A stretch of 52,255 nucleotides of DNA. Source: Lachnospiraceae bacterium. Its GTDB lineage: Bacteria; Bacillota; Clostridia; Lachnospirales; Lachnospiraceae. The position numbers and the translations under genes were made by a program. The stretch covers positions 1 to 52,255 of the forward strand of contig JAFXQR010000026.1 of assembly GCA_017526985.1 (NCBI GenBank). The letters run 5' to 3'. Below, piece by piece: positions 1-52,255 of the stretch (the first letter of the stretch is position 1; each line of letters opens with the position of its first letter). The notes under the pieces are model-generated. The model made no database searches and had not been told where the DNA came from. It was given only the letters and a program-made list of their open reading frames with translations.

Positions 1-426
1 AACTCGCTGCTGCCACTGATCATTCCGGGATGTTTCGGAAATGTGAGCATGATCTTCTTCCTGCGGCAGAATCTGTACAGCATTCCGAAGGATTTGATGG
101 AAGCGGCCAAACTGGACGGATGCAACTATTTTGTTACCTATAGGAAGATTTTTCTTCCGCTTATGAAAGGCGCCCTTGGAACCCAGCTGATGCTGTGGTT
201 TATGGGGATCTGGAATGATTATCTGGCTCCGACCATTTTCCTGCGAGATGAAAAGACATGGACATTGCAGGTGGTGATCCGGTCTTTCAACTCCTATTAT
301 GCGATCCAAAGCGACTACGCTCTGATCATGGCGGCATCTGTGATCGCAATGTTGCCGACACTGTTGCTGTTTTTCCTCTTCCAGCGCGTGATCATCGAAT
401 CGATCGCGATCAGTGGTATTAAGTAA
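1..426 (+). CDS. Carbohydrate ABC transporter permease, MalG type (5' end outside window)
   Basis: This is the C-terminal part of an inner-membrane sugar importer subunit. The frame is open from base 1, so the start lies upstream; 141 residues are visible. The EAA loop that contacts the ATPase is seen as EAAKLDGCNYFVTYRKIF near residues 35-52 of the visible part, followed by hydrophobic segments and the ending ESIAISGIK, which is typical of CUT1 MalG-like permeases. The partner permease and binding protein should lie upstream. No ATPase gene is in the window, as is usual where one shared MsmK-like ATPase serves many importers. The gene is closed by a hairpin terminator. The substrate cannot be told from sequence, but the DUF624 gene that follows is a frequent companion of such importers. 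Confidence 0.9.
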   Translation, partial: NSLLPLIIPGCFGNVSMIFFLRQNLYSIPKDLMEAAKLDGCNYFVTYRKIFLPLMKGALGTQLMLWFMGIWNDYLAPTIFLRDEKTWTLQVVIRSFNSYYAIQSDYALIMAASVIAMLPTLLLFFLFQRVIIESIAISGIK

Positions 427-458
427 AGCCCCCACTTTACTTCTCTTTCTTACTTGGT

Positions 459-510
459 GTGCCGCTATCAAAAAACACTCTGTTTTTGATGGCGGCACAT
501 TTGTTTTGAG
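459..510 (+). terminator. Rho-independent terminator after the permease
   Basis: A 16-bp stem pairs 459-474 with 483-498 (one G-U pair) around an 8-base loop, followed by a T-rich stretch. It ends the sugar permease transcript just before the promoter of the next gene. Confidence 0.75.
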
Positions 511-529
511 GGTGGGAATCTGATATTAT
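501..529 (+). promoter_or_regulatory. Sigma-A promoter for the DUF624 gene
   Basis: TTGTTT at 501-506, a 17-base spacer and TATTAT at 524-529, with TGA just before the -10 as an extended -10 element. It sits immediately after the terminator, so the DUF624 gene likely has its own transcript. Confidence 0.55.
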
Positions 530-577
530 AAAAAAGAGTTTTGTTTATAGAAGTGATTACCATAGAAAGGGAAAGCC

Positions 578-1222
578 ATGTCTTACGATAATCCGGTGAT
601 ACGATTCTTAAATAAACTGACGGATCTGATCTTTTTGAATTTTCTCTTTTTGGTATTCTCTCTTCCGGTAGTAACGATGGGAGCGGCACTGAGTGCGATG
701 TATGCGGTCAATCTGCGTTCGGTCCGGGAAGGGGATGGCTATGTGGCAAAACGGTTCTGGAAAGCGTTTCGGGAAAGTTTTTGGCAGGCGACGGCGGCGT
801 GGCTGATGGTTCTGCTCTGCGCGGGGATCCTGTTTTTGGACTTTCGTTTTTGGCAGGCATCGGAAGCGGGGATGACGGCCAAAGGAATGCTGTTGCTCTC
901 GGGCGGCATCGCGCTGATCCTTTGGATGATCTCACTGTGGGTTTTTCCGGTGATCGCAAAAATGCGGGATCCGCTTAAAGTGCAGATCACAAATGCGGCC
1001 AAGATGGCATTTGCGTTTTTCCTGCCGCATACCGCTGTGTGTATGCTTTTGTGTGCAGGCGCGGCGTATCTGGCAACGATCAGTGTGAGTTTTCTGATGC
1101 TGATGGCGATCTTCGGGATCGCGTTCATCAACTGGCTGTGCAGTTTCTTTATCTACAAGGGCTTTGCAAAAGTAATAAAAGAAGACCCGATCGGGGATGA
1201 GGATTACCTCTATCCGCAATGA
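578..1222 (+). CDS. DUF624 (YesL-like) membrane protein
   Basis: A 214-residue integral membrane protein of the YesL/DUF624 family. The N-terminus carries the family pattern (NPVIRFLNKLTDLIFLNFLF), followed by about five hydrophobic segments: roughly residues 15-40, 70-92, 105-125, 145-165 and 168-190. The ATG at 578 follows a GAAAGGGAAAG ribosome site. The family is found next to sugar ABC importers and pectin or xylan genes in Firmicutes; its biochemical role is unknown. Here it directly follows an importer permease but has its own promoter. A second DUF624 gene lies at 45974-46648. Family assignment is from pattern recognition; I make no claim about activity. Confidence 0.8.
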   Translation: MSYDNPVIRFLNKLTDLIFLNFLFLVFSLPVVTMGAALSAMYAVNLRSVREGDGYVAKRFWKAFRESFWQATAAWLMVLLCAGILFLDFRFWQASEAGMTAKGMLLLSGGIALILWMISLWVFPVIAKMRDPLKVQITNAAKMAFAFFLPHTAVCMLLCAGAAYLATISVSFLMLMAIFGIAFINWLCSFFIYKGFAKVIKEDPIGDEDYLYPQ

Positions 1223-1252
1223 CCGGGTCCCTGGTTTTGTATCTGTATTTAC

Positions 1253-2170
1253 TTATTTCTCCGGGCTGTAACTGATGCTGACTTTGATATCCTGTGCATA
1301 GTTGCCGAAGGTCTTGCCGAAGATGGTCAGGCCGCCGATGTGTGCGGCGTCATCCTTGATCTCCATACGGAAGGTGAATTTGCTGTGGTTGCTGCCCTTG
1401 AACTGCTCGATATCGACATCGGAGATCTTGAGTCCGTCGATGTAGGTGCCGCTCTTGTTGATCACCAGCAGTTTTAACAGACCGTACTGGTTCCAGTTGG
1501 GGAACCACCAGTCCGGGGTGAAGATACCGCGTACATCACCGAAATCGCCGGGGGATGTCCAGGTACCCAGCTCGATGCCGTTTAAGGAGAAGGTGATGTC
1601 GGAAGGCCAGTTGCTGTTGATGCCGGGCGCTTCGGACGAAAGTTCCGCCGAGATCATGATCTGTGTGATCTCCTGCAGGGGCGGGATAAAATTCGGGATC
1701 TCATATTCCACGAAACCGCGTGTAAACCAGAGGATGTCGGCGTTGTAGCGATCCGGATGGGCAAAATAGCGGGTATCGTCCACTTCGCCGATCAGTGCGG
1801 TGGAAGTGGAAAGTCCGCAGGTCGGATATACTTTGTAATCCGAATAGTGGCCGACTTTCAGGCTGGTGGTGTAAACATTCTGATCCACGGCCTCGGAATC
1901 GAGTTCGATCAGGATCTTGTCCATGGTCAGCGTACAGATCTTCTGGTTGCCGTGTCCCCGGGAATCGTTGGATGTCGTGATCACACCGCAGGATTCCAGC
2001 TTTTTGATATGACTGGTGATCGCACCGTTGGTGATCTGCAGTTCTTTAGCGATCTCATTCATATTCATGTGTTTGTTTTTGAGTAATAGTTTAATGATGT
2101 CAATACGTACATCGGAACCGAGAGCTTTAAATAATTCTATTGCGCCGTCTAGAGATGTGATGTGTTGCAT
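1253..2170 (-). CDS. ArsR-like winged-helix transcriptional regulator with a large C-terminal domain
   Basis: A 305-residue DNA-binding regulator. Residues about 5-80 form a winged helix-turn-helix: LFKALGSDVRIDIIKLLL, then MNEIAKELQITNGAITSHIK, the usual ArsR arrangement. The remaining 220 residues are a soluble, mostly beta-rich domain I do not recognise, far longer than the roughly 100 residues of a metal-sensing ArsR, so the ligand is probably not a metal. The start at 2170 is chosen because AAGGAG lies 8 bases before it; an open frame reaches further upstream but lacks a ribosome site. It is divergent from the GGDEF-GH43 gene and shares a 308-bp control region with it, making that gene a plausible target (inference). 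Confidence 0.75.
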   Translation of the reverse strand: MQHITSLDGAIELFKALGSDVRIDIIKLLLKNKHMNMNEIAKELQITNGAITSHIKKLESCGVITTSNDSRGHGNQKICTLTMDKILIELDSEAVDQNVYTTSLKVGHYSDYKVYPTCGLSTSTALIGEVDDTRYFAHPDRYNADILWFTRGFVEYEIPNFIPPLQEITQIMISAELSSEAPGINSNWPSDITFSLNGIELGTWTSPGDFGDVRGIFTPDWWFPNWNQYGLLKLLVINKSGTYIDGLKISDVDIEQFKGSNHSKFTFRMEIKDDAAHIGGLTIFGKTFGNYAQDIKVSISYSPEK

Positions 2171-2227
2171 AAGCAGCTCCTTCTCGTAATAAAAGTTTTC
2201 TTTTTTGTAATGCGGGATATGTATATA

Positions 2228-2256
2228 AATATAGTGAATATTCCGCATAAGGTCAA
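2228..2256 (-). promoter_or_regulatory. Promoter of the ArsR-like regulator
   Basis: Read on the minus strand: TTGACC (2256-2251), a 17-base spacer and TATATT (2233-2228), about 58 bases before the regulator start. Confidence 0.5.
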
Positions 2257-2376
2257 TACAGGCGAGGGATATTTTTATAATTTTGTAAAATAGTTTGCAC
2301 ATTCGGCAAAACGACGAGAATAGAAGGGAAAAATAGTATAATCCCGCTAAACATATACATAATCGTGAACATCATA

Positions 2377-2405
2377 TTGAAAAGAGTGACGGAAGTAAAT
2401 ATAAT
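2377..2405 (+). promoter_or_regulatory. Promoter of the GGDEF-GH43 fusion gene
   Basis: TTGAAA at 2377-2382, a 17-base spacer and TATAAT at 2400-2405. It lies about 74 bases before the start codon and is a strong sigma-A match. Confidence 0.65.
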
Positions 2406-2478
2406 TAAATAAATGCTAAAATAGATTATGTTTGTCTAAAATATCAGGTCGATACATCTTTTTTTAGGGGAGGATTGT

Positions 2479-5400
2479 ATGGGACGTGAAACACAAGACT
2501 ACCTGACCGGATTGTACAACCGAAAGGGTATGTATGAGATCTGGAGTGAACAGATCTCGCAGCAGGAATCGGTACAGGTTCTATTTCTGGATCTGGATAA
2601 TTTCAAAAATGTAAATGATATGTACGGGCACAAGATCGGAGACCGTACATTGGTGCGTGTCGGCAGCATTCTGACGGACGGTGTGCCGCAGGATGGGGCA
2701 GTGATCCGTCTGGGCGGCGATGAATTCGTTATCATGATTCCCGGCGAAAGGGATCGTGAGGATCTGCAGACGCTGGCCGACGGGCTTTTGAATGATTTTC
2801 GGGCAGAAGCTTCCGCGGATAAAGCCTTCGGCGTGATCTCGGCCAGCATCGGGATTGTCCGGAATGCGCATACGACAGAAGGTATCGACAAACTGCTTTC
2901 CTATAGTGATACGGCGATGTATTACGCAAAGAAGGAAGGAAAGAACCGATATATCTTTTTTGATGATTATGCAGAGCAGATCCGTGAGGAGTGGGAGATC
3001 GAGAGCACGGTGGAAGCTGCGCTTTCGGAAGGACGATTCCGCCTGCTCTATTACCCGGTGATCCATCTCCAAAATGCAAGGATCATGCGCAGCGTTGCCA
3101 TGACCGTCTGGGAAAAGGAGAGCGGAGAGCTCATGTATAGCCCGCAGTACGAACAGGTACTGGAAAAGAACGGATTCATTCGAAAAGTGGATCTATATGT
3201 CTTTGAGCAGTTGTGTAAAGATTATAAGCTGATCCGGCGGGCGGTCGGTACACAATCTGTCGTGGGGATCCGCTTGTCCCCTTTGACACTGGAAGAGGAT
3301 GCGGTCAAAGTTCTCTGCAGTATCACCAAAAAGTATCGTATTCCCGAAGCAGGGCTGGAATTGCTGATCGACGAGCGGTATCTGGGCGGACGCAGTGCGG
3401 AACACCTGCGCAGCAGTCTGCATCGTTTGAAAAATGCCGGTTTTTCGATCGGCCTGATGAATTTCGGAGAAGATTTTTCCGCATTCCGTTTTTTGGAAAG
3501 CCTGCCGATCTCCACGGTCTTTTTTGATAAAGACTATGTTATGGGGGATCGAAAGGAAGAGGAACGGCAGAGCATTTTGTATACCTTGTTCCATCTGACG
3601 AGGAATATGCAGCTGTTCAGTATCGGACAGGGTGTCCGAAGTATAGAGGATGTAGAGTTTCTGCTGGAAAACGGCTGTGACGGAGCGACCGGAAGTTATT
3701 ACGGGGAGTGCCGTACGCTGGAGGAATATACGGCGTATCTGTCCAGGATCACCGGAGAAGAGAAAGTATATCGCTACGATTTTTTCAATAATTTTGCCAC
3801 CACGCAGGGGGAATGGCCGGGGAAGACGATCGGCGGAGGTATGGAGTTTGTATCGGGCGTCTCCGTGGCCCATGGCGGGCTGAGTTTCGGCGGCGGACCG
3901 GTGAATACCAATCTGGTCGAATTGCCCGGGGAACTGTTGCGCGGAGGCAGTTTTACGATCAGTATGTGGGTGCGCCCGCGGGAAGTGCAAAACTGGACCA
4001 GTGCATTTTATGCGCGGACCCAGGGCGGGTTTATCTCGTTTATGCCCACAGTAAGCGGGAATGTATGTATGTTTCGTATGCATGCGGACGGGGACGTACC
4101 CTGGACCGATGTTATGACGGAAGCGATTCCCATCGGAAAATGGAGTTATGTTGCGCTGGTCTATGACGCGTTCAACAATATGATACGCCTGTTCATTGAC
4201 GGCAAGCTTGCCGGGATGCGAGGCTCTGTGCCGAAGATCGGAGGCGCTTCGCATATATACCTGGGCGGAGACTGCTATCAGATATCCTATCGCGGCAATC
4301 TGTCGGCTCTGAGTTTTTATGATGTGCCGTTAACGGATGAGCAGATCGCCCGCAGTTATACGGAATACAAAGAGGAACAGGGATTTTGCGGGGATGAGGA
4401 AGCCGAAGCGGAGGCCGAATACGAAATCCACGATCCGGCTGTTTTTGAGGATCCGGTCTCCGGACGGTTTTATATCTATGCGACTCATATGCAGGGACTG
4501 GTTTCGGAGGATCTGGAGCATTGGACGCCGTTGCCGAAGTATGTAAAAGTGCCGTGGGAAGCGGAGGTCTGGACCGGTTCGGACGATATCTGGGCACCGG
4601 ATATCGTAAAGGTGGGCGATGAGTACCGGCTGTATTGCTCCAATTCCACCTGGGGGACACGCAAATCCTGCATTTTCCTGGCGGTTTCCGATCAGGCGGA
4701 GGGGCCGTTTGTACCGCGTGATATTGTCATAAAAACCGACGATTCGCTGGATGTAAACGGGATCGATGCCAATATCGTTGAAGATCATGAAAGCGGAGAG
4801 CAATATCTGCTGTATGGATCTTTTTGGGGCGGTGTGCATCTTTTGCCGCTGGATAAGGAGAGCGGTCTGGCGAGGGATCGCGGCCCGGATGGGTGCGGTG
4901 TAGGCAGTATCCGGCTGGATCCGCGGTATATGGCAGGGACCAAGATACAGGACCTGCCCCGGGAAGAACAGGAGCGCCGCCGGGGGATCTGCCTGGCGCG
5001 GCGACCGCTGTGGACGGACGGGGCGATCGAAGGCCCGTACATGATCTACTGCCGGGAGACGGGATATTATTATCTGTTCGTATCCTATGGCTCTCTGATG
5101 AGTGATTATAATATCCGCGTAGGACGCAGCCGGAAGGTGACGGGACCGTTTTTGGATTACTTCGGCAACGATCTGGCGGATACGGAGGATCCGGATTGCA
5201 GCCGGGGGCTTTTGATCAGCGCCGGATATCGCTGGCTGACCGGAATGCCGCATATGGCGCCGGGGCACAATTCGGTGTTGCAGCGGGAAAACGGCGAGCT
5301 GTTTCTGGTTTCTCATATTCGAAAAATGCGTTTTCTGGAAGACGGTTGCGGGCCGGGGCTGTTACAGATCCGTCGCCTCTACACGACTCCGGACGGCTGG

Positions 5401-5745
5401 CTGATCGCCGGTGCACAGCCCTATGCGAGAGAAACCTTCCGGATCGCAAGACCGCCGGTGATCCCCGGGGTCTATGAGCGGATCGAATTGCGTCCGGCAG
5501 TTCCGCAGGGGATCGCGCATGCGCATCCGTTGATCCTGCATGAAGACGGCCGGCTGGAGAGTTGTTCGATCCGGGGCAGCTGGAAACAGATCGACGAATA
5601 TACGCTGGAGTTCACCTACGGCCCCGTAACGGAATATGTGCATGTGGAAAAAGGCCTGGATCATGATATCAACCGGACAACAGTGCTTTTGTCGGGCCTG
5701 AGCGATCGCGGGATATGCACTTGGGCCAAAAAACAGGTGTCATGA
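2479..5745 (+). CDS. GGDEF - degenerate EAL - LamG-like - GH43 arabinanase-like fusion protein
   Basis: 1088 residues, no signal peptide or membrane segment, so cytoplasmic. Residues 7-165 are a GGDEF domain: DYLTGLYNRKG at the start, FLDLDNFKNVND around 36-47 and an intact GGDEF at 79-83; the RxxD inhibitory site is absent. Residues 175-425 follow the EAL fold but lack its catalytic signatures: EAL is VAM (206-208), the DDFGTG loop reads MNFGED (327-332) and EGVET reads QGVRS (384-388). Residues 430-630 look like a LamG/concanavalin jelly roll. Residues 650-1000 are GH43, with base D652 (HDPAVF), modulator D763 (GIDANI) and acid E851 (EGPYMIY); SFWGG and GHNSV resemble endo-1,5-alpha-arabinanases. 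The start follows AGGGGAGGA. A cyclic-di-GMP synthase carrying its own sugar-binding hydrolase is highly unusual; a sensory role is inferred. Confidence 0.85.
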   Translation: MGRETQDYLTGLYNRKGMYEIWSEQISQQESVQVLFLDLDNFKNVNDMYGHKIGDRTLVRVGSILTDGVPQDGAVIRLGGDEFVIMIPGERDREDLQTLADGLLNDFRAEASADKAFGVISASIGIVRNAHTTEGIDKLLSYSDTAMYYAKKEGKNRYIFFDDYAEQIREEWEIESTVEAALSEGRFRLLYYPVIHLQNARIMRSVAMTVWEKESGELMYSPQYEQVLEKNGFIRKVDLYVFEQLCKDYKLIRRAVGTQSVVGIRLSPLTLEEDAVKVLCSITKKYRIPEAGLELLIDERYLGGRSAEHLRSSLHRLKNAGFSIGLMNFGEDFSAFRFLESLPISTVFFDKDYVMGDRKEEERQSILYTLFHLTRNMQLFSIGQGVRSIEDVEFLLENGCDGATGSYYGECRTLEEYTAYLSRITGEEKVYRYDFFNNFATTQGEWPGKTIGGGMEFVSGVSVAHGGLSFGGGPVNTNLVELPGELLRGGSFTISMWVRPREVQNWTSAFYARTQGGFISFMPTVSGNVCMFRMHADGDVPWTDVMTEAIPIGKWSYVALVYDAFNNMIRLFIDGKLAGMRGSVPKIGGASHIYLGGDCYQISYRGNLSALSFYDVPLTDEQIARSYTEYKEEQGFCGDEEAEAEAEYEIHDPAVFEDPVSGRFYIYATHMQGLVSEDLEHWTPLPKYVKVPWEAEVWTGSDDIWAPDIVKVGDEYRLYCSNSTWGTRKSCIFLAVSDQAEGPFVPRDIVIKTDDSLDVNGIDANIVEDHESGEQYLLYGSFWGGVHLLPLDKESGLARDRGPDGCGVGSIRLDPRYMAGTKIQDLPREEQERRRGICLARRPLWTDGAIEGPYMIYCRETGYYYLFVSYGSLMSDYNIRVGRSRKVTGPFLDYFGNDLADTEDPDCSRGLLISAGYRWLTGMPHMAPGHNSVLQRENGELFLVSHIRKMRFLEDGCGPGLLQIRRLYTTPDGWLIAGAQPYARETFRIARPPVIPGVYERIELRPAVPQGIAHAHPLILHEDGRLESCSIRGSWKQIDEYTLEFTYGPVTEYVHVEKGLDHDINRTTVLLSGLSDRGICTWAKKQVS

Positions 5746-5808
5746 GAGCGGATGACGGAAATCTGCGACCATAAATAATCTTTCGGGTAAAAGTAACAAA
5801 ACCACCCC

Positions 5809-5837
5809 TTGTTTTTTCGGGGTCTATATTATAGAAT
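5809..5837 (+). promoter_or_regulatory. Promoter candidate for the transketolase operon
   Basis: TTGTTT at 5809-5814, a 17-base spacer and TAGAAT at 5832-5837, about 87 bases before the start codon. The rest of the 178-bp gap is AT-rich with no clear operator. Confidence 0.4.
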
Positions 5838-5923
5838 GTATATATTGTTGCGTGAATTCGCAGATACAGTCGTAATTTTTTATCACAATTTAAAACATAT
5901 TTTATCAAGGAAGGAGAAAGAAG

Positions 5924-6760
5924 TTGGACAAGAAAGCACTGATGATCGCTGCAAACAAAGTAAGACAGGGTATCATTACGGGTGTTTATAACGCAAAGTG
6001 CGGACATCCGGGCGGATCTCTCTCAGCGGCGGAGATCTTTACCTACCTATATTTTGAGGAGATGAATATCGATCCGAAGAATCCGAAGATGGAGGATCGT
6101 GACCGTTTCGTTCTTTCCAAAGGACATGTGGCACCGGGACTGTATTCCACACTGGCAAACCGCGGATTCTTTGATGTAGAGGCATTGAAGACCCTGCGTC
6201 ACACAGGCTCCTTCCTGCAGGGACATCCGGATATGAAGGGTGTACCGGGCGTGGATATGTCTTCCGGATCTCTGGGACAGGGACTTTCCGCCGCGGTTGG
6301 TATGGCTTTGGCAGCAAGACTGCAGAACAAAGACTACCGTGTATACTGCCTGTGCGGTGACGGTGAGATCGAGGAAGGCCAGATCTGGGAAGCAGCAATG
6401 TTTGCAGGCCACAGAAAACTGGACAACCTGGTTCTTTTCGTAGATAACAACAACCTGCAGATCGACGGTTCTCTGGATGAGGTTTGCTCTCCGAACCCGA
6501 TCGACAAGAAGTTTGAAGCATTCAACTTCTATGTACAGGTGATCAACGGCAATGACTTTGACGAGATCGCTCAGGCGCTGAAGAATGCAAGAGAGCATAA
6601 GGGACAGCCGAGTGCCATCGTTGCAAAGACCCTGAAGGGCAAGGGCGTTTCCTATATGGAGAACTCCTGCGGCTGGCATGGCAAGGCACCGAATGCAGAA
6701 GAATATGAGATCGCAATGAAGGAACTGAAAGAGGAGGAGGCAGCGTTATGTCAGATGTAA
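5924..6760 (+). CDS. Transketolase, N-terminal (TPP-binding) subunit
   Basis: A 279-codon half transketolase. With its partner it moves two-carbon units between sugar phosphates in the non-oxidative pentose phosphate pathway, in the cytoplasm. The thiamine diphosphate site is complete: GDG at 145-147 and DNNN at 174-177, about 26 residues later. H28 (CGHPGG) and H68 (SKGHVAPG) match conserved active-site histidines. The start is a TTG at 5924, chosen because AAGGAG lies 7 bases before it and no ATG is better placed. The stop overlaps the start of the C-terminal subunit gene by 13 bases, indicating translational coupling. Split transketolases are common in Clostridia and Archaea. Confidence 0.95.
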   Translation: MDKKALMIAANKVRQGIITGVYNAKCGHPGGSLSAAEIFTYLYFEEMNIDPKNPKMEDRDRFVLSKGHVAPGLYSTLANRGFFDVEALKTLRHTGSFLQGHPDMKGVPGVDMSSGSLGQGLSAAVGMALAARLQNKDYRVYCLCGDGEIEEGQIWEAAMFAGHRKLDNLVLFVDNNNLQIDGSLDEVCSPNPIDKKFEAFNFYVQVINGNDFDEIAQALKNAREHKGQPSAIVAKTLKGKGVSYMENSCGWHGKAPNAEEYEIAMKELKEEEAALCQM

Positions 6761-7686
6761 AGAAGATCGCAACCAGAGACAGTTACGGTAATGCGCTGGC
6801 AGAATTGGGCGCAGAATTCCCGAACCTTTATGTGCTGGATGCCGATCTGGCAGCAGCAACCAAGACCAGTACTTTTAAGAAAGCATTTCCGGAACGTCAT
6901 ATCGACTGCGGTATCGCAGAGGCAAATATGACCGGTATCGCAGCAGGTCTTGCTACCTGCGGTATCGTTCCGTTTATCAGCAGTTTTGCAATGTTTGCGG
7001 CAGGCCGTAACTTTGAGCAGGTTCGTAACTCCATCGGTTATCCGCACCTGAATGTAAAGATCGGCGCTACCCACGCAGGTATCTCCGTTGGTGAAGACGG
7101 TGCCAGCCACCAGTGCAACGAGGATATGGCGCTGATGCGTTCCATCCCGGGTATGGTAGTCATCTGCCCGAGCGATGATGTGGAAGCAAAGGCTGCTGTT
7201 CGCGCAGCATACGAATATAACGGTCCGGTATATCTGCGTTTCGGCCGCTTCGGTGTGCCCGTGATCAATGACAATGCAGATTACAAGTTCGAGATCGGCA
7301 AGGGTATCACCCTGAAAGACGGTTCCGATATCACCATCGTAGCAACCGGTCTGTGTGTATCCCAGGCTCTGGAAGCAGCAGAGACACTGGCAGCAGAAGG
7401 CGTAAGCGCACGCGTGATCAACATCCACACCGTAAAGCCGCTGGATGAAGAGCTGATCATCAAGGCTGCAAAGGAAACCAAGATGCTGTTCACCGTAGAA
7501 GAGCATTCCATCATCGGTGGTCTGGGCAGCGCAGTTTGCGAGTGCCTGGCAGAGAATCATCCGGCAAAGGTGGTTCGTATCGGTATGCGTGACCGTTTCG
7601 GCGAGTCCGGCCCGGCAGCAGAGCTGATCCACAAGTATGGTCTGGATGCAGAAGGCATCGTAAAGACCGTAAAGGAAAACATCTAA
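6748..7686 (+). CDS. Transketolase, C-terminal subunit (pyrimidine and C-terminal domains)
   Basis: A 312-residue partner of the preceding subunit. Residues 5-165 form the pyrimidine-binding domain, with the catalytic glutamate E58 in DCGIAEANMTGIAAGLA; residues about 185-310 form the transketolase C-terminal domain (SDITIVATGLCVSQALEAA). The start follows GAGGAGG inside the upstream gene. The pair probably acts as a heterotetramer. Its place just upstream of the kinase and AraD genes fits pentose use, since arabinose and xylose enter metabolism as xylulose 5-phosphate, a transketolase substrate. A terminator follows at once, so the kinase and epimerase are likely a separate transcript. Confidence 0.95.
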   Translation: MSDVKKIATRDSYGNALAELGAEFPNLYVLDADLAAATKTSTFKKAFPERHIDCGIAEANMTGIAAGLATCGIVPFISSFAMFAAGRNFEQVRNSIGYPHLNVKIGATHAGISVGEDGASHQCNEDMALMRSIPGMVVICPSDDVEAKAAVRAAYEYNGPVYLRFGRFGVPVINDNADYKFEIGKGITLKDGSDITIVATGLCVSQALEAAETLAAEGVSARVINIHTVKPLDEELIIKAAKETKMLFTVEEHSIIGGLGSAVCECLAENHPAKVVRIGMRDRFGESGPAAELIHKYGLDAEGIVKTVKENI

Positions 7687-7703
7687 GCAGAGCATTCACG
7701 ACC

Positions 7704-7738
7704 GACTTCCCCCAAAACTACCGGGGGAAGTCTTTTCT
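7704..7738 (+). terminator. Rho-independent terminator after transketolase
   Basis: A perfect 10-bp stem pairs 7704-7713 (GACTTCCCCC) with 7723-7732, with a 9-base loop and TTTTCT after it. Confidence 0.85.
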
Positions 7739-7745
7739 ATGCATG

Positions 7746-7759
7746 TGGAAACGCTTCCA
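7746..7759. promoter_or_regulatory. cre-like operator (CcpA or LacI-family) before the arabinose genes
   Basis: TGGAAACGCTTCCA is a near-palindrome with one mismatch to the CcpA cre consensus TGWAARCGYTWNCW. It lies between the transketolase terminator and the kinase gene. A LacI-family sugar regulator could use the same site. Confidence 0.45.
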
Positions 7760-7770
7760 CCCCGGCAAAC

Positions 7771-7813
7771 CTGCCTTCCCCTTGAGGGGAAGGTGGCCGA
7801 AGGCCGGATGAGG
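7771..7813 (+). repeat. REP-like dispersed repeat, family A, copy 1
   Basis: A 42-base element with two hairpins: CCTTCCCC-TTGA-GGGGAAGG and GGCC-GAA-GGCC, ending in GGATGAGG. Near-identical copies lie at 9696-9737 and, with compensating changes, 51901-51946. Confidence 0.8.
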
Positions 7814-7815
7814 AT

Positions 7816-7921
7816 TGATCTTAGGGAGGGGCCCACGAAGTGGGAAGGTTCCCTGAGATATTCGTAAGGGGGGACCCTTTGGGGGGATTCCTTACGATGT
7901 AAAGGCGATGAACAATGCAGG
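7816..7921 (+). repeat. Dispersed hairpin repeat, family B, copy 1
   Basis: The element starts TGATCTTAGG. It holds nested stems: CTTAGGGA (7820-7827) with TCCCTGAG (7850-7857) and, inside, CCCAC-GAA-GTGGG at 7832-7844. It ends with TTACGATGTAAAGGC and downstream bases. A shorter relative lies at 44949-45017. It directly follows a family A copy, so the two may form one composite element. Confidence 0.6.
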
Positions 7922-7948
7922 AAGATCGGAGATATGAGGAGGAACAAT

Positions 7949-9532
7949 ATGAAAGAAATAATCGAAAGCGGAAAGACAGCCCTTGGTATCGAGTTCGGCT
8001 CCACCAGAATCAAAGCCGTTCTGATCGATGAAAAAGGCGCAACACTGGCATCCGGCAGCCATGGCTGGGAGAATCAGTATGAAAACGGCGTATGGACCTA
8101 TAGCCTGGATATGATCTGGAACGGTCTGCAGGACGCATATGCAGAACTGGCAGCCGATGTGCAGAAGCAGTACGGCGTACCCTTGAAGAAGATCGGATCC
8201 ATCGGATTTTCCGCAATGATGCACGGATATATGGCATTTGACAAGAACGGCGAACTGCTGGTTCCGTTCCGTACATGGCGTAACACGATCACTGAGGAAG
8301 CAGCCGGCAAGCTGACCAAGGCGCTGGGCTTCAATATCCCGCAGCGCTGGAGCATTTCCCATCTGTATCAGGCGATCCTGAACAAAGAAGATCATGTGAA
8401 GGACATCACCTTCTTCACCACACTGGCAGGCTATATCCACTGGAAACTGACCGGTGAAAAGGTGCTGGGTGTGGGTGATGCATCCGGTATGTTCCCGATT
8501 GACTCTACGACCGGAGATTACAACAAGGCTTATGTAGCAAAGTTTGATGAGATGATCGCTCCCTGCGGTTTCGCATGGAAGCTGGAAGATATCCTGCCGA
8601 AGTCACTTTCCGCAGGTGAGGCAGCAGGTACTTTGACCGTAGAAGGCGCAAAACTGCTGGATGTGAGCGGTGAGCTGGAAGCCGGTATCCCGCTGTGCCC
8701 GCCGGAAGGCGATGCAGGTACCGGTATGGTAGCGACCAACAGTGTGGCGGGACGCACCGGTAATGTATCCGCAGGTACTTCCGTATTTGCCATGATCGTT
8801 ATGGAAAAAGCGCTGAAGGGCGTGCACGAAGAGATCGATGTAGTGACCACGCCGGAAGGTAAGGATGTGGCAATGGTACACTGCAACAACTGTACTTCCG
8901 AGATAAATGCGTGGGCAAAACTGTTTGCCCAGTATTCCGAGGCCATGGGTATGCCGGTGGATATGGATAAGCTTTACACCACGATGTTTACCGCAGCCAT
9001 GAGCGGCGCACCGGATTGCGGCGGTCTGATGGGCTTCAACTACTTCTCCGGAGAGCCGGTAACCGGTTTTGCGGAAGGCCGTCCGGTATTTGCCCGTTCC
9101 GTAAACGCAGACTTTTCCTTTGCGAACTTTATGCGTCTGCAGCTGTTCTCCGCGTTGAGCACTTTGAAGTACGGTATGGACATCCTGTTTAAGGAAGAAG
9201 ATGTAAAGGTAGACTGCCTGTATGGCCACGGTGGTTATTTCAAGACGAAGGAAGCAGGCCAGCGCATTCTTTCCGCAGCCGTAAACGGCCCGGTGACCGT
9301 TATGGAGACCGCAGGAGAAGGTGGTGCGTGGGGGATCGCCCTGCTGGCACTGTATATGACCAAGAAGATAGGATCTCTTTCCGATTTCCTGAAGAACGAG
9401 ATCTTTGCAGGTCAGGAAGGCAGCACCGTAACGGCTACCGCAGAAGAAGTTGCCGGATTTGACCGGTTTATGCAGGCATTTGTGAAGGCTCTGCCGTTGG
9501 AGAAAGCTGCCATCGAGTCTATTGCAGAGTAA
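7949..9532 (+). CDS. FGGY-family carbohydrate kinase, ribulokinase-like
   Basis: A 527-residue cytoplasmic sugar kinase. The N-terminal phosphate loop is [15 protein letters not shown] (residues 13-27), and the catalytic aspartate is D255 in [14 protein letters not shown]. From memory, the sequence resembles the Bacteroides arabinose-operon kinase group rather than classical AraB. It most likely phosphorylates L-ribulose to L-ribulose 5-phosphate, because AraD, which uses that product, follows 244 bases later; xylulokinase activity is the alternative. The start at 7949 is chosen over an in-frame ATG at 7934 because GAGGAGG lies between them, correctly spaced for 7949. No arabinose isomerase gene (araA) is in the window. 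A cre-like site and two dispersed repeats lie upstream. Confidence 0.85.
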
Positions 9533-9567
9533 AGAATTATCGGAGCTGTTTTTGAATAGTGTTATCA

Positions 9568-9693
9568 CTTGCCTTCCACTTGAGAAGGGCGATAGTGTAC
9601 CAAATGCACCTTGCCTTCCCCTTGAGAAGGGCGATAGCGTACCGATTGCACCTTGCCTTCCCCTTGAGAAGGGCGATAGCGTACCGACTGCAC
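9568..9693 (+). repeat. Tandem repeat, three 42-bp units derived from a REP-like element
   Basis: Units start at 9568, 9610 and 9652, each beginning CTTGCCTTCC. The first half matches repeat family A; the second half (AAGGGCGATAGCGTACC) differs. The array runs directly into a full family A copy. Because 42 is a multiple of 3, frames stay open on both strands, but no supported gene is here. Confidence 0.8.
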
Positions 9694-9695
9694 CT

Positions 9696-9737
9696 TGCCT
9701 TCCCCTTGAGGGGAAGGTGGCCGAAGGCCGGATGAGG
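9696..9737 (+). repeat. REP-like dispersed repeat, family A, copy 2
   Basis: Identical in the visible 42 bases to copy 1 at 7772-7813, including both hairpins. It caps the three-unit tandem array upstream of araD. Confidence 0.8.
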
Positions 9738-9776
9738 TGTTGCAGAACAGTCGAAATGTAAGAAAGGAACCAAATC

Positions 9777-10472
9777 ATGTTAGAAGAACTCAAAGAAAAA
9801 GTATATTTAGCAAACATGGAGCTCCCGAAGCGCCATTTGGTAACTTATACCTGGGGCAATGTCAGCCAGATCGACCGCGCATCCGGTCTGTTCGTCATCA
9901 AGCCCAGCGGCGTGGACTACGAGACCATGACGCCGGATGATATGGTAGTCATGGATCTGGACGGCAACCGTGTGGAAGGCCGTTACAAACCGTCTTCCGA
10001 TACACCGACCCATCTGGAACTGTACAAGAAGTACGAAGGCATCGGCGGTGTGGTACATACCCACTCTCCGGAAGCAACTTCCTGGGCGCAGGCCGGCCGC
10101 AGCATTCCTCTGTACGGTACCACACATGCGGATTATTTCTTCGGTGAGATCCCTTGCGCGAGAAGCCTGACACCGGAGGAGATCAACGGTGCTTATGAGA
10201 CCAATACCGGTCTGGTGATCATCGAGACCTTTGAAAAACTGGGCATCAATCCGCTCTATACACCGGGCGTACTGTGCACCAATCACGGTCCCTTCACCTG
10301 GGGCAAGGATGCTTTTGAGGCGGTACACAATGCAGTGGTGCTCGAAGAAGTGGCTAAGATGGCACTCAAGACCGAGCTGATCAACCCGCAGGTAAAGCCG
10401 GCACCGGACTGCATCCGTGACAAGCATTTCTTCCGTAAGCATGGTGAGAATGCCTATTACGGACAGAACTAA
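9777..10472 (+). CDS. araD: L-ribulose-5-phosphate 4-epimerase
   Basis: A 231-residue class II aldolase-family zinc enzyme converting L-ribulose 5-phosphate to D-xylulose 5-phosphate, the last step of bacterial arabinose use. Residues match the E. coli AraD site with an offset of one: D75, H94, H96 and H170 as metal ligands, D119 and Y228 as catalytic residues. The length equals that of E. coli AraD. The ATG at 9777 follows AGAAAGGAACC. The kinase upstream supplies its substrate, and the split transketolase can take its product. No araA is nearby, so the isomerase must be encoded elsewhere. Confidence 0.95.
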
Positions 10473-10483
10473 AAGGATATTCT

Positions 10484-11023
10484 ATGGGATTATTTGATCT
10501 GTTTCGGAAAAAGAAGCCGGAGAATGCGCCGCCGGATACCGGGAAAAGTAAGATCGATCCGATCGTATTATCCGGTACCATACATACCATCGATGATGAT
10601 ATAGGTTTTGCGTATGAGATCGATGATACCTTTCGGCAAACGAAGTCGCATGCTATGGAAGTAGAGGCGCTGTCGGTATATGCGTATGGCAAAGAGGAAT
10701 GGACGGAAGCGGATAATCCCAGTGTGTCCGTACTGACCGATGACCGGATCTTAGACGCGATCGAAGAATATAAGGAAAAGGGAACCGTGAGCGATGTCCT
10801 GCAATACGAAGCAGCGGAAGGAATGTTTTTGTTTCGTGCAGTGATGGAGTATTACGGGGACCGGATCTACTATTATGCCTTTGAAGCGGAACGGGAAGAG
10901 GCGGTATGGCAGCTTGGCCTGTGTATGATGTATCCCAAAGAATACGAAAATACCGAGAATGAAGCGATACTGAAGCGAGTTCTGGACGAAGTGGCCAAGA
11001 CTTTTCGGCAATATGATGATTGA
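10484..11023 (+). CDS. Hypothetical protein, 179 aa
   Basis: A soluble, acidic protein of no family I recognise. It begins MGLFDLFRKKKPE, a short amphipathic or basic start seen in many small peripheral proteins, then has an alternating beta and helical pattern, with a helix-rich C-terminal half (residues 85-175). No membrane segment, signal peptide or metal motif is seen. AAGGATA precedes the ATG. It lies 11 bases after araD and overlaps the DUF6171 gene by 11 bases, so it is probably co-transcribed with both. A link to arabinose use rests on position only. Confidence 0.65.
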   Translation: MGLFDLFRKKKPENAPPDTGKSKIDPIVLSGTIHTIDDDIGFAYEIDDTFRQTKSHAMEVEALSVYAYGKEEWTEADNPSVSVLTDDRILDAIEEYKEKGTVSDVLQYEAAEGMFLFRAVMEYYGDRIYYYAFEAEREEAVWQLGLCMMYPKEYENTENEAILKRVLDEVAKTFRQYDD

Positions 11024-11285
11024 TAACGAAAATACAAACCATAAGATCTGCCGCAAATGCCTCATCGCCGCACAGGCGGAGGCATTTGATGTGGCGGCAG
11101 AGATGGATCGTTTCCTGGCTATGCTCAAACCTGAGGATCTGGCCGGAGACAATCTTTTTTCCAAACGCATTTCTATCTGCAAAGACTGTTCTTATCTTCT
11201 GGGCGCTACCTGCAATGCCTGCGGGTGTTATGTGGAATTCCGCGCCAATGTAGCGCATAGCAACTGTCCAAAAAAGAAGTGGTGA
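11013..11285 (+). CDS. DUF6171-like cysteine-rich small protein
   Basis: A 90-residue protein with several cysteine pairs: CRKCL near the N-terminus, CKDC near residue 56, then CNACGC and a final CPKKKW. The pattern predicts zinc binding (treble-clef or ribbon type) and resembles the DUF6171 family of Clostridia, whose function is unknown. The start overlaps the upstream gene by 11 bases, with a second in-frame ATG one codon later. It is likely the last gene of the araD transcript. It is followed by the 23-bp repeat array. Confidence 0.7.
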   Translation: MMIDNENTNHKICRKCLIAAQAEAFDVAAEMDRFLAMLKPEDLAGDNLFSKRISICKDCSYLLGATCNACGCYVEFRANVAHSNCPKKKW

Positions 11286-11290
11286 TTCCT

Positions 11291-11451
11291 GCCAAAGCCA
11301 TCAACGAAAATGTGCCAAATCCATCAATGAAAATCTGCCAAATCCATCAATAAAAATCTGTCAAAACCATCAATGAAAATGTGCCAAAGTCATCAATGGA
11401 AACGCGCCAAATCCATCAATAAAAACTTGCCAAAGTCATCAATGAGAGATA
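11291..11451 (+). repeat. Seven 23-bp tandem repeats ahead of the AAA/DUF4143 gene
   Basis: Units start at 11291, 11314, 11337, 11360, 11383, 11406 and 11429, all exactly 23 bases. The consensus core is GCCAAATCCATCAATGAAAA. The last unit supplies part of the -35 box of the downstream promoter. The units are not palindromic. The roughly two-turn spacing suits an array of protein binding sites on one DNA face (inference). Confidence 0.9.
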
Positions 11452-11455
11452 TAAT
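11427..11455 (+). promoter_or_regulatory. Promoter of the AAA/DUF4143 gene, built into the repeat array
   Basis: TTGCCA at 11427-11432, a 17-base spacer and TATAAT at 11450-11455. The -35 box spans the junction of repeat units 6 and 7, and most of the spacer is unit 7. Confidence 0.7.
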
Positions 11456-11484
11456 ATGCTTAAATATCAGGAGGTTAAGGCATT

Positions 11485-12762
11485 ATGGCAGATACATATT
11501 ATGATAGGATTTGTGATCGGATTTTATCAGAGAAACTGGAAGCAAAAGGTGCGGTTTTAGTAAAAGGTGCAAAATGGTGCGGAAAGACGACTACCGCTGC
11601 TCATATTGCCAAATCCGTCATATATATGGAAGATCCATCCAAGAAGAAGCAGTATTTGGCTATTGCGGATATGGATCCGGCTCAGTTATTGCAGGGAGAA
11701 GTGCCGCATCTGATCGATGAATGGCAATTAGCGCCGAAATTGTGGGATGCAATTCGTTTTGAAGTGGATCAAAGAGATGATTTTGGTCAGTTTATATTGA
11801 CCGGTTCGGCGGTGCCGCCAGATCTCAGTGAAATATCTCATACAGGAACTGGAAGGATCACATCGCTACTTATGAGACCGATGTCCTTGTTTGAATCCGG
11901 AGAGTCTAATGGAAGTGTATCCTTAAGAGGATTGTTTTCCAAAGAGCATGATGTGAACGGAATCGGGGAACAAACTCTGGAGGATATTGCATTTTTGATA
12001 TGTAGGGGGGGCTGGCCGAAGGCAATCGGAAGATCAAAAAAGATTGCCCTTGCGCAGGCACCGGATTATTATGATGCGGTAGTGGAATCAGATATATCCA
12101 GAGTGGATAATGTAGTGCGTGATGCAAACAGAGCAAGGCGAGTGCTGAGAGCCTATGCCAGAAGTGTTGCATCAGAAGCAACCATAGCATCGATCCTGAA
12201 CGATGTAAAAGAAGATGAGGCAGACAGTTTCAGTGAAAATACATTAAGATCATATATTTCGGCACTTAAGAAAATATTCGTGATTGAGGATACACCGGCA
12301 TGGAATCCCAATCTCAGGTCGAAAACAGCAGCGAGAAGCTCTGACACAAGGTACTTTGTCGATCCTTCTATCGCGACAGCTGCGCTGGGAATAGGACCCA
12401 ATGACCTTATCAACGATTTGGCTACTATGGGACTGATCTTTGAGAACTTATGCGTGCGGGATCTGAGGGTATATGCAGAATCTCTCGATGGGAATGTCTA
12501 TCATTATAGGGACAAAAGCGGTCTGGAATGTGACACGGTAATCCATTTGAAAAATGGAAGATACGGGTTGGTAGAGATCAAGCTGGGTGGTGACAAGCTG
12601 ATTGAAGAGGGGGCGGCCAATCTCCTAAAGCTGAAAGAAAAGATCGATACGGATAAAATGGGTGGACCGGCATTTATGATGGTATTATGTGCGGTGGCTC
12701 CTTTTGCTTATAAAAGAAGGGATGGCGTGTTTGTTGTGCCAATAGGATGCTTGAGGAATTGA
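11485..12762 (+). CDS. AAA-family ATPase with DUF4143 C-terminal domain
   Basis: A 425-residue soluble protein of the AAA_14/DUF4143 type. The Walker A motif is GAKWCGKTT (28-36), Walker B is HLIDEW (D78, E79) and a sensor-like LTGSA sits at 105-109. The DUF4143 region covers about 200-400 and carries a PD-(D/E)XK-like pattern, D350 followed by E364-I-K366, as in many nuclease-fold proteins. AGGAGG precedes the ATG. Such proteins are very common in anaerobes and are of unknown function. Base composition and codon use are more AT-rich than in the araD region, and the next genes are also AT-rich, which suggests an acquired block from 11286 to about 14200 (inference). Confidence 0.85.
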   Translation: MADTYYDRICDRILSEKLEAKGAVLVKGAKWCGKTTTAAHIAKSVIYMEDPSKKKQYLAIADMDPAQLLQGEVPHLIDEWQLAPKLWDAIRFEVDQRDDFGQFILTGSAVPPDLSEISHTGTGRITSLLMRPMSLFESGESNGSVSLRGLFSKEHDVNGIGEQTLEDIAFLICRGGWPKAIGRSKKIALAQAPDYYDAVVESDISRVDNVVRDANRARRVLRAYARSVASEATIASILNDVKEDEADSFSENTLRSYISALKKIFVIEDTPAWNPNLRSKTAARSSDTRYFVDPSIATAALGIGPNDLINDLATMGLIFENLCVRDLRVYAESLDGNVYHYRDKSGLECDTVIHLKNGRYGLVEIKLGGDKLIEEGAANLLKLKEKIDTDKMGGPAFMMVLCAVAPFAYKRRDGVFVVPIGCLRN

Positions 12763-12837
12763 AATGAAACATATGACTTGGTATAGGACTGATTATTTTA
12801 TAATGATAAGACATAGAACTGAGAGCAGATAGAATAA

Positions 12838-13062
12838 TTATTGTTCAGAATTTTTTGTATTTGAAAAGCATAGAAGATAATCAGGAGAAACATTATACAA
12901 TTTACACAATGTGATTAGATGGTGAATTGGTAGTTCGTTTGCACCGCGTTCATAGCGGGCATACATGGTCTGGGAAGTTCCGAGTCGTGATGCTACATAT
13001 TCTTGTGTATAATCAGAGTCTTCGCGCAAATCACGCATTCTACGAAGATATGGATATTCCAT
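12838..13062 (-). CDS. XRE-family helix-turn-helix repressor, 74 aa
   Basis: A small Cro/CI-type DNA-binding protein, little more than one helix-turn-helix domain. The recognition region reads YTQEYVASRLGTSQTMYARYERG (residues about 18-40), the typical XRE pattern. GGGAG lies 7 bases before the start. A perfect 41-bp palindrome begins 49 bases upstream and overlaps the expected -35 of its own promoter (a TATAAT lies at 13107-13102 on the minus strand), so autorepression is likely. It is convergent with the AAA/DUF4143 gene. Proteins of this size often guard toxin-antitoxin or mobile modules; no clear toxin partner is seen here. Confidence 0.85.
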   Translation of the reverse strand: MEYPYLRRMRDLREDSDYTQEYVASRLGTSQTMYARYERGANELPIHHLITLCKLYNVSPDYLLCFSNTKNSEQ

Positions 13063-13110
13063 AGTAATTCTCCCACACGAAATTACATAACCCTATATTT
13101 CATTATATAA

Positions 13111-13151
13111 AGTACAGATATTTACTATTGAAAATAGTAAATATCTGTACT
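13111..13151. repeat. Perfect 19-bp inverted repeat (41-bp palindrome), likely XRE operator
   Basis: Arms 13111-13129 and 13133-13151 are exact reverse complements, separated by GAA. Each arm reads AGTACAGATATTTACTATT. The site covers the -35 region of the leftward XRE promoter and nearly the whole rightward promoter, as expected for a bidirectional operator. Confidence 0.85.
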
Positions 13152-13156
13152 AAAAT
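13128..13156 (+). promoter_or_regulatory. Rightward promoter inside the palindrome
   Basis: TTGAAA at 13128-13133, a 17-base spacer and TAAAAT at 13151-13156. It would drive the small ORF and the SHOCT-like genes downstream. Confidence 0.5.
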
Positions 13157-13168
13157 TGTTTTAAGGGA

Positions 13169-13285
13169 ATGAACAGATTAGTTTATAATCGGGTAAATAT
13201 CGATTATGAAGATGGGGATTTATATGAGATTGCGCTAGAAGGACAAGAAATTGTAATGCTATTTTCAATAAAGGTGAAGGGGTGA
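13169..13285 (+). CDS. Possible 38-aa small protein or gene remnant
   Basis: ATG at 13169, stop at 13283. The predicted peptide starts MNRLVYNRVNIDYEDGDLY and has a protein-like composition. The AAGGGA before it is only directly adjacent to the ATG, so translation initiation looks poor. It may be the remnant of a longer gene. No family is recognised. Confidence 0.25.
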   Translation: MNRLVYNRVNIDYEDGDLYEIALEGQEIVMLFSIKVKG

Positions 13286-13378
13286 ATAACTATTTTGATA
13301 AAAACAGTTATATAAAAGGAAAATTATGAAAGTATCGCCGTTTTCCTAAATATGTGATAAAAGAAAGGGGGATTTGGG

Positions 13379-13690
13379 ATGATTTATTATTGTTTAGGAT
13401 GTAGCAGATTCTTGTTAAAATCACATTGCAGCCGTTGTGGAAGTGGTGGTAATTGTGTCAGTACGGGCTATAGCGAGAAACAATGGAATGAACTTACAGA
13501 GCGGAGTAAAAATAGTGTAAAAAAGAAATTGAGTTCTGGATTGACAAATCAAAGAATTATAGAAATCGTAGATGAGTTGATAAAAAGGAAACAATTGTTT
13601 GATAAAGGCGTGATTACCGATGCAGAGTTCAAAACATTGAAAACAGAAAAAATAAGAGAAATTAAAAATATAATTTGTGAAGGTATTTGA
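13379..13690 (+). CDS. Small zinc-ribbon and SHOCT-like protein
   Basis: 103 residues. The first 30 contain CLGC and CSRCGSGGNC, a probable zinc ribbon. The last 40 (DELIKRKQLFDKGVITDAEF and onward) match the SHOCT short C-terminal pattern, a helical hairpin placed at the end of many unrelated proteins. AAAGGGGG precedes the ATG. The downstream gene also ends in a SHOCT-like segment and starts 17 bases after this one, so the two are probably one operon under the palindrome promoter. Function is unknown. Confidence 0.65.
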   Translation: MIYYCLGCSRFLLKSHCSRCGSGGNCVSTGYSEKQWNELTERSKNSVKKKLSSGLTNQRIIEIVDELIKRKQLFDKGVITDAEFKTLKTEKIREIKNIICEGI

Positions 13691-13706
13691 TCTGGAGGAA
13701 AACGAT

Positions 13707-14021
13707 ATGAATTGGATAGGTATTTTAGTGGCGGCGTCGTTATTGGGACTGATTCCGGCATCTATTGCATCGAAAAAGGGTAGGGATTTTTCGATTTGGT
13801 GGCTTTATGGAACATTAATATTCATAGTAGCTCTTATACATGCAATTTTTTTGGAAGATTATTCGGGTTCAGGAAATGCAAATATGACGACTTCATCAAC
13901 AAAAACAACAGCAGATGTTTTGCTTAAATTTAAGGAAGCGTTGGATATAGAAGCAGTTACACAAGAGGAATATGTGTCATTATCTGAATATTACAAAAAT
14001 GTAGGAGATAATAAATTATAG
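13707..14021 (+). CDS. Small membrane protein with SHOCT-like tail
   Basis: 104 residues. It has two hydrophobic segments, roughly residues 3-21 (IGILVAASLLGLIPASI) and 32-50 (WWLYGTLIFIVALIHAIF), separated by the basic loop ASKKGRDFS, then a polar linker and a helical SHOCT-like end (LLKFKEALDIEAVTQEEY). The start at 13707 is chosen because TGGAGGA lies before it; an in-frame ATG 30 bases upstream overlaps the previous gene and has no ribosome site. The shared tail with the previous protein suggests they interact or share a partner (inference). Confidence 0.65.
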   Translation: MNWIGILVAASLLGLIPASIASKKGRDFSIWWLYGTLIFIVALIHAIFLEDYSGSGNANMTTSSTKTTADVLLKFKEALDIEAVTQEEYVSLSEYYKNVGDNKL

Positions 14022-14023
14022 AA

Positions 14024-14122
14024 TTGAAGAAAATCTGTGATATCAAGGACTTCTTGAATATTTATGATGCAGATATAACAGAAAAGCAGCAGTCTTTCGG
14101 TGACTGCCCGAAGAAGTGGTAG
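14024..14122 (+). pseudogene. Possible remnant of a small protein gene
   Basis: A 32-codon open frame from a TTG reads LKKICDIKDFLNIYDADITE and ends FGDCPKKW, similar in its last residues to the end of the DUF6171-like protein at 11013-11285. There is no ribosome site. The remainder up to 14282 holds only the leftward terminator of the VWA gene. Confidence 0.2.
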
Positions 14123-14227
14123 GTTTTTGAAGAATTTAACAAGAGTATTTTTTGTAAAGAGCTGATTTTGTATAACCCGAGGTAGAAAAAATTATAGTTT
14201 TGAAAAAATTAAATATCTCTTTTCGAA

Positions 14228-14260
14228 ATAAAACAGAGCAGACCTTTTCGATCTGCTCTG
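14228..14260 (-). terminator. Terminator of the leftward VWA lipoprotein gene
   Basis: A 9-bp stem CAGAGCAGA (14234-14242) pairs with 14252-14260; on the minus strand it is followed by TTTTATTT. Confidence 0.7.
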
Positions 14261-14282
14261 TAATGTAAGAATGCTTTTATGC

Positions 14283-16046
14283 TCAGTTGTTCTCCGCTAC
14301 CTTTTCTGCGATGTACAGGAACTCTGCGCGGAAGTCATCGGTCATCACCTTCGGATCTTGTTTCAGACGATCGATGATGTCGTCGTAGGTGGAGGTGCCT
14401 GCATATTCGGAATCTCTCAGCAGCATTCCGAACTGCGCCACACCGGCCGCCCAGGAAGTATCGTTATCCATGGTGTCACTGATCATATCTTTGGTGACCG
14501 GATAGGTTCGCAGCTCACTGGTATTGCCGTCCGGCTCTTTGTAACGGATGTTGACGGCCAGCAGCTCGTCACTGTTATCCGTGGACACTGCATCATTGCC
14601 ATAGCGGGAATCTACCCCGGGGATCTCAAATGCGGAATCGTTCAGGACCACCTCATACAGTACGGTCACACACTGGTCGGAACCAACCTCGCCGCCGTCC
14701 TTGGTATCATCCGCAAAATCTTCTGCAGCCATTGCGCGGTTTTCATACCCCACCAGACGATAACCCTTTACCTGCGCGGGATTAAATTCCACCTGGAATT
14801 TTACATCCTTTGCCACGGTATACAATGTCGACCACATCTCGTCTTTCAGTACTCGCTCTGCTTCTGCGCTGCAGTCTACGAATGCATAGTTGCCGTTGCC
14901 GTGATCTGCCAGCGCTTCCATCTTGTCATCCTGATAGTTGCCTTCCCCAAAGCCTAAGCAGGATAAGAATACGCCGCTTTCTTTTTCGTCTTCGATCAGT
15001 TCGATCAGACCGGACTCGGAAGATACACCCACATTCAGATCGCCGTCCGTTGCCAGGATCACACGGTTGTTGCCGCCTTCAATAAAGTATTTCTCTGCGA
15101 TCTCATATGCTTTCTTGATACCGCCTTCCCCGTTGGTGGAACCGTAAGCTTCCAGATCATCGATCGCATCTATGATCTTCTGGTGCTCATCTCCGCGTGC
15201 GCCTTCCAGGGCCACTTCGCAGGTACCTGCATAGGTGACGATGGATACGGTATCGTTCTGAGTCAGTTCTGCCTGCAGTGTCTTGAAGGCTTCCTGCGCC
15301 AGCGGCAGTTTGTTGTTGTTAAACATGGAACCGGAGGTATCGATCAGAAATACGATATTGCTGCCTTTTTCCGGAGCGACTTCTTCCGCTCTTACACCCA
15401 CACGCAGCAGCAAGGTATCGTCATTCCACGGGCAGGGTGTTACGGATGTCACGACACCGAATTTTTCACCGTCTGCCGGCTTTGCGTAATCGTAGTTGAA
15501 GTAATTGACCATTTCCTCGATACGGATCGCATCGCCGCTGATACCGAAACCGTCATTCTGGTATACACTGCGGCGGAAGTTAGAATACACTGCGGTATCT
15601 ACATCGGCGCCAAAAGTAGAGAATGGCTGGGTATTTACGGATACAAAACCGGATTCTTTGATCGCGTTGTAGTTTTCGGTGTTCCAGTCTACATCATGCG
15701 TAACTCCGACATAGCCGGTATTGCCGTTTGATATGGACTGCGTTGTTGCTCCGGATACTGCTGCCGCATCACACTCCTCTGTGCAGACCGTTGCCGAAAA
15801 CATCATCATCCCGCCATTCGAGTACTCGTAATCATAGGAATACAGGCCATCATAACGCTCGCCCACTTCTTTGATCCGCGCATTGATCTCGCGCTGGCTG
15901 TAATGCGGTGCCTGTGTCGGCGTTGGTGTGACTTCTCCGCTTGTAACCACATGACCGGCCAGAGTACCGCGGCTTGCCGCCTGCGGACCGCATGCTGCAA
16001 GGGTGATGGTCATCAAAAATGCGACTGCCAGATTTCTTTTCTTCAT
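14283..16046 (-). CDS. VWA-domain lipoprotein, YfbK-like (leftward paralogue)
   Basis: A 587-residue predicted surface lipoprotein. The signal peptide MKKRNLAVAFLMTITLAAC ends in a lipobox with C19. A Thr/Pro-rich linker with PTPTQAP follows. Residues about 135-195 form the VWA N-terminal extension (FSTFGADVDTAVYSNFRRS), then the VWA domain with MIDAS motif DTSGSM at 236-241, and a C-terminal DUF3520-like domain (from about 420). The start at 16046 is set by GGGAGGAATTG. It is divergent from a paralogue whose VWA and C-terminal regions are very close in sequence, while the first 120 residues differ strongly. YfbK-like proteins are thought to bind metal-dependent protein ligands; the partner here is unknown. 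Confidence 0.9.
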   Translation of the reverse strand: MKKRNLAVAFLMTITLAACGPQAASRGTLAGHVVTSGEVTPTPTQAPHYSQREINARIKEVGERYDGLYSYDYEYSNGGMMMFSATVCTEECDAAAVSGATTQSISNGNTGYVGVTHDVDWNTENYNAIKESGFVSVNTQPFSTFGADVDTAVYSNFRRSVYQNDGFGISGDAIRIEEMVNYFNYDYAKPADGEKFGVVTSVTPCPWNDDTLLLRVGVRAEEVAPEKGSNIVFLIDTSGSMFNNNKLPLAQEAFKTLQAELTQNDTVSIVTYAGTCEVALEGARGDEHQKIIDAIDDLEAYGSTNGEGGIKKAYEIAEKYFIEGGNNRVILATDGDLNVGVSSESGLIELIEDEKESGVFLSCLGFGEGNYQDDKMEALADHGNGNYAFVDCSAEAERVLKDEMWSTLYTVAKDVKFQVEFNPAQVKGYRLVGYENRAMAAEDFADDTKDGGEVGSDQCVTVLYEVVLNDSAFEIPGVDSRYGNDAVSTDNSDELLAVNIRYKEPDGNTSELRTYPVTKDMISDTMDNDTSWAAGVAQFGMLLRDSEYAGTSTYDDIIDRLKQDPKVMTDDFRAEFLYIAEKVAENN

Positions 16047-16303
16047 AAACAATTCCTCCCAGTATTCTCTATCCGTGACACTCATTTTGGTCACGCTGTT
16101 GTGCTGTTGATAGAGGTACGAAAAGTGAATGAGATTTTTATGGAAGAATTTATATTTTTTTGAAGTTTTTTATGAAGAAAAGCCATTCGAAAAAATTTTT
16201 TCCAAAACCCCATAAAATTCCCTATCCTCATCCGTATCTTAATCAAAAGAAAAACGTTTTTCCAAAACAGTTCACAACAATTCACTCATCGGAGGATAAT
16301 GAT

Positions 16304-18094
16304 ATGAAGAAACGAAATTTTGCAGTAGCACTGCTACTGGGTGTTATTCTTGCGGCCTGCGGCAATACAGAGTCACAATATTCACAGGAAGAGATCGATG
16401 CGCGGGTACAGGAAGTAGGGGAATCTTACAACACTGAAGCGGAGATACCAAACGTGCCGGCGGATGCGGTGCATACCAGCGTTCTTACGGCCTCGATGGA
16501 TCCTCAATTAAAATCAACAAATGCCAGCGGGGTTCAGTTTCAGGTTGTCGGAAACAACAAAGTGAGTGTCTGGGTTTCGGGCAGTGACAGCAGGGGATAC
16601 CAGCCATACTATGGAAGTGTCATACCGAATGTGAATGATGTTGCCCGGAATACCGAGGACTACAACAGTATTAATGAAGATGGTTTTGTGTCCGTAAGCA
16701 CCCAGCCGTTTTCGACCTTTGGAGCGGATGTGGATACGGCAGTCTATACCAACCTGCGTCGCAGCATTATGCAAAATGACGGTTACGGTATCCGTGGAAA
16801 TGCGATCCGTGTGGAAGAAATGATCAATTATTTTGATTATGATTATACAAAACCGGCAGCAGGGGAAAAGTTTGGTGTAGTGACGGATCTGGCGCCCTGC
16901 CCGTGGAATGCGGACACCCTATTGCTCCGTGTGGGTGTACGAGCAGAAGAAGTGTCAATCGAAGAAGGCAGTAATATTGTATTTCTGATCGATACTTCCG
17001 GCTCTATGGATAGTCCGGACAAACTGCCACTGGTGCAGGAAGCGTTTAACAAACTACAGAAAAATCTTACGGCAAATGATACGGTGTCAATTGTGACTTA
17101 TGCCGGCAGTTATTCGGTACCGCTGGAGGGTGTTGGTGGCAATGAACATCAGAAAATTGAAAATGCGCTTTATAGCCTGATGGCGGGGGGATGCACCAAT
17201 GGCGAGGGTGGTATCACAAAGGCTTATGAGGTCGCGGAGAAATATTTTATCGAGGGCGGCAACAACCGTGTGATCCTGGCTACCGACGGGGATCTGAATG
17301 TGGGTATTTCTTCCGAGGCAGGGCTCATCGATCTGATCGAAGAGAAAAAAGAAAGCGGAGTATTCTTATCCTGCCTGGGCTTTGGTGAAGGCAACTATCA
17401 GGATGCCAAGATGGAAGCGATGGCAGATCACGGTAACGGAAACTATTCCTATATCGATTGTGATGCGGAGGCGGAACGCGTACTGACCAAAGAACTTTGG
17501 TCGACGCTCTATACTGTGGCAAAGGATGTAAAGTTTCAGGTGGAATTTAATCCGGATCAGGTGAAGGGCTATCGACTGGTGGGCTACGAAAACCGGGAAA
17601 TGGCAGCAGAAGATTTTGCGGACGATACGAAAGACGGCGGTGAAGTCGGTTCTGACCAGTGCGTGACGGTGTTGTATGAAGTGGTATTGAACGACTCTGC
17701 TTTTGAGATCCCCACTGTGGAATCCCGTTATGCGGACGACGAAGCATCAACAGATATCAGTGATGAGCTCCTGGCCGTCAATATCCGCTACAAAGAGCCG
17801 GACAGCGATGTGAGTCAGTTACGCACCTATCCGGTGACAAAGGATATGATCGGTACCACCATGGACAGCGATACTTCCTGGGCAGCCGGTGTGGCACAGT
17901 TCGGAATGCTCCTTAGAGACTCGGATTATGCGGGTACCTCCTCTTATGACGATATCATTGCCCGTCTGGAACAGGACCCGAAGATCATGAATGATGATCT
18001 TCGCGCAGAGTTTATTTGCCTGGTGGAGCAGGTGAAAGATAATGGTTTTGATTATTACAGTCAGAGTGCGGCACCGTCTATTATAATACAATGA
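16304..18094 (+). CDS. VWA-domain lipoprotein, YfbK-like (rightward paralogue)
   Basis: 596 residues. Lipobox cysteine C19 (GVILAAC) follows a short signal peptide. After a variable region (25-120), the shared core begins at FSTFGADVDTAVYTNLRRS. The MIDAS motif is D230-T-S-G-S-M235. The C-terminal third matches the DUF3520-like domain of the divergent paralogue, with long identical stretches such as EFNPDQVKGYRLVGYENR. The start at 16304 follows CGGAGG; an in-frame upstream ATG at 16160 would add a 48-residue AT-rich, basic extension with no ribosome site, and is rejected. The 257-bp gap between the two genes is AT-rich; an imperfect GTGAC/GTCAC dyad lies near the leftward start. A bidirectional terminator follows. 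Confidence 0.9.
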   Translation: MKKRNFAVALLLGVILAACGNTESQYSQEEIDARVQEVGESYNTEAEIPNVPADAVHTSVLTASMDPQLKSTNASGVQFQVVGNNKVSVWVSGSDSRGYQPYYGSVIPNVNDVARNTEDYNSINEDGFVSVSTQPFSTFGADVDTAVYTNLRRSIMQNDGYGIRGNAIRVEEMINYFDYDYTKPAAGEKFGVVTDLAPCPWNADTLLLRVGVRAEEVSIEEGSNIVFLIDTSGSMDSPDKLPLVQEAFNKLQKNLTANDTVSIVTYAGSYSVPLEGVGGNEHQKIENALYSLMAGGCTNGEGGITKAYEVAEKYFIEGGNNRVILATDGDLNVGISSEAGLIDLIEEKKESGVFLSCLGFGEGNYQDAKMEAMADHGNGNYSYIDCDAEAERVLTKELWSTLYTVAKDVKFQVEFNPDQVKGYRLVGYENREMAAEDFADDTKDGGEVGSDQCVTVLYEVVLNDSAFEIPTVESRYADDEASTDISDELLAVNIRYKEPDSDVSQLRTYPVTKDMIGTTMDSDTSWAAGVAQFGMLLRDSDYAGTSSYDDIIARLEQDPKIMNDDLRAEFICLVEQVKDNGFDYYSQSAAPSIIIQ

Positions 18095-18104
18095 TCGCAA
18101 TATC

Positions 18105-18145
18105 AAAAAAACTTCCCCCTGCCGAAAACAGGGGGAAGCTTTTTT
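18105..18145. terminator. Bidirectional terminator between VWA and TIR genes
   Basis: A perfect 10-bp stem, CTTCCCCCTG (18112-18121) with 18129-18138, is flanked by an A-run on the left and a T-run on the right, so it can stop both convergent transcripts. Confidence 0.85.
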
Positions 18146-21100
18146 AATTGATGTTGTATTCGACTTTCTCGGCATTACTAAGTTCTGCTCCCGGGAACTG
18201 CCGCGCGGTTTCTTCGATGAGCGTCTGGTAGTCTTTGTAATAGCAACGGTATACCGTACCATCTACATACTGAATGAAGCTGTTGTTGTTGGTTATGTAG
18301 GCGACGCAGTCCGGGACATAAGCGCACAGACCGTATTGTGTCGTGTCCATCAGATACAGACTGTAGCCGGTGATCAGCGCAAACCTATGATCTTCCGGAT
18401 CGGACACGATATCTTTGATATAGGAATTGGTGGAAAAGGAGTTGATATACTCTTCTTTTTCCACATCCCAAATGCGGAAGATATAATCATTTCCCTGCAG
18501 GAACAAGTAATGACCGTCCTCCGAAAAACGAATGAAACTGCCCTTGTTGATCTGCATAGGCAGCCCGCCACTCAAGGTGTCTGTTGCGGTATCCAGGATC
18601 CATACTTTCTGGTCCAGACAACTCATAGCGATATATCTTGCGTCTGGGGACAGGGCCATATATTCCATTCCGTAATAATCGGATACTTCCTGCAGACGAT
18701 CGTCATAACTGTGTATTTCGCCGGTGGCCGTATCTGTGGAATACAGGCTCCGGCTTTTTGCGGAGATAAAGACCGTGCTGCCGTCTCCGGAAGGAATGGC
18801 CGTTCCGACGGTCTCATCTGTCTTTGTATGGAAGATGCAGCATTCTTTTTTCATATCCACTACATACAGTTCGGCGCCATTACTGAAAGCGCAGAAATTA
18901 CCATTCGCGGAAAAATGCGCTTTCGTGATCAGGTTTGTATCAATTCCCAGTTCTTCATAAGAGAGAAATCTGTCGCTTCCGGTAATGGGATCCACACTCT
19001 GTACGCCTTCTCTGCTGGCAATAAGAAAGACATTGTCGCAAAAGCTGTCAGCGATAGTATAGCCGTGATTTTCGGTCTGAAAGATCTCATTACCGTCGGG
19101 ATCATAGTAGTGGTAGCCGGTACTGTCTCCGGTGACTGCCAATATATAGTAATCACCGGCCGGGGAAACGCCTGCGGAGGACAGGCCCGGGGTGGTCTGC
19201 GGCAGTGTTTCCTGATCGGGTGCGGTCTGGGCGGACAGGATATAGATATTCTTATCATACTGTGCCCGTGCAACAAAGGTGCTGTTGATGGCTATCAGGT
19301 CCGCCAGATAGTTGATATGCATGTTGGAATTACTATCATAAAGCCTGCCGATCTCCATATTTCCCAGCTGGATATCGCCGTTTGTATAGGCAATAAAAGC
19401 ACTGGCGGAATTGATGCCAAGTAACATGGATACGGCATTTGCGGGGAGTGGCATTTCCGTGATCAGGCGACCGTCTGCTTCGTCAAAGGTAAATACTTTG
19501 TCTTCGGCCGAAACGACAATGCCGGAGCGTTCTCCGTCATCTACGGGATAGGTATGGGAGCGGATCAGGGTGTTGAAACGCCCCATATCAAAGATGTCGG
19601 GATCTACAGTCTGTGTCCACAGTTTCTCGCCGTTCGGGGAAAACAGATCAAGGGTCATGGAGGTCATTTCGTCGAGGGCATAATAATCTGCAGGACAGCT
19701 GAGTGCTGCGACATTTCCGTTGATCGTGGTGTTAAACTGCAGCATATCATCTTCCGAAAGCAACGCATTATGGTAATCACCGGTCTCTGTATGCAGGAAG
19801 GTGATCGCAGCATGTACACCATCGAGCGTACTGTGTCCGACGACCAGCAGGCCGGTGGTATTGTCGTATTTTACCTTGCTGTTAAACTTTCCGGGCATTT
19901 CGTTGTTGTAGGTTGCCGTGATACTGCCGTCAGAGAGTTGTATTACCCAAATGTTTTCGCCATCGATCAGAAAAGCAACGCCCCGTTCGGGATCAATGGC
20001 ACTACCCTGCAGGCTGCCGCTGCCCGGGGCTTCTATGCAATATTGCAGCGCACCGGCGACATCATACACATAGAAATACCGATAGGTCATCACATAGATC
20101 CGTTCGGCATCGGCATCCGCGATCAGCACATCATCGTAATAATTATCCCGGATTTCCGGAGCAATATGGACGGTCTCTTCCCAGGTATCTGTAGTCCAGA
20201 CATGCACATTGTTGCTCTGATCGAGTGTGATCAGGTAGCTGCTGTCGTAATTCTTCCAGAATTTGGATACCGGAAGTTCATGTTCCAGATTTTTGTAGTA
20301 ATCCCGGATCTTTCCGTCATCGTAGACATGCAGGGCACTGCTTAGGGCATATTCCGCTTCAGCAACATACGGGCGTTTTTCTGTATCAGAGGGCAGGCCG
20401 GCACAGGCAACCAGCGCGGCTTGTTTGCGATAGCCTTCGGATAACAGGCTCATAGCCTTGGAAGCATAAAAACGTGACTGGTTGATCTGCTTGTCACGGT
20501 TTTCCTGCATAAAATCCAGTGCCAGAGTGGCATTTTCATTGGCCAGGGAACCTTTTTCCTGCGCCAGGGATTCCATCTGTTTTGCCACTTTTGCACTGTA
20601 AATACCGAAGGCTGCACCTGCGCCGCCTGTGACCAGAGCGGTGAGTGTCACATACGCGATGGTCTTGCGGATCAGACGCTCGCGATGGCGCTGTCGCAGA
20701 TCGTCGAAACTGCAGCCGATGACCGGTGCGGCCAGGCGTAACAGTTCGGTCTTGAATTTGTGATTGCGTTCTTTTTTATCAGTACCACGGATGTCTGCGG
20801 CCAGTGGTTCCACCGGATGTCCGTTTTCATCGGTAAGAAGCGCGGGGGGAAAACTGTCTTCCGGTTCGCCATCGATCAGGATCGCAAGCACATGGGAACG
20901 ATCATGCATTTCGATAAAGGTTTCGATCTCTTTCCGTACCCATTCCGATCCGGGTGTTTCCGGAGAACATACGACGATCAGATATTCGGTTTCCTTCAGA
21001 GCCGCATTGATCTTGTCGGTTAAGTTGCTGCCGATGGGCAATTCTTCCTGATCGCGGAAGACCCGGCGGATCTTCTTTTTGCCGGTTTTTTTCTGCACGG

Positions 21101-21200
21101 CCAGAGGAATGGGAAAGGTCTCTAAGGAGCGGTGCAGCTTCTTGGCGATCTCCATATCCAGCGGTGTGTGTCGGTAACTGATAAATGCGTCGTATTTCAT
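18144..21200 (-). CDS. TIR-domain protein with transmembrane helix and beta-propeller
   Basis: 1018 residues. Residues 1-170 are a TIR domain: KYDAFISYRH at the start, RVFRDQEELPIGSNL in the BB-loop area, and SEWVRKEIE (85-93) with W87 and candidate catalytic glutamate E91 of NAD-cleaving TIRs. One membrane helix follows at about 179-201, then a helical, coiled-coil-like stretch (205-260). From about 290 to the end it is a WD40- or PQQ-like beta-propeller with recurrent blade patterns such as VHVWTTDTW and FRIWDVEKEE. The propeller is predicted outside, the TIR inside (inference). GAGGAC precedes the start. It is divergent from the PadR operon. The function is unknown; cell-surface sensing or defence by NAD depletion are the leading options. 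Confidence 0.85.
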   Translation of the reverse strand: MKYDAFISYRHTPLDMEIAKKLHRSLETFPIPLAVQKKTGKKKIRRVFRDQEELPIGSNLTDKINAALKETEYLIVVCSPETPGSEWVRKEIETFIEMHDRSHVLAILIDGEPEDSFPPALLTDENGHPVEPLAADIRGTDKKERNHKFKTELLRLAAPVIGCSFDDLRQRHRERLIRKTIAYVTLTALVTGGAGAAFGIYSAKVAKQMESLAQEKGSLANENATLALDFMQENRDKQINQSRFYASKAMSLLSEGYRKQAALVACAGLPSDTEKRPYVAEAEYALSSALHVYDDGKIRDYYKNLEHELPVSKFWKNYDSSYLITLDQSNNVHVWTTDTWEETVHIAPEIRDNYYDDVLIADADAERIYVMTYRYFYVYDVAGALQYCIEAPGSGSLQGSAIDPERGVAFLIDGENIWVIQLSDGSITATYNNEMPGKFNSKVKYDNTTGLLVVGHSTLDGVHAAITFLHTETGDYHNALLSEDDMLQFNTTINGNVAALSCPADYYALDEMTSMTLDLFSPNGEKLWTQTVDPDIFDMGRFNTLIRSHTYPVDDGERSGIVVSAEDKVFTFDEADGRLITEMPLPANAVSMLLGINSASAFIAYTNGDIQLGNMEIGRLYDSNSNMHINYLADLIAINSTFVARAQYDKNIYILSAQTAPDQETLPQTTPGLSSAGVSPAGDYYILAVTGDSTGYHYYDPDGNEIFQTENHGYTIADSFCDNVFLIASREGVQSVDPITGSDRFLSYEELGIDTNLITKAHFSANGNFCAFSNGAELYVVDMKKECCIFHTKTDETVGTAIPSGDGSTVFISAKSRSLYSTDTATGEIHSYDDRLQEVSDYYGMEYMALSPDARYIAMSCLDQKVWILDTATDTLSGGLPMQINKGSFIRFSEDGHYLFLQGNDYIFRIWDVEKEEYINSFSTNSYIKDIVSDPEDHRFALITGYSLYLMDTTQYGLCAYVPDCVAYITNNNSFIQYVDGTVYRCYYKDYQTLIEETARQFPGAELSNAEKVEYNIN

Positions 21201-21235
21201 AGGTTTGTCCTCGCAGAAATGTACATACAGACTTT

Positions 21236-21264
21236 ATTCTACCAAAAATACTACTTTTTGGGAA
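21236..21264 (-). promoter_or_regulatory. Promoter candidate of the TIR gene
   Basis: On the minus strand: TTCCCA (21264-21259), a 17-base spacer and TAGAAT (21241-21236). The -35 is weak. Confidence 0.35.
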
Positions 21265-21281
21265 ATAATTTAAAAAATATG

Positions 21282-21310
21282 TTGACATACTACGACAGGC
21301 GTGGTATAAA
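21282..21310 (+). promoter_or_regulatory. Promoter of the PadR operon
   Basis: TTGACA at 21282-21287, a 17-base spacer and TATAAA at 21305-21310, a near-consensus sigma-A promoter. The spacer is filled by the first dyad of the operator array. Confidence 0.8.
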
Positions 21311-21376
21311 GATACTACGACAGACATAGTACGATAGGCGTTGCAATGACAGTCGTGCTACTACAGGCGTACCACT
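21288..21376. promoter_or_regulatory. Array of dyad operator sites for the PadR regulator
   Basis: Two clear 19-bp imperfect dyads share the left arm TACTACG and a 5-base centre: 21288-21306 (right arm CGTGGTA) and 21313-21331 (right arm CATAGTA), 25 bp apart centre to centre. Weaker copies follow at 21327-21345, 21342-21360 and about 21359-21376. The first lies in the promoter spacer, as expected for a repressor. PadR is the natural candidate binder (inference). Confidence 0.65.
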
Positions 21377-21428
21377 ACAGACAGAGTAAAACAGAAAAAC
21401 AAAATAAAAAAGGAGGTGAGCAGGAAAT

Positions 21429-21773
21429 ATGGTAGAGATCAGCAGTGATGTGATCCGCGGCTATAACGATACGATGATATTGTATATCCTGCAGAAAGCG
21501 CCGTCCTACGGTTACGAGATCTCCAAGCAGATCAAACAGCTGAGTGACGGGAAATATATCATCAAAGAAACTACACTGTATTCCGCATTCACGCGTATGG
21601 AAAAGAACGGCTACATTGAGTCGTTCACCGCGGCACCCGAGGCAGATGGCGGAGGGAAGCGCCGGACTTATTACCGGATCACGGCGAGCGGACAGCAGTA
21701 TTACAAAGAAAAATGTGAGGAATGGAATCTGACGAAGGAAGTGGTGGAACACTTTATTTCGGTAGAAGCATAG
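21429..21773 (+). CDS. PadR-family transcriptional regulator
   Basis: A 114-residue winged-helix repressor. Family hallmarks are MILYILQKAPSYGYEISKQI, then KETTLYSAFTRMEKNGYI and GGGKRRTYYRIT, the wing. A strong ribosome site AAAGGAGGTGA lies 11 bases before the ATG. It is the first gene of an operon with the HAAS/DUF1700-like and DUF4097 genes, a common three-gene set in Clostridia and Bacilli in which PadR represses its own operon, and the dyads at the promoter fit this. The inducing signal is often cell-envelope stress or drugs; here it is unknown. Confidence 0.9.
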   Translation: MVEISSDVIRGYNDTMILYILQKAPSYGYEISKQIKQLSDGKYIIKETTLYSAFTRMEKNGYIESFTAAPEADGGGKRRTYYRITASGQQYYKEKCEEWNLTKEVVEHFISVEA

Positions 21774-21784
21774 GAGGAAACAGA

Positions 21785-22774
21785 ATGGAAACGATCAAAA
21801 AATATCTGGAAACAATGTTCGCCAATCTTCCGCGTACGCCGGAGGTGATCAAGGCGAAGGATGAGCTTTGGCAGATGATGGAAGATAAGTATAATGAGCT
21901 GATCGCGGAAGGCCGCAGCGAAAATGAAGCAGTCGGCATCGTGATCTCGGAGTTTGGCAATCTCGACGAGCTGGCAGAAACCCTGGGCCTGGAGCAGGCG
22001 GTGGAGGAAAGCCACGAACTGATGGAGCTGGAACCGCGCAGACAGTTGTGTATGGATGAAGTGCGGGATTTCCTGCACGCGCAGATGGCAAGAGGCAGTA
22101 TGATGGGCATCGGCGTACTGTTCTGCATCACCTGCTCCATCTGGGTGATCCTGCTGAGCGATACTATCCTGGAGATGATCGGTGTGCTCCTGATGTTGAT
22201 CCAGATCGCGCTGGCTGTGGGAATGTTTGTCTTTGCGGCGAACCGGCATGCAAAATGGAGCTATATTTACAAGGAACCCTGCAGCATCGATTTTGCCACT
22301 GCAGAATATGTGGCATCCGAAAAGGAACGATACAGCCTTGGACTGAAAGGCCAGAGAACCATTGGCATCCTGCTCTGTGCGACCTGCTGGCTGCCGGCAG
22401 CACTCTTTGACAGCATCGGATTGACGAAGCTGAACATTATGGACAATATCGTAGCGGTAATGCTCCTTTTGATGGTTGGTGTGGGTGTCTTCTTCATTGT
22501 CAACAGCGCTATCGTAAGAGCAAGTTTTGAAAAGATCTTAAAGATCAACAACGAAAAGACCATGGGCAGTCAGTTTGTGGATGCACAGAAGGTATTGTAT
22601 GAAAATCCGCGCCTCAACAATCTGATGAGCGTATACTGGCCGACCATCACATGCATTTATTTAAGCTGGAGCTTCTTAACCTTTAACTGGGGCAGCAGCT
22701 GGCTGATCTGGCCGATCGCGGGGATCGCACATTCGGTGATCAAGAAGAATCTGGGCTGTACAAAGCAGGCTTAA
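21785..22774 (+). CDS. HAAS / DUF1700-like membrane protein
   Basis: 329 residues. The N-terminal 90 residues are a helical HAAS or permease-prefix domain (IKKYLETMFANLPRTPEV, then SEFGNLDELAETLGL). Hydrophobic segments follow at about 105-125, 130-150, 190-215, 220-245 and 290-325, so it is an integral membrane protein. The start at 21785 follows TAGGAGG and lies 11 bases after the padR stop; an overlapping upstream ATG in the padR gene is rejected. In related operons such proteins transmit envelope signals together with the PadR regulator and a DUF4097 protein. Confidence 0.75.
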   Translation: METIKKYLETMFANLPRTPEVIKAKDELWQMMEDKYNELIAEGRSENEAVGIVISEFGNLDELAETLGLEQAVEESHELMELEPRRQLCMDEVRDFLHAQMARGSMMGIGVLFCITCSIWVILLSDTILEMIGVLLMLIQIALAVGMFVFAANRHAKWSYIYKEPCSIDFATAEYVASEKERYSLGLKGQRTIGILLCATCWLPAALFDSIGLTKLNIMDNIVAVMLLLMVGVGVFFIVNSAIVRASFEKILKINNEKTMGSQFVDAQKVLYENPRLNNLMSVYWPTITCIYLSWSFLTFNWGSSWLIWPIAGIAHSVIKKNLGCTKQA

Positions 22775-22792
22775 TCACGGGAGGAGAAAGAT

Positions 22793-23683
22793 ATGAAGGA
22801 AAAAGGTTTTAACAGAAGCGCCTATATGGCGGTGATCACCGGGATCACGGTATGCAGTGTATTTTTGGGCTCCCTGATCCATCTGGGCGGTTTGCTCTGG
22901 AGAATTCCGGGCTTATCAGCGCTCAGGCCGGGACCGGACGGCGAGGGTACCGTCAGCGGTGTCGAGACACTGGAGAGCTTTGGAGCTGCCAGGATCGAAC
23001 TGGATGTCGGTACGCTGACGATCGTAAGAGGAACCGAATATTCGATGGAGTTTGACGGATACCCGAGTGGCAAGACTCCGCAGTGTGAGATCAAGGGCGA
23101 TACTTTGGTGATCACGCAGAAAATGGGGAGAGGTTTCAATCTGAAGTCTATGGGCAACTTAAACTGCAGCGTGACGCTGACGATCCCGGAAGAGATCGCC
23201 CCGGATATGGATATCAAGCTGGCAATGGGCGGTGCGGACATCAGTGATCTGGCATTTGGAACAATGACTCTGGATCTGGATATGGGTTCCTGTGTCGTTT
23301 CCGATTGCAGTATGAGCGGATGCGTTGTAGATGCGGATATGGGCTCCTGCACCTTTACCGACTGTTCGATGTTTGGATGCGATATGGATGCGGATATGGG
23401 AGAGATCACGCTGAAGAACTGCAGCTTTACCGACGGTACCTTTGACGCAGATATGGGTAATATCAAGCTGATCGATGCAGAGTTTGCTTCGGCAGACTGC
23501 AATGCGGATATGGGAAATGTTGAAGTGTCCGGCAGTTTCACTGACCTGAAGGCAGATTGTTCGATGGGGTCCGTAAAGGTAACAACGGATGCGGGCAGTG
23601 AGAATGCATCGATGGATCTGAAGACGGATATGGGCAAGGTCACTGTAAACGGCGAAAACCGTGGCAGTGAATATAAAAAATAA
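22793..23683 (+). CDS. DUF4097-family beta-repeat protein, membrane anchored
   Basis: 296 residues. One N-terminal membrane helix (about 11-35) is followed by an exported, right-handed beta-helix-like domain. The domain from about 140 on contains at least seven repeats around the core D-x-D-M-G (DLDMGS, DADMGS, DADMGE, DADMGN, NADMGN, KTDMGK), spaced about 20 residues. This is characteristic of DUF4097/DUF4098 proteins, whose function is unknown. A GGGAGGAG ribosome site precedes the start. It is the last gene of the PadR operon and is closed by a terminator. Confidence 0.85.
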   Translation: MKEKGFNRSAYMAVITGITVCSVFLGSLIHLGGLLWRIPGLSALRPGPDGEGTVSGVETLESFGAARIELDVGTLTIVRGTEYSMEFDGYPSGKTPQCEIKGDTLVITQKMGRGFNLKSMGNLNCSVTLTIPEEIAPDMDIKLAMGGADISDLAFGTMTLDLDMGSCVVSDCSMSGCVVDADMGSCTFTDCSMFGCDMDADMGEITLKNCSFTDGTFDADMGNIKLIDAEFASADCNADMGNVEVSGSFTDLKADCSMGSVKVTTDAGSENASMDLKTDMGKVTVNGENRGSEYKK

Positions 23684-23700
23684 ATGCTGATCGTTTCCAC

Positions 23701-23729
23701 TTGCCAAAGCGTTCCTGATTATGTAAAAT
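23701..23729 (+). promoter_or_regulatory. Promoter candidate overlapping a terminator, for the GH43 gene
   Basis: TTGCCA at 23701-23706, a 17-base spacer and TAAAAT at 23724-23729. The -10 lies in the loop of the terminator hairpin, and the GH43 start is 49 bases later. Confidence 0.4.
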
Positions 23730-23750
23730 CGTAGTCAGGAACGTTTTTTA
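23710..23750 (+). terminator. Terminator of the PadR operon
   Basis: A 12-bp stem (23710-23721 with 23732-23743, one G-U pair) is followed by TTTTTTATTC. Confidence 0.85.
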
Positions 23751-23777
23751 TTCTATATATTAAGGAGATAGTAAAAA

Positions 23778-24743
23778 ATGGCAGAACAGAAGAAACCTCT
23801 GGTAACACACATCTGGACGGCGGATCCCTCCGCACATGTTTTCAACGACAAGATCTATGTATATCCGTCTCACGATCTGGCACATGACGGCGAGGATAAT
23901 GACAATGGCGACGAGTATATGATGGAAGACTATCACATCTTGTCTCTGGATGATCTGGATGCAGAGTGCGTAGATAATGGCGAGGCACTGCATATGAAGG
24001 ATGTGCCCTGGGTGAGCAAGCAGATGTGGGCGCCGGACTGTGCGTACAAGGATGGCAAGTATTATCTGTATTTCCCGGCACGCGACAAAGACGGCATCTT
24101 CCATATCGGTGTGGCAGTAAGCGACAAGCCGGAAGGCCCGTTCAAGGCAGAGGATAACTACATGCCGGGCAGCTACAGCATCGATCCGGCGGTACTCGTA
24201 GATGACGACGGCAGGGCATATCTGTACAACGGCGGTCTGTGGGGCGGACAGCTGGAGAAATGGAAGACCGGCAAGTTTGATCCGGAAGGCGGCGAGAACG
24301 CTAAGGATGAGCCGGAGGTTCGCCCGCTGGTAGCAGAACTGGCAGACAATATGAAAGAAATGAAGGATGGTTATCACCACATCGTGATCCTGGATGAGAA
24401 CGGCGAAGAGATCAAGGCCGGCGATGAAGACCGTAGATACTTTGAAGGACCGTGGATGCACAAATACAACGGAAAGTATTACTTCTCTTACTCCACCGGA
24501 ACCACCCATTATCTGGTATACGCTATCGGTGACAGCCCGATGGGACCGTTCACTTATCAGGGACGCATCTTAGAGCCGGTCATCGGATGGACCACACATC
24601 ATTCCATCGTAGAGTATCACGGCAAATGGTATCTGTTCTACCACGACTGCGAGCTCTCCGGCGGTATCAATCACAGACGTACCGTGAAATTTATGGAACT
24701 GAAGTACGATGAAAACGGCAAGATCATCACAATGACACCGTAA
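23778..24743 (+). CDS. Cytoplasmic GH43 glycoside hydrolase, single domain
   Basis: 321 residues and no signal peptide, so intracellular. GH43 five-blade propeller with D16 (TADPSAH) as base, D136 (YSIDPAVL) as modulator and E223 (FEGPWMHK) as acid; all three are present. Only the catalytic domain is present. The subgroup resembles Bacteroides and Clostridia enzymes annotated as beta-xylosidase or alpha-L-arabinofuranosidase. It probably trims imported arabinoxylan oligosaccharides to free pentoses. AAGGAG lies 10 bases before the start. Codon use is biased to strong codons (GGC, CTG, GAC), as in the arabinose genes. It likely has its own short transcript. Confidence 0.85.
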   Translation: MAEQKKPLVTHIWTADPSAHVFNDKIYVYPSHDLAHDGEDNDNGDEYMMEDYHILSLDDLDAECVDNGEALHMKDVPWVSKQMWAPDCAYKDGKYYLYFPARDKDGIFHIGVAVSDKPEGPFKAEDNYMPGSYSIDPAVLVDDDGRAYLYNGGLWGGQLEKWKTGKFDPEGGENAKDEPEVRPLVAELADNMKEMKDGYHHIVILDENGEEIKAGDEDRRYFEGPWMHKYNGKYYFSYSTGTTHYLVYAIGDSPMGPFTYQGRILEPVIGWTTHHSIVEYHGKWYLFYHDCELSGGINHRRTVKFMELKYDENGKIITMTP

Positions 24744-24766
24744 TCCGTTATTTCTTATTTCAGAGA

Positions 24767-24798
24767 GGGGAACAGCATAGAGTGGTTCCCCCCTTTTT
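24767..24798 (+). terminator. Terminator after the GH43 gene
   Basis: A 7-bp stem GGGGAAC (24767-24773) with GTTCCCC (24785-24791) is followed by CCTTTTT. Confidence 0.55.
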
Positions 24799-24815
24799 CT
24801 GTTGGAGACAGTGCT

Positions 24816-25628
24816 ATGAAGTTTATTATCATCAGTATGTCTGCCGCTGTCATCAGTTATTTGCTGGCTGCCGCTTTGGTCATGCTTTTAGTCAAAGTCA
24901 GCAAAAAAGGTGAAGGGCTTGCCAAAAAAGAAAAAATACTTGTGACACTTGCGGTCTGGATCGCGCTTTATGTGTTTGGCGGCATCGGCTATTTTTCGGT
25001 GTATATCCATTGCGGCGAGAAAGCCATGCAGGCCCTGCAGAGCGACCGGGATGTTCTGGTATCACAGATTGAGAAAGCATACTATTTTGACGGTCCCGGG
25101 ACGGAAGATGTGCTGATCTTATATCCCGGTGCCAAAGTGGATGAAAAGGCTTATGCGCCTTTGTGCCGCAGGCTGGCAGCCGACGGGATCGATTGTATTC
25201 TGGTACAGATGCCCCTGCACATGGCATTTTCGGACCGGGCAGCAGCGTCCCGCTATGTGGGCAATTATGATTATAAAAACTGGTATCTGGGAGGCCATTC
25301 CCTGGGCGGTGCGATGGCGGCTTTTTATGCATCGCAGAGCGCACAACATTGGGACGGACTGGTACTGTTGGCTGCATATTCCACGGATCCTCTGCCACAG
25401 ATGAAAGTATGTTCCGTCTATGGAGATCAGGATGGTGTGATGAACCGGGAAAACTATGAGGCAGGAAAAGCTTTTTGGCCGGAGGGTGCGGCGGAACTGG
25501 TGATCCCCGGAGGTAATCATGCGCAGTTTGGTGACTATGGTGTGCAGCGTGGCGACGGAACGGCCACGATCACGGCGGAGGAGCAAGTGGAGCAGACCGT
25601 GGAATTTATTGAAAAAGTATTAAGATAG
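24816..25628 (+). CDS. Membrane-anchored alpha/beta hydrolase
   Basis: 270 residues. Two N-terminal membrane helices (about 5-27 and 41-63) are followed by an alpha/beta hydrolase domain. The nucleophile elbow is GGHSLGG with S162; the acid is D204 or D206 (YGDQDG) and the histidine H234 (GGNHAQFGDYG), together a complete triad. The layout resembles the alpha/beta hydrolase_5 group. The substrate is unknown; an esterase acting near the membrane is possible, and plant-polymer acetyl groups would be one candidate given the neighbours, but nothing in the sequence proves it. The start is an ATG at 24816 after GTTGGAGACAG. Confidence 0.8.
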   Translation: MKFIIISMSAAVISYLLAAALVMLLVKVSKKGEGLAKKEKILVTLAVWIALYVFGGIGYFSVYIHCGEKAMQALQSDRDVLVSQIEKAYYFDGPGTEDVLILYPGAKVDEKAYAPLCRRLAADGIDCILVQMPLHMAFSDRAAASRYVGNYDYKNWYLGGHSLGGAMAAFYASQSAQHWDGLVLLAAYSTDPLPQMKVCSVYGDQDGVMNRENYEAGKAFWPEGAAELVIPGGNHAQFGDYGVQRGDGTATITAEEQVEQTVEFIEKVLR

Positions 25629-25666
25629 AGGGAAGTAAAAAGTTTCTTGCGGGGAGGTAAAGAGAA

Positions 25667-26416
25667 ATGAAAAAAAGAGCTCTTTTACTGATCACAACCG
25701 CGTTTTGTTTGACTGGATGCGGGACAAAAGAAGATGGCGGAAACGCTGCGGGGACGGCATCGGCAACAGAAGAGATGAGCTTTGAAGAAACAGAGGATCG
25801 TTCCGGTTCGGAAACAGTCGTAGATGAAGAAGCATGGGATGAGTATGCGAAACAAGAGCAATTGAAAATGGCATGGAAAATGGCCTATTTGGAAGAATTA
25901 GCGGATATTTTGCAAGGTGATAGGAACTATTCCGGGTATGACGAGACGGAGATAGAACTGGCAGATATAAATGGAGATCAGATTCCGGAAGTATTTGTGC
26001 GGCGTAATCACGATGTTTTTGTCAGTATTTTATCCTATATCGATGGAGATGTTGAAAGAATCGTAGAGGATGCCTGCGGGGGGCTGTATTATAATCCGAA
26101 TGATGCAAAAATATTGTGTTATTGTGAGGGGGGAGATCCTAGTGGGGAAGGCTATTGCGTGTATTGTTTGACGGAGCAAGGGTTTGAATTGGTAGCAGAG
26201 GGAGGTATATATAATGATTGGAGGGAGATAGGAACGGGGGAGAATGCTCGTTGGGTGATGGCCGATCAACAGTTCATATGGGATGGAAGGGAGTTGCTTT
26301 CGTCAAGCGATTTTTATTATGAGCTGGCAAATTCTTTTGATTATACAAATGCAATTGTTTTTGAGGGAGATTCTATGGAAGATAGTTCCGTAGCGGAATA
26401 TATATTAAAACAGTAG
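25667..26416 (+). CDS. Hypothetical lipoprotein with an EF-hand-like loop
   Basis: 249 residues. The lipobox is LTGC with C18, followed by a Glu/Ser/Thr-rich spacer (20-60). Around residues 100-112 the sequence ELADINGDQIPEVFV has the D-x-N-x-D pattern of calcium-binding loops seen in FG-GAP and related surface lipoproteins. No catalytic motif is seen. GGGGAGG precedes the start. It lies 38 bases after the hydrolase gene and may be co-transcribed. It is convergent with the J-domain gene. Base composition is less GC-rich than its neighbours. Confidence 0.7.
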   Translation: MKKRALLLITTAFCLTGCGTKEDGGNAAGTASATEEMSFEETEDRSGSETVVDEEAWDEYAKQEQLKMAWKMAYLEELADILQGDRNYSGYDETEIELADINGDQIPEVFVRRNHDVFVSILSYIDGDVERIVEDACGGLYYNPNDAKILCYCEGGDPSGEGYCVYCLTEQGFELVAEGGIYNDWREIGTGENARWVMADQQFIWDGRELLSSSDFYYELANSFDYTNAIVFEGDSMEDSSVAEYILKQ

Positions 26417-26492
26417 TTTGCCGGAAGTGTTTTTGATATAAGAAGGAAGGCCGATAGAGGTGCTATCGCGGAATAACGGCAGATGCCTGCTC

Positions 26493-27266
26493 TTATGCGG
26501 CGTACCGTATCAGCAGGGCATAGCACTCATTGATCTTTTTACACATTTCTTCCGAACCATCCGGATTATCCGGGTGGTATTTTTTTAACAGTTGGTTGCG
26601 GCGCTGTTTGATCTCATCTGCAGTGAAGGGAATGTCCACGCCGAAAAAAGCCTTGGCTTCCTCCAATTGGGCATTGCCGGGGGGAGTGCGGCGGTAGCGT
26701 TTTTCGGATGTGTTGTGTTCATGCTCGCGGTGATATTCCTTTCGGGCGCGGGTATTCTGCGACTGCTGACGGTCGGTGGCATTCGCATCGTCGGACTGTG
26801 TTTGCGAATCGGTCGTATTGTATTGGCCGGAATGTTTTTGGTCGGCAGCATTGTTACCGGATGCAAAGGGATTGGGATCTGTCGGGTTTTCAGCTGCTTT
26901 GGCGTTGCAGGTATCTGCCTGCGTCGGATCCAGTGCCTTCCTGCATTGTTCATAACTGCTATAAAACGGGTAGGTGAGCATTTCGCCGATCCCGAGGATG
27001 GTATCCCCGTGTCGCCATATCCATGAGAATAACAGTGAAAAGACTGTGATCAGTCCGATGCCGGCCAGAAGCAGCAGCCATGTATCGTTTCCGCGGAATT
27101 GCCACAAAACAATACCAGCCAGGAGCAGTATGACTCCCAGAAGGATAGCTGTTGCAAGCTCCCTATTTTTTCGCAGCCTGCGAATACCCTGATGCAGTTT
27201 TGCGCCCGGTGTTGCCAGGAGCATCTCTGTATATAAAAAATATTCGTTGATCTGTTTATTCTTCAT
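26493..27266 (-). CDS. Membrane protein with a C-terminal J domain
   Basis: 257 residues. Two membrane helices (about 38-57 and 63-83), a long polar Asn/Gln/Thr-rich linker (120-195), then a J domain with the HPD motif at 231-233 (KKYHPDNPDGSEEMCKKINE). It would recruit a DnaK-type chaperone to the membrane; the client is unknown. It differs from DnaJ, which has the J domain first and zinc fingers. The start at 27266 is set by GAGGGATAC; an ATG 27 bases upstream lacks a ribosome site. It is divergent from the GH43 gene at 27433. Confidence 0.75.
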   Translation of the reverse strand: MKNKQINEYFLYTEMLLATPGAKLHQGIRRLRKNRELATAILLGVILLLAGIVLWQFRGNDTWLLLLAGIGLITVFSLLFSWIWRHGDTILGIGEMLTYPFYSSYEQCRKALDPTQADTCNAKAAENPTDPNPFASGNNAADQKHSGQYNTTDSQTQSDDANATDRQQSQNTRARKEYHREHEHNTSEKRYRRTPPGNAQLEEAKAFFGVDIPFTADEIKQRRNQLLKKYHPDNPDGSEEMCKKINECYALLIRYAA

Positions 27267-27323
27267 GTAGTATCCCTCATCCGGTATGACCACTCTGTAT
27301 GGTATATCGGCAGAAAAACCCGC

Positions 27324-27352
27324 TTGCTATAGGGACACATAACACATATAAT
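27324..27352 (+). promoter_or_regulatory. Promoter of the two-domain GH43 gene
   Basis: TTGCTA at 27324-27329, a 17-base spacer and TATAAT at 27347-27352, 81 bases before the start codon. Confidence 0.6.
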
Positions 27353-27361
27353 GGGCATATA

Positions 27362-27399
27362 TTCAATAATGGAAATGATCTCGTTATCTTATTATTGAA
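27362..27399. promoter_or_regulatory. Inverted repeat just downstream of the GH43 promoter
   Basis: TTCAATAAT (27362-27370) and ATTATTGAA (27391-27399) form a perfect 9-bp inverted repeat around a 20-base centre. It starts about 10 bases after the -10, so it could be a repressor operator or a leader hairpin. Confidence 0.45.
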
Positions 27400-27432
27400 A
27401 GAATGGGGCAGATTTCAGGAGGTTATATCATT

Positions 27433-28998
27433 ATGGCTGTTTTCAACAACAATCCGTTATTAAAAATGGACTATCCGGATGTGGATGTGATCCGGGTGGG
27501 GGAGATCTACTATATGGTGTCCACCACGATGTATTTTATGCCGGGGTGTGAGATCTTACGGTCCTATGACCTGGTGCACTGGGAGCATGCGGCTTATGTA
27601 TATGAGCGGCTGGATTCCACGCCGGGACAGTGCCTGGAGGGGGAAGAGAACATCTACGGACAGGGCATGTGGGCGGCTAGCCTGCGGTATCATAACGGGA
27701 AGTTTTATGTGATCTTTGTGGCAAACGATACCCACAAGACCTATCTGTACCAGTCAGAGACTATCGAAGGTCCCTGGGCGAAGAGCGAGATCGAAGGTTT
27801 TTATCACGACAATTCTCTGCTGTTTGATGATGACGGCAGAGTGTATATTGTATACGGAAATACCGATGTGCATCTGACGGAGCTGAAGGCGGATCTGAGC
27901 GGACCGAAGGAAGGCGGCATCGACCGTGTGATCGTCGATAACAGCAAGGATGAGGTGTACCTGGGCTATGAAGGTTCGCACATCTATAAGATCAATGGGA
28001 AATACTATGTGTTCTTTATCAATATCCCCAAATCCACGGGGCGTCGGACGGAGAGCTGCTTTGTGGCAGACTCTTTGGAAGGGGAGTTTACCGGCGTAAA
28101 GGTGATGGACGATGACCGGGGCTACTGCGGAAGCGGTGTGGCCCAGGGCGGCATTGTGGACACTCCGGAGGGTAAGTGGTATGCGATCCTGTTCCAGGAC
28201 AGCGGTTCCGTGGGACGCATTCCGGTGCTGATGCCGGTGCATTGGAAGGAAGACAGTGATTTTCCGGTATTTGGAGATGACGGTGTGATCCCCATGGAAT
28301 TTGAAGTGCCGGACGGAAAGCCGGATTATGCGTATGAGCCGCTGTTTGGCAGTGATGATTTTAAGGATCCGGCGGCCGGAAAGGACAAGCGCTTTACGGA
28401 GAGCTTCGGATTTAAGAGCTTTTGGCAGTTTTCTCACGAGCCGGATCTGTCACTGGTGGAACACGACTGCGTGAATGGCTGTGTAAAGATCACGACGGAC
28501 AAGATCTGCAAAAATCTGGTGCAGGCAAAAAATACACTGACGCAGCGCACCACCTATCCGACCTGCGCGGCAGAGATCACCGTGGACGGCAGCGGACTGA
28601 AAGAGGGCGATTATGCCGGGCTGTGTATGCTGCAGGGGGCCTATGCTTTTGTGGCACTGACCCGCAGAGAGGGCAAACTGTACCTGGTGATGAAGAATCG
28701 TAAGCCGGCGGAAGGGTTGTGGGGAGAGCGCCACGATCAGGAGCCGGGAGATGAGCAGGCGGCATTGGAAATGAGCACATCAAAGATCACGCTTCGTGCG
28801 GAAGCGGACTTTACCATGATGAAGGATGCCGTACAGTTGTATTATATGGAAGATGGCCGGAAGAAAACTTTTGGGCCGGAAAGTAAATTACGATTTAAGT
28901 TGGATCATTTCACCGGCGCACGCTTCGGCCTCTTTGTATATTCCACAAAAGAGACCGGCGGCAGCGCGGTATTTACGGATTTCGTATACGAAGTCTGA
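27433..28998 (+). CDS. Cytoplasmic GH43 enzyme with a C-terminal beta-sandwich, beta-xylosidase/arabinofuranosidase type
   Basis: 521 residues, no signal peptide. The catalytic propeller covers about 5-310: D16 in YPDVDVIRVG as base, D126 in FYHDNSLLFDDDGR as modulator, E180 in GYEGSHIYKINGKYY as acid. Residues 330-521 form a concanavalin-like sandwich typical of the beta-xylosidase branch, where it closes the active site and favours exo action. The likely role is release of xylose or arabinose from imported oligosaccharides. The start at 27433 is set by AGGAGG 10 bases before it; an upstream in-frame ATG is rejected. Its stop codon abuts that of the convergent AraC regulator. Confidence 0.9.
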   Translation: MAVFNNNPLLKMDYPDVDVIRVGEIYYMVSTTMYFMPGCEILRSYDLVHWEHAAYVYERLDSTPGQCLEGEENIYGQGMWAASLRYHNGKFYVIFVANDTHKTYLYQSETIEGPWAKSEIEGFYHDNSLLFDDDGRVYIVYGNTDVHLTELKADLSGPKEGGIDRVIVDNSKDEVYLGYEGSHIYKINGKYYVFFINIPKSTGRRTESCFVADSLEGEFTGVKVMDDDRGYCGSGVAQGGIVDTPEGKWYAILFQDSGSVGRIPVLMPVHWKEDSDFPVFGDDGVIPMEFEVPDGKPDYAYEPLFGSDDFKDPAAGKDKRFTESFGFKSFWQFSHEPDLSLVEHDCVNGCVKITTDKICKNLVQAKNTLTQRTTYPTCAAEITVDGSGLKEGDYAGLCMLQGAYAFVALTRREGKLYLVMKNRKPAEGLWGERHDQEPGDEQAALEMSTSKITLRAEADFTMMKDAVQLYYMEDGRKKTFGPESKLRFKLDHFTGARFGLFVYSTKETGGSAVFTDFVYEV

Positions 28999-30015
28999 TC
29001 ATGACACAGGATGGCCGGAAAAGATGCGGTCGCGGTATTCGCTGGGCGAGCAGCCTTTTTCCTGCCGGAAGATCCGGTTAAAAGTCGAAATGCTGGAAAA
29101 ACCGGAAGTAATGGCAATATCGGTGATCGAGGTATCCGGGCGGAGCAGTAACTGCTCCGCTTCTTTTATTCTTCTGAAATGCAGGTAATCAATAAAGTTG
29201 TAGTGCGTATATTTTTTAAACAACCTGGAAAAATGAAACTTGGAAAAACCGGTCCGGGATGCCATTTCTTCCAGTGTAAGGCTCTCGCTGAAGTGTTCAT
29301 CAATATAATTTAAGGTTTCGCTGAACAGCTCCATGTAATCACGAGAGCGTGCATGCGAACTCTTGGGGATGTCATGCGCAGGGGGCCGGTAGTTTTTGCC
29401 GATGCATACCAGGATCCGCAGCAAGAGAGAGGGGATGGTCAGATCGGAAAACTCCCGTTCATTAAAATACTCATCCCGGATCTGCCACAGCAGATCGCAT
29501 ACCGTATCGTAGGTTTCTCCCTCATCTTCCTGGCTCAGTACCAGCGGCTGGGAGAGAATATACATAACGCGGGCGAAACTCTGCAGCTTGGAAAAGGCGG
29601 CAACATTTAATAAGTAGATGTAGCGTTTTCCGCTGGGAGGCGCGATCAGCTCATGGCGTTGTCTGGGTGGGATCAGCAGGATCTGTCCCGGGCCGATCTC
29701 CCGGGAGGTATCGCCGCAGATCACGGTATAATTGTTTTGGACCGGCTGTATGATCTCCAGAGCAGGGTGCCAGTGCGAAGCAAAAGGCGTATCCTGCTCG
29801 TTCAGCCAGATCCGGTTGCGGCTGGTATCCTGATAATCCACCAGCTCGTATTCGTGGTGGATCAGACGGGTCTGACCGAAGTCGGAATTGACCGCATAGT
29901 TCTTTTCGATGGATATTTCGGTAGAGATTTCTTTGGAAATATCTGACGGTTTTTTTGTTGGATTTTCCGGCTCGATATTTTGTCTGTTTCTATCTGTGTT
30001 TTTCTGTTCATCCAT
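28999..30015 (-). CDS. AraC-family transcriptional regulator with cupin domain
   Basis: 338 residues. A polar N-terminal tail (1-40), a cupin sensor domain (about 65-145, with HWHPALEII and LLIPPRQRHELI) and a C-terminal pair of helix-turn-helix motifs (about 235-335; LTLEEMASRTGFSKFHFSRLFKKY, the second ending in DIAITSGFSSISTFNRIF). AAGGTGG precedes the start. Regulators of this type bind sugars and activate importer and hydrolase genes. It is divergent from the large importer operon at 30428, whose promoter region holds two direct repeats of the expected type, so it is the probable activator of that operon and perhaps of the GH43 gene it abuts. Confidence 0.9.
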   Translation of the reverse strand: MDEQKNTDRNRQNIEPENPTKKPSDISKEISTEISIEKNYAVNSDFGQTRLIHHEYELVDYQDTSRNRIWLNEQDTPFASHWHPALEIIQPVQNNYTVICGDTSREIGPGQILLIPPRQRHELIAPPSGKRYIYLLNVAAFSKLQSFARVMYILSQPLVLSQEDEGETYDTVCDLLWQIRDEYFNEREFSDLTIPSLLLRILVCIGKNYRPPAHDIPKSSHARSRDYMELFSETLNYIDEHFSESLTLEEMASRTGFSKFHFSRLFKKYTHYNFIDYLHFRRIKEAEQLLLRPDTSITDIAITSGFSSISTFNRIFRQEKGCSPSEYRDRIFSGHPVS

Positions 30016-30080
30016 GTTTACATAACCACCTTTTCGAGTGCTTTTTCAGAAGAGGATCTGGCAACGACCTATGTGAATTT

Positions 30081-30108
30081 TTTATACATAACTTATATAT
30101 AAACGCAA
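30081..30108 (-). promoter_or_regulatory. Promoter candidate of the AraC regulator
   Basis: Minus strand TTGCGT (30108-30103), a 16-base spacer and TATAAA (30086-30081), about 65 bases before the start. Confidence 0.4.
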
Positions 30109-30139
30109 ATTTATATTTTTATACTGTCAATTATAACAG

Positions 30140-30153
30140 ATAAAGCGCTTACA
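30140..30153. promoter_or_regulatory. cre-like site upstream of the AraC gene and importer operon
   Basis: On the minus strand TGTAAGCGCTTTAT matches 12 of 14 positions of the CcpA consensus TGWAARCGYTWNCW. It could give glucose repression of either divergent transcript. Confidence 0.4.
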
Positions 30154-30216
30154 TTCCATAAAAAATGCACAAAAAATCGACGAAAAAATCAACAAAAAGT
30201 ATACAAAATAGAATAG

Positions 30217-30247
30217 AGCAATTTTTGGGCGACCTGTAGCAATTTTT
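30217..30247 (+). promoter_or_regulatory. Two AraC-type direct repeat half-sites
   Basis: AGCAATTTTT occurs at 30217-30226 and 30238-30247, exactly 21 bp apart (two helix turns), ending just before the expected -35 position of the importer promoter. This is the usual geometry for AraC-family activators. Confidence 0.55.
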
Positions 30248-30273
30248 AATAGGCGGTAAGGTGCGCAGCAACT

Positions 30274-30279
30274 TATAAT
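30274..30279 (+). promoter_or_regulatory. -10 box of the importer operon promoter
   Basis: TATAAT at 30274-30279. At the -35 distance the sequence is AGGCGG, unlike TTGACA, which fits a promoter that needs an activator. Confidence 0.45.
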
Positions 30280-30427
30280 TTCCTTGTGTTCAATCTCTAA
30301 AGAAGGTGTAAATGTTTGTATTTTAGGGGAAAGCATCAAGAAAACAAATCAGTTTTTGCAGCGGTTCGGTAAGGCCGGCCTTTATTTTGATGTATAAAAC
30401 TAAGAATTCCTGATGCAGGAGGAAGAA

Positions 30428-33391
30428 ATGGCAAGAAAACGGAATCAAACAACAATAATCGTGGTAGCAGTGATCGCGGTACTGGTATTACTGATCATCG
30501 TTCTTTCGGGCAGAAAGGCGCTGGATTTCCATGAGAAGTACGCAGGTGTCGATCTGAACAAAGAGGTGGAGGGCGCAGAGCGCAGCGGTACCTATGACAA
30601 GTATCTGCTGAGTCATGATGGCGCCGCAAAACCGGGCAAAGATGTGGCGGTTGACATCTTCAATATCAGCAACCACACGGGTGATGTGTCCGTTATGAAC
30701 AATTATCATGGCGAATCTCAGGCGGTATACACCGAGACCGGTTCTGAGATCACCTGGAATGTGGATGTTCCGGAAGCTGGTTTCTATAATCTGTATATGG
30801 AATATGTAGTAGATGAATCCAGAGGTGTTGCTGCGGAGCGTTCCGTAAAGATCAACGGCGAGCTTCCGTTTGATGATGCAGCAAACATCGAGTTTACCAG
30901 AATCTGGACCGATGGCGGTGAGGTGCGTGTGGATAATCAGGGCAACCAGATCCGTCCGACACAGGTAGAAGTATTTGACTGGCAGAACTCTTATTTTGAA
31001 GACGATATGGGCTATGTGAATGATCCGTATCTCTTCTATTTTGAAAAAGGACAGAATACCATTACGATCGGCGCAGAAAATGAGCCCATGGGTATTCGCA
31101 AGGTGGAAGTACGCGGTGTGCGCAGTCTTCCTACCTATAGTGAATATACCGCAGCGCAGACCGGTTCTGATTCCGGCGAGGCAAGCGGTTTTGATCTGAT
31201 CGTGGAAGGCGAGACCTCCACCAATCGTTCCGAATCTTCTCTTTATGCAAAATATGACCGTTCTTCACCGACGACCAGTCCGAGCAGCGTAACCACAACG
31301 GTTCTGAATTATGTGGGGGGTGATGCATGGCGCTCCAACGGTATGTGGGTAGAATGGGAATTTGAAGTACCGGCAGACGGCTTTTACAATGTGATGGTAA
31401 AGGCCCGCCAGAACTATGCGCGTGGTAAGGTATCCTCCAGAACAGTCCTGATCGACGGTGAGGTTCCTTTTGAAGAACTTCGTGAAATCTCCTTTAACTA
31501 TGACAATGATTGGGAGTGCAAGAATCTTGCAGATGAAAACGGCACTCCGTATAACATCTATTTAAAGAAAGGTATGCATACCATCCGTCTGGAAGCAACA
31601 CTGGGTTCCCAGGGTGAATTGCTTGCGGAACTGGAGAGTTCTACCTTCCGCCTGAATCAGATTTACAGAAAGATCCTGGTGTACACCGGTGCGAGCCCGG
31701 ACCAGTATCGTGATTACAAGATCGATTCTACCTATCCGGAGATCATTGAGGCGATGGATATCGAATCCAAGCGTCTCTACAAACTGGTAGACGATATGGT
31801 AGCATTCAGCGGCCAGAAAGCAGACAGTATCGCTTCTGCGCAGACCATTGCACAGCAGCTGGAGCGTTTCGTAGAGAAACCGCAGAAGATCACGCTGGAG
31901 TTTACCACGTTTAAGGACAATATCACTGCTCTGGGTACTGCGATCCTGCAGATGAGCGAGACCAAACTGGATGTGGATTACATTGAGATCACCGGAACCG
32001 GTGTGACACCGAAGGTAGTAAAGACCAACTTCTTTGCATCCGCTTGGCACGAGATCAAATCCTTTGCAGCATCTTTCGTTGTAGATTACAACGCAGTCGG
32101 TGATGTATATACCGGCGGTGAAGCAAAAGAGGCAATCACTGTATGGGTGCTGACCGGACGTGATCAGGGTACCATTCTGAAGGCGATGATCGATGATGGC
32201 TTTACACCGCAGACTGGTGTGAAAGTAAATGTAGAGATCGTTGCGCCGGATGCATTGCTGAATGCCGTACTGGCAGGACGCGGACCGGATGTGGTACTTT
32301 CCGTCGGAGCAGACCAGCCGGTCAACTATGCACTGCGTAAAGCTGCGGAAGATATCACGCAGTTCCCGGATTACAAAGAAGTGCTTTCGCACTATTCTCC
32401 GAGCTCTTATGAGCAGTACAGCCTGGATGGACATATCTACGGCGTACCGGAGCAACAGACCTTTAATGTAATGTTCTACCGTAAGGATATTATGGAAGAA
32501 CTGGAGCTGGAGATCCCGAATACCTGGCAGGAGCTGATCGAGCTGCTCCCGACCATTCAGGGTAACAACCTCTCCATCGGTATCCCGAGCGCGGGCGGTA
32601 GTTCCACTAATGCGGCAGCATCCACCGCGGTTGCTTCCACAGCGCCGGACTTGTCCTTGTACTTTACACTGCTGTATCAGTATGGCGGAGATATGTACAA
32701 TGAGCCGGGCACCAAGACGGCGGTAGATACAGAAGCAGGTATCCGCGCATTTGATGATTATGTAAGATACTTTAACGATTACGGTATTCCGGTATTCTTC
32801 GACTTTGTCAGCCGGTTCCGTTCGGGCGAGATGCCCATCGGTATTATGCCGTACTCGACCTACAATACCTTGATGGTATCTGCACCGGAGATCCCGGGGC
32901 TTTGGGACTTCACACTGATCCCGGGTACCGAGAAGGTGGATGCAAACGGCAATACTTACATTGACCGCAGCGACTTCATTACCGGTAACGCAACGATGAT
33001 GCTGGCGAATGATGATGAACAGATCAAACAGAACTCCTGGGAGTTCATGAAGTGGTGGGCAGATGCGGACACACAGGTAAGATTCGGTCGTGAGATCGAG
33101 GCACTGTTGGGAGCATCCGCAAGATACAATACCGCAAACCGTGATGCATTCTCCAGACTTTCCTGGAGTGCAAGTGATATCGAAGTACTGGCAGCACAGT
33201 GGGATCAGACGGTAGGTATCCGCGAAGTACCTGGTGGCTATTATACCGGACGTCATCTTGCAAATGCTGTACGTAAATGTATCAACGATAAGGATGATAC
33301 CCGTGAGACCATCATCGACTACTCAATCAAGATCGATGAAGAGATCACAAAGAAACGTAAAGAATTCGGAATGCCCATATATTCTGAATAA
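30428..33391 (+). CDS. Membrane-anchored sugar-binding protein with two N-terminal beta-sandwich modules
   Basis: 987 residues. Instead of a lipobox it has an N-terminal membrane helix (about 8-28). Two beta-sandwich modules follow, about 75-230 and 255-420, each with the jelly-roll pattern V-P-x-x-G-F-Y-N (VPEAGFYNLYMEY; VPADGFYNVMVKA), resembling carbohydrate-binding modules. A helical spacer (430-550) leads to a family 1 solute-binding domain (about 567-970), beginning AITVWVLTGRDQGTILKAM. The protein is twice the usual binding-protein length. The start at 30428 is set by AGGAGG directly upstream. It is first in an operon of two permeases, an NHL protein, a YIP1 protein and DUF5696. Confidence 0.85.
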   Translation: MARKRNQTTIIVVAVIAVLVLLIIVLSGRKALDFHEKYAGVDLNKEVEGAERSGTYDKYLLSHDGAAKPGKDVAVDIFNISNHTGDVSVMNNYHGESQAVYTETGSEITWNVDVPEAGFYNLYMEYVVDESRGVAAERSVKINGELPFDDAANIEFTRIWTDGGEVRVDNQGNQIRPTQVEVFDWQNSYFEDDMGYVNDPYLFYFEKGQNTITIGAENEPMGIRKVEVRGVRSLPTYSEYTAAQTGSDSGEASGFDLIVEGETSTNRSESSLYAKYDRSSPTTSPSSVTTTVLNYVGGDAWRSNGMWVEWEFEVPADGFYNVMVKARQNYARGKVSSRTVLIDGEVPFEELREISFNYDNDWECKNLADENGTPYNIYLKKGMHTIRLEATLGSQGELLAELESSTFRLNQIYRKILVYTGASPDQYRDYKIDSTYPEIIEAMDIESKRLYKLVDDMVAFSGQKADSIASAQTIAQQLERFVEKPQKITLEFTTFKDNITALGTAILQMSETKLDVDYIEITGTGVTPKVVKTNFFASAWHEIKSFAASFVVDYNAVGDVYTGGEAKEAITVWVLTGRDQGTILKAMIDDGFTPQTGVKVNVEIVAPDALLNAVLAGRGPDVVLSVGADQPVNYALRKAAEDITQFPDYKEVLSHYSPSSYEQYSLDGHIYGVPEQQTFNVMFYRKDIMEELELEIPNTWQELIELLPTIQGNNLSIGIPSAGGSSTNAAASTAVASTAPDLSLYFTLLYQYGGDMYNEPGTKTAVDTEAGIRAFDDYVRYFNDYGIPVFFDFVSRFRSGEMPIGIMPYSTYNTLMVSAPEIPGLWDFTLIPGTEKVDANGNTYIDRSDFITGNATMMLANDDEQIKQNSWEFMKWWADADTQVRFGREIEALLGASARYNTANRDAFSRLSWSASDIEVLAAQWDQTVGIREVPGGYYTGRHLANAVRKCINDKDDTRETIIDYSIKIDEEITKKRKEFGMPIYSE

Positions 33392-33406
33392 AAAGAGGGA
33401 AAGCAT

Positions 33407-34393
33407 ATGGCACAAACAGGAATCAAGTTAACAAACGAACCGGCTGCGGCGAAGAAGGAGACATACTTCCAGAAGTATATCATCCTGCGCAAGCACAATG
33501 TAAAGGTGGCTTGGAGAAAGATGAAGATGAGCAAAAACTGCTATATCTTCCTGGCTCCGTTTGCGATACTGTTTACATTGTTCTTCGTATTTCCGGTTGT
33601 GGCGTCCATCTACTTCAGTTTCACTTATTACAATATTCTGGAGCCGCCCCGGTTCATCGGCCTGAACAATTATGTCAGCCTTTTGCTGGAAGATGATATC
33701 TTCCTGATCGGTATCAAAAACACGCTGATCATCGCATTGGTCACCGGGCCCCTTGGCTATATTATGTCTTTCGTATTTGCCTGGCTGATCAATGAGCTTC
33801 CCAGATGGGTACGAAGCGTAGCGGTCGTAGTTTTCTACGCACCGTCCATTGCAGGTAACTGCTTTGTCATCTTCTCCGTATTCTTCCGGGGTGATGCTTA
33901 CGGTTATGTAAATGCATTTTTGATGAACCTTGGTATTATTGATAACCCGATCTTGTGGTTTACCAATCCGCAGTATATGCTTCCGATCTGTATGGTAGTT
34001 ATCCTTTGGATGAGCCTTGGTACCGGATTCCTTTCCTTCGTAGCAGGTCTCCAGGGTGTAGATGAATCCCAGTTTGAAGCGGGATGTATCGACGGTATCC
34101 GAAATCGTTGGCAGGAACTCTGGTTTATCACACTTCCGAATATGAAGCCGATGCTGATGTTCAGTGCGGTTATGTCCATCACTCAGGCATTTGGTGTGTG
34201 CGATGTAACAATGCAGTTGTGCGGATATCCCAGTACGGATTATGCAGCACGTACCATTGTAACCCACTTGTTTGACTACGGTTTTTCCAGATTTGAAATG
34301 GGTTATGCGTGTGCGATCGCTACGATCCTGTTCCTGATGATGATCTTGTGTAATAAAGCAATACAGAGTCTATTGAGAAGAGTAGGAACCTGA
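33407..34393 (+). CDS. Sugar ABC transporter permease, MalF type (importer 1)
   Basis: 328 residues. A basic cytoplasmic N-terminus of about 45 residues, then six membrane helices beginning ILFTLFFVFPVVASIYFSF. The EAA loop is EAGCIDGIRNRWQELWFITLPNMKP (near residues 223-247). It pairs with the permease that starts 2 bases after its stop, and takes sugar from the binding protein upstream. No ATPase gene is in the operon. GAGGG precedes the start, 15 bases after the binding-protein stop. Confidence 0.9.
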   Translation: MAQTGIKLTNEPAAAKKETYFQKYIILRKHNVKVAWRKMKMSKNCYIFLAPFAILFTLFFVFPVVASIYFSFTYYNILEPPRFIGLNNYVSLLLEDDIFLIGIKNTLIIALVTGPLGYIMSFVFAWLINELPRWVRSVAVVVFYAPSIAGNCFVIFSVFFRGDAYGYVNAFLMNLGIIDNPILWFTNPQYMLPICMVVILWMSLGTGFLSFVAGLQGVDESQFEAGCIDGIRNRWQELWFITLPNMKPMLMFSAVMSITQAFGVCDVTMQLCGYPSTDYAARTIVTHLFDYGFSRFEMGYACAIATILFLMMILCNKAIQSLLRRVGT

Positions 34394-34395
34394 GA

Positions 34396-35304
34396 ATGAT
34401 GAAAAAGAACAAAAAAGCAAAAGTAGTTGAGGAAAAGCCTTATGTAAAACCGCTGATCCGGAGAAGAAAACCGAATCGATCCATAGCCGGTGATGTTGCT
34501 CTCTACATATTCCTGGCTCTGGTAGCAGTGGTAATGGTATTTCCGCTGGTGTATGCAGTCAGCAGTGCACTGAAGCCGCTGGATGAGTTGTTTATGTTCC
34601 CTCCAAGGATCTTTGCAAGGCGTCCGACCATGAACAACTTCTCGGATCTGTTCGTTACTATGGGTAAATCCTGGGTAACCTTTTCGAGATACCTGTTCAA
34701 CACGGTATTCATTACTGCGGTTGGTACGGCGGGGCATCTGATCATTGCATCTATGGCGGCATTCGTGCTTGCAAAGTACGATTTCCCGGGTGGACAGACT
34801 TTCTTCAAACTGGTTACGGTGGCCATGATGTTTACGGGTTATGTTACGCAGATCCCGAACTATATGATCATCAACAAGCTTGGCTGGATTGATACCTACT
34901 GGGCGATCATCATCCCGGCATTTGCTTCCCCGATGGGTCTGTTCCTGATGAAACAGTTTATGGAAGGTCTTCCGACAGCACTAATCGAAGCGGCAAAGAT
35001 CGACGGCGCAAATGAGTGGCTGGTATTCCGTAAAGTCGTAATGCCGAATGTTAAGCCGGCGTGGATGACACTGATCATCTTCTCCGTACAGGGACTCTGG
35101 AATAACAGAGCGTCAACATTTATTTATTCTGAAGAGAAGAAAACACTGGTATTTGCACTGCAGCAGATTCAGGCAGGCGGTATCGCCAGAACCGGACAGG
35201 GTGCAGCCGTACTGGTAGTTGTTATGATCGTTCCGATCCTGATCTTCGTATTCTCCGAGAGTCAGATCCTGGAGACGATGGCTAGTTCGGGTATTAAGGA
35301 ATAA
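34396..35304 (+). CDS. Carbohydrate ABC transporter permease, MalG type (importer 1)
   Basis: 302 residues with a lysine-rich start and six membrane helices. The EAA loop reads EAAKIDGANEWLVFRKVVMP, and the protein ends MASSGIKE, usual for MalG-type CUT1 permeases. It starts 2 bases after the MalF-type gene, so translation is probably coupled. Together they form the channel of importer 1; the substrate is inferred to be an arabinoxylan-type oligosaccharide from the setting only. Confidence 0.9.
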   Translation: MMKKNKKAKVVEEKPYVKPLIRRRKPNRSIAGDVALYIFLALVAVVMVFPLVYAVSSALKPLDELFMFPPRIFARRPTMNNFSDLFVTMGKSWVTFSRYLFNTVFITAVGTAGHLIIASMAAFVLAKYDFPGGQTFFKLVTVAMMFTGYVTQIPNYMIINKLGWIDTYWAIIIPAFASPMGLFLMKQFMEGLPTALIEAAKIDGANEWLVFRKVVMPNVKPAWMTLIIFSVQGLWNNRASTFIYSEEKKTLVFALQQIQAGGIARTGQGAAVLVVVMIVPILIFVFSESQILETMASSGIKE

Positions 35305-35318
35305 AAAAGAGGGTTGCT

Positions 35319-36845
35319 ATGAAGAATAAGATCGCAAAGATTGTTACAACATTAGCGGTAGTGATAGGAGTTGGTTTTTCCGGGCTGGCCACGGTAGAGG
35401 CCGGGGAAGATAACTATACCTACACCTATGATTACTGGGGAGATGTACAGGAGAGCCCGGATGTTTATTCCGTGGCGAAGGTGTATACCTACAAAGACCT
35501 CGGGCTGAGTCAGAATATCAGTAATGCGGAATCTTTGTTTGTAGCCGGAGATAATGTGTATATCTGCGATACCGGCAACAATCGGATCGTGGTACTTCAG
35601 CGAAAAGGTGCGGATGATTTTGAGGTTGTACGTGAGATCTCTCAGATCAAAGGCGCGGATATCAATACACTTAGTGAGCCGGCTGATGTTGCTGTATCTG
35701 ACGATGGATATATTTATATTGCAGATCGTGGCAATGCACGTATCCTGAAGGTGGATATGGATCTGAACTATGTATTGCAGTTCAATAAACCGGTGGATCT
35801 GGCACTTACGGAAGACAGTGTATTTAAACCGGACAAGATCGTGATCGATACCGCGGGTCGTGTATATTGCTCGGCCAAGGGTATCAACAAAGGTCTGGTA
35901 AAGTATGAAAATGACGGAACATTTTCCGGATTTGTGGGCGCGACCCGTGTAGCATATAATTTTACGGATTACCTTTGGAAAAAGTTTGCGTCCCAGGAAC
36001 AGAGAGCCAAGATGGAATCTTTCGTTCCTACAGAATATGACAATGTGTATATGGATAGCGAAGGCTTCATCTATGCATGCGCAGGTGGTATGGAAGAGGA
36101 AGACCTGAAAGCCGGAACCGTGGATGCTGTTCGTAAGCTGAATATGCTGGGAAGTGATATCCTGGTGCGAAACGGTGCATATTATGACGGTGATTTCCCT
36201 GTGTACGGTGATCTGTATTGGGGCGGAGGCGGCGGTATCAGCGGACCCTCCTACTTCAAGGATGTGACAGTTTTGGACAACGACTTGTATGTATGTCTGG
36301 ATCAGAACCGTGGCAGACTCTTTGGCTATGATGATCAGGGCAGAATGGTATATGCCTTCGGCGGTAGCGGAAATATGGACGGATACTTCCGCAAACCGGT
36401 ATCCATTGAGCATATGGACAAGGATCTGCTGGTACTGGATCAGCTGGATTGCTCCATTACACTGTTCATTCCGACAGAGTACGGCAGCCTGATCTATACG
36501 GCGATGGATCAGTTTGAACATGGTGAGTATGATGCGGCACAGGCTTCCTGGGAACAGGTAAAGATGCTGAACGGTAACTATTCGCTGGCATACATTGGTA
36601 TTGGTCGTTCCCTTTTGAGAAAGGGAGAATATAAGGAGGCAATGCCTTATTTTGAAGCCAAGTATGATGATGAGAACTACTCCAGAGCTTTCCAGCAGTA
36701 CAGAAAGCAGTGGATCCGCGAAAACCTGATCGGTATCGTTGTGATCATTCTGGCGCTGTTCCTGGTACCTATGGGCATCGGCAGGGTATATCAGATCAAA
36801 GAAGAGATTGATAATGCGGATATTTTCAAACTCAGAAGAAAGTAA
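35319..36845 (+). CDS. Secreted NHL-propeller protein with TPR-like segment and C-terminal membrane anchor
   Basis: 508 residues. A signal peptide ends near residue 28 (GLATVEAG). NHL-type propeller blades follow (about 60-390): SLFVAGDNVYICDTGNNRIV, DVAVSDDGYIYIADRGNARI, DNDLYVCLDQNRGRLFGYDD. Residues about 395-455 look like TPR helices (EHGEYDAAQASWEQV, LRKGEYKEAMPYFE). One membrane helix lies at about 472-490, with a short cytoplasmic tail. It sits 14 bases after the permease. Such NHL-TPR proteins travel with DUF5696 and YIP1 genes in Firmicutes importer operons; a scaffold role outside the membrane is inferred. Confidence 0.8.
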   Translation: MKNKIAKIVTTLAVVIGVGFSGLATVEAGEDNYTYTYDYWGDVQESPDVYSVAKVYTYKDLGLSQNISNAESLFVAGDNVYICDTGNNRIVVLQRKGADDFEVVREISQIKGADINTLSEPADVAVSDDGYIYIADRGNARILKVDMDLNYVLQFNKPVDLALTEDSVFKPDKIVIDTAGRVYCSAKGINKGLVKYENDGTFSGFVGATRVAYNFTDYLWKKFASQEQRAKMESFVPTEYDNVYMDSEGFIYACAGGMEEEDLKAGTVDAVRKLNMLGSDILVRNGAYYDGDFPVYGDLYWGGGGGISGPSYFKDVTVLDNDLYVCLDQNRGRLFGYDDQGRMVYAFGGSGNMDGYFRKPVSIEHMDKDLLVLDQLDCSITLFIPTEYGSLIYTAMDQFEHGEYDAAQASWEQVKMLNGNYSLAYIGIGRSLLRKGEYKEAMPYFEAKYDDENYSRAFQQYRKQWIRENLIGIVVIILALFLVPMGIGRVYQIKEEIDNADIFKLRRK

Positions 36846-36890
36846 TCTGCTACAAGTATCAGCGAAATACACAAGGTAGAGGAGCACGGT

Positions 36891-37580
36891 ATGGCCAGAG
36901 CCTATCAAAAAGAGGAAAGTAAAGAAGTAATTAAGGAAAGAAGGGCGCAGCAGAAAAAGCGTTATCTGGAATCCCTGAAATTCGGTTTTTATTGCATGAC
37001 GCATCCGATCGACGGTTTTTGGAAGCTCACGCATGAAAAGAAGGGAACCATCGGGGCGGCGACTACGATCCTGATCGTCACGATCCTGGTAAGAATTTTG
37101 AAACTGCGTTATACCAGTTTCCTTTTCCTGCAGGTTTATTGGGAAGACATCAACATCTTCCTGTACATTGCAAGTATCCTGTTCCCGCTTGCATTGTGGG
37201 TGATCGGTAACTGGGCACTCACTACGTTGTTTGACGGTAAAGGACGATTGGGCGATGTTTATATGGGAACTTGTTACGGTATGCTGCCGTATGCGGTGAT
37301 CCAGTTCCCACTTATGATCGTCAGCAATTTCGTAACGATCGAGGAAGGACAGTTTTATGAAGTGTTGAGTGTTATCTCACTGATTCTCTGTCTGCTGCTG
37401 ATCGTAAATGGTCTTGCTCAGGTACACGCATTTTCGCCGGGGAAGAACCTGTTGTTTACCGTGGCATCTCTGTTTGCGATGCTGGTTATGATCTTCATCC
37501 TGATGATCTTCTTCAGTATGATCTCTCAGGGCGTTGCTTACTTCATCTCCATTGGTAGAGAGTTGATGTTCAGAATATAA
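36891..37580 (+). CDS. YIP1-family membrane protein
   Basis: 229 residues. A basic, charged N-terminus (1-35), then a Yip1-type domain with five hydrophobic segments, about 52-70, 85-105, 122-142, 155-175 and 185-210; conserved-looking GNWALTTLFDGKGRLGDVYMGTCYGMLPY matches the family core. The bacterial role is unknown. The start is preceded by AGAGGAGCACGGT. It lies between the NHL and DUF5696 genes and is likely co-transcribed; it may help assemble the large membrane-anchored proteins of this operon (inference). Confidence 0.8.
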   Translation: MARAYQKEESKEVIKERRAQQKKRYLESLKFGFYCMTHPIDGFWKLTHEKKGTIGAATTILIVTILVRILKLRYTSFLFLQVYWEDINIFLYIASILFPLALWVIGNWALTTLFDGKGRLGDVYMGTCYGMLPYAVIQFPLMIVSNFVTIEEGQFYEVLSVISLILCLLLIVNGLAQVHAFSPGKNLLFTVASLFAMLVMIFILMIFFSMISQGVAYFISIGRELMFRI

Positions 37581-37620
37581 CAAAGAGAAACGGGTTTATC
37601 TCAGAAACAGGAGTTACTTT

Positions 37621-40278
37621 ATGGCTAAAGAGATCAAGGAAAAAGAGAATAAGGTGAAAGCAGAAGCAACACCGAAAAAGGAAAAAAGAGCGATTACCGA
37701 AAAACAGATGGAACGTCGTAAAGCTGTAACAGACTTTTTAAAGAGTCTGATCGTTCCTCTTATTTTCTGCGCGTTGATCGGCGGATTTGTGATCTTCGTG
37801 ATCAATTATGTGAATCCGGAAAAAGAGTCAGAAATGGTTAAACCCTACGGCTTTGATGGTAGTGAAGAGCCTCTCGTAATGGAAACGGATGAACTTCGTT
37901 TTACAATGGATCCGTTAACCACGCATTTTACTGTAGAGCAGAAGGCGACCGGTAAAGTTTGGTCCTCTTATATAGAGGATGCAAGCACCGATAGCATTGC
38001 ATTGAAGAATGAAAAAGGTAAGATGCAGTCCAATGTGCTGCTCAGTTATGCGGTAACGACCGGTCTTGAAACGGTATATGACAGCAAATCATACAGTGTT
38101 GATAAGGGCATTTATTCTCTGGAACAGACAGAGGACGGAACGATCAAGCTGTTCTATTCTCTTGGTAATGTGGAAAGAGAATATTACATCCCGAAGGTAA
38201 TTCGTGTGGCGGATCTGGATGCGTTGAAGGAGCAGCTGGATAGCAAGACGGCAGATCTGGTGAGAGATGTATACAAAAAATACGATATCAACAAACTGAA
38301 AGCCAGCGATAACAAAGATGAGTTGCTGGAGAGTTATCCGATCCTGGCAACGGAACCGATCTATGTGCTTCGTGATAACACAAAGGAAAACCGTAAAGTA
38401 CAGCTGGAAACAGCTTTCGCGGAAGCCGGTTATACCTATGAACAGTATTTGGCAGATAAAGAACTGGACAATTCCGGTAAAACACAGGATGATCCGGTGT
38501 TGAATGTGGAGATGGATTTCCGGCTGGAAGGCAGTGATCTGGTAGTTGAGATCCCGTTTGATTCCATCGAGTATGATCCGTCTACTCCGGTTTATAACCT
38601 GACACCGCTTCCGTATTTCGGCGCAGGTTCTGCAACGGATACCGGTTATATGTTTGTTCCGGAAGGCGGCGGCGCACTGATCAATTACAACAACGGTAAG
38701 ACCGCGCAGAGCGATTACTATGCAAATGTTTATGGCTGGGACTATGATGTCCGCAGAGAATATGTGATCCATAATACCAGAGCGTACTTCAATGTATTTG
38801 GCCAGTCTAACGGTGACAGTTCCTTTATCTGTATTATGGAAGACGGTTCTTCTTATGCATCAGTAAAAGCTTTTGTCAGCGGCAGAACGAACGAATACAA
38901 CTATGTAGATGCAATGTATCAGCTTTGCACCAGAGAGCAGTATGATATCAGTGATCTGGCAAACTCGGACGTATATGCATATCTTCCGCAGCTGCCGGCC
39001 GGTGAAAAGATTGTACAGCGTTACAGATTTGTTAACAGTGGTGATTATGTAGATATGGCGTATGCATATCGTGATTATCTGGAAAACAAGTATGGCGAGT
39101 ATATGTCTTTGAACAATGATACCAAGGCTCCGGTTTCCATAGAGTTGCTTGGTGCGGTAGATAAGGTGCAGCAGGTGCTGGGCGTGCCGGTTTCCAGACC
39201 GTTAAAGCTGACTTCCTTTAATGACGCAAAGGGCATCATCGAAGATCTGTCCGCCCAGAACATCGGGACACTTTCCGTAAAGATGACCGGCTGGTGTAAC
39301 GGTGGCGTACAGCAGAAGATCTTAAAAAATGTGAAACTGGTACATGCGCTGGGTTCTTCAAGCGATCTGAGTAACTTGAGCAAAAGAGCAGGCGAACTGG
39401 GTGTGAATCTGTACTTGGACGGTATTACCCAGTATGAGCATGACAGTGATATCTTTGATGGTTTCAACTCCTACCGTGATGCGGCAAGACTGCTGACCAA
39501 GGAGCGTGCGGAACTGTACAACTATAGCCACGTGACATATGCAGCAAGAGAAGGCTTCAAGAGTTTTTACCTGCTGCACACTCCGCTGGCGATGGAGATG
39601 GCAAACAATCTGGTGGGTGCCTGCGGAAAGTACGGAACAGGCGTATCCTTCCAGGATGTGGGTATGGACATTTCTTCCGATTTCTATCGTAAGGATACCC
39701 ATAGCCGTGAAAATGTGAAGGCTCTGAACCAGTCACTCTTAATGGGACTGGATGACAGGAAGGTTATGATCAATATGGGTAACGACTATGCGATCCCGTA
39801 CGTGGATATGGTCACCAATATGGATCTGAAGGGTAGCGGTTATACCGTTTTGGATGCAGAGGTTCCGTTCTATCAGATCGCAGTACACGGATATATTGAT
39901 TACACCGGTGATCCGATCAATATCTGCGGTGATGATGTGGAAGAACTGCTGAGCTGCGTAGAATACGGTGCGGGTCTGAACTTTACTCTGATGAGTGAAA
40001 GCGCATTTGTTCTGCAGAAGACTTTGTATCCGGAGTACTATGGTTGCGAGTATGCATCCTGGAGAGATCGTATGATCGAGATCTGCCAGAGATATAACAG
40101 TGAGCTTGGCCATACCTTCAATCAGGAAATGACCGATCACGAGATTTTGAACGCAAATGTACATTCTACAACCTATGCAGATGGTACCAAAGTATATGTA
40201 AACTACAGTTTTGCGGATGAATATGTAGCAGAAGACGGTACGGTGGTACCGGTCAGAGATTACGTTGTAGTAAGATAA
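37621..40278 (+). CDS. DUF5696-domain membrane-anchored protein, putative glycoside hydrolase fold
   Basis: 885 residues. A charged cytoplasmic start, one membrane helix (about 42-63), then a large exported part. Residues 80-340 look like a beta-supersandwich, as in the N-terminal domains of several glycosidases (FTMDPLTTHFTVEQKATGKVW). Residues about 510-790 are probably a TIM barrel, with strand ends such as SVKMTGWCNGG, NLYLDGITQYE, VSFQDVGMDIS and KVMINMGNDYA, whose acidic residues could be catalytic. The C-terminal end (YADGTKVYVNYSF) resembles the terminal beta domain of glycosidases. The domain has no known activity; hydrolase function is inferred from fold pattern and importer context. 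Confidence 0.75.
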   Translation: MAKEIKEKENKVKAEATPKKEKRAITEKQMERRKAVTDFLKSLIVPLIFCALIGGFVIFVINYVNPEKESEMVKPYGFDGSEEPLVMETDELRFTMDPLTTHFTVEQKATGKVWSSYIEDASTDSIALKNEKGKMQSNVLLSYAVTTGLETVYDSKSYSVDKGIYSLEQTEDGTIKLFYSLGNVEREYYIPKVIRVADLDALKEQLDSKTADLVRDVYKKYDINKLKASDNKDELLESYPILATEPIYVLRDNTKENRKVQLETAFAEAGYTYEQYLADKELDNSGKTQDDPVLNVEMDFRLEGSDLVVEIPFDSIEYDPSTPVYNLTPLPYFGAGSATDTGYMFVPEGGGALINYNNGKTAQSDYYANVYGWDYDVRREYVIHNTRAYFNVFGQSNGDSSFICIMEDGSSYASVKAFVSGRTNEYNYVDAMYQLCTREQYDISDLANSDVYAYLPQLPAGEKIVQRYRFVNSGDYVDMAYAYRDYLENKYGEYMSLNNDTKAPVSIELLGAVDKVQQVLGVPVSRPLKLTSFNDAKGIIEDLSAQNIGTLSVKMTGWCNGGVQQKILKNVKLVHALGSSSDLSNLSKRAGELGVNLYLDGITQYEHDSDIFDGFNSYRDAARLLTKERAELYNYSHVTYAAREGFKSFYLLHTPLAMEMANNLVGACGKYGTGVSFQDVGMDISSDFYRKDTHSRENVKALNQSLLMGLDDRKVMINMGNDYAIPYVDMVTNMDLKGSGYTVLDAEVPFYQIAVHGYIDYTGDPINICGDDVEELLSCVEYGAGLNFTLMSESAFVLQKTLYPEYYGCEYASWRDRMIEICQRYNSELGHTFNQEMTDHEILNANVHSTTYADGTKVYVNYSFADEYVAEDGTVVPVRDYVVVR

Positions 40279-40327
40279 AAATCGACGGACTAAGAAAAAG
40301 TAACTGAAACAGGAAAGGCAGGATTCC

Positions 40328-41239
40328 ATGGAAAAGAAGAAGAAACATAAGCTGGTGGGCTTGGAAAAAAGGAAGGCGATCGCGGGGTATTGTTTTATCG
40401 CGCCGTTTATTGTCGGATTTCTGGTCTTTATGATAAAGCCGTTTTTCCAGTCGTTGTATATGAGCTTTACGAATGTTGATCTTCGTGCCGGCAATTTCAG
40501 TATGTCTTGGTGCGGCATAGAAAATTACTTTTTTGCGATCCGAAAGGATGCATCCTATGTCCGACTGCTGACAGAAGAATTGCTGCGAATGGTGGTATAT
40601 TCATTTGCGATCATTGTATTCAGTTTCTTTGTATCGCTGATCCTGAATCAGAAGTTTCACGGAAGAGCGCTGGTACGTGCGGTATTTTTCCTTCCGGTCA
40701 TCTTATCTTCCGGTGTAATGCTGGGTCTGGAGTCTAATAACCAGTTGGTTGCTACTCTGCAGCAGACCGTAGAAGAAGCAACCGCCAGCATCAGTGTAAC
40801 GGATAGCCTGCAGGAGATCCTTCGAACCGCAGGTGTCGGTACCAGAGCATTTGAAAAAGTCTTTGAAGTAATTGACAATATTTACGATGTTGCTTTGGCT
40901 TCCGGTATTCAGATCATTATTTTCCTGTCCGGATTGCAGACAATTCCCAGAAGTATGTACGAAGCAGCAGATATTGAGGGATGTACCGCTTGGGAAAGTC
41001 TTTGGAAGGTTACTTTCCCGATGATCAGTTCCCTGTTCCTGGTTAACTGGGTATATACGGTAGTCGATTTCTGTATGAGATCAGATAATCAGGTTATTGA
41101 TAAGATTCAGGAAACCATGATCGAAATGCAGAATTACGGCGCGGCGTCTGCTATGACCTGGATCTATTTCCTGATCGTTATTACATTTGTTGGTATTACT
41201 TCATTAGCTATTTCGAAAGGGGTATATTACGGTGATTAA
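40328..41239 (+). CDS. Sugar ABC transporter permease, MalF type (importer 2)
   Basis: 303 residues, six membrane helices, EAA loop EAADIEGCTAWESLWKVTFP. An unusual polar stretch of about 55 residues (ESNNQLVATLQQTVEEATAS to DNIYDVA) is inserted after the third helix, probably on the outer face; MalF-type permeases sometimes carry such a loop to touch the binding protein. AGGAAAGGCAGG precedes the start, 49 bases after DUF5696, so it may be transcribed with importer 1. It overlaps the next permease by 8 bases. Confidence 0.9.
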   Translation: MEKKKKHKLVGLEKRKAIAGYCFIAPFIVGFLVFMIKPFFQSLYMSFTNVDLRAGNFSMSWCGIENYFFAIRKDASYVRLLTEELLRMVVYSFAIIVFSFFVSLILNQKFHGRALVRAVFFLPVILSSGVMLGLESNNQLVATLQQTVEEATASISVTDSLQEILRTAGVGTRAFEKVFEVIDNIYDVALASGIQIIIFLSGLQTIPRSMYEAADIEGCTAWESLWKVTFPMISSLFLVNWVYTVVDFCMRSDNQVIDKIQETMIEMQNYGAASAMTWIYFLIVITFVGITSLAISKGVYYGD

Positions 41240-42233
41240 TGTAGATATCAAGAAAGATACATTCTGGGAAAGAAACAGAAAGTCCGGAGGATACCTTTTC
41301 CGAAGAAAAGCGACTACGGTATTGCTGGCGATCTGTCGTTTCATCCTGTTGTTTGGTCTGTGTTTCCTGATCCTTCAGCCGGTATTGAATAAGATCTCTG
41401 TCAGCTTTATGACGGAGGAAGATCTGTTTGATCCGATCATTATTTCCATTCCGGTTCACTTTACGACGTCCAACTATACTCTTGCGGCTGAGATCATGAA
41501 GTACAAGGAAGGGTTTATGAACTCGCTTGTGATCTCACTTACCACTTCGCTGGTGCAGATCGCAATGTGTACGCTGGTTGGTTATGGATTTGCGCGGTTC
41601 AAATTCCCACTCAAAAAACTGTGGTTTGCGTTTGTTATGCTGATCATCCTGATCCCACCGCAGGTTATTTCCAACTCCCTGTTTTTGAGCTTCCGTTTCT
41701 TTGATATTTTCGGAATCGTGAAAATGCTCAATCACGGCGAGGCGTTGAACTTGCGAGGTTCCATTGTTCCGTACTATTTGATGTGTATGGGATGCATGGG
41801 CTTGAAGGATGGCTTGTATATCTATATGATCCGTCAGTTCTTCCGTAATATCCCGGTGGATATGGAAGAGGCGGCTTATGTGGATGGATGCGGTATGCTA
41901 CGTACTTTCGTTACGATCATGCTACCGGAAGCAAAACCGATCATCACTTCCTGTTTCCTGTTTTCCTTTGTATGGCAGTGGACTGACGGATTTTATTCCA
42001 GAATGTTCCTGGGCACGACAACACTGGTAAGCACCAGTATTTCCCGTATCGTTGACTCCCTCGGCGCGTATATGCAGCGTATCCTGGGTGTTACGGTAAC
42101 GATCTCCCAGGCATATTCCAACTGTATCCTGTCCACAGGTACCCTGATGGTGGTTGGACCGGTGCTGATCCTGTATCTGTTCGCGCAGAGACAGTTTGTA
42201 GAAAGTATCTCTTCTTCCGGTATTAAGATGTAA
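41232..42233 (+). CDS. Carbohydrate ABC transporter permease, MalG type (importer 2)
   Basis: 333 residues starting at a GTG that overlaps the upstream gene by 8 bases; AAAGGGG lies upstream. Six membrane helices, EAA loop EAAYVDGCGMLRTFVTIMLP and the ending SISSSGIKM are typical. With the MalF-type partner it forms the second importer of this locus. Its binding-protein gene follows but is frameshifted, so importer 2 may lack its cognate receptor unless the shift is an error or is bypassed. Confidence 0.9.
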   Translation: MINVDIKKDTFWERNRKSGGYLFRRKATTVLLAICRFILLFGLCFLILQPVLNKISVSFMTEEDLFDPIIISIPVHFTTSNYTLAAEIMKYKEGFMNSLVISLTTSLVQIAMCTLVGYGFARFKFPLKKLWFAFVMLIILIPPQVISNSLFLSFRFFDIFGIVKMLNHGEALNLRGSIVPYYLMCMGCMGLKDGLYIYMIRQFFRNIPVDMEEAAYVDGCGMLRTFVTIMLPEAKPIITSCFLFSFVWQWTDGFYSRMFLGTTTLVSTSISRIVDSLGAYMQRILGVTVTISQAYSNCILSTGTLMVVGPVLILYLFAQRQFVESISSSGIKM

Positions 42234-42258
42234 AAGACTGTTGTTTTTTTTGAAAATG

Positions 42259-42267
42259 TGCTATAAT
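42259..42267 (+). promoter_or_regulatory. Extended -10 promoter element before the second binding protein
   Basis: TGCTATAAT is an extended -10 box. No good -35 is seen at 17 bases, only T-rich sequence. It could give separate, higher expression of the binding protein. Confidence 0.4.
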
Positions 42268-42382
42268 CTCTTTGTTGGCACGCATTAGGGGAGTTTGTGT
42301 CAGCAGGGAGGTAAAAGCAGGGATTCCTTTATGGAGGCTCTGCAAAACACTATAAATCTTTTCATAAACTAAGGAGGAATGT

Positions 42383-43910
42383 ATGAGAAGGAAATTATTG
42401 AATTCAAGAGTAATGCCGATCATTATGGCAGCTTCCATGGCAATGAGCCTGGCAGCATGCGACGGTGGCAATGCGAATCCGCCTGCACAGCAGGGCGGCG
42501 GCGATGCACCGGTTGCTACTGAGGCACCTACAGAAGCTGGTGGAGCTGAGAATCCGACCGAGGCTCCGGCTCCGACTGAAGATGAAGAACCGTATCCGGT
42601 GATCACCGATGCAGACGGCAATCCGATCGATCTGGGCGGTATCGATATCGTGATCCGTGACTGGTGGACTAACCCGGATGATCTGCTTCCGGAAAACGCT
42701 CAGAACGAGTATGACGAGGCAGTTGCTGAATATCGTGTATGGGCTCAGGAGAAGTACAACTTCACCATGACTCAGAAAGCAATCTCTGACTGGGGCAGCA
42801 CTCCGCAGGATTTCGTAGATGATGTTACCACCGGTGGTGATGGTACCAACTACATCTGGATCGTTAGAGATGATCCGAAGATCGCAAAGGCTATGATCCT
42901 TGGCCAGGTATGATCTGTCCAAGCTGGATTGCCTGGATTTCAACTCTCCGAAGTTCACCAGCAACCTGTTGCATAAGCAGTACACCTACAAGGGTGGCAT
43001 CTATGCTATGTATACCGGTCTGTCTGAGCCGCGTGATGGTCTGTTCATCAACGAGACCCTGTTGAGCGACAACAATATCGATCCGGACACCATCTATGAT
43101 ATGCAGGCAAACGGCACCTGGACCTGGGATGCATTCAAGGAGATCATGGATAAGGTTCAGAAGGATACCGATAATGATGGTACCAACGATATCTGGGGCT
43201 TCACCGGCAATACAGGTTCTTTCACCAGCGACTGCGTATTCTCAAACGGTGGCGAGTTCATTGGTTCCGATGCAAACGGATTCGTATATAAGTTAGAGGA
43301 TCCGAAGACAATCGAAGGTCTTCAGTTCTCTGTAGACATTCAGAATGACTACTATATGCCGAGACCGGAAGGCGCTGAGTGGGATTACTACAAGGAAGAG
43401 TTCCTGAATGGTACTGTTGCATTCTGCTGTGATGGTTTCTATGCAGGTTGCGCCGGTTCCTACTTCAACGAGACCGATTTCGATATGGGCTTTGTAATGA
43501 TGCCGGCTGGTCCGAGCGGATCTCTGGTAAACAAGTGGTCCAACAACCCGGTAGTTCTTCCGTCCTACTATGATGACGAAACTGCTTGGAAGGTAGCTAT
43601 GGCTTATAACATCTGGACCGAGGATATCCCGGGCTATGAAGGCTACAATGGCCAGATCTCCCGTGCACGTTCTGGTAACATCTCCTCTCGTGGTTGCGAT
43701 GAGACTGTACCGATGATGTGCGAGAAGGAACACGGTACCGTTTCTTACACAGATATGATCCCGGGTCTGAAGACCGGCGAGACTCTGATCTGGAACATCG
43801 GACCTGGTGCAGATGTATCCGCAGCAGTAGAAGGTGCAGCTGAAGAGTGGAAGTCCCGTATCGCTGACGCTAACAGCGGTGATATCAAGGACGATGAAGA
43901 AGCACAATAA
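42383..43910 (+). pseudogene. Sugar-binding lipoprotein of importer 2, frameshifted near 42908
   Basis: A family 1 solute-binding lipoprotein of about 509 codons. The first 176 codons (42383-42913) hold a lipobox (MAMSLAAC), a Pro/Thr/Ala/Glu-rich linker (EAPTEAGGAE) and the start of the binding domain, ending at a TGA at 42911-42913. The rest continues in another frame from about 42906 to 43910 (YDLSKLDCLDFNSPKF onward), including the calcium-loop-like DTDNDGTNDIWGF. Joining the frames at CAGGTATGAT restores a continuous protein (GQ-YDLSK), as if one base were added or two lost. No slippery heptamer is evident. A strong ribosome site TAAGGAGG precedes the start. Mutation, assembly error or programmed shift cannot be separated from sequence alone. 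Confidence 0.75.
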
Positions 43911-43943
43911 TTCAGAAGCATCGTAAAAGAATTGATCAAGAAG

Positions 43944-43975
43944 GAGGCTGTATCCTATGGTGCAGCCTCTTTTTA
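43944..43975 (+). terminator. Terminator or attenuator before the U32-like pair
   Basis: GAGGCTG (43944-43950) pairs with CAGCCTC (43963-43969), followed by TTTTT. It lies only 20 bases before the next start codon, so some read-through may feed the pair. Confidence 0.6.
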
Positions 43976-43994
43976 CTAAACTGGGAGTTATTTT

Positions 43995-44951
43995 ATGGAA
44001 ACAAAAGTCAGATTTCATTTGCCGGGTCTTCGGTACAATTATCCGCTCAATATGTTCTGGATCAGTATGCTGGAGCAATTCCCCGAATATTTCCGCGAGG
44101 GAGTGGAGATCGGTTCCTGCTTTGGAGAGTTCCCTATGTCTTTATGGACCGGTGGGCGCTTTGTAGGAAACGATCAATGTGATGCCGGATACATCAAATC
44201 CGTGATCAAGAGTATCAATGATAAAGGGATCCCCATTCGTTATACCTATACGAATCCGGAGATCACTGAAAAGGATCTGGACGATCCGTATTGCAATTTC
44301 TGTATGGACTGTGCCAATAACGGGATGAATGAAGTTATGATCTTTTCACCTGTTTTGGAGAAATATTTAAGAGAGAAATTTCCGAACTTTGCCTATAACA
44401 GCTCTACATGCAAAGAGATCCGTGATCTGGAGAGTCTGAATGCGGAGCTGGACAAAGATTATAAATATGTTGTTTTGGACTATAATTTAAACTATCGCTG
44501 GGATATCCTGAAAAAAGTAAACAAACCGGAGAAACTGGAGCTGCTGGTGAACACGCTCTGTATCCCCAACTGTCCCAGACGTGGTGAACATTACAAAAAT
44601 CAGGCGAGAAATGAACGCATTGCTTTGGCAAACCGGAAGCTTCCGCCGGATCAGAGGAAGCCTTTGGTACCCTGGACCTGCGAGTATGGCGATAAAAACT
44701 GCGTTCATACCATCCAGAATTACGAAACCTTTATCAAACCCGATGACATCTGGAACAAGTATGTACCGCTGGGCATCAACAATTTCAAGATCGAGGGCCG
44801 GACAGCCAATCTGTTCTCCCTGATCGATACCTACTGTCTCTTTATGCTGAAGCCGGAACGCGCTGGTGAAGCGAGACTGCAGCTGCTCAATAACCTGACT
44901 CATGCCGGTATCATCCACATCAGTCGTCCGAAGCCGGGGGTTTGGCCCTGA
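43995..44951 (+). CDS. Cysteine-rich U32-like TIM-barrel protein, paralogue A
   Basis: 318 residues, soluble. It starts KVRFHLPGLRYNYPLN, then has alternating strands and helices of a TIM barrel: VEIGSCFGEFP, IPIRYTYTNPEI, EVMIFSPVLEKYLREKFPNF and KYVVLDYNLNYR. Cysteines C189 and C193 (CIPNCPRRGEHY) plus C229 and C236 (CEYGDKNC) resemble the iron-sulphur or metal cysteine sets of U32-family proteins such as UbiU/UbiV. That link is pattern-based and unproven. GGGAG precedes the start. The next gene is a paralogue of the same layout. The stop codon falls in the first bases of a dispersed repeat, which also follows it. Confidence 0.65.
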   Translation: METKVRFHLPGLRYNYPLNMFWISMLEQFPEYFREGVEIGSCFGEFPMSLWTGGRFVGNDQCDAGYIKSVIKSINDKGIPIRYTYTNPEITEKDLDDPYCNFCMDCANNGMNEVMIFSPVLEKYLREKFPNFAYNSSTCKEIRDLESLNAELDKDYKYVVLDYNLNYRWDILKKVNKPEKLELLVNTLCIPNCPRRGEHYKNQARNERIALANRKLPPDQRKPLVPWTCEYGDKNCVHTIQNYETFIKPDDIWNKYVPLGINNFKIEGRTANLFSLIDTYCLFMLKPERAGEARLQLLNNLTHAGIIHISRPKPGVWP

Positions 44952-45017
44952 TCTTAGGAAGGGGCCCGCTTGCGGGAGGATCCCTTGCGATGTAGCGGCA
45001 ACGACAACTTGATCAAT
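44949..45017 (+). repeat. Dispersed hairpin repeat, family B, copy 2
   Basis: It shares TGATCTTAGG, GGGGCCC and TGCGATGTA-like segments with 7816-7921. The inner stem CCCGC-TT-GCGGG (44965-44976) replaces CCCAC-GAA-GTGGG of copy 1, so pairing is kept while bases differ. Its first TGA is the stop codon of the upstream gene. Confidence 0.55.
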
Positions 45018-45030
45018 GCGAGGAGAAAAC

Positions 45031-45939
45031 ATGTCAAAAACTATCTACTGGCACTTGCCTGGTTTTTGCTATTTTAAACTATTGAATATCACCCTCATCG
45101 ATCTGCTGAAAAAGTACCCGTCCTGTTTTCATGACGGCTATACTATCGGCAGTGTCTATGGTACCTTTCCGGGGGCCATCTGGAACGGCGGTCGTACGGT
45201 GCTCGGGTTTTCGTCCAAGAATGATGTACAGCGTACCTTAAAGGAATACAATTCCCGGAACATCCCGGTGCGGTTCACATGGACCAATCCGCTGATCGGC
45301 GAGGATGAAACCAAAGACAGTCTCTGTAATATGATCATGACGCAGGCGCAGAACGGGATGAATCAGGTACTGGTGAATTCTTCGGTATTGGAATCCTATC
45401 TTCGGGAGAAATACCCGGACTTTAAGTATGTGTCTTCTACTACTAAGCGCATCGTCGACAGTGGTGCTCTGCAGGAAGAATTAAAAAAAGACTATTTTAT
45501 GGTGGTGCTGGATTATGATCTGAATCATGACGAAGCGGTCTTGAAAAGTCTGGAGCCGGAAGCTTCCCGGGTGGAGATTCTGGTAGATGAGATCTGCTTT
45601 CCGAATTGCCCGAAACGCATAGAGCATTACCGGGATGAAGGGGAGAAACAGTTGCAGTTTGAGGTGGCGCCGCCGTTTGAATGCCCCAACCGCCAGCAGA
45701 AAAAGAGTTTTCAGGATTGCATGAAGCGTCCGGCCTTTATTTCTAAAGAAGCCTTGGCCGGATATATCGACCGTGGTTTTGAAAATTTCAAACTGGTAGG
45801 ACGCGGTCTGCCGATGGATCTGGTATTGGAGTCGTATCTGTACTATCTGGTGAAAGAAGAGGAACAGGAATTTATCCGCAGGGAGATCACCAGAACCCTG
45901 CAGGATGCTCAGATGAAGCGTGCCGCGCAGCGCAGATAA
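45031..45939 (+). CDS. Cysteine-rich U32-like TIM-barrel protein, paralogue B
   Basis: 302 residues, aligned end to end with paralogue A: YWHLPGFCYFKLLN, YTIGSVYGTFPGAIWNGGR, IPVRFTWTNPLIG, VLESYLREKYPDFKYVSST, FMVVLDYDLNHD. Cysteines C189, C193, C218 and C230 correspond to the set of four in A, with a different gap between the last two. The start at 45031 is set by GAGGAG; an ATG 15 bases upstream is rejected. Two tandem, diverged copies suggest a heterodimer, as for UbiU/UbiV (inference). No membrane segment or signal peptide is present. Confidence 0.65.
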   Translation: MSKTIYWHLPGFCYFKLLNITLIDLLKKYPSCFHDGYTIGSVYGTFPGAIWNGGRTVLGFSSKNDVQRTLKEYNSRNIPVRFTWTNPLIGEDETKDSLCNMIMTQAQNGMNQVLVNSSVLESYLREKYPDFKYVSSTTKRIVDSGALQEELKKDYFMVVLDYDLNHDEAVLKSLEPEASRVEILVDEICFPNCPKRIEHYRDEGEKQLQFEVAPPFECPNRQQKKSFQDCMKRPAFISKEALAGYIDRGFENFKLVGRGLPMDLVLESYLYYLVKEEEQEFIRREITRTLQDAQMKRAAQRR

Positions 45940-45973
45940 CGGTTATCATATTTTACCTTGCGGAAAGGCCGGA

Positions 45974-46648
45974 TCAGTTTTCAGAGGCGCTAGCGGCATC
46001 GGTTTCCGGCTGGGGATTTTTGGCAAGAATTGCCTGTTCGGCAGCTTCAAAATCTTTGTTATATAGCTTTGCTGCCAGAAAAGCGGGAGCGGAAAAGCAG
46101 AAGCATAATTCCAGCGGGAACAACAATAACCCCAGTCTGCCGATGAAAAACAGGGAAAACGGAAGCAGGTTGACCACCAGGATCAGAAGTGTTCTCGGGA
46201 AATGTTTAAACGCGTAAAGAAAGGCGGTCTTTAAGGTTTTCGGAATGGGATTGTAAAACTTGGCCTGCAGGGGAAATACCATAGTGCCGATAAAAGCCAG
46301 TAGTGCCAGCACCGCAAGGATCCCGCCAAAAACAAAAGTACTGGTTTCCGTAGGATTGAAATACATCAGATAGAGATCGCCACCCAGAAAAGCAAGGATG
46401 CCGAGGAAGATGAGCCAGATGACGGTGGACTGGCGTACATTATCTTTAAACGAGTGGAAAAACTGTTTCGCGATCTTGTTTTCATGGTCGCGTACCAGTT
46501 TCAGACAACAATAATGCATCGCCGTAAAGGAAGCACCGGCAGTAACAATGGGAATGCACATCAGAATGGTCAGAAGATTGATGACCACCAGATCTGATAT
46601 TTTACTCATCCCGCGCATTAAAGGGCTGTCAAGTTCGAATAGTTTCAA
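45974..46648 (-). CDS. DUF624 (YesL-like) membrane protein, second copy
   Basis: 224 residues with a TTG start at 46648, chosen because AGGAGG lies 8 bases before it; a longer frame begins at another TTG but has no ribosome site. The family start pattern is FELDSPLMRGMSKISDLVVI. About five hydrophobic segments follow (20-45, 72-92, 100-122, 145-165, 167-190), and the charged C-terminal tail is Ala/Glu/Ser-rich. It is divergent from the GH5 gene. Family members neighbour glycan importers; the role is unknown. Confidence 0.75.
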   Translation of the reverse strand: MKLFELDSPLMRGMSKISDLVVINLLTILMCIPIVTAGASFTAMHYCCLKLVRDHENKIAKQFFHSFKDNVRQSTVIWLIFLGILAFLGGDLYLMYFNPTETSTFVFGGILAVLALLAFIGTMVFPLQAKFYNPIPKTLKTAFLYAFKHFPRTLLILVVNLLPFSLFFIGRLGLLLFPLELCFCFSAPAFLAAKLYNKDFEAAEQAILAKNPQPETDAASASEN

Positions 46649-46684
46649 ATTATTGTCCTCCTGGCTTGCATTTCGACCCAATTC

Positions 46685-46713
46685 ATTATACAAGAAGCGG
46701 GGCAGGTTGCCAA
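46685..46713 (-). promoter_or_regulatory. Promoter of the second DUF624 gene
   Basis: Minus strand TTGGCA (46713-46708), a 17-base spacer and TATAAT (46690-46685), about 37 bases before the TTG start. Confidence 0.6.
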
Positions 46714-46746
46714 TACCATAAATTAGAGATTGAAGGGAGACGGATT

Positions 46747-48102
46747 ATGAAAAGAAAACTGTTGGGATTCTTATATGTCGCGGCTGTGACAGGAGTACTG
46801 TGCGGTTGTAATGGAAATGAGACAACAGGAGGTGACGGACCCGTGACAACACAAGCAGCAGAGATAACAGAGGGGGCATCTACGGAGACAACGATCGCGG
46901 ACGCTCCTCCCACCGGAAATGTGAGCGGAGCCGTTTCTGCCGAAGTCACACCTGCGGAGGCAACACCGACGGAAGAACCGACAGCAACACCGACCGCTGA
47001 AGCAACTCCGGCAGAAACATCGGTACCGGATGGCATCATTGAGGTGAAGGTACCGGCTGCAGTAAATGTTCCGGATAATGAGGCAATGGCCTTTGTGCGG
47101 GATATGGGCGCCGGCTGGAACCTGGGCAATACCTTTGACGCGACCAACTGCACATGGCTTTCCGATCCCATGGACTATGAGTCGGCGTGGTGTGGGGTTA
47201 AGACGACACAGGCACTGATCAAGGAGATCCACAATGCCGGATTTGATACGATCCGTATTCCGGTGTCATGGCACAACCATGTAGACGGCAGTTACAATAT
47301 CGACAGCAAATGGATGAATCGTGTGCAGGAAGTGGTGGACTGGGCGTACGATGAGGGCATGTATGTCATCATCAATATCCATCATGATAATGAAGATGCT
47401 TTTGAGTATCCGTCCTATGATAAGATGGACCAGTCGAAAAAGTATGTAACAAAGATATGGGAGCAGATCTCGGAGCGCTTTGCAGATTATGACGAGCACC
47501 TGATCTATGAGTGCATGAATGAGCCGAGACAGGTGGGGACCGATCATGAGTGGTGGATCAATGACAAGAATTCTGCTGTCGCAAAGGAGAGTTTCGACTG
47601 CATCAACCAGCTGAATCAGGCCATTGTGGATACCATTCGCGCGAACGGAAAGGGATACAACGGATCCAGATACATTATGGTACCGGGCTATTGCGCGAGT
47701 CCGGAATTTGAAGTGATCGATGCTTTTGTGCTTCCGGAGGATTCCAAGGCAACCGCGGAAAACCGTATCATTGTTTCTGTCCACGCATATACACCGTATT
47801 CCTTTGCACTGGAACAGCCCGGAACATCCAATTTTGATATCGCCACCAGAAAGGGCACCGGGGATATCGACAGCTTTATGAAGCGTCTGTATGAAAAATT
47901 CGTTGCCAAAGGGATCCCTGTGGTCATCGGCGAGTTTGGCGCATTGGAGAAAAACGGCAATGACGATACCCGCGTGCAGTTTGCGGCCTATTATGTAGCA
48001 ATGGCCACCCATTACAACCTGGCGACAGTATGGTGGGACAACAACGCACATAACGCCTCCGGCGAGTGCTTCCAGATCATCGACCGTTCGTCTCTGAACT
48101 GA
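46747..48102 (+). CDS. GH5 endoglucanase-like lipoprotein with an early TGA
   Basis: 451 residues. A signal peptide with lipobox cysteine C21, then a long Thr/Pro/Ala/Glu-rich linker (25-98), then GH5 (about 110-451). GH5 features: GWNLGNTFD (123-131), TIRIPVSW (168-175), INIHHDN (209-215), acid/base E259 in YECMNEPR and nucleophile E396 in VVIGEFGA. It should cut beta-1,4-glucan or a related polymer outside the cell. The frame stops at a TGA (48100-48102), but the same frame then reads TYPAIRDQIIYYAE and ends at TAA (48145-48147), the expected GH5 C-terminal helix. So a Trp codon has probably become TGA, removing 15 residues. The start is set by AAGGGAG. Confidence 0.9.
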   Translation: MKRKLLGFLYVAAVTGVLCGCNGNETTGGDGPVTTQAAEITEGASTETTIADAPPTGNVSGAVSAEVTPAEATPTEEPTATPTAEATPAETSVPDGIIEVKVPAAVNVPDNEAMAFVRDMGAGWNLGNTFDATNCTWLSDPMDYESAWCGVKTTQALIKEIHNAGFDTIRIPVSWHNHVDGSYNIDSKWMNRVQEVVDWAYDEGMYVIINIHHDNEDAFEYPSYDKMDQSKKYVTKIWEQISERFADYDEHLIYECMNEPRQVGTDHEWWINDKNSAVAKESFDCINQLNQAIVDTIRANGKGYNGSRYIMVPGYCASPEFEVIDAFVLPEDSKATAENRIIVSVHAYTPYSFALEQPGTSNFDIATRKGTGDIDSFMKRLYEKFVAKGIPVVIGEFGALEKNGNDDTRVQFAAYYVAMATHYNLATVWWDNNAHNASGECFQIIDRSSLN

Positions 48103-48154
48103 ACCTATCCGGCCATCCGCGACCAGATCATCTATTACGCTGAATAAACTATAG

Positions 48155-48186
48155 AAGGGGAAGGTGTTTAAGCCTTCCCCTTATTT
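48155..48186 (+). terminator. Terminator of the GH5 gene
   Basis: A perfect 10-bp stem AAGGGGAAGG (48155-48164) with CCTTCCCCTT (48173-48182), then ATTTC. It lies after the second stop (TAA), consistent with the longer original reading frame. Confidence 0.75.
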
Positions 48187-48256
48187 CGCAAAAAATGATA
48201 AGTTTTTAAGTCAAATTTTCACTTTATTCTTTTTCTTACCCATGATAGATTAATAT

Positions 48257-48285
48257 TTCACAACCATTTTATGATACCGTATGTT
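48257..48285 (+). promoter_or_regulatory. Promoter candidate of the ABC exporter operon
   Basis: TTCACA at 48257-48262, a 17-base spacer and TATGTT at 48280-48285. An imperfect CGTATG/CATACG dyad (48278-48306) overlaps it. Confidence 0.35.
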
Positions 48286-48343
48286 ATGCTTGTTTTGCAG
48301 CATACGATATAACAAAAATATATTCATTTTGAGGTAACCGGTT

Positions 48344-50125
48344 ATGAAGAACGAAGAACAGAATCGCCCGAAAAACCACATAGCCTGGCTTTGGGAAAAT
48401 ATGAAAGGGATGCGTGTCTTTTATTGTTTTGCCATGCTCGGAACCGTGCTGTATAACATCATGCAGCTGACGGTACCGTACTTTTCAGGACGGATCGTGG
48501 ATACTTTCCTGAGCGGAGAAGATGCGGCGGCCAATATCGCTACCAAACAGGATCTGTTTTATCAGATGCTGGGAGCAATGGTAGGTTTTACCCTGCTGCG
48601 TACGATACTGGTATATCTGGACTGCATGGCCTACGAGCATGTTTCCCAGAGAACGCTTTATAAAGTGCGTAACATATTGTATGACAAGATCCAGCGGCAG
48701 GATATGACTTTTTACAGTACCTATCGTACCGGTGATCTGATGACCCGTGTGACCGGCGACCTGGATGCGCTGCGTCATATGATCGCGTGGATCGTGCGTG
48801 CCATCATTGAAGCATTTTCGCTGTTTACGGCAACGGCGGTATGTTTCTTCCTGATCAACTGGAAGATGGCTTTGTCCCTGCTGGCCGTGGCACCGTTTGT
48901 ATTTATCGTGATCTTTTTCTTCCGAAAGAAAGTAGCTCCGATGCATGCGAAGCTGCGTGAAAAATTTGCGCAGATGAATACGATCGTGCAGGAAAATATC
49001 GCCGGTAACCGTGTGGTAAAAGCCTTCGTCCGCGAAAGCTATGAAGAGGATAAATTTGACAAGGCCAATCAGGAATACCGGGATACCAATGTAGAGACCG
49101 CTATGATGTGGGTGCGTACCCAGCCGGTGGTGGAGATCTTTGTGGACCTGCTTCCGGTGGTGATGCTGGCAGTGGGCGGAATCTTTTTGATCCGCGGAGA
49201 AATGTCCATGGGCGATTATGTGACGATCTCCGGTCTGATCTGGGCCATCGCCAACCCGATGCGTATGATGGGAAATATCATGAACGAGTTTCAGCGATTC
49301 AAGGCAGCCGGGGACAAGGTTATGGAGATCTATTATTCCGAGCCGAAGATCCGCGATAACCCGGATTGCATTGAAAAAGAAGGCCATTTTGACGGGAAGA
49401 TCGAGTTCCGTAATGTATCGTTTGCTTACGAAGACAGCGATATGCCGGTGCTCAATGACATTTCCTTTACCATCGAGCCCCAGCAGACGGTGGCGATCAT
49501 GGGCGAGACCGGCTGTGGCAAGACCACGCTGATCAACTTGATCCCCCGCTTCCACGAAGTGAGCAGCGGTGAGATCCTGATCGACGGTGTACCGGTACAG
49601 GATTATTCCCTGCACAGCCTGCGCAAAAATATCGGTCTGGCAAACCAGGATGTACTGCTCTATTCCGATACTATTGAAGGCAACATTGCGTATGGTGATG
49701 TGCATCTGTCTTTCAAAGAGGTGACAAAGAGCGCGAAACTTTCGGCAGCCGCATCCTTTATCAGCCGTATGCCGGATGGTTATGATACGATCGTCGGGGA
49801 ACGGGGCGTGGGCCTTTCCGGTGGTCAGAAACAGCGTATCTCTCTGGCAAGAGCCCTGGCAGTCAAGCCGTCGATCCTGATCCTGGACGATACCACATCG
49901 GCGGTGGATATGGAGACGGAAAAGGAGATCCAGGACTCCTTAAGACACCTGGATTTCCCGGCAACCAAGCTGATCATTGCGCAGCGTATCTCCACAGCCA
50001 AGATCGCGGACAAGATCATGATGATGCGGGACGGACGCATCGTGGAATGCGGTACACACGATGAGCTGGTAGCTTTGGGCGGATATTATAAAGAATTAGT
50101 AGACCTGCAGGAAGGAGGAATCTGA
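48344..50125 (+). CDS. Heterodimeric ABC exporter subunit with degenerate ATP site
   Basis: 593 residues: six-helix exporter membrane domain (about 20-320) and ATP-binding domain (about 345-590). Walker A is GETGCGKTT and the signature is LSGGQKQR, but Walker B ends ILILDDTTS, with aspartate in place of the catalytic glutamate. That is typical of the subunit holding the degenerate site in heterodimers such as TM287/288 and BmrCD. GAGGTAACC lies before the start. The next gene follows 2 bases after the stop. The substrate is unknown; drugs or peptides are usual for the family. Confidence 0.9.
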   Translation: MKNEEQNRPKNHIAWLWENMKGMRVFYCFAMLGTVLYNIMQLTVPYFSGRIVDTFLSGEDAAANIATKQDLFYQMLGAMVGFTLLRTILVYLDCMAYEHVSQRTLYKVRNILYDKIQRQDMTFYSTYRTGDLMTRVTGDLDALRHMIAWIVRAIIEAFSLFTATAVCFFLINWKMALSLLAVAPFVFIVIFFFRKKVAPMHAKLREKFAQMNTIVQENIAGNRVVKAFVRESYEEDKFDKANQEYRDTNVETAMMWVRTQPVVEIFVDLLPVVMLAVGGIFLIRGEMSMGDYVTISGLIWAIANPMRMMGNIMNEFQRFKAAGDKVMEIYYSEPKIRDNPDCIEKEGHFDGKIEFRNVSFAYEDSDMPVLNDISFTIEPQQTVAIMGETGCGKTTLINLIPRFHEVSSGEILIDGVPVQDYSLHSLRKNIGLANQDVLLYSDTIEGNIAYGDVHLSFKEVTKSAKLSAAASFISRMPDGYDTIVGERGVGLSGGQKQRISLARALAVKPSILILDDTTSAVDMETEKEIQDSLRHLDFPATKLIIAQRISTAKIADKIMMMRDGRIVECGTHDELVALGGYYKELVDLQEGGI

Positions 50126-50127
50126 AG

Positions 50128-51894
50128 ATGGCAAGAAATACATTTAAACAGGATGAAAATCTGGAAGAACCATTTAATGTCAAACATCTTCTCAGAGCTT
50201 CCGGATATATTAAGGTATATGCGAAACCGATGATCATTGCGCTGGTCCTGAGCGGACTGGGCGGCGCTTTCGGATATCTGGCGCCGATGATCATTCAGCG
50301 GGCGCTGGATGTGGCGATCCCGGCGGGAGATACGAATCATTTGTTTACACTGGTAGGGATCCTGGTGTTTGTATATGGTTTGAGCGTGATCTTCAACCGC
50401 ATCCGCAGCGGGCTGATGGTAAAAGCCAGCCAGAATATTATTTACGATATCCGCAAAGACATCTTTGCGCATTTGCAGAAACTGCCGTTCCAGTATTACG
50501 ATGACCGTCCGCATGGCAAGATCCTGATCCGTGTGGTAAACTATGTGAACTCGGTATCGGATATGCTTTCCAACGGCCTGATCAATATCGTACTGGAGTG
50601 CTTCAACCTGATCTTTATCATCGCCTTTATGTTCATTGTGGATGTGCAGCTGGCGCTGGTGGTGATGTGCGGTGTACCGGTATTGGCAGTATTTATGTTC
50701 TGGATCAAGAACAAGCAGAGAAAGGCATGGCAGGCGGTATCCAATAAGAGCTCCAACTTAAATGCTTATCTGCAGGAGAATATTACCGGTGCGCGCATTA
50801 CGCAGATCTTTGCCAGAGAAGACGAAAATGCAAAAACCTTTGCGGGGCTTTCCCAGGATTGCCGCAAAACCTGGATGACCGCAGTACGCTATACCAACCT
50901 GGTGTGGCCGGGCATCGATACGATCTCGGTTTTTGTACGCGCAGGCATCTATCTGTTTGGCATCCTGCTGTTCGGGACCGGACAGAAGAGTCTGGGAACC
51001 GTGGTGGCGATCTCCAGTTATGCTTCGTTTTTCTGGCAGCCGATCATGAACCTGGGTAACATCTTCAATAACTTTATCAATAATGTGGCTTATCTGGAGC
51101 GTATCTTTGAGACCATCGACGAGCCGGTGGGCATTGAGGATAAAGAAGGAGCGGAAGATATCGGCGATGTGCTCGGCAAAGTGGAATTTGACCATGTGAC
51201 CTTCTCCTATGACGGTGAGGAAGATGTGCTGAAAGATGTATCCTTTACAGTGGAGCCGGGACAGAGCATCGCTCTGGTGGGACCCACCGGTGCCGGCAAG
51301 AGTACCATCGTCAATCTGCTGTCGCGTTTTTACGATATCCAGAAGGGAAGCATTAAGATCGATGGGAAGGATATTTCCGAGGTTACGCTGGGTTCTCTGC
51401 GCTCTCATATGGGCATTATGATGCAGGATCCCGTGATCTTTTCCGGGACGGTGGAAGACAATATTCGTTACGGCAAGCTGGATGCGACTTCACCGCAGGT
51501 GCGGGAGGCCGGTAAAACCGTTTGCGCGGACTCCTTTATCCGTCGTATGCCGGAGGGTTACCGCACGGTTGTGAAAGAGCACGGTTCTTCCTTAAGCCAG
51601 GGACAGAAACAGCTCATCTGCTTTGCGCGTACCGTGCTTTCGGATCCGTCCATCCTGATCCTGGATGAAGCGACCTCCAGTATCGATGTGCAGACGGAAC
51701 GCGCTCTGCAGCAGGGCCTGAACAGTATGATAGAGGGACGGACTTCCTTTATCATCGCTCACCGCTTAAGCACCATCCGCAACTGTGACTGCATCCTCTA
51801 TATTGACGGCGGCGGTATCGCGGAAAGCGGCACCCACGACGAACTGATGGCGAAGAAGGGATATTATTACAAACTCTATACCGCGCAAGGCTAA
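50128..51894 (+). CDS. Heterodimeric ABC exporter subunit with intact ATP site
   Basis: 588 residues: membrane domain about 25-330, ATP-binding domain about 350-585. Walker A GPTGAGKST, signature LSQGQKQ, Walker B ILILDEATSSID with the catalytic glutamate present. Together with the previous subunit it gives one working and one degenerate ATP site. GGAAGGAGGAATC overlaps the end of the upstream gene and serves this start. Membrane-domain coupling helices and the conserved VQENIAG-like segment (LQENITGARIT here) match the exporter family. Confidence 0.9.
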   Translation: MARNTFKQDENLEEPFNVKHLLRASGYIKVYAKPMIIALVLSGLGGAFGYLAPMIIQRALDVAIPAGDTNHLFTLVGILVFVYGLSVIFNRIRSGLMVKASQNIIYDIRKDIFAHLQKLPFQYYDDRPHGKILIRVVNYVNSVSDMLSNGLINIVLECFNLIFIIAFMFIVDVQLALVVMCGVPVLAVFMFWIKNKQRKAWQAVSNKSSNLNAYLQENITGARITQIFAREDENAKTFAGLSQDCRKTWMTAVRYTNLVWPGIDTISVFVRAGIYLFGILLFGTGQKSLGTVVAISSYASFFWQPIMNLGNIFNNFINNVAYLERIFETIDEPVGIEDKEGAEDIGDVLGKVEFDHVTFSYDGEEDVLKDVSFTVEPGQSIALVGPTGAGKSTIVNLLSRFYDIQKGSIKIDGKDISEVTLGSLRSHMGIMMQDPVIFSGTVEDNIRYGKLDATSPQVREAGKTVCADSFIRRMPEGYRTVVKEHGSSLSQGQKQLICFARTVLSDPSILILDEATSSIDVQTERALQQGLNSMIEGRTSFIIAHRLSTIRNCDCILYIDGGGIAESGTHDELMAKKGYYYKLYTAQG

Positions 51895-51900
51895 CACACC

Positions 51901-51946
51901 TGCCTTCCCCCCTCTGGGGGGAAGGTGCCCGAAGGGCGGATGAGGG
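51901..51946 (+). repeat. REP-like dispersed repeat, family A, copy 3
   Basis: First hairpin CCTTCCCCCC (51903-51912) with GGGGGGAAGG (51916-51925), second GCCC-GAA-GGGC, ending GGATGAGG. Compared with copies 1 and 2 both stems are altered on both sides, so pairing is conserved. Confidence 0.75.
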
Positions 51947-51959
51947 GCCTTTAAACGAT

Positions 51960-51982
51960 GACGGTATCCCCCGTCTTTTTTT
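51960..51982 (+). terminator. Terminator of the ABC exporter operon
   Basis: GACGG (51960-51964) with CCGTC (51971-51975), then seven T. The stem is short but the T-run is strong. Confidence 0.5.
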
Positions 51983-52255
51983 ATATCCCTGCACCTCAAA
52001 GTAGCACAGATGTAAACTTTCCTTGGTGGCATCCCCGCCTTTTCCTGTGCTACCATGATACTCAGTTTTCAATAACGACAAGGCTTTCCGAGTACTTATT
52101 TTCAGATCAAAATCGCTGAAGTGAAAAAGTAAATTCCACTTTGCTTTGAGTAAAAACAGAGTGGAATTTAGTCTTGCAAGCACATTGGAAAATTCATAGA
52201 GATATAACTTTAACTGTAGAATTTCAAGACCGTCCGCCATCCTTGACAGAACCTG
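51983..52255. other. Terminal non-coding stretch with an 11-bp inverted repeat
   Basis: No supported gene. TAAATTCCACT (52130-52140) and its exact complement (52160-52170) form a hairpin with a 19-base loop. A minus-strand frame is open through the stretch (MADGLEILQLKLYLYEF near the window edge) and could be the end of a gene outside, but it runs on into the ABC exporter gene and has no family resemblance. Confidence 0.4.

What the first reader, a model, noticed from the sequence alone, without database searches (positions are those of the whole stretch)
2479..5745. Cyclic-di-GMP synthase fused to a LamG-GH43 arabinanase-like enzyme
One continuous frame holds an intact GGDEF domain (79-83), a degenerate EAL domain, a LamG-like domain and a GH43 domain with all three catalytic acids (D652, D763, E851). 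There is no signal peptide, so the hydrolase part would be cytoplasmic. GGDEF proteins usually carry PAS, GAF or membrane sensors; here the sensor may be a glycosidase and jelly roll that bind or cut imported arabinan oligosaccharides, coupling sugar supply to cyclic-di-GMP. This is the best candidate in the window for an undescribed signalling system.
Basis: partly seen in the sequence, partly recalled or inferred. Interest (0 to 1): 0.88.

Follow-up and report, generated by a model that had tools for sequence, protein, structure and literature searches.

The report
Arabinan-cutting cyclic-di-GMP sensor protein
A bacterium whose close relatives live in ruminant stomachs carries one cytoplasmic protein that joins a domain for making the signal molecule cyclic-di-GMP to a sugar-binding domain and an enzyme domain for cutting the plant polymer arabinan, which suggests a direct wire from food sugar to the cell's attach-or-swim decision.

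Summary
Window 2479-5745 is one open frame of 1088 aa: GGDEF, EAL, LamG, GH43 and GH43_C. It is no assembly error: full-length copies exist in three other assemblies of the genus (99, 99 and 74% identity) and one of another genus (51%, L057). The GGDEF motif is intact; the EAL domain has lost all eight catalytic positions checked. The GH43 triad (D652, D763, E851) is intact and GH43 has the lowest dN of the five domains against L011. Hydropathy shows no signal peptide or membrane segment.

New here: it belongs to a Lachnospiraceae family of EAL-LamG proteins, nearly all with GGDEF. Of 20 compared, 6 form one clade with intact GGDEF and dead EAL, 3 of them carrying GH43; the other 14 keep EAL residues. 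The LamG domain's best solved relative is Domain4 of Geobacillus arabinanase AbnA, which binds arabinopentaose. The gene sits in an arabinan and L-arabinose locus. Best reading: a cytoplasmic arabino-oligosaccharide sensor that sets cyclic-di-GMP and consumes its own ligand. Ligand control is inferred, not shown.

The parts
2479..5745 (+). GGDEF-EAL-LamG-GH43-GH43_C fusion gene, 1088 aa, cytoplasmic
   Evidence: full-length homologues
2494..2949 (+). GGDEF domain (aa 6-157), motif GGDEF intact at aa 79-83, no RxxD I-site in this copy
3010..3705 (+). EAL domain (aa 178-409), all eight catalytic positions checked are lost
3907..4350 (+). LamG (Laminin_G_3) domain (aa 477-624), related to Domain4 of arabinanase AbnA; W542 aligns with AbnA Trp758
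4432..5400 (+). GH43 catalytic domain (aa 652-974), acids D652, D763, E851 and H930 intact
5422..5727 (+). GH43_C domain (aa 982-1083)
2377..2405 (+). promoter-like site TTGAAA-17-TATAAT, also seen by eye in the aligned upstream stretches of L009, L010 and L011
   Evidence: consensus match only; 7 promoter-like sites in the region, 5.8 expected from shuffles
1253..2302 (-). divergent ArsR-type winged-helix regulator, 349 aa, C-terminal part without Pfam match
   Evidence: (90% identical beside the fused gene in L011; 67% in L060; 43% in L074)
578..1222 (+). DUF624 protein, part of the arabinan locus
5924..6760 (+). transketolase N-terminal subunit
6748..7686 (+). transketolase C-terminal subunit
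7934..9532 (+). FGGY sugar kinase (best NCBIfam XylB, below cut-off; ribulokinase role inferred from AraD next to it)
9777..10472 (+). AraD, L-ribulose-5-phosphate 4-epimerase
   Evidence: 380.9 bits, cut-off 257

Best explanation
It is a cytoplasmic one-component sensor of arabino-oligosaccharides. Secreted arabinanase lipoproteins cut arabinan outside the cell and an ABC importer brings the pieces in (genes shown, roles inferred). Inside, the LamG domain binds them as AbnA Domain4 does, and the GH43 domain binds and cuts them. Occupancy of LamG and GH43 shifts the GGDEF-EAL core, whose dead EAL serves as a dimer or relay scaffold, and so raises or lowers cyclic-di-GMP synthesis by the intact GGDEF. 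The GH43 activity removes the ligand and feeds L-arabinose to AraD, so the signal should last only while oligosaccharide keeps arriving. The likely outputs are type IV pili and flagella, since the two cyclic-di-GMP-I riboswitches found in this genome precede pilin-like genes and a YcgR-type PilZ protein lies among chemotaxis genes. Shown by sequence: architecture, intact GGDEF and GH43 sites, dead EAL, family, locus. Inferred: activity, binding, coupling, its sign, and output.
For: Domains and intact motifs. Conserved fusion in 5 distinct assemblies of 2 genera, three of them near-identical. Purifying selection: dN/dS against L011 is GGDEF 0.191, EAL 0.134, GH43 0.081; LamG and GH43_C could not be scored, dS saturated. 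LamG's best PDB relative is AbnA Domain4 (4e-12 by sequence, 3e-16 by profile), which binds arabinopentaose in the crystal and arabinan with Kd 7.7-11.1 uM (PMC9110388 passages). GH43's best solved relatives are arabinanases. Locus: GH43, lipoprotein GH43 with GH43_C, solute-binding protein, ABC permeases, DUF624, ArsR-like, the fusion, transketolase, FGGY kinase, AraD. The related L060 protein sits inside a locus of the same make-up, with GH43 on both sides and a chemoreceptor. Family genes lie near GH43: 7 of 19 non-fused within about 5 kb, 1.1 expected. Outputs exist: two RF01051 riboswitches over cut-off with terminators and pilin-like ORFs behind them (N_methyl over cut-off), two PilZ proteins.
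Against: No activity, binding or coupling was measured. L057, the most distant fused copy, is not in an evident arabinan locus: four neighbours tested are PLD-like, AcrB-like, one without a Pfam match, and AMP-binding. The fusion is patchy: 4 of 35 genomes of the genus (window included) and 1 of 7 of L057's genus. In 12 of 19 non-fused cases no GH43 within 5 kb is listed (a cut list). Of 16 loci with stand-alone GH43 orthologues, none shows a GGDEF-EAL neighbour and only L105 a LamG piece; L058 is the one tail-to-tail pair. Among the near-copies L009 and L010 the EAL domain has the highest dN/dS (0.37 and 0.76, few changes). Structure prediction did not resolve LamG or GH43 (mostly pLDDT under 50), so domain contacts are unknown. 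The I-site is absent in the window and L057 but present in L011, so feedback control is not conserved.
Confidence: 0.5

Rival explanations
1. Reverse control: the GGDEF-EAL half senses or makes cyclic-di-GMP locally and this sets the activity of the GH43 half, so the second messenger gates intracellular arabinan digestion.
For: Cyclic-di-GMP binds and activates a glycogen-debranching enzyme in Streptomyces, GlgX (PMC9530166 abstract). GH43 has the lowest dN of the five domains, so its activity matters.
Against: The EAL pocket has lost its catalytic residues and the RxxD I-site is absent in the window and L057 copies, so no known cyclic-di-GMP receptor site remains in them except the GGDEF active site. 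The wider family has the signalling half with LamG and no hydrolase.
Confidence: 0.17
2. Plain tethering: two enzymes that are needed together share a chain for joint expression or placing, without allosteric coupling.
For: In L058 the same kind of GH43 (54% identical) is a separate gene tail to tail with a GGDEF-EAL-LamG gene, so the fusion may only replace neighbourhood.
Against: The LamG domain, an arabinan-binder relative, is fused to the signalling core in the 19 family proteins scanned whether or not GH43 is present (they were picked by LamG), which is the layout of a sensor.
Confidence: 0.2
3. GH43 acts only as a receptor (pseudo-enzyme) that binds but does not cut.
For: Glycosidase and carbohydrate-binding domains are used as sensors in RsgI-type anti-sigma factors (recall; only starts of abstracts in a listing and review passages seen).
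Against: The catalytic acids and the metal-site histidine are intact in window, L011, L057 and the stand-alone L058 enzyme.
Confidence: 0.1
4. Assembly or annotation artefact joining two genes.
For: The window is from a draft assembly of 220 contigs.
Against: Same junction in L009, L010, L011 and, at 51% identity, L057.
Confidence: 0.01

Closest known systems
GGDEF-EAL tandem proteins such as MorA, RbdA (PA0861) and DosP (names MorA and RbdA recalled; PDB hits 4rnf, 5xgb, 9clo)
   Same: GGDEF followed by EAL, matched over about 390-415 aa
   Different: Those carry PAS, heme or membrane sensors in front (recall); here the sensor side is C-terminal LamG-GH43 and the EAL is dead
AbnA, extracellular GH43 arabinanase of Geobacillus stearothermophilus (5ho0, 5hon; PMC9110388)
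   Same: GH43 with an extra domain behind it and a ConA-like Domain4 that binds arabino-oligosaccharide
   Different: AbnA is secreted, has the ConA-like domain at the C-terminus and no signalling domain
AbnB/Abn2 (YxiA, 3lv4, 2x8f) and BT0367-type arabinanases
   Same: GH43 plus C-terminal domain; among the nearest solved or modelled relatives of the hydrolase part
   Different: Single enzymes; scores here are below the NCBIfam equivalog cut-offs
GlgX of Streptomyces with cyclic-di-GMP (PMC9530166, abstract)
   Same: Direct tie between cyclic-di-GMP and a glycoside hydrolase
   Different: There a separate hydrolase is the receptor; here cyclase-type and hydrolase domains are one chain
RsgI-type anti-sigma factors of cellulolytic clostridia (recall, listing)
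   Same: Carbohydrate-active or carbohydrate-binding domain used as a sensor
   Different: Extracellular sensor on a membrane protein releasing a sigma factor; here cytoplasmic and second-messenger based
EIIA-Glc with PdeS of Vibrio cholerae (PMC8846402 passages)
   Same: Sugar supply linked to cyclic-di-GMP
   Different: Works through phosphotransfer and a separate phosphodiesterase

Membership tests
Diguanylate cyclase (GGDEF, PF00990) | Profile match and intact GG(D/E)EF with metal and substrate residues | tested here: met
   120.6 bits, cut-off 23.8; D38, N46, D55, GGDE and K151 invariant in the 15 sequences of A1 (15 of the 20 distinct ones, the three with degenerate GGDEF were not in it; residue roles recalled)
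Diguanylate cyclase (GGDEF, PF00990) | RxxD inhibitory site five residues before GGDEF (optional; recalled) | tested here: not met
   P70-G73 in the window; L011 has RQTD; L057 lacks it
Diguanylate cyclase (GGDEF, PF00990) | Makes cyclic-di-GMP from GTP | not testable with these tools
   needs assay
Cyclic-di-GMP phosphodiesterase (EAL, PF00563) | EAL-N-E-DD-K-E-Q catalytic residues (recalled set) | tested here: not met
   0 of 8 in the window, L009, L010, L011, L059, L060; 1 of 8 in L058; 2 of 8 in L057
GH43 arabinanase | Asp base, Asp modulator, Glu acid and metal-site His in a GH43 profile match | tested here: met
   106.7 bits, cut-off 32.2; residues; roles from PMC9110388 passage on AbnA
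GH43 arabinanase | NCBIfam equivalog cut-off for BT0367 or AbnB type | tested here: not met
   181.5 of 800 and 134 of 750 bits
GH43 arabinanase | Hydrolyses 1,5-alpha-L-arabinan | not testable with these tools
   needs assay
AbnA Domain4-type arabinan-binding domain | Sequence relation to Domain4 | tested here: met
   4.1e-12, profile 2.9e-16; the next different molecule is pappalysin at 3.3e-7
AbnA Domain4-type arabinan-binding domain | Binds arabino-oligosaccharide | not testable with these tools
   W542 aligns with AbnA Trp758; binding itself untested
RsgI-type membrane carbohydrate sensor | Transmembrane segment and extracellular sensor | tested here: not met
   best 19-aa hydropathy 1.03

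The most novel reading that the evidence does not exclude
A self-clearing second-messenger sensor: a cyclase whose own chain holds both the receptor for and the enzyme that destroys its sugar ligand, so that cyclic-di-GMP reports the flux of arabinan pieces into the cell. It would belong to a new class of lectin-type (LamG) cyclic-di-GMP enzymes in Lachnospiraceae that has split into a GGDEF-intact, EAL-dead branch and an EAL-intact branch, both with members in arabinan loci, and that sets pili and swimming by food.
Probability: 0.38. Interest if true: 0.88.

Novelty: new variant of a known kind. Interest (0 to 1): 0.76.

Why it matters
Many GGDEF and EAL proteins have unknown inputs (general knowledge). 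In the passages I saw of a review of cyclic-di-GMP sensing (PMC8846402) the direct sugar example is EIIA-Glc with PdeS, and jelly-roll 7TMR domains are a prediction. A LamG domain related to a proven arabinan binder, fused to intact and to opposite catalytic outputs, gives a specific testable ligand class. It would tie plant-fibre digestion in the rumen to attachment and motility decisions and give a ready biosensor design.

Tried and rejected
Assembly error: rejected by independent copies. Active EAL phosphodiesterase: rejected by residues. Secreted enzyme: rejected by hydropathy. Decaying GH43 passenger: rejected, GH43 has the lowest dN of the five domains and the lowest dN/dS of the three that could be scored. 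Spread beyond Lachnospiraceae: the class search found 1 of 391 genomes (the window's own) and the order search 4 of 392 at E 1e-15; the one hit outside the family (G942, two tandem ORFs) looks secreted by its start and shows no GGDEF motif in the stretch held. Even within the family only 16 of 397 genomes have a strong hit, so these draws are weak negatives. Structure prediction of the full chain: poor from one sequence (mean pLDDT 35.0) and useful only for GGDEF-EAL with 12 rows (50.9); no fold search was run. Neighbours of stand-alone GH43 orthologues: no GGDEF-EAL beside them in 16 loci; L105 has a contig-cut LamG piece, an ORF without Pfam match and a GH43. PMC5457731, which ascribes alpha-glucosidase activity to a GGDEF protein, concerns a HAMP-GGDEF protein (passages), so it is not a precedent of this architecture. 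PMC7112168 (passages) and PMC6912079 (one passage) gave no such protein. Riboswitch sign (on or off) was left open: terminators follow both aptamers and single-strand folds do not settle it.
Full report
1. The observation. The ORF at 2479-5745 (+) is 1088 aa in one frame. Pfam, all over cut-off: GGDEF 6-157, EAL 178-409, Laminin_G_3 477-624, Glyco_hydro_43 652-974, GH43_C 982-1083. Hydropathy shows no signal peptide or membrane segment.

2. It is real. A tblastn-confirmed scan of one genome per species gave 13 loci with a relative; 3 of the 13 are full length: L009 (99%), L010 (99%, sheep omasum) and L011 (74%, water deer rumen). In a different genus (G074), L057 is full length at 51.6% identity over 1084 aligned codons, with a TTG start as drawn. 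In that genus 1 of 7 genomes has it. So the fusion is real but patchy.

3. A wider family. The LamG region was searched in 397 family genomes: 28 have a match at E 1e-5. In 16 of these the best match is at E 1e-20 or better. I fetched larger stretches around 20 places and gave 19 proteins to Pfam, counting L057 and L076 (= L011): 18 of 19 have GGDEF, EAL and LamG, and one (L071) EAL and LamG only. L073 is a broken copy and was not scanned; L105 is cut by a contig end. The weaker hits (L041-L052) lie in ORFs without a convincing GGDEF motif (motif search only).

4. Two catalytic branches. In the alignment of 22 sequences, window, L009, L010, L011, L057, L058, L059 and L060 have intact GGDEF and a dead EAL: of eight catalytic EAL positions they keep 0 (window, L009, L010, L011, L059, L060), 1 (L058) or 2 (L057). 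The other 14 keep the EAL glutamate and most other residues, with one replacement in L061 and in L063 and two in L072. In L062, L068 and L071 the aligned GGDEF is degenerate (L062 has two GGDEF matches). A tree of 20 EAL-LamG sequences (L009 and L010 dropped as near-copies) makes the six EAL-dead sequences one side of a branch at 100/100, and the three GH43-fused ones a subset at 100/99. The tree is rooted at the midpoint for drawing only. The inhibitory RxxD site is absent in the window and L057 and present in L011, which speaks against a conserved product feedback.

5. The hydrolase. The GH43 acids and the metal-site histidine are intact in window, L011, L057 and in a stand-alone 461-aa GH43 beside the L058 family member. 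Against L011, dN/dS is 0.191 (GGDEF), 0.134 (EAL), 0.081 (GH43) and 0.104 (whole); synonymous change is saturated in LamG and GH43_C; dN is lowest in GH43. Against the near-copies L009 and L010 the EAL ratio is the highest (0.37 and 0.76, few changes), in keeping with a domain under looser constraint. Its best solved relatives are arabinanases (4kc7, YxiA/Abn2 3lv4 and 2x8f); NCBIfam arabinanase models match but far below their equivalog cut-offs. Orthologues occur in the family: 19 of 397 genomes have a match at E 1e-40, window included. The starts of the stand-alone ones show no obvious signal peptide (by eye on open frames). Of these 19 genomes 10 are also among the 16 LamG-family genomes, 0.77 expected by chance; thresholds were picked after seeing the data and the genomes are related, so this is a lead only.

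6. The LamG domain. Its best solved relative is the C-terminal Domain4 of the extracellular arabinanase AbnA of Geobacillus (5hon, 4.1e-12; profile 2.9e-16). In passages of PMC9110388 Domain4 is a ConA-like sandwich with arabinopentaose bound in its concave cleft among aromatic residues, and isolated Domain4 binds sugar-beet and linear arabinan with Kd 7.7 and 11.1 uM. W542 aligns with AbnA Trp758. W506, F518, R533, W542 and D544 are invariant in the 15 sequences of alignment A1, 15 of the 20 distinct ones.

7. The locus. In L010, a 99% copy, the order is GH43 (337 aa), lipoprotein-like GH43 with GH43_C (513 aa), solute-binding protein, ABC permease, and then, read from L009, L011 and the window, a second permease (L011), DUF624 and the divergent ArsR-like gene before the fusion. 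In the window's own genome the first three lie at the end of another contig (C178). After the fusion come transketolase halves, an FGGY kinase and AraD, the last over cut-off. In L060, a GGDEF-EAL-LamG gene without fused GH43 stands between two GH43 genes of a locus of the same make-up, with solute-binding protein, two permeases, DUF624, a chemoreceptor and an ArsR-like gene 67% identical to the window's. L069 and L074 have arabinofuranosidase-type genes near. Within about 5 kb, 7 of 19 non-fused family genes have a GH43 (scored by hand from the list, which was cut), against 1.1 expected, P about 5e-5 under independence; L064 and L065 are near-copies, and contig ends were ignored. Results against: L057 stands among unrelated genes as far as tested, and for 12 of 19 no GH43 that close is listed.

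8. Outputs in this genome. Two cyclic-di-GMP-I riboswitches exceed the gathering score (61.3 and 57.7 bits, gathering 35). Each is followed by a terminator-like hairpin and then an ORF with the N-terminal methylation motif of type IV pilin-like proteins over cut-off. Two PilZ proteins exist; one is of YcgR type and is followed by CheB and CheA-like genes. A search with the whole window protein gave 58 matches in the genome, all but the gene itself and one GH43 within its GGDEF-EAL half, so this is one input among many.

9. Mechanism. Shown by sequence: one chain with an intact cyclase motif, a dead EAL, an arabinan-binder-type LamG and an intact arabinanase site, in an arabinan locus. Inferred: that it makes cyclic-di-GMP, that arabino-oligosaccharide binding sets the rate, that GH43 ends the signal, and that pili and flagella are the output. 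The sign of control is not predicted.

10. Novelty. Searches of the paper library for GGDEF with LamG (0 papers), EAL domain with concanavalin A-like and GGDEF (0), GH43 with diguanylate cyclase (8 papers; titles and abstract starts read, passages only of PMC5457731 and PMC6912079), and the wider ones (41 papers, 20 listed; 1; 201, 15 listed; 9) showed no description of such a protein. The library lacks most subscription papers and all preprints. I rate it a new variant of a known kind: a GGDEF protein with an undescribed input module.

Noticed in passing
window 18144-21200 (-): 1018-aa protein with an N-terminal TIR domain (TIR_2 and ThsB_TIR matches) and C-terminal WD40/PQQ-type propeller matches, most of the latter below cut-off; a possible defence-type protein, 59% identical to an ORF in L011 downstream of the same locus.
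   Followed up: no
window 14283-16094 (-) and 16160-18094 (+): Two related ORFs in opposite orientation, the first VWA/YfbK-like by Pfam (the second was not scanned); a single ORF in L011 matches them at 89 and 67%, suggesting a duplication with inversion.
   Followed up: no
window 1253-2302 (-): ArsR-type regulator whose C-terminal two thirds match no Pfam family; relatives stand near family members in L011, L060 and L074. It may be the sugar-responsive transcription factor of the locus.
   Followed up: partly
L127 871-1640 (-) and L128 974-1835 (+), own genome: Two cyclic-di-GMP-I riboswitches with terminators in front of pilin-like genes; by eye the 5' part of each aptamer can pair with the terminator's 5' arm, hinting at an off-switch.
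   Followed up: partly
L060 1440-3530 (-) and L059 5876-7594 (+): Methyl-accepting chemotaxis proteins in the same loci as GGDEF-EAL-LamG genes of the EAL-dead branch.
   Followed up: no
L073 3307-4728 (G129): A GGDEF-EAL-LamG gene broken by stop codons, in a genome with two intact family members.
   Followed up: no
L061-L075: EAL-intact members of the family; four of them (L066, L069, L072, L075) lie within about 5 kb of arabinanase-like GH43 genes, so the same LamG module seems tied to phosphodiesterase output as well.
   Followed up: partly
window 30413-33391 (+) and 37621-40278 (+): A 992-aa protein with a solute-binding domain match only in its C-terminal part, and an 885-aa DUF5696 protein, in a region that also holds GH43 genes at 23778 and 27403.
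   Followed up: no
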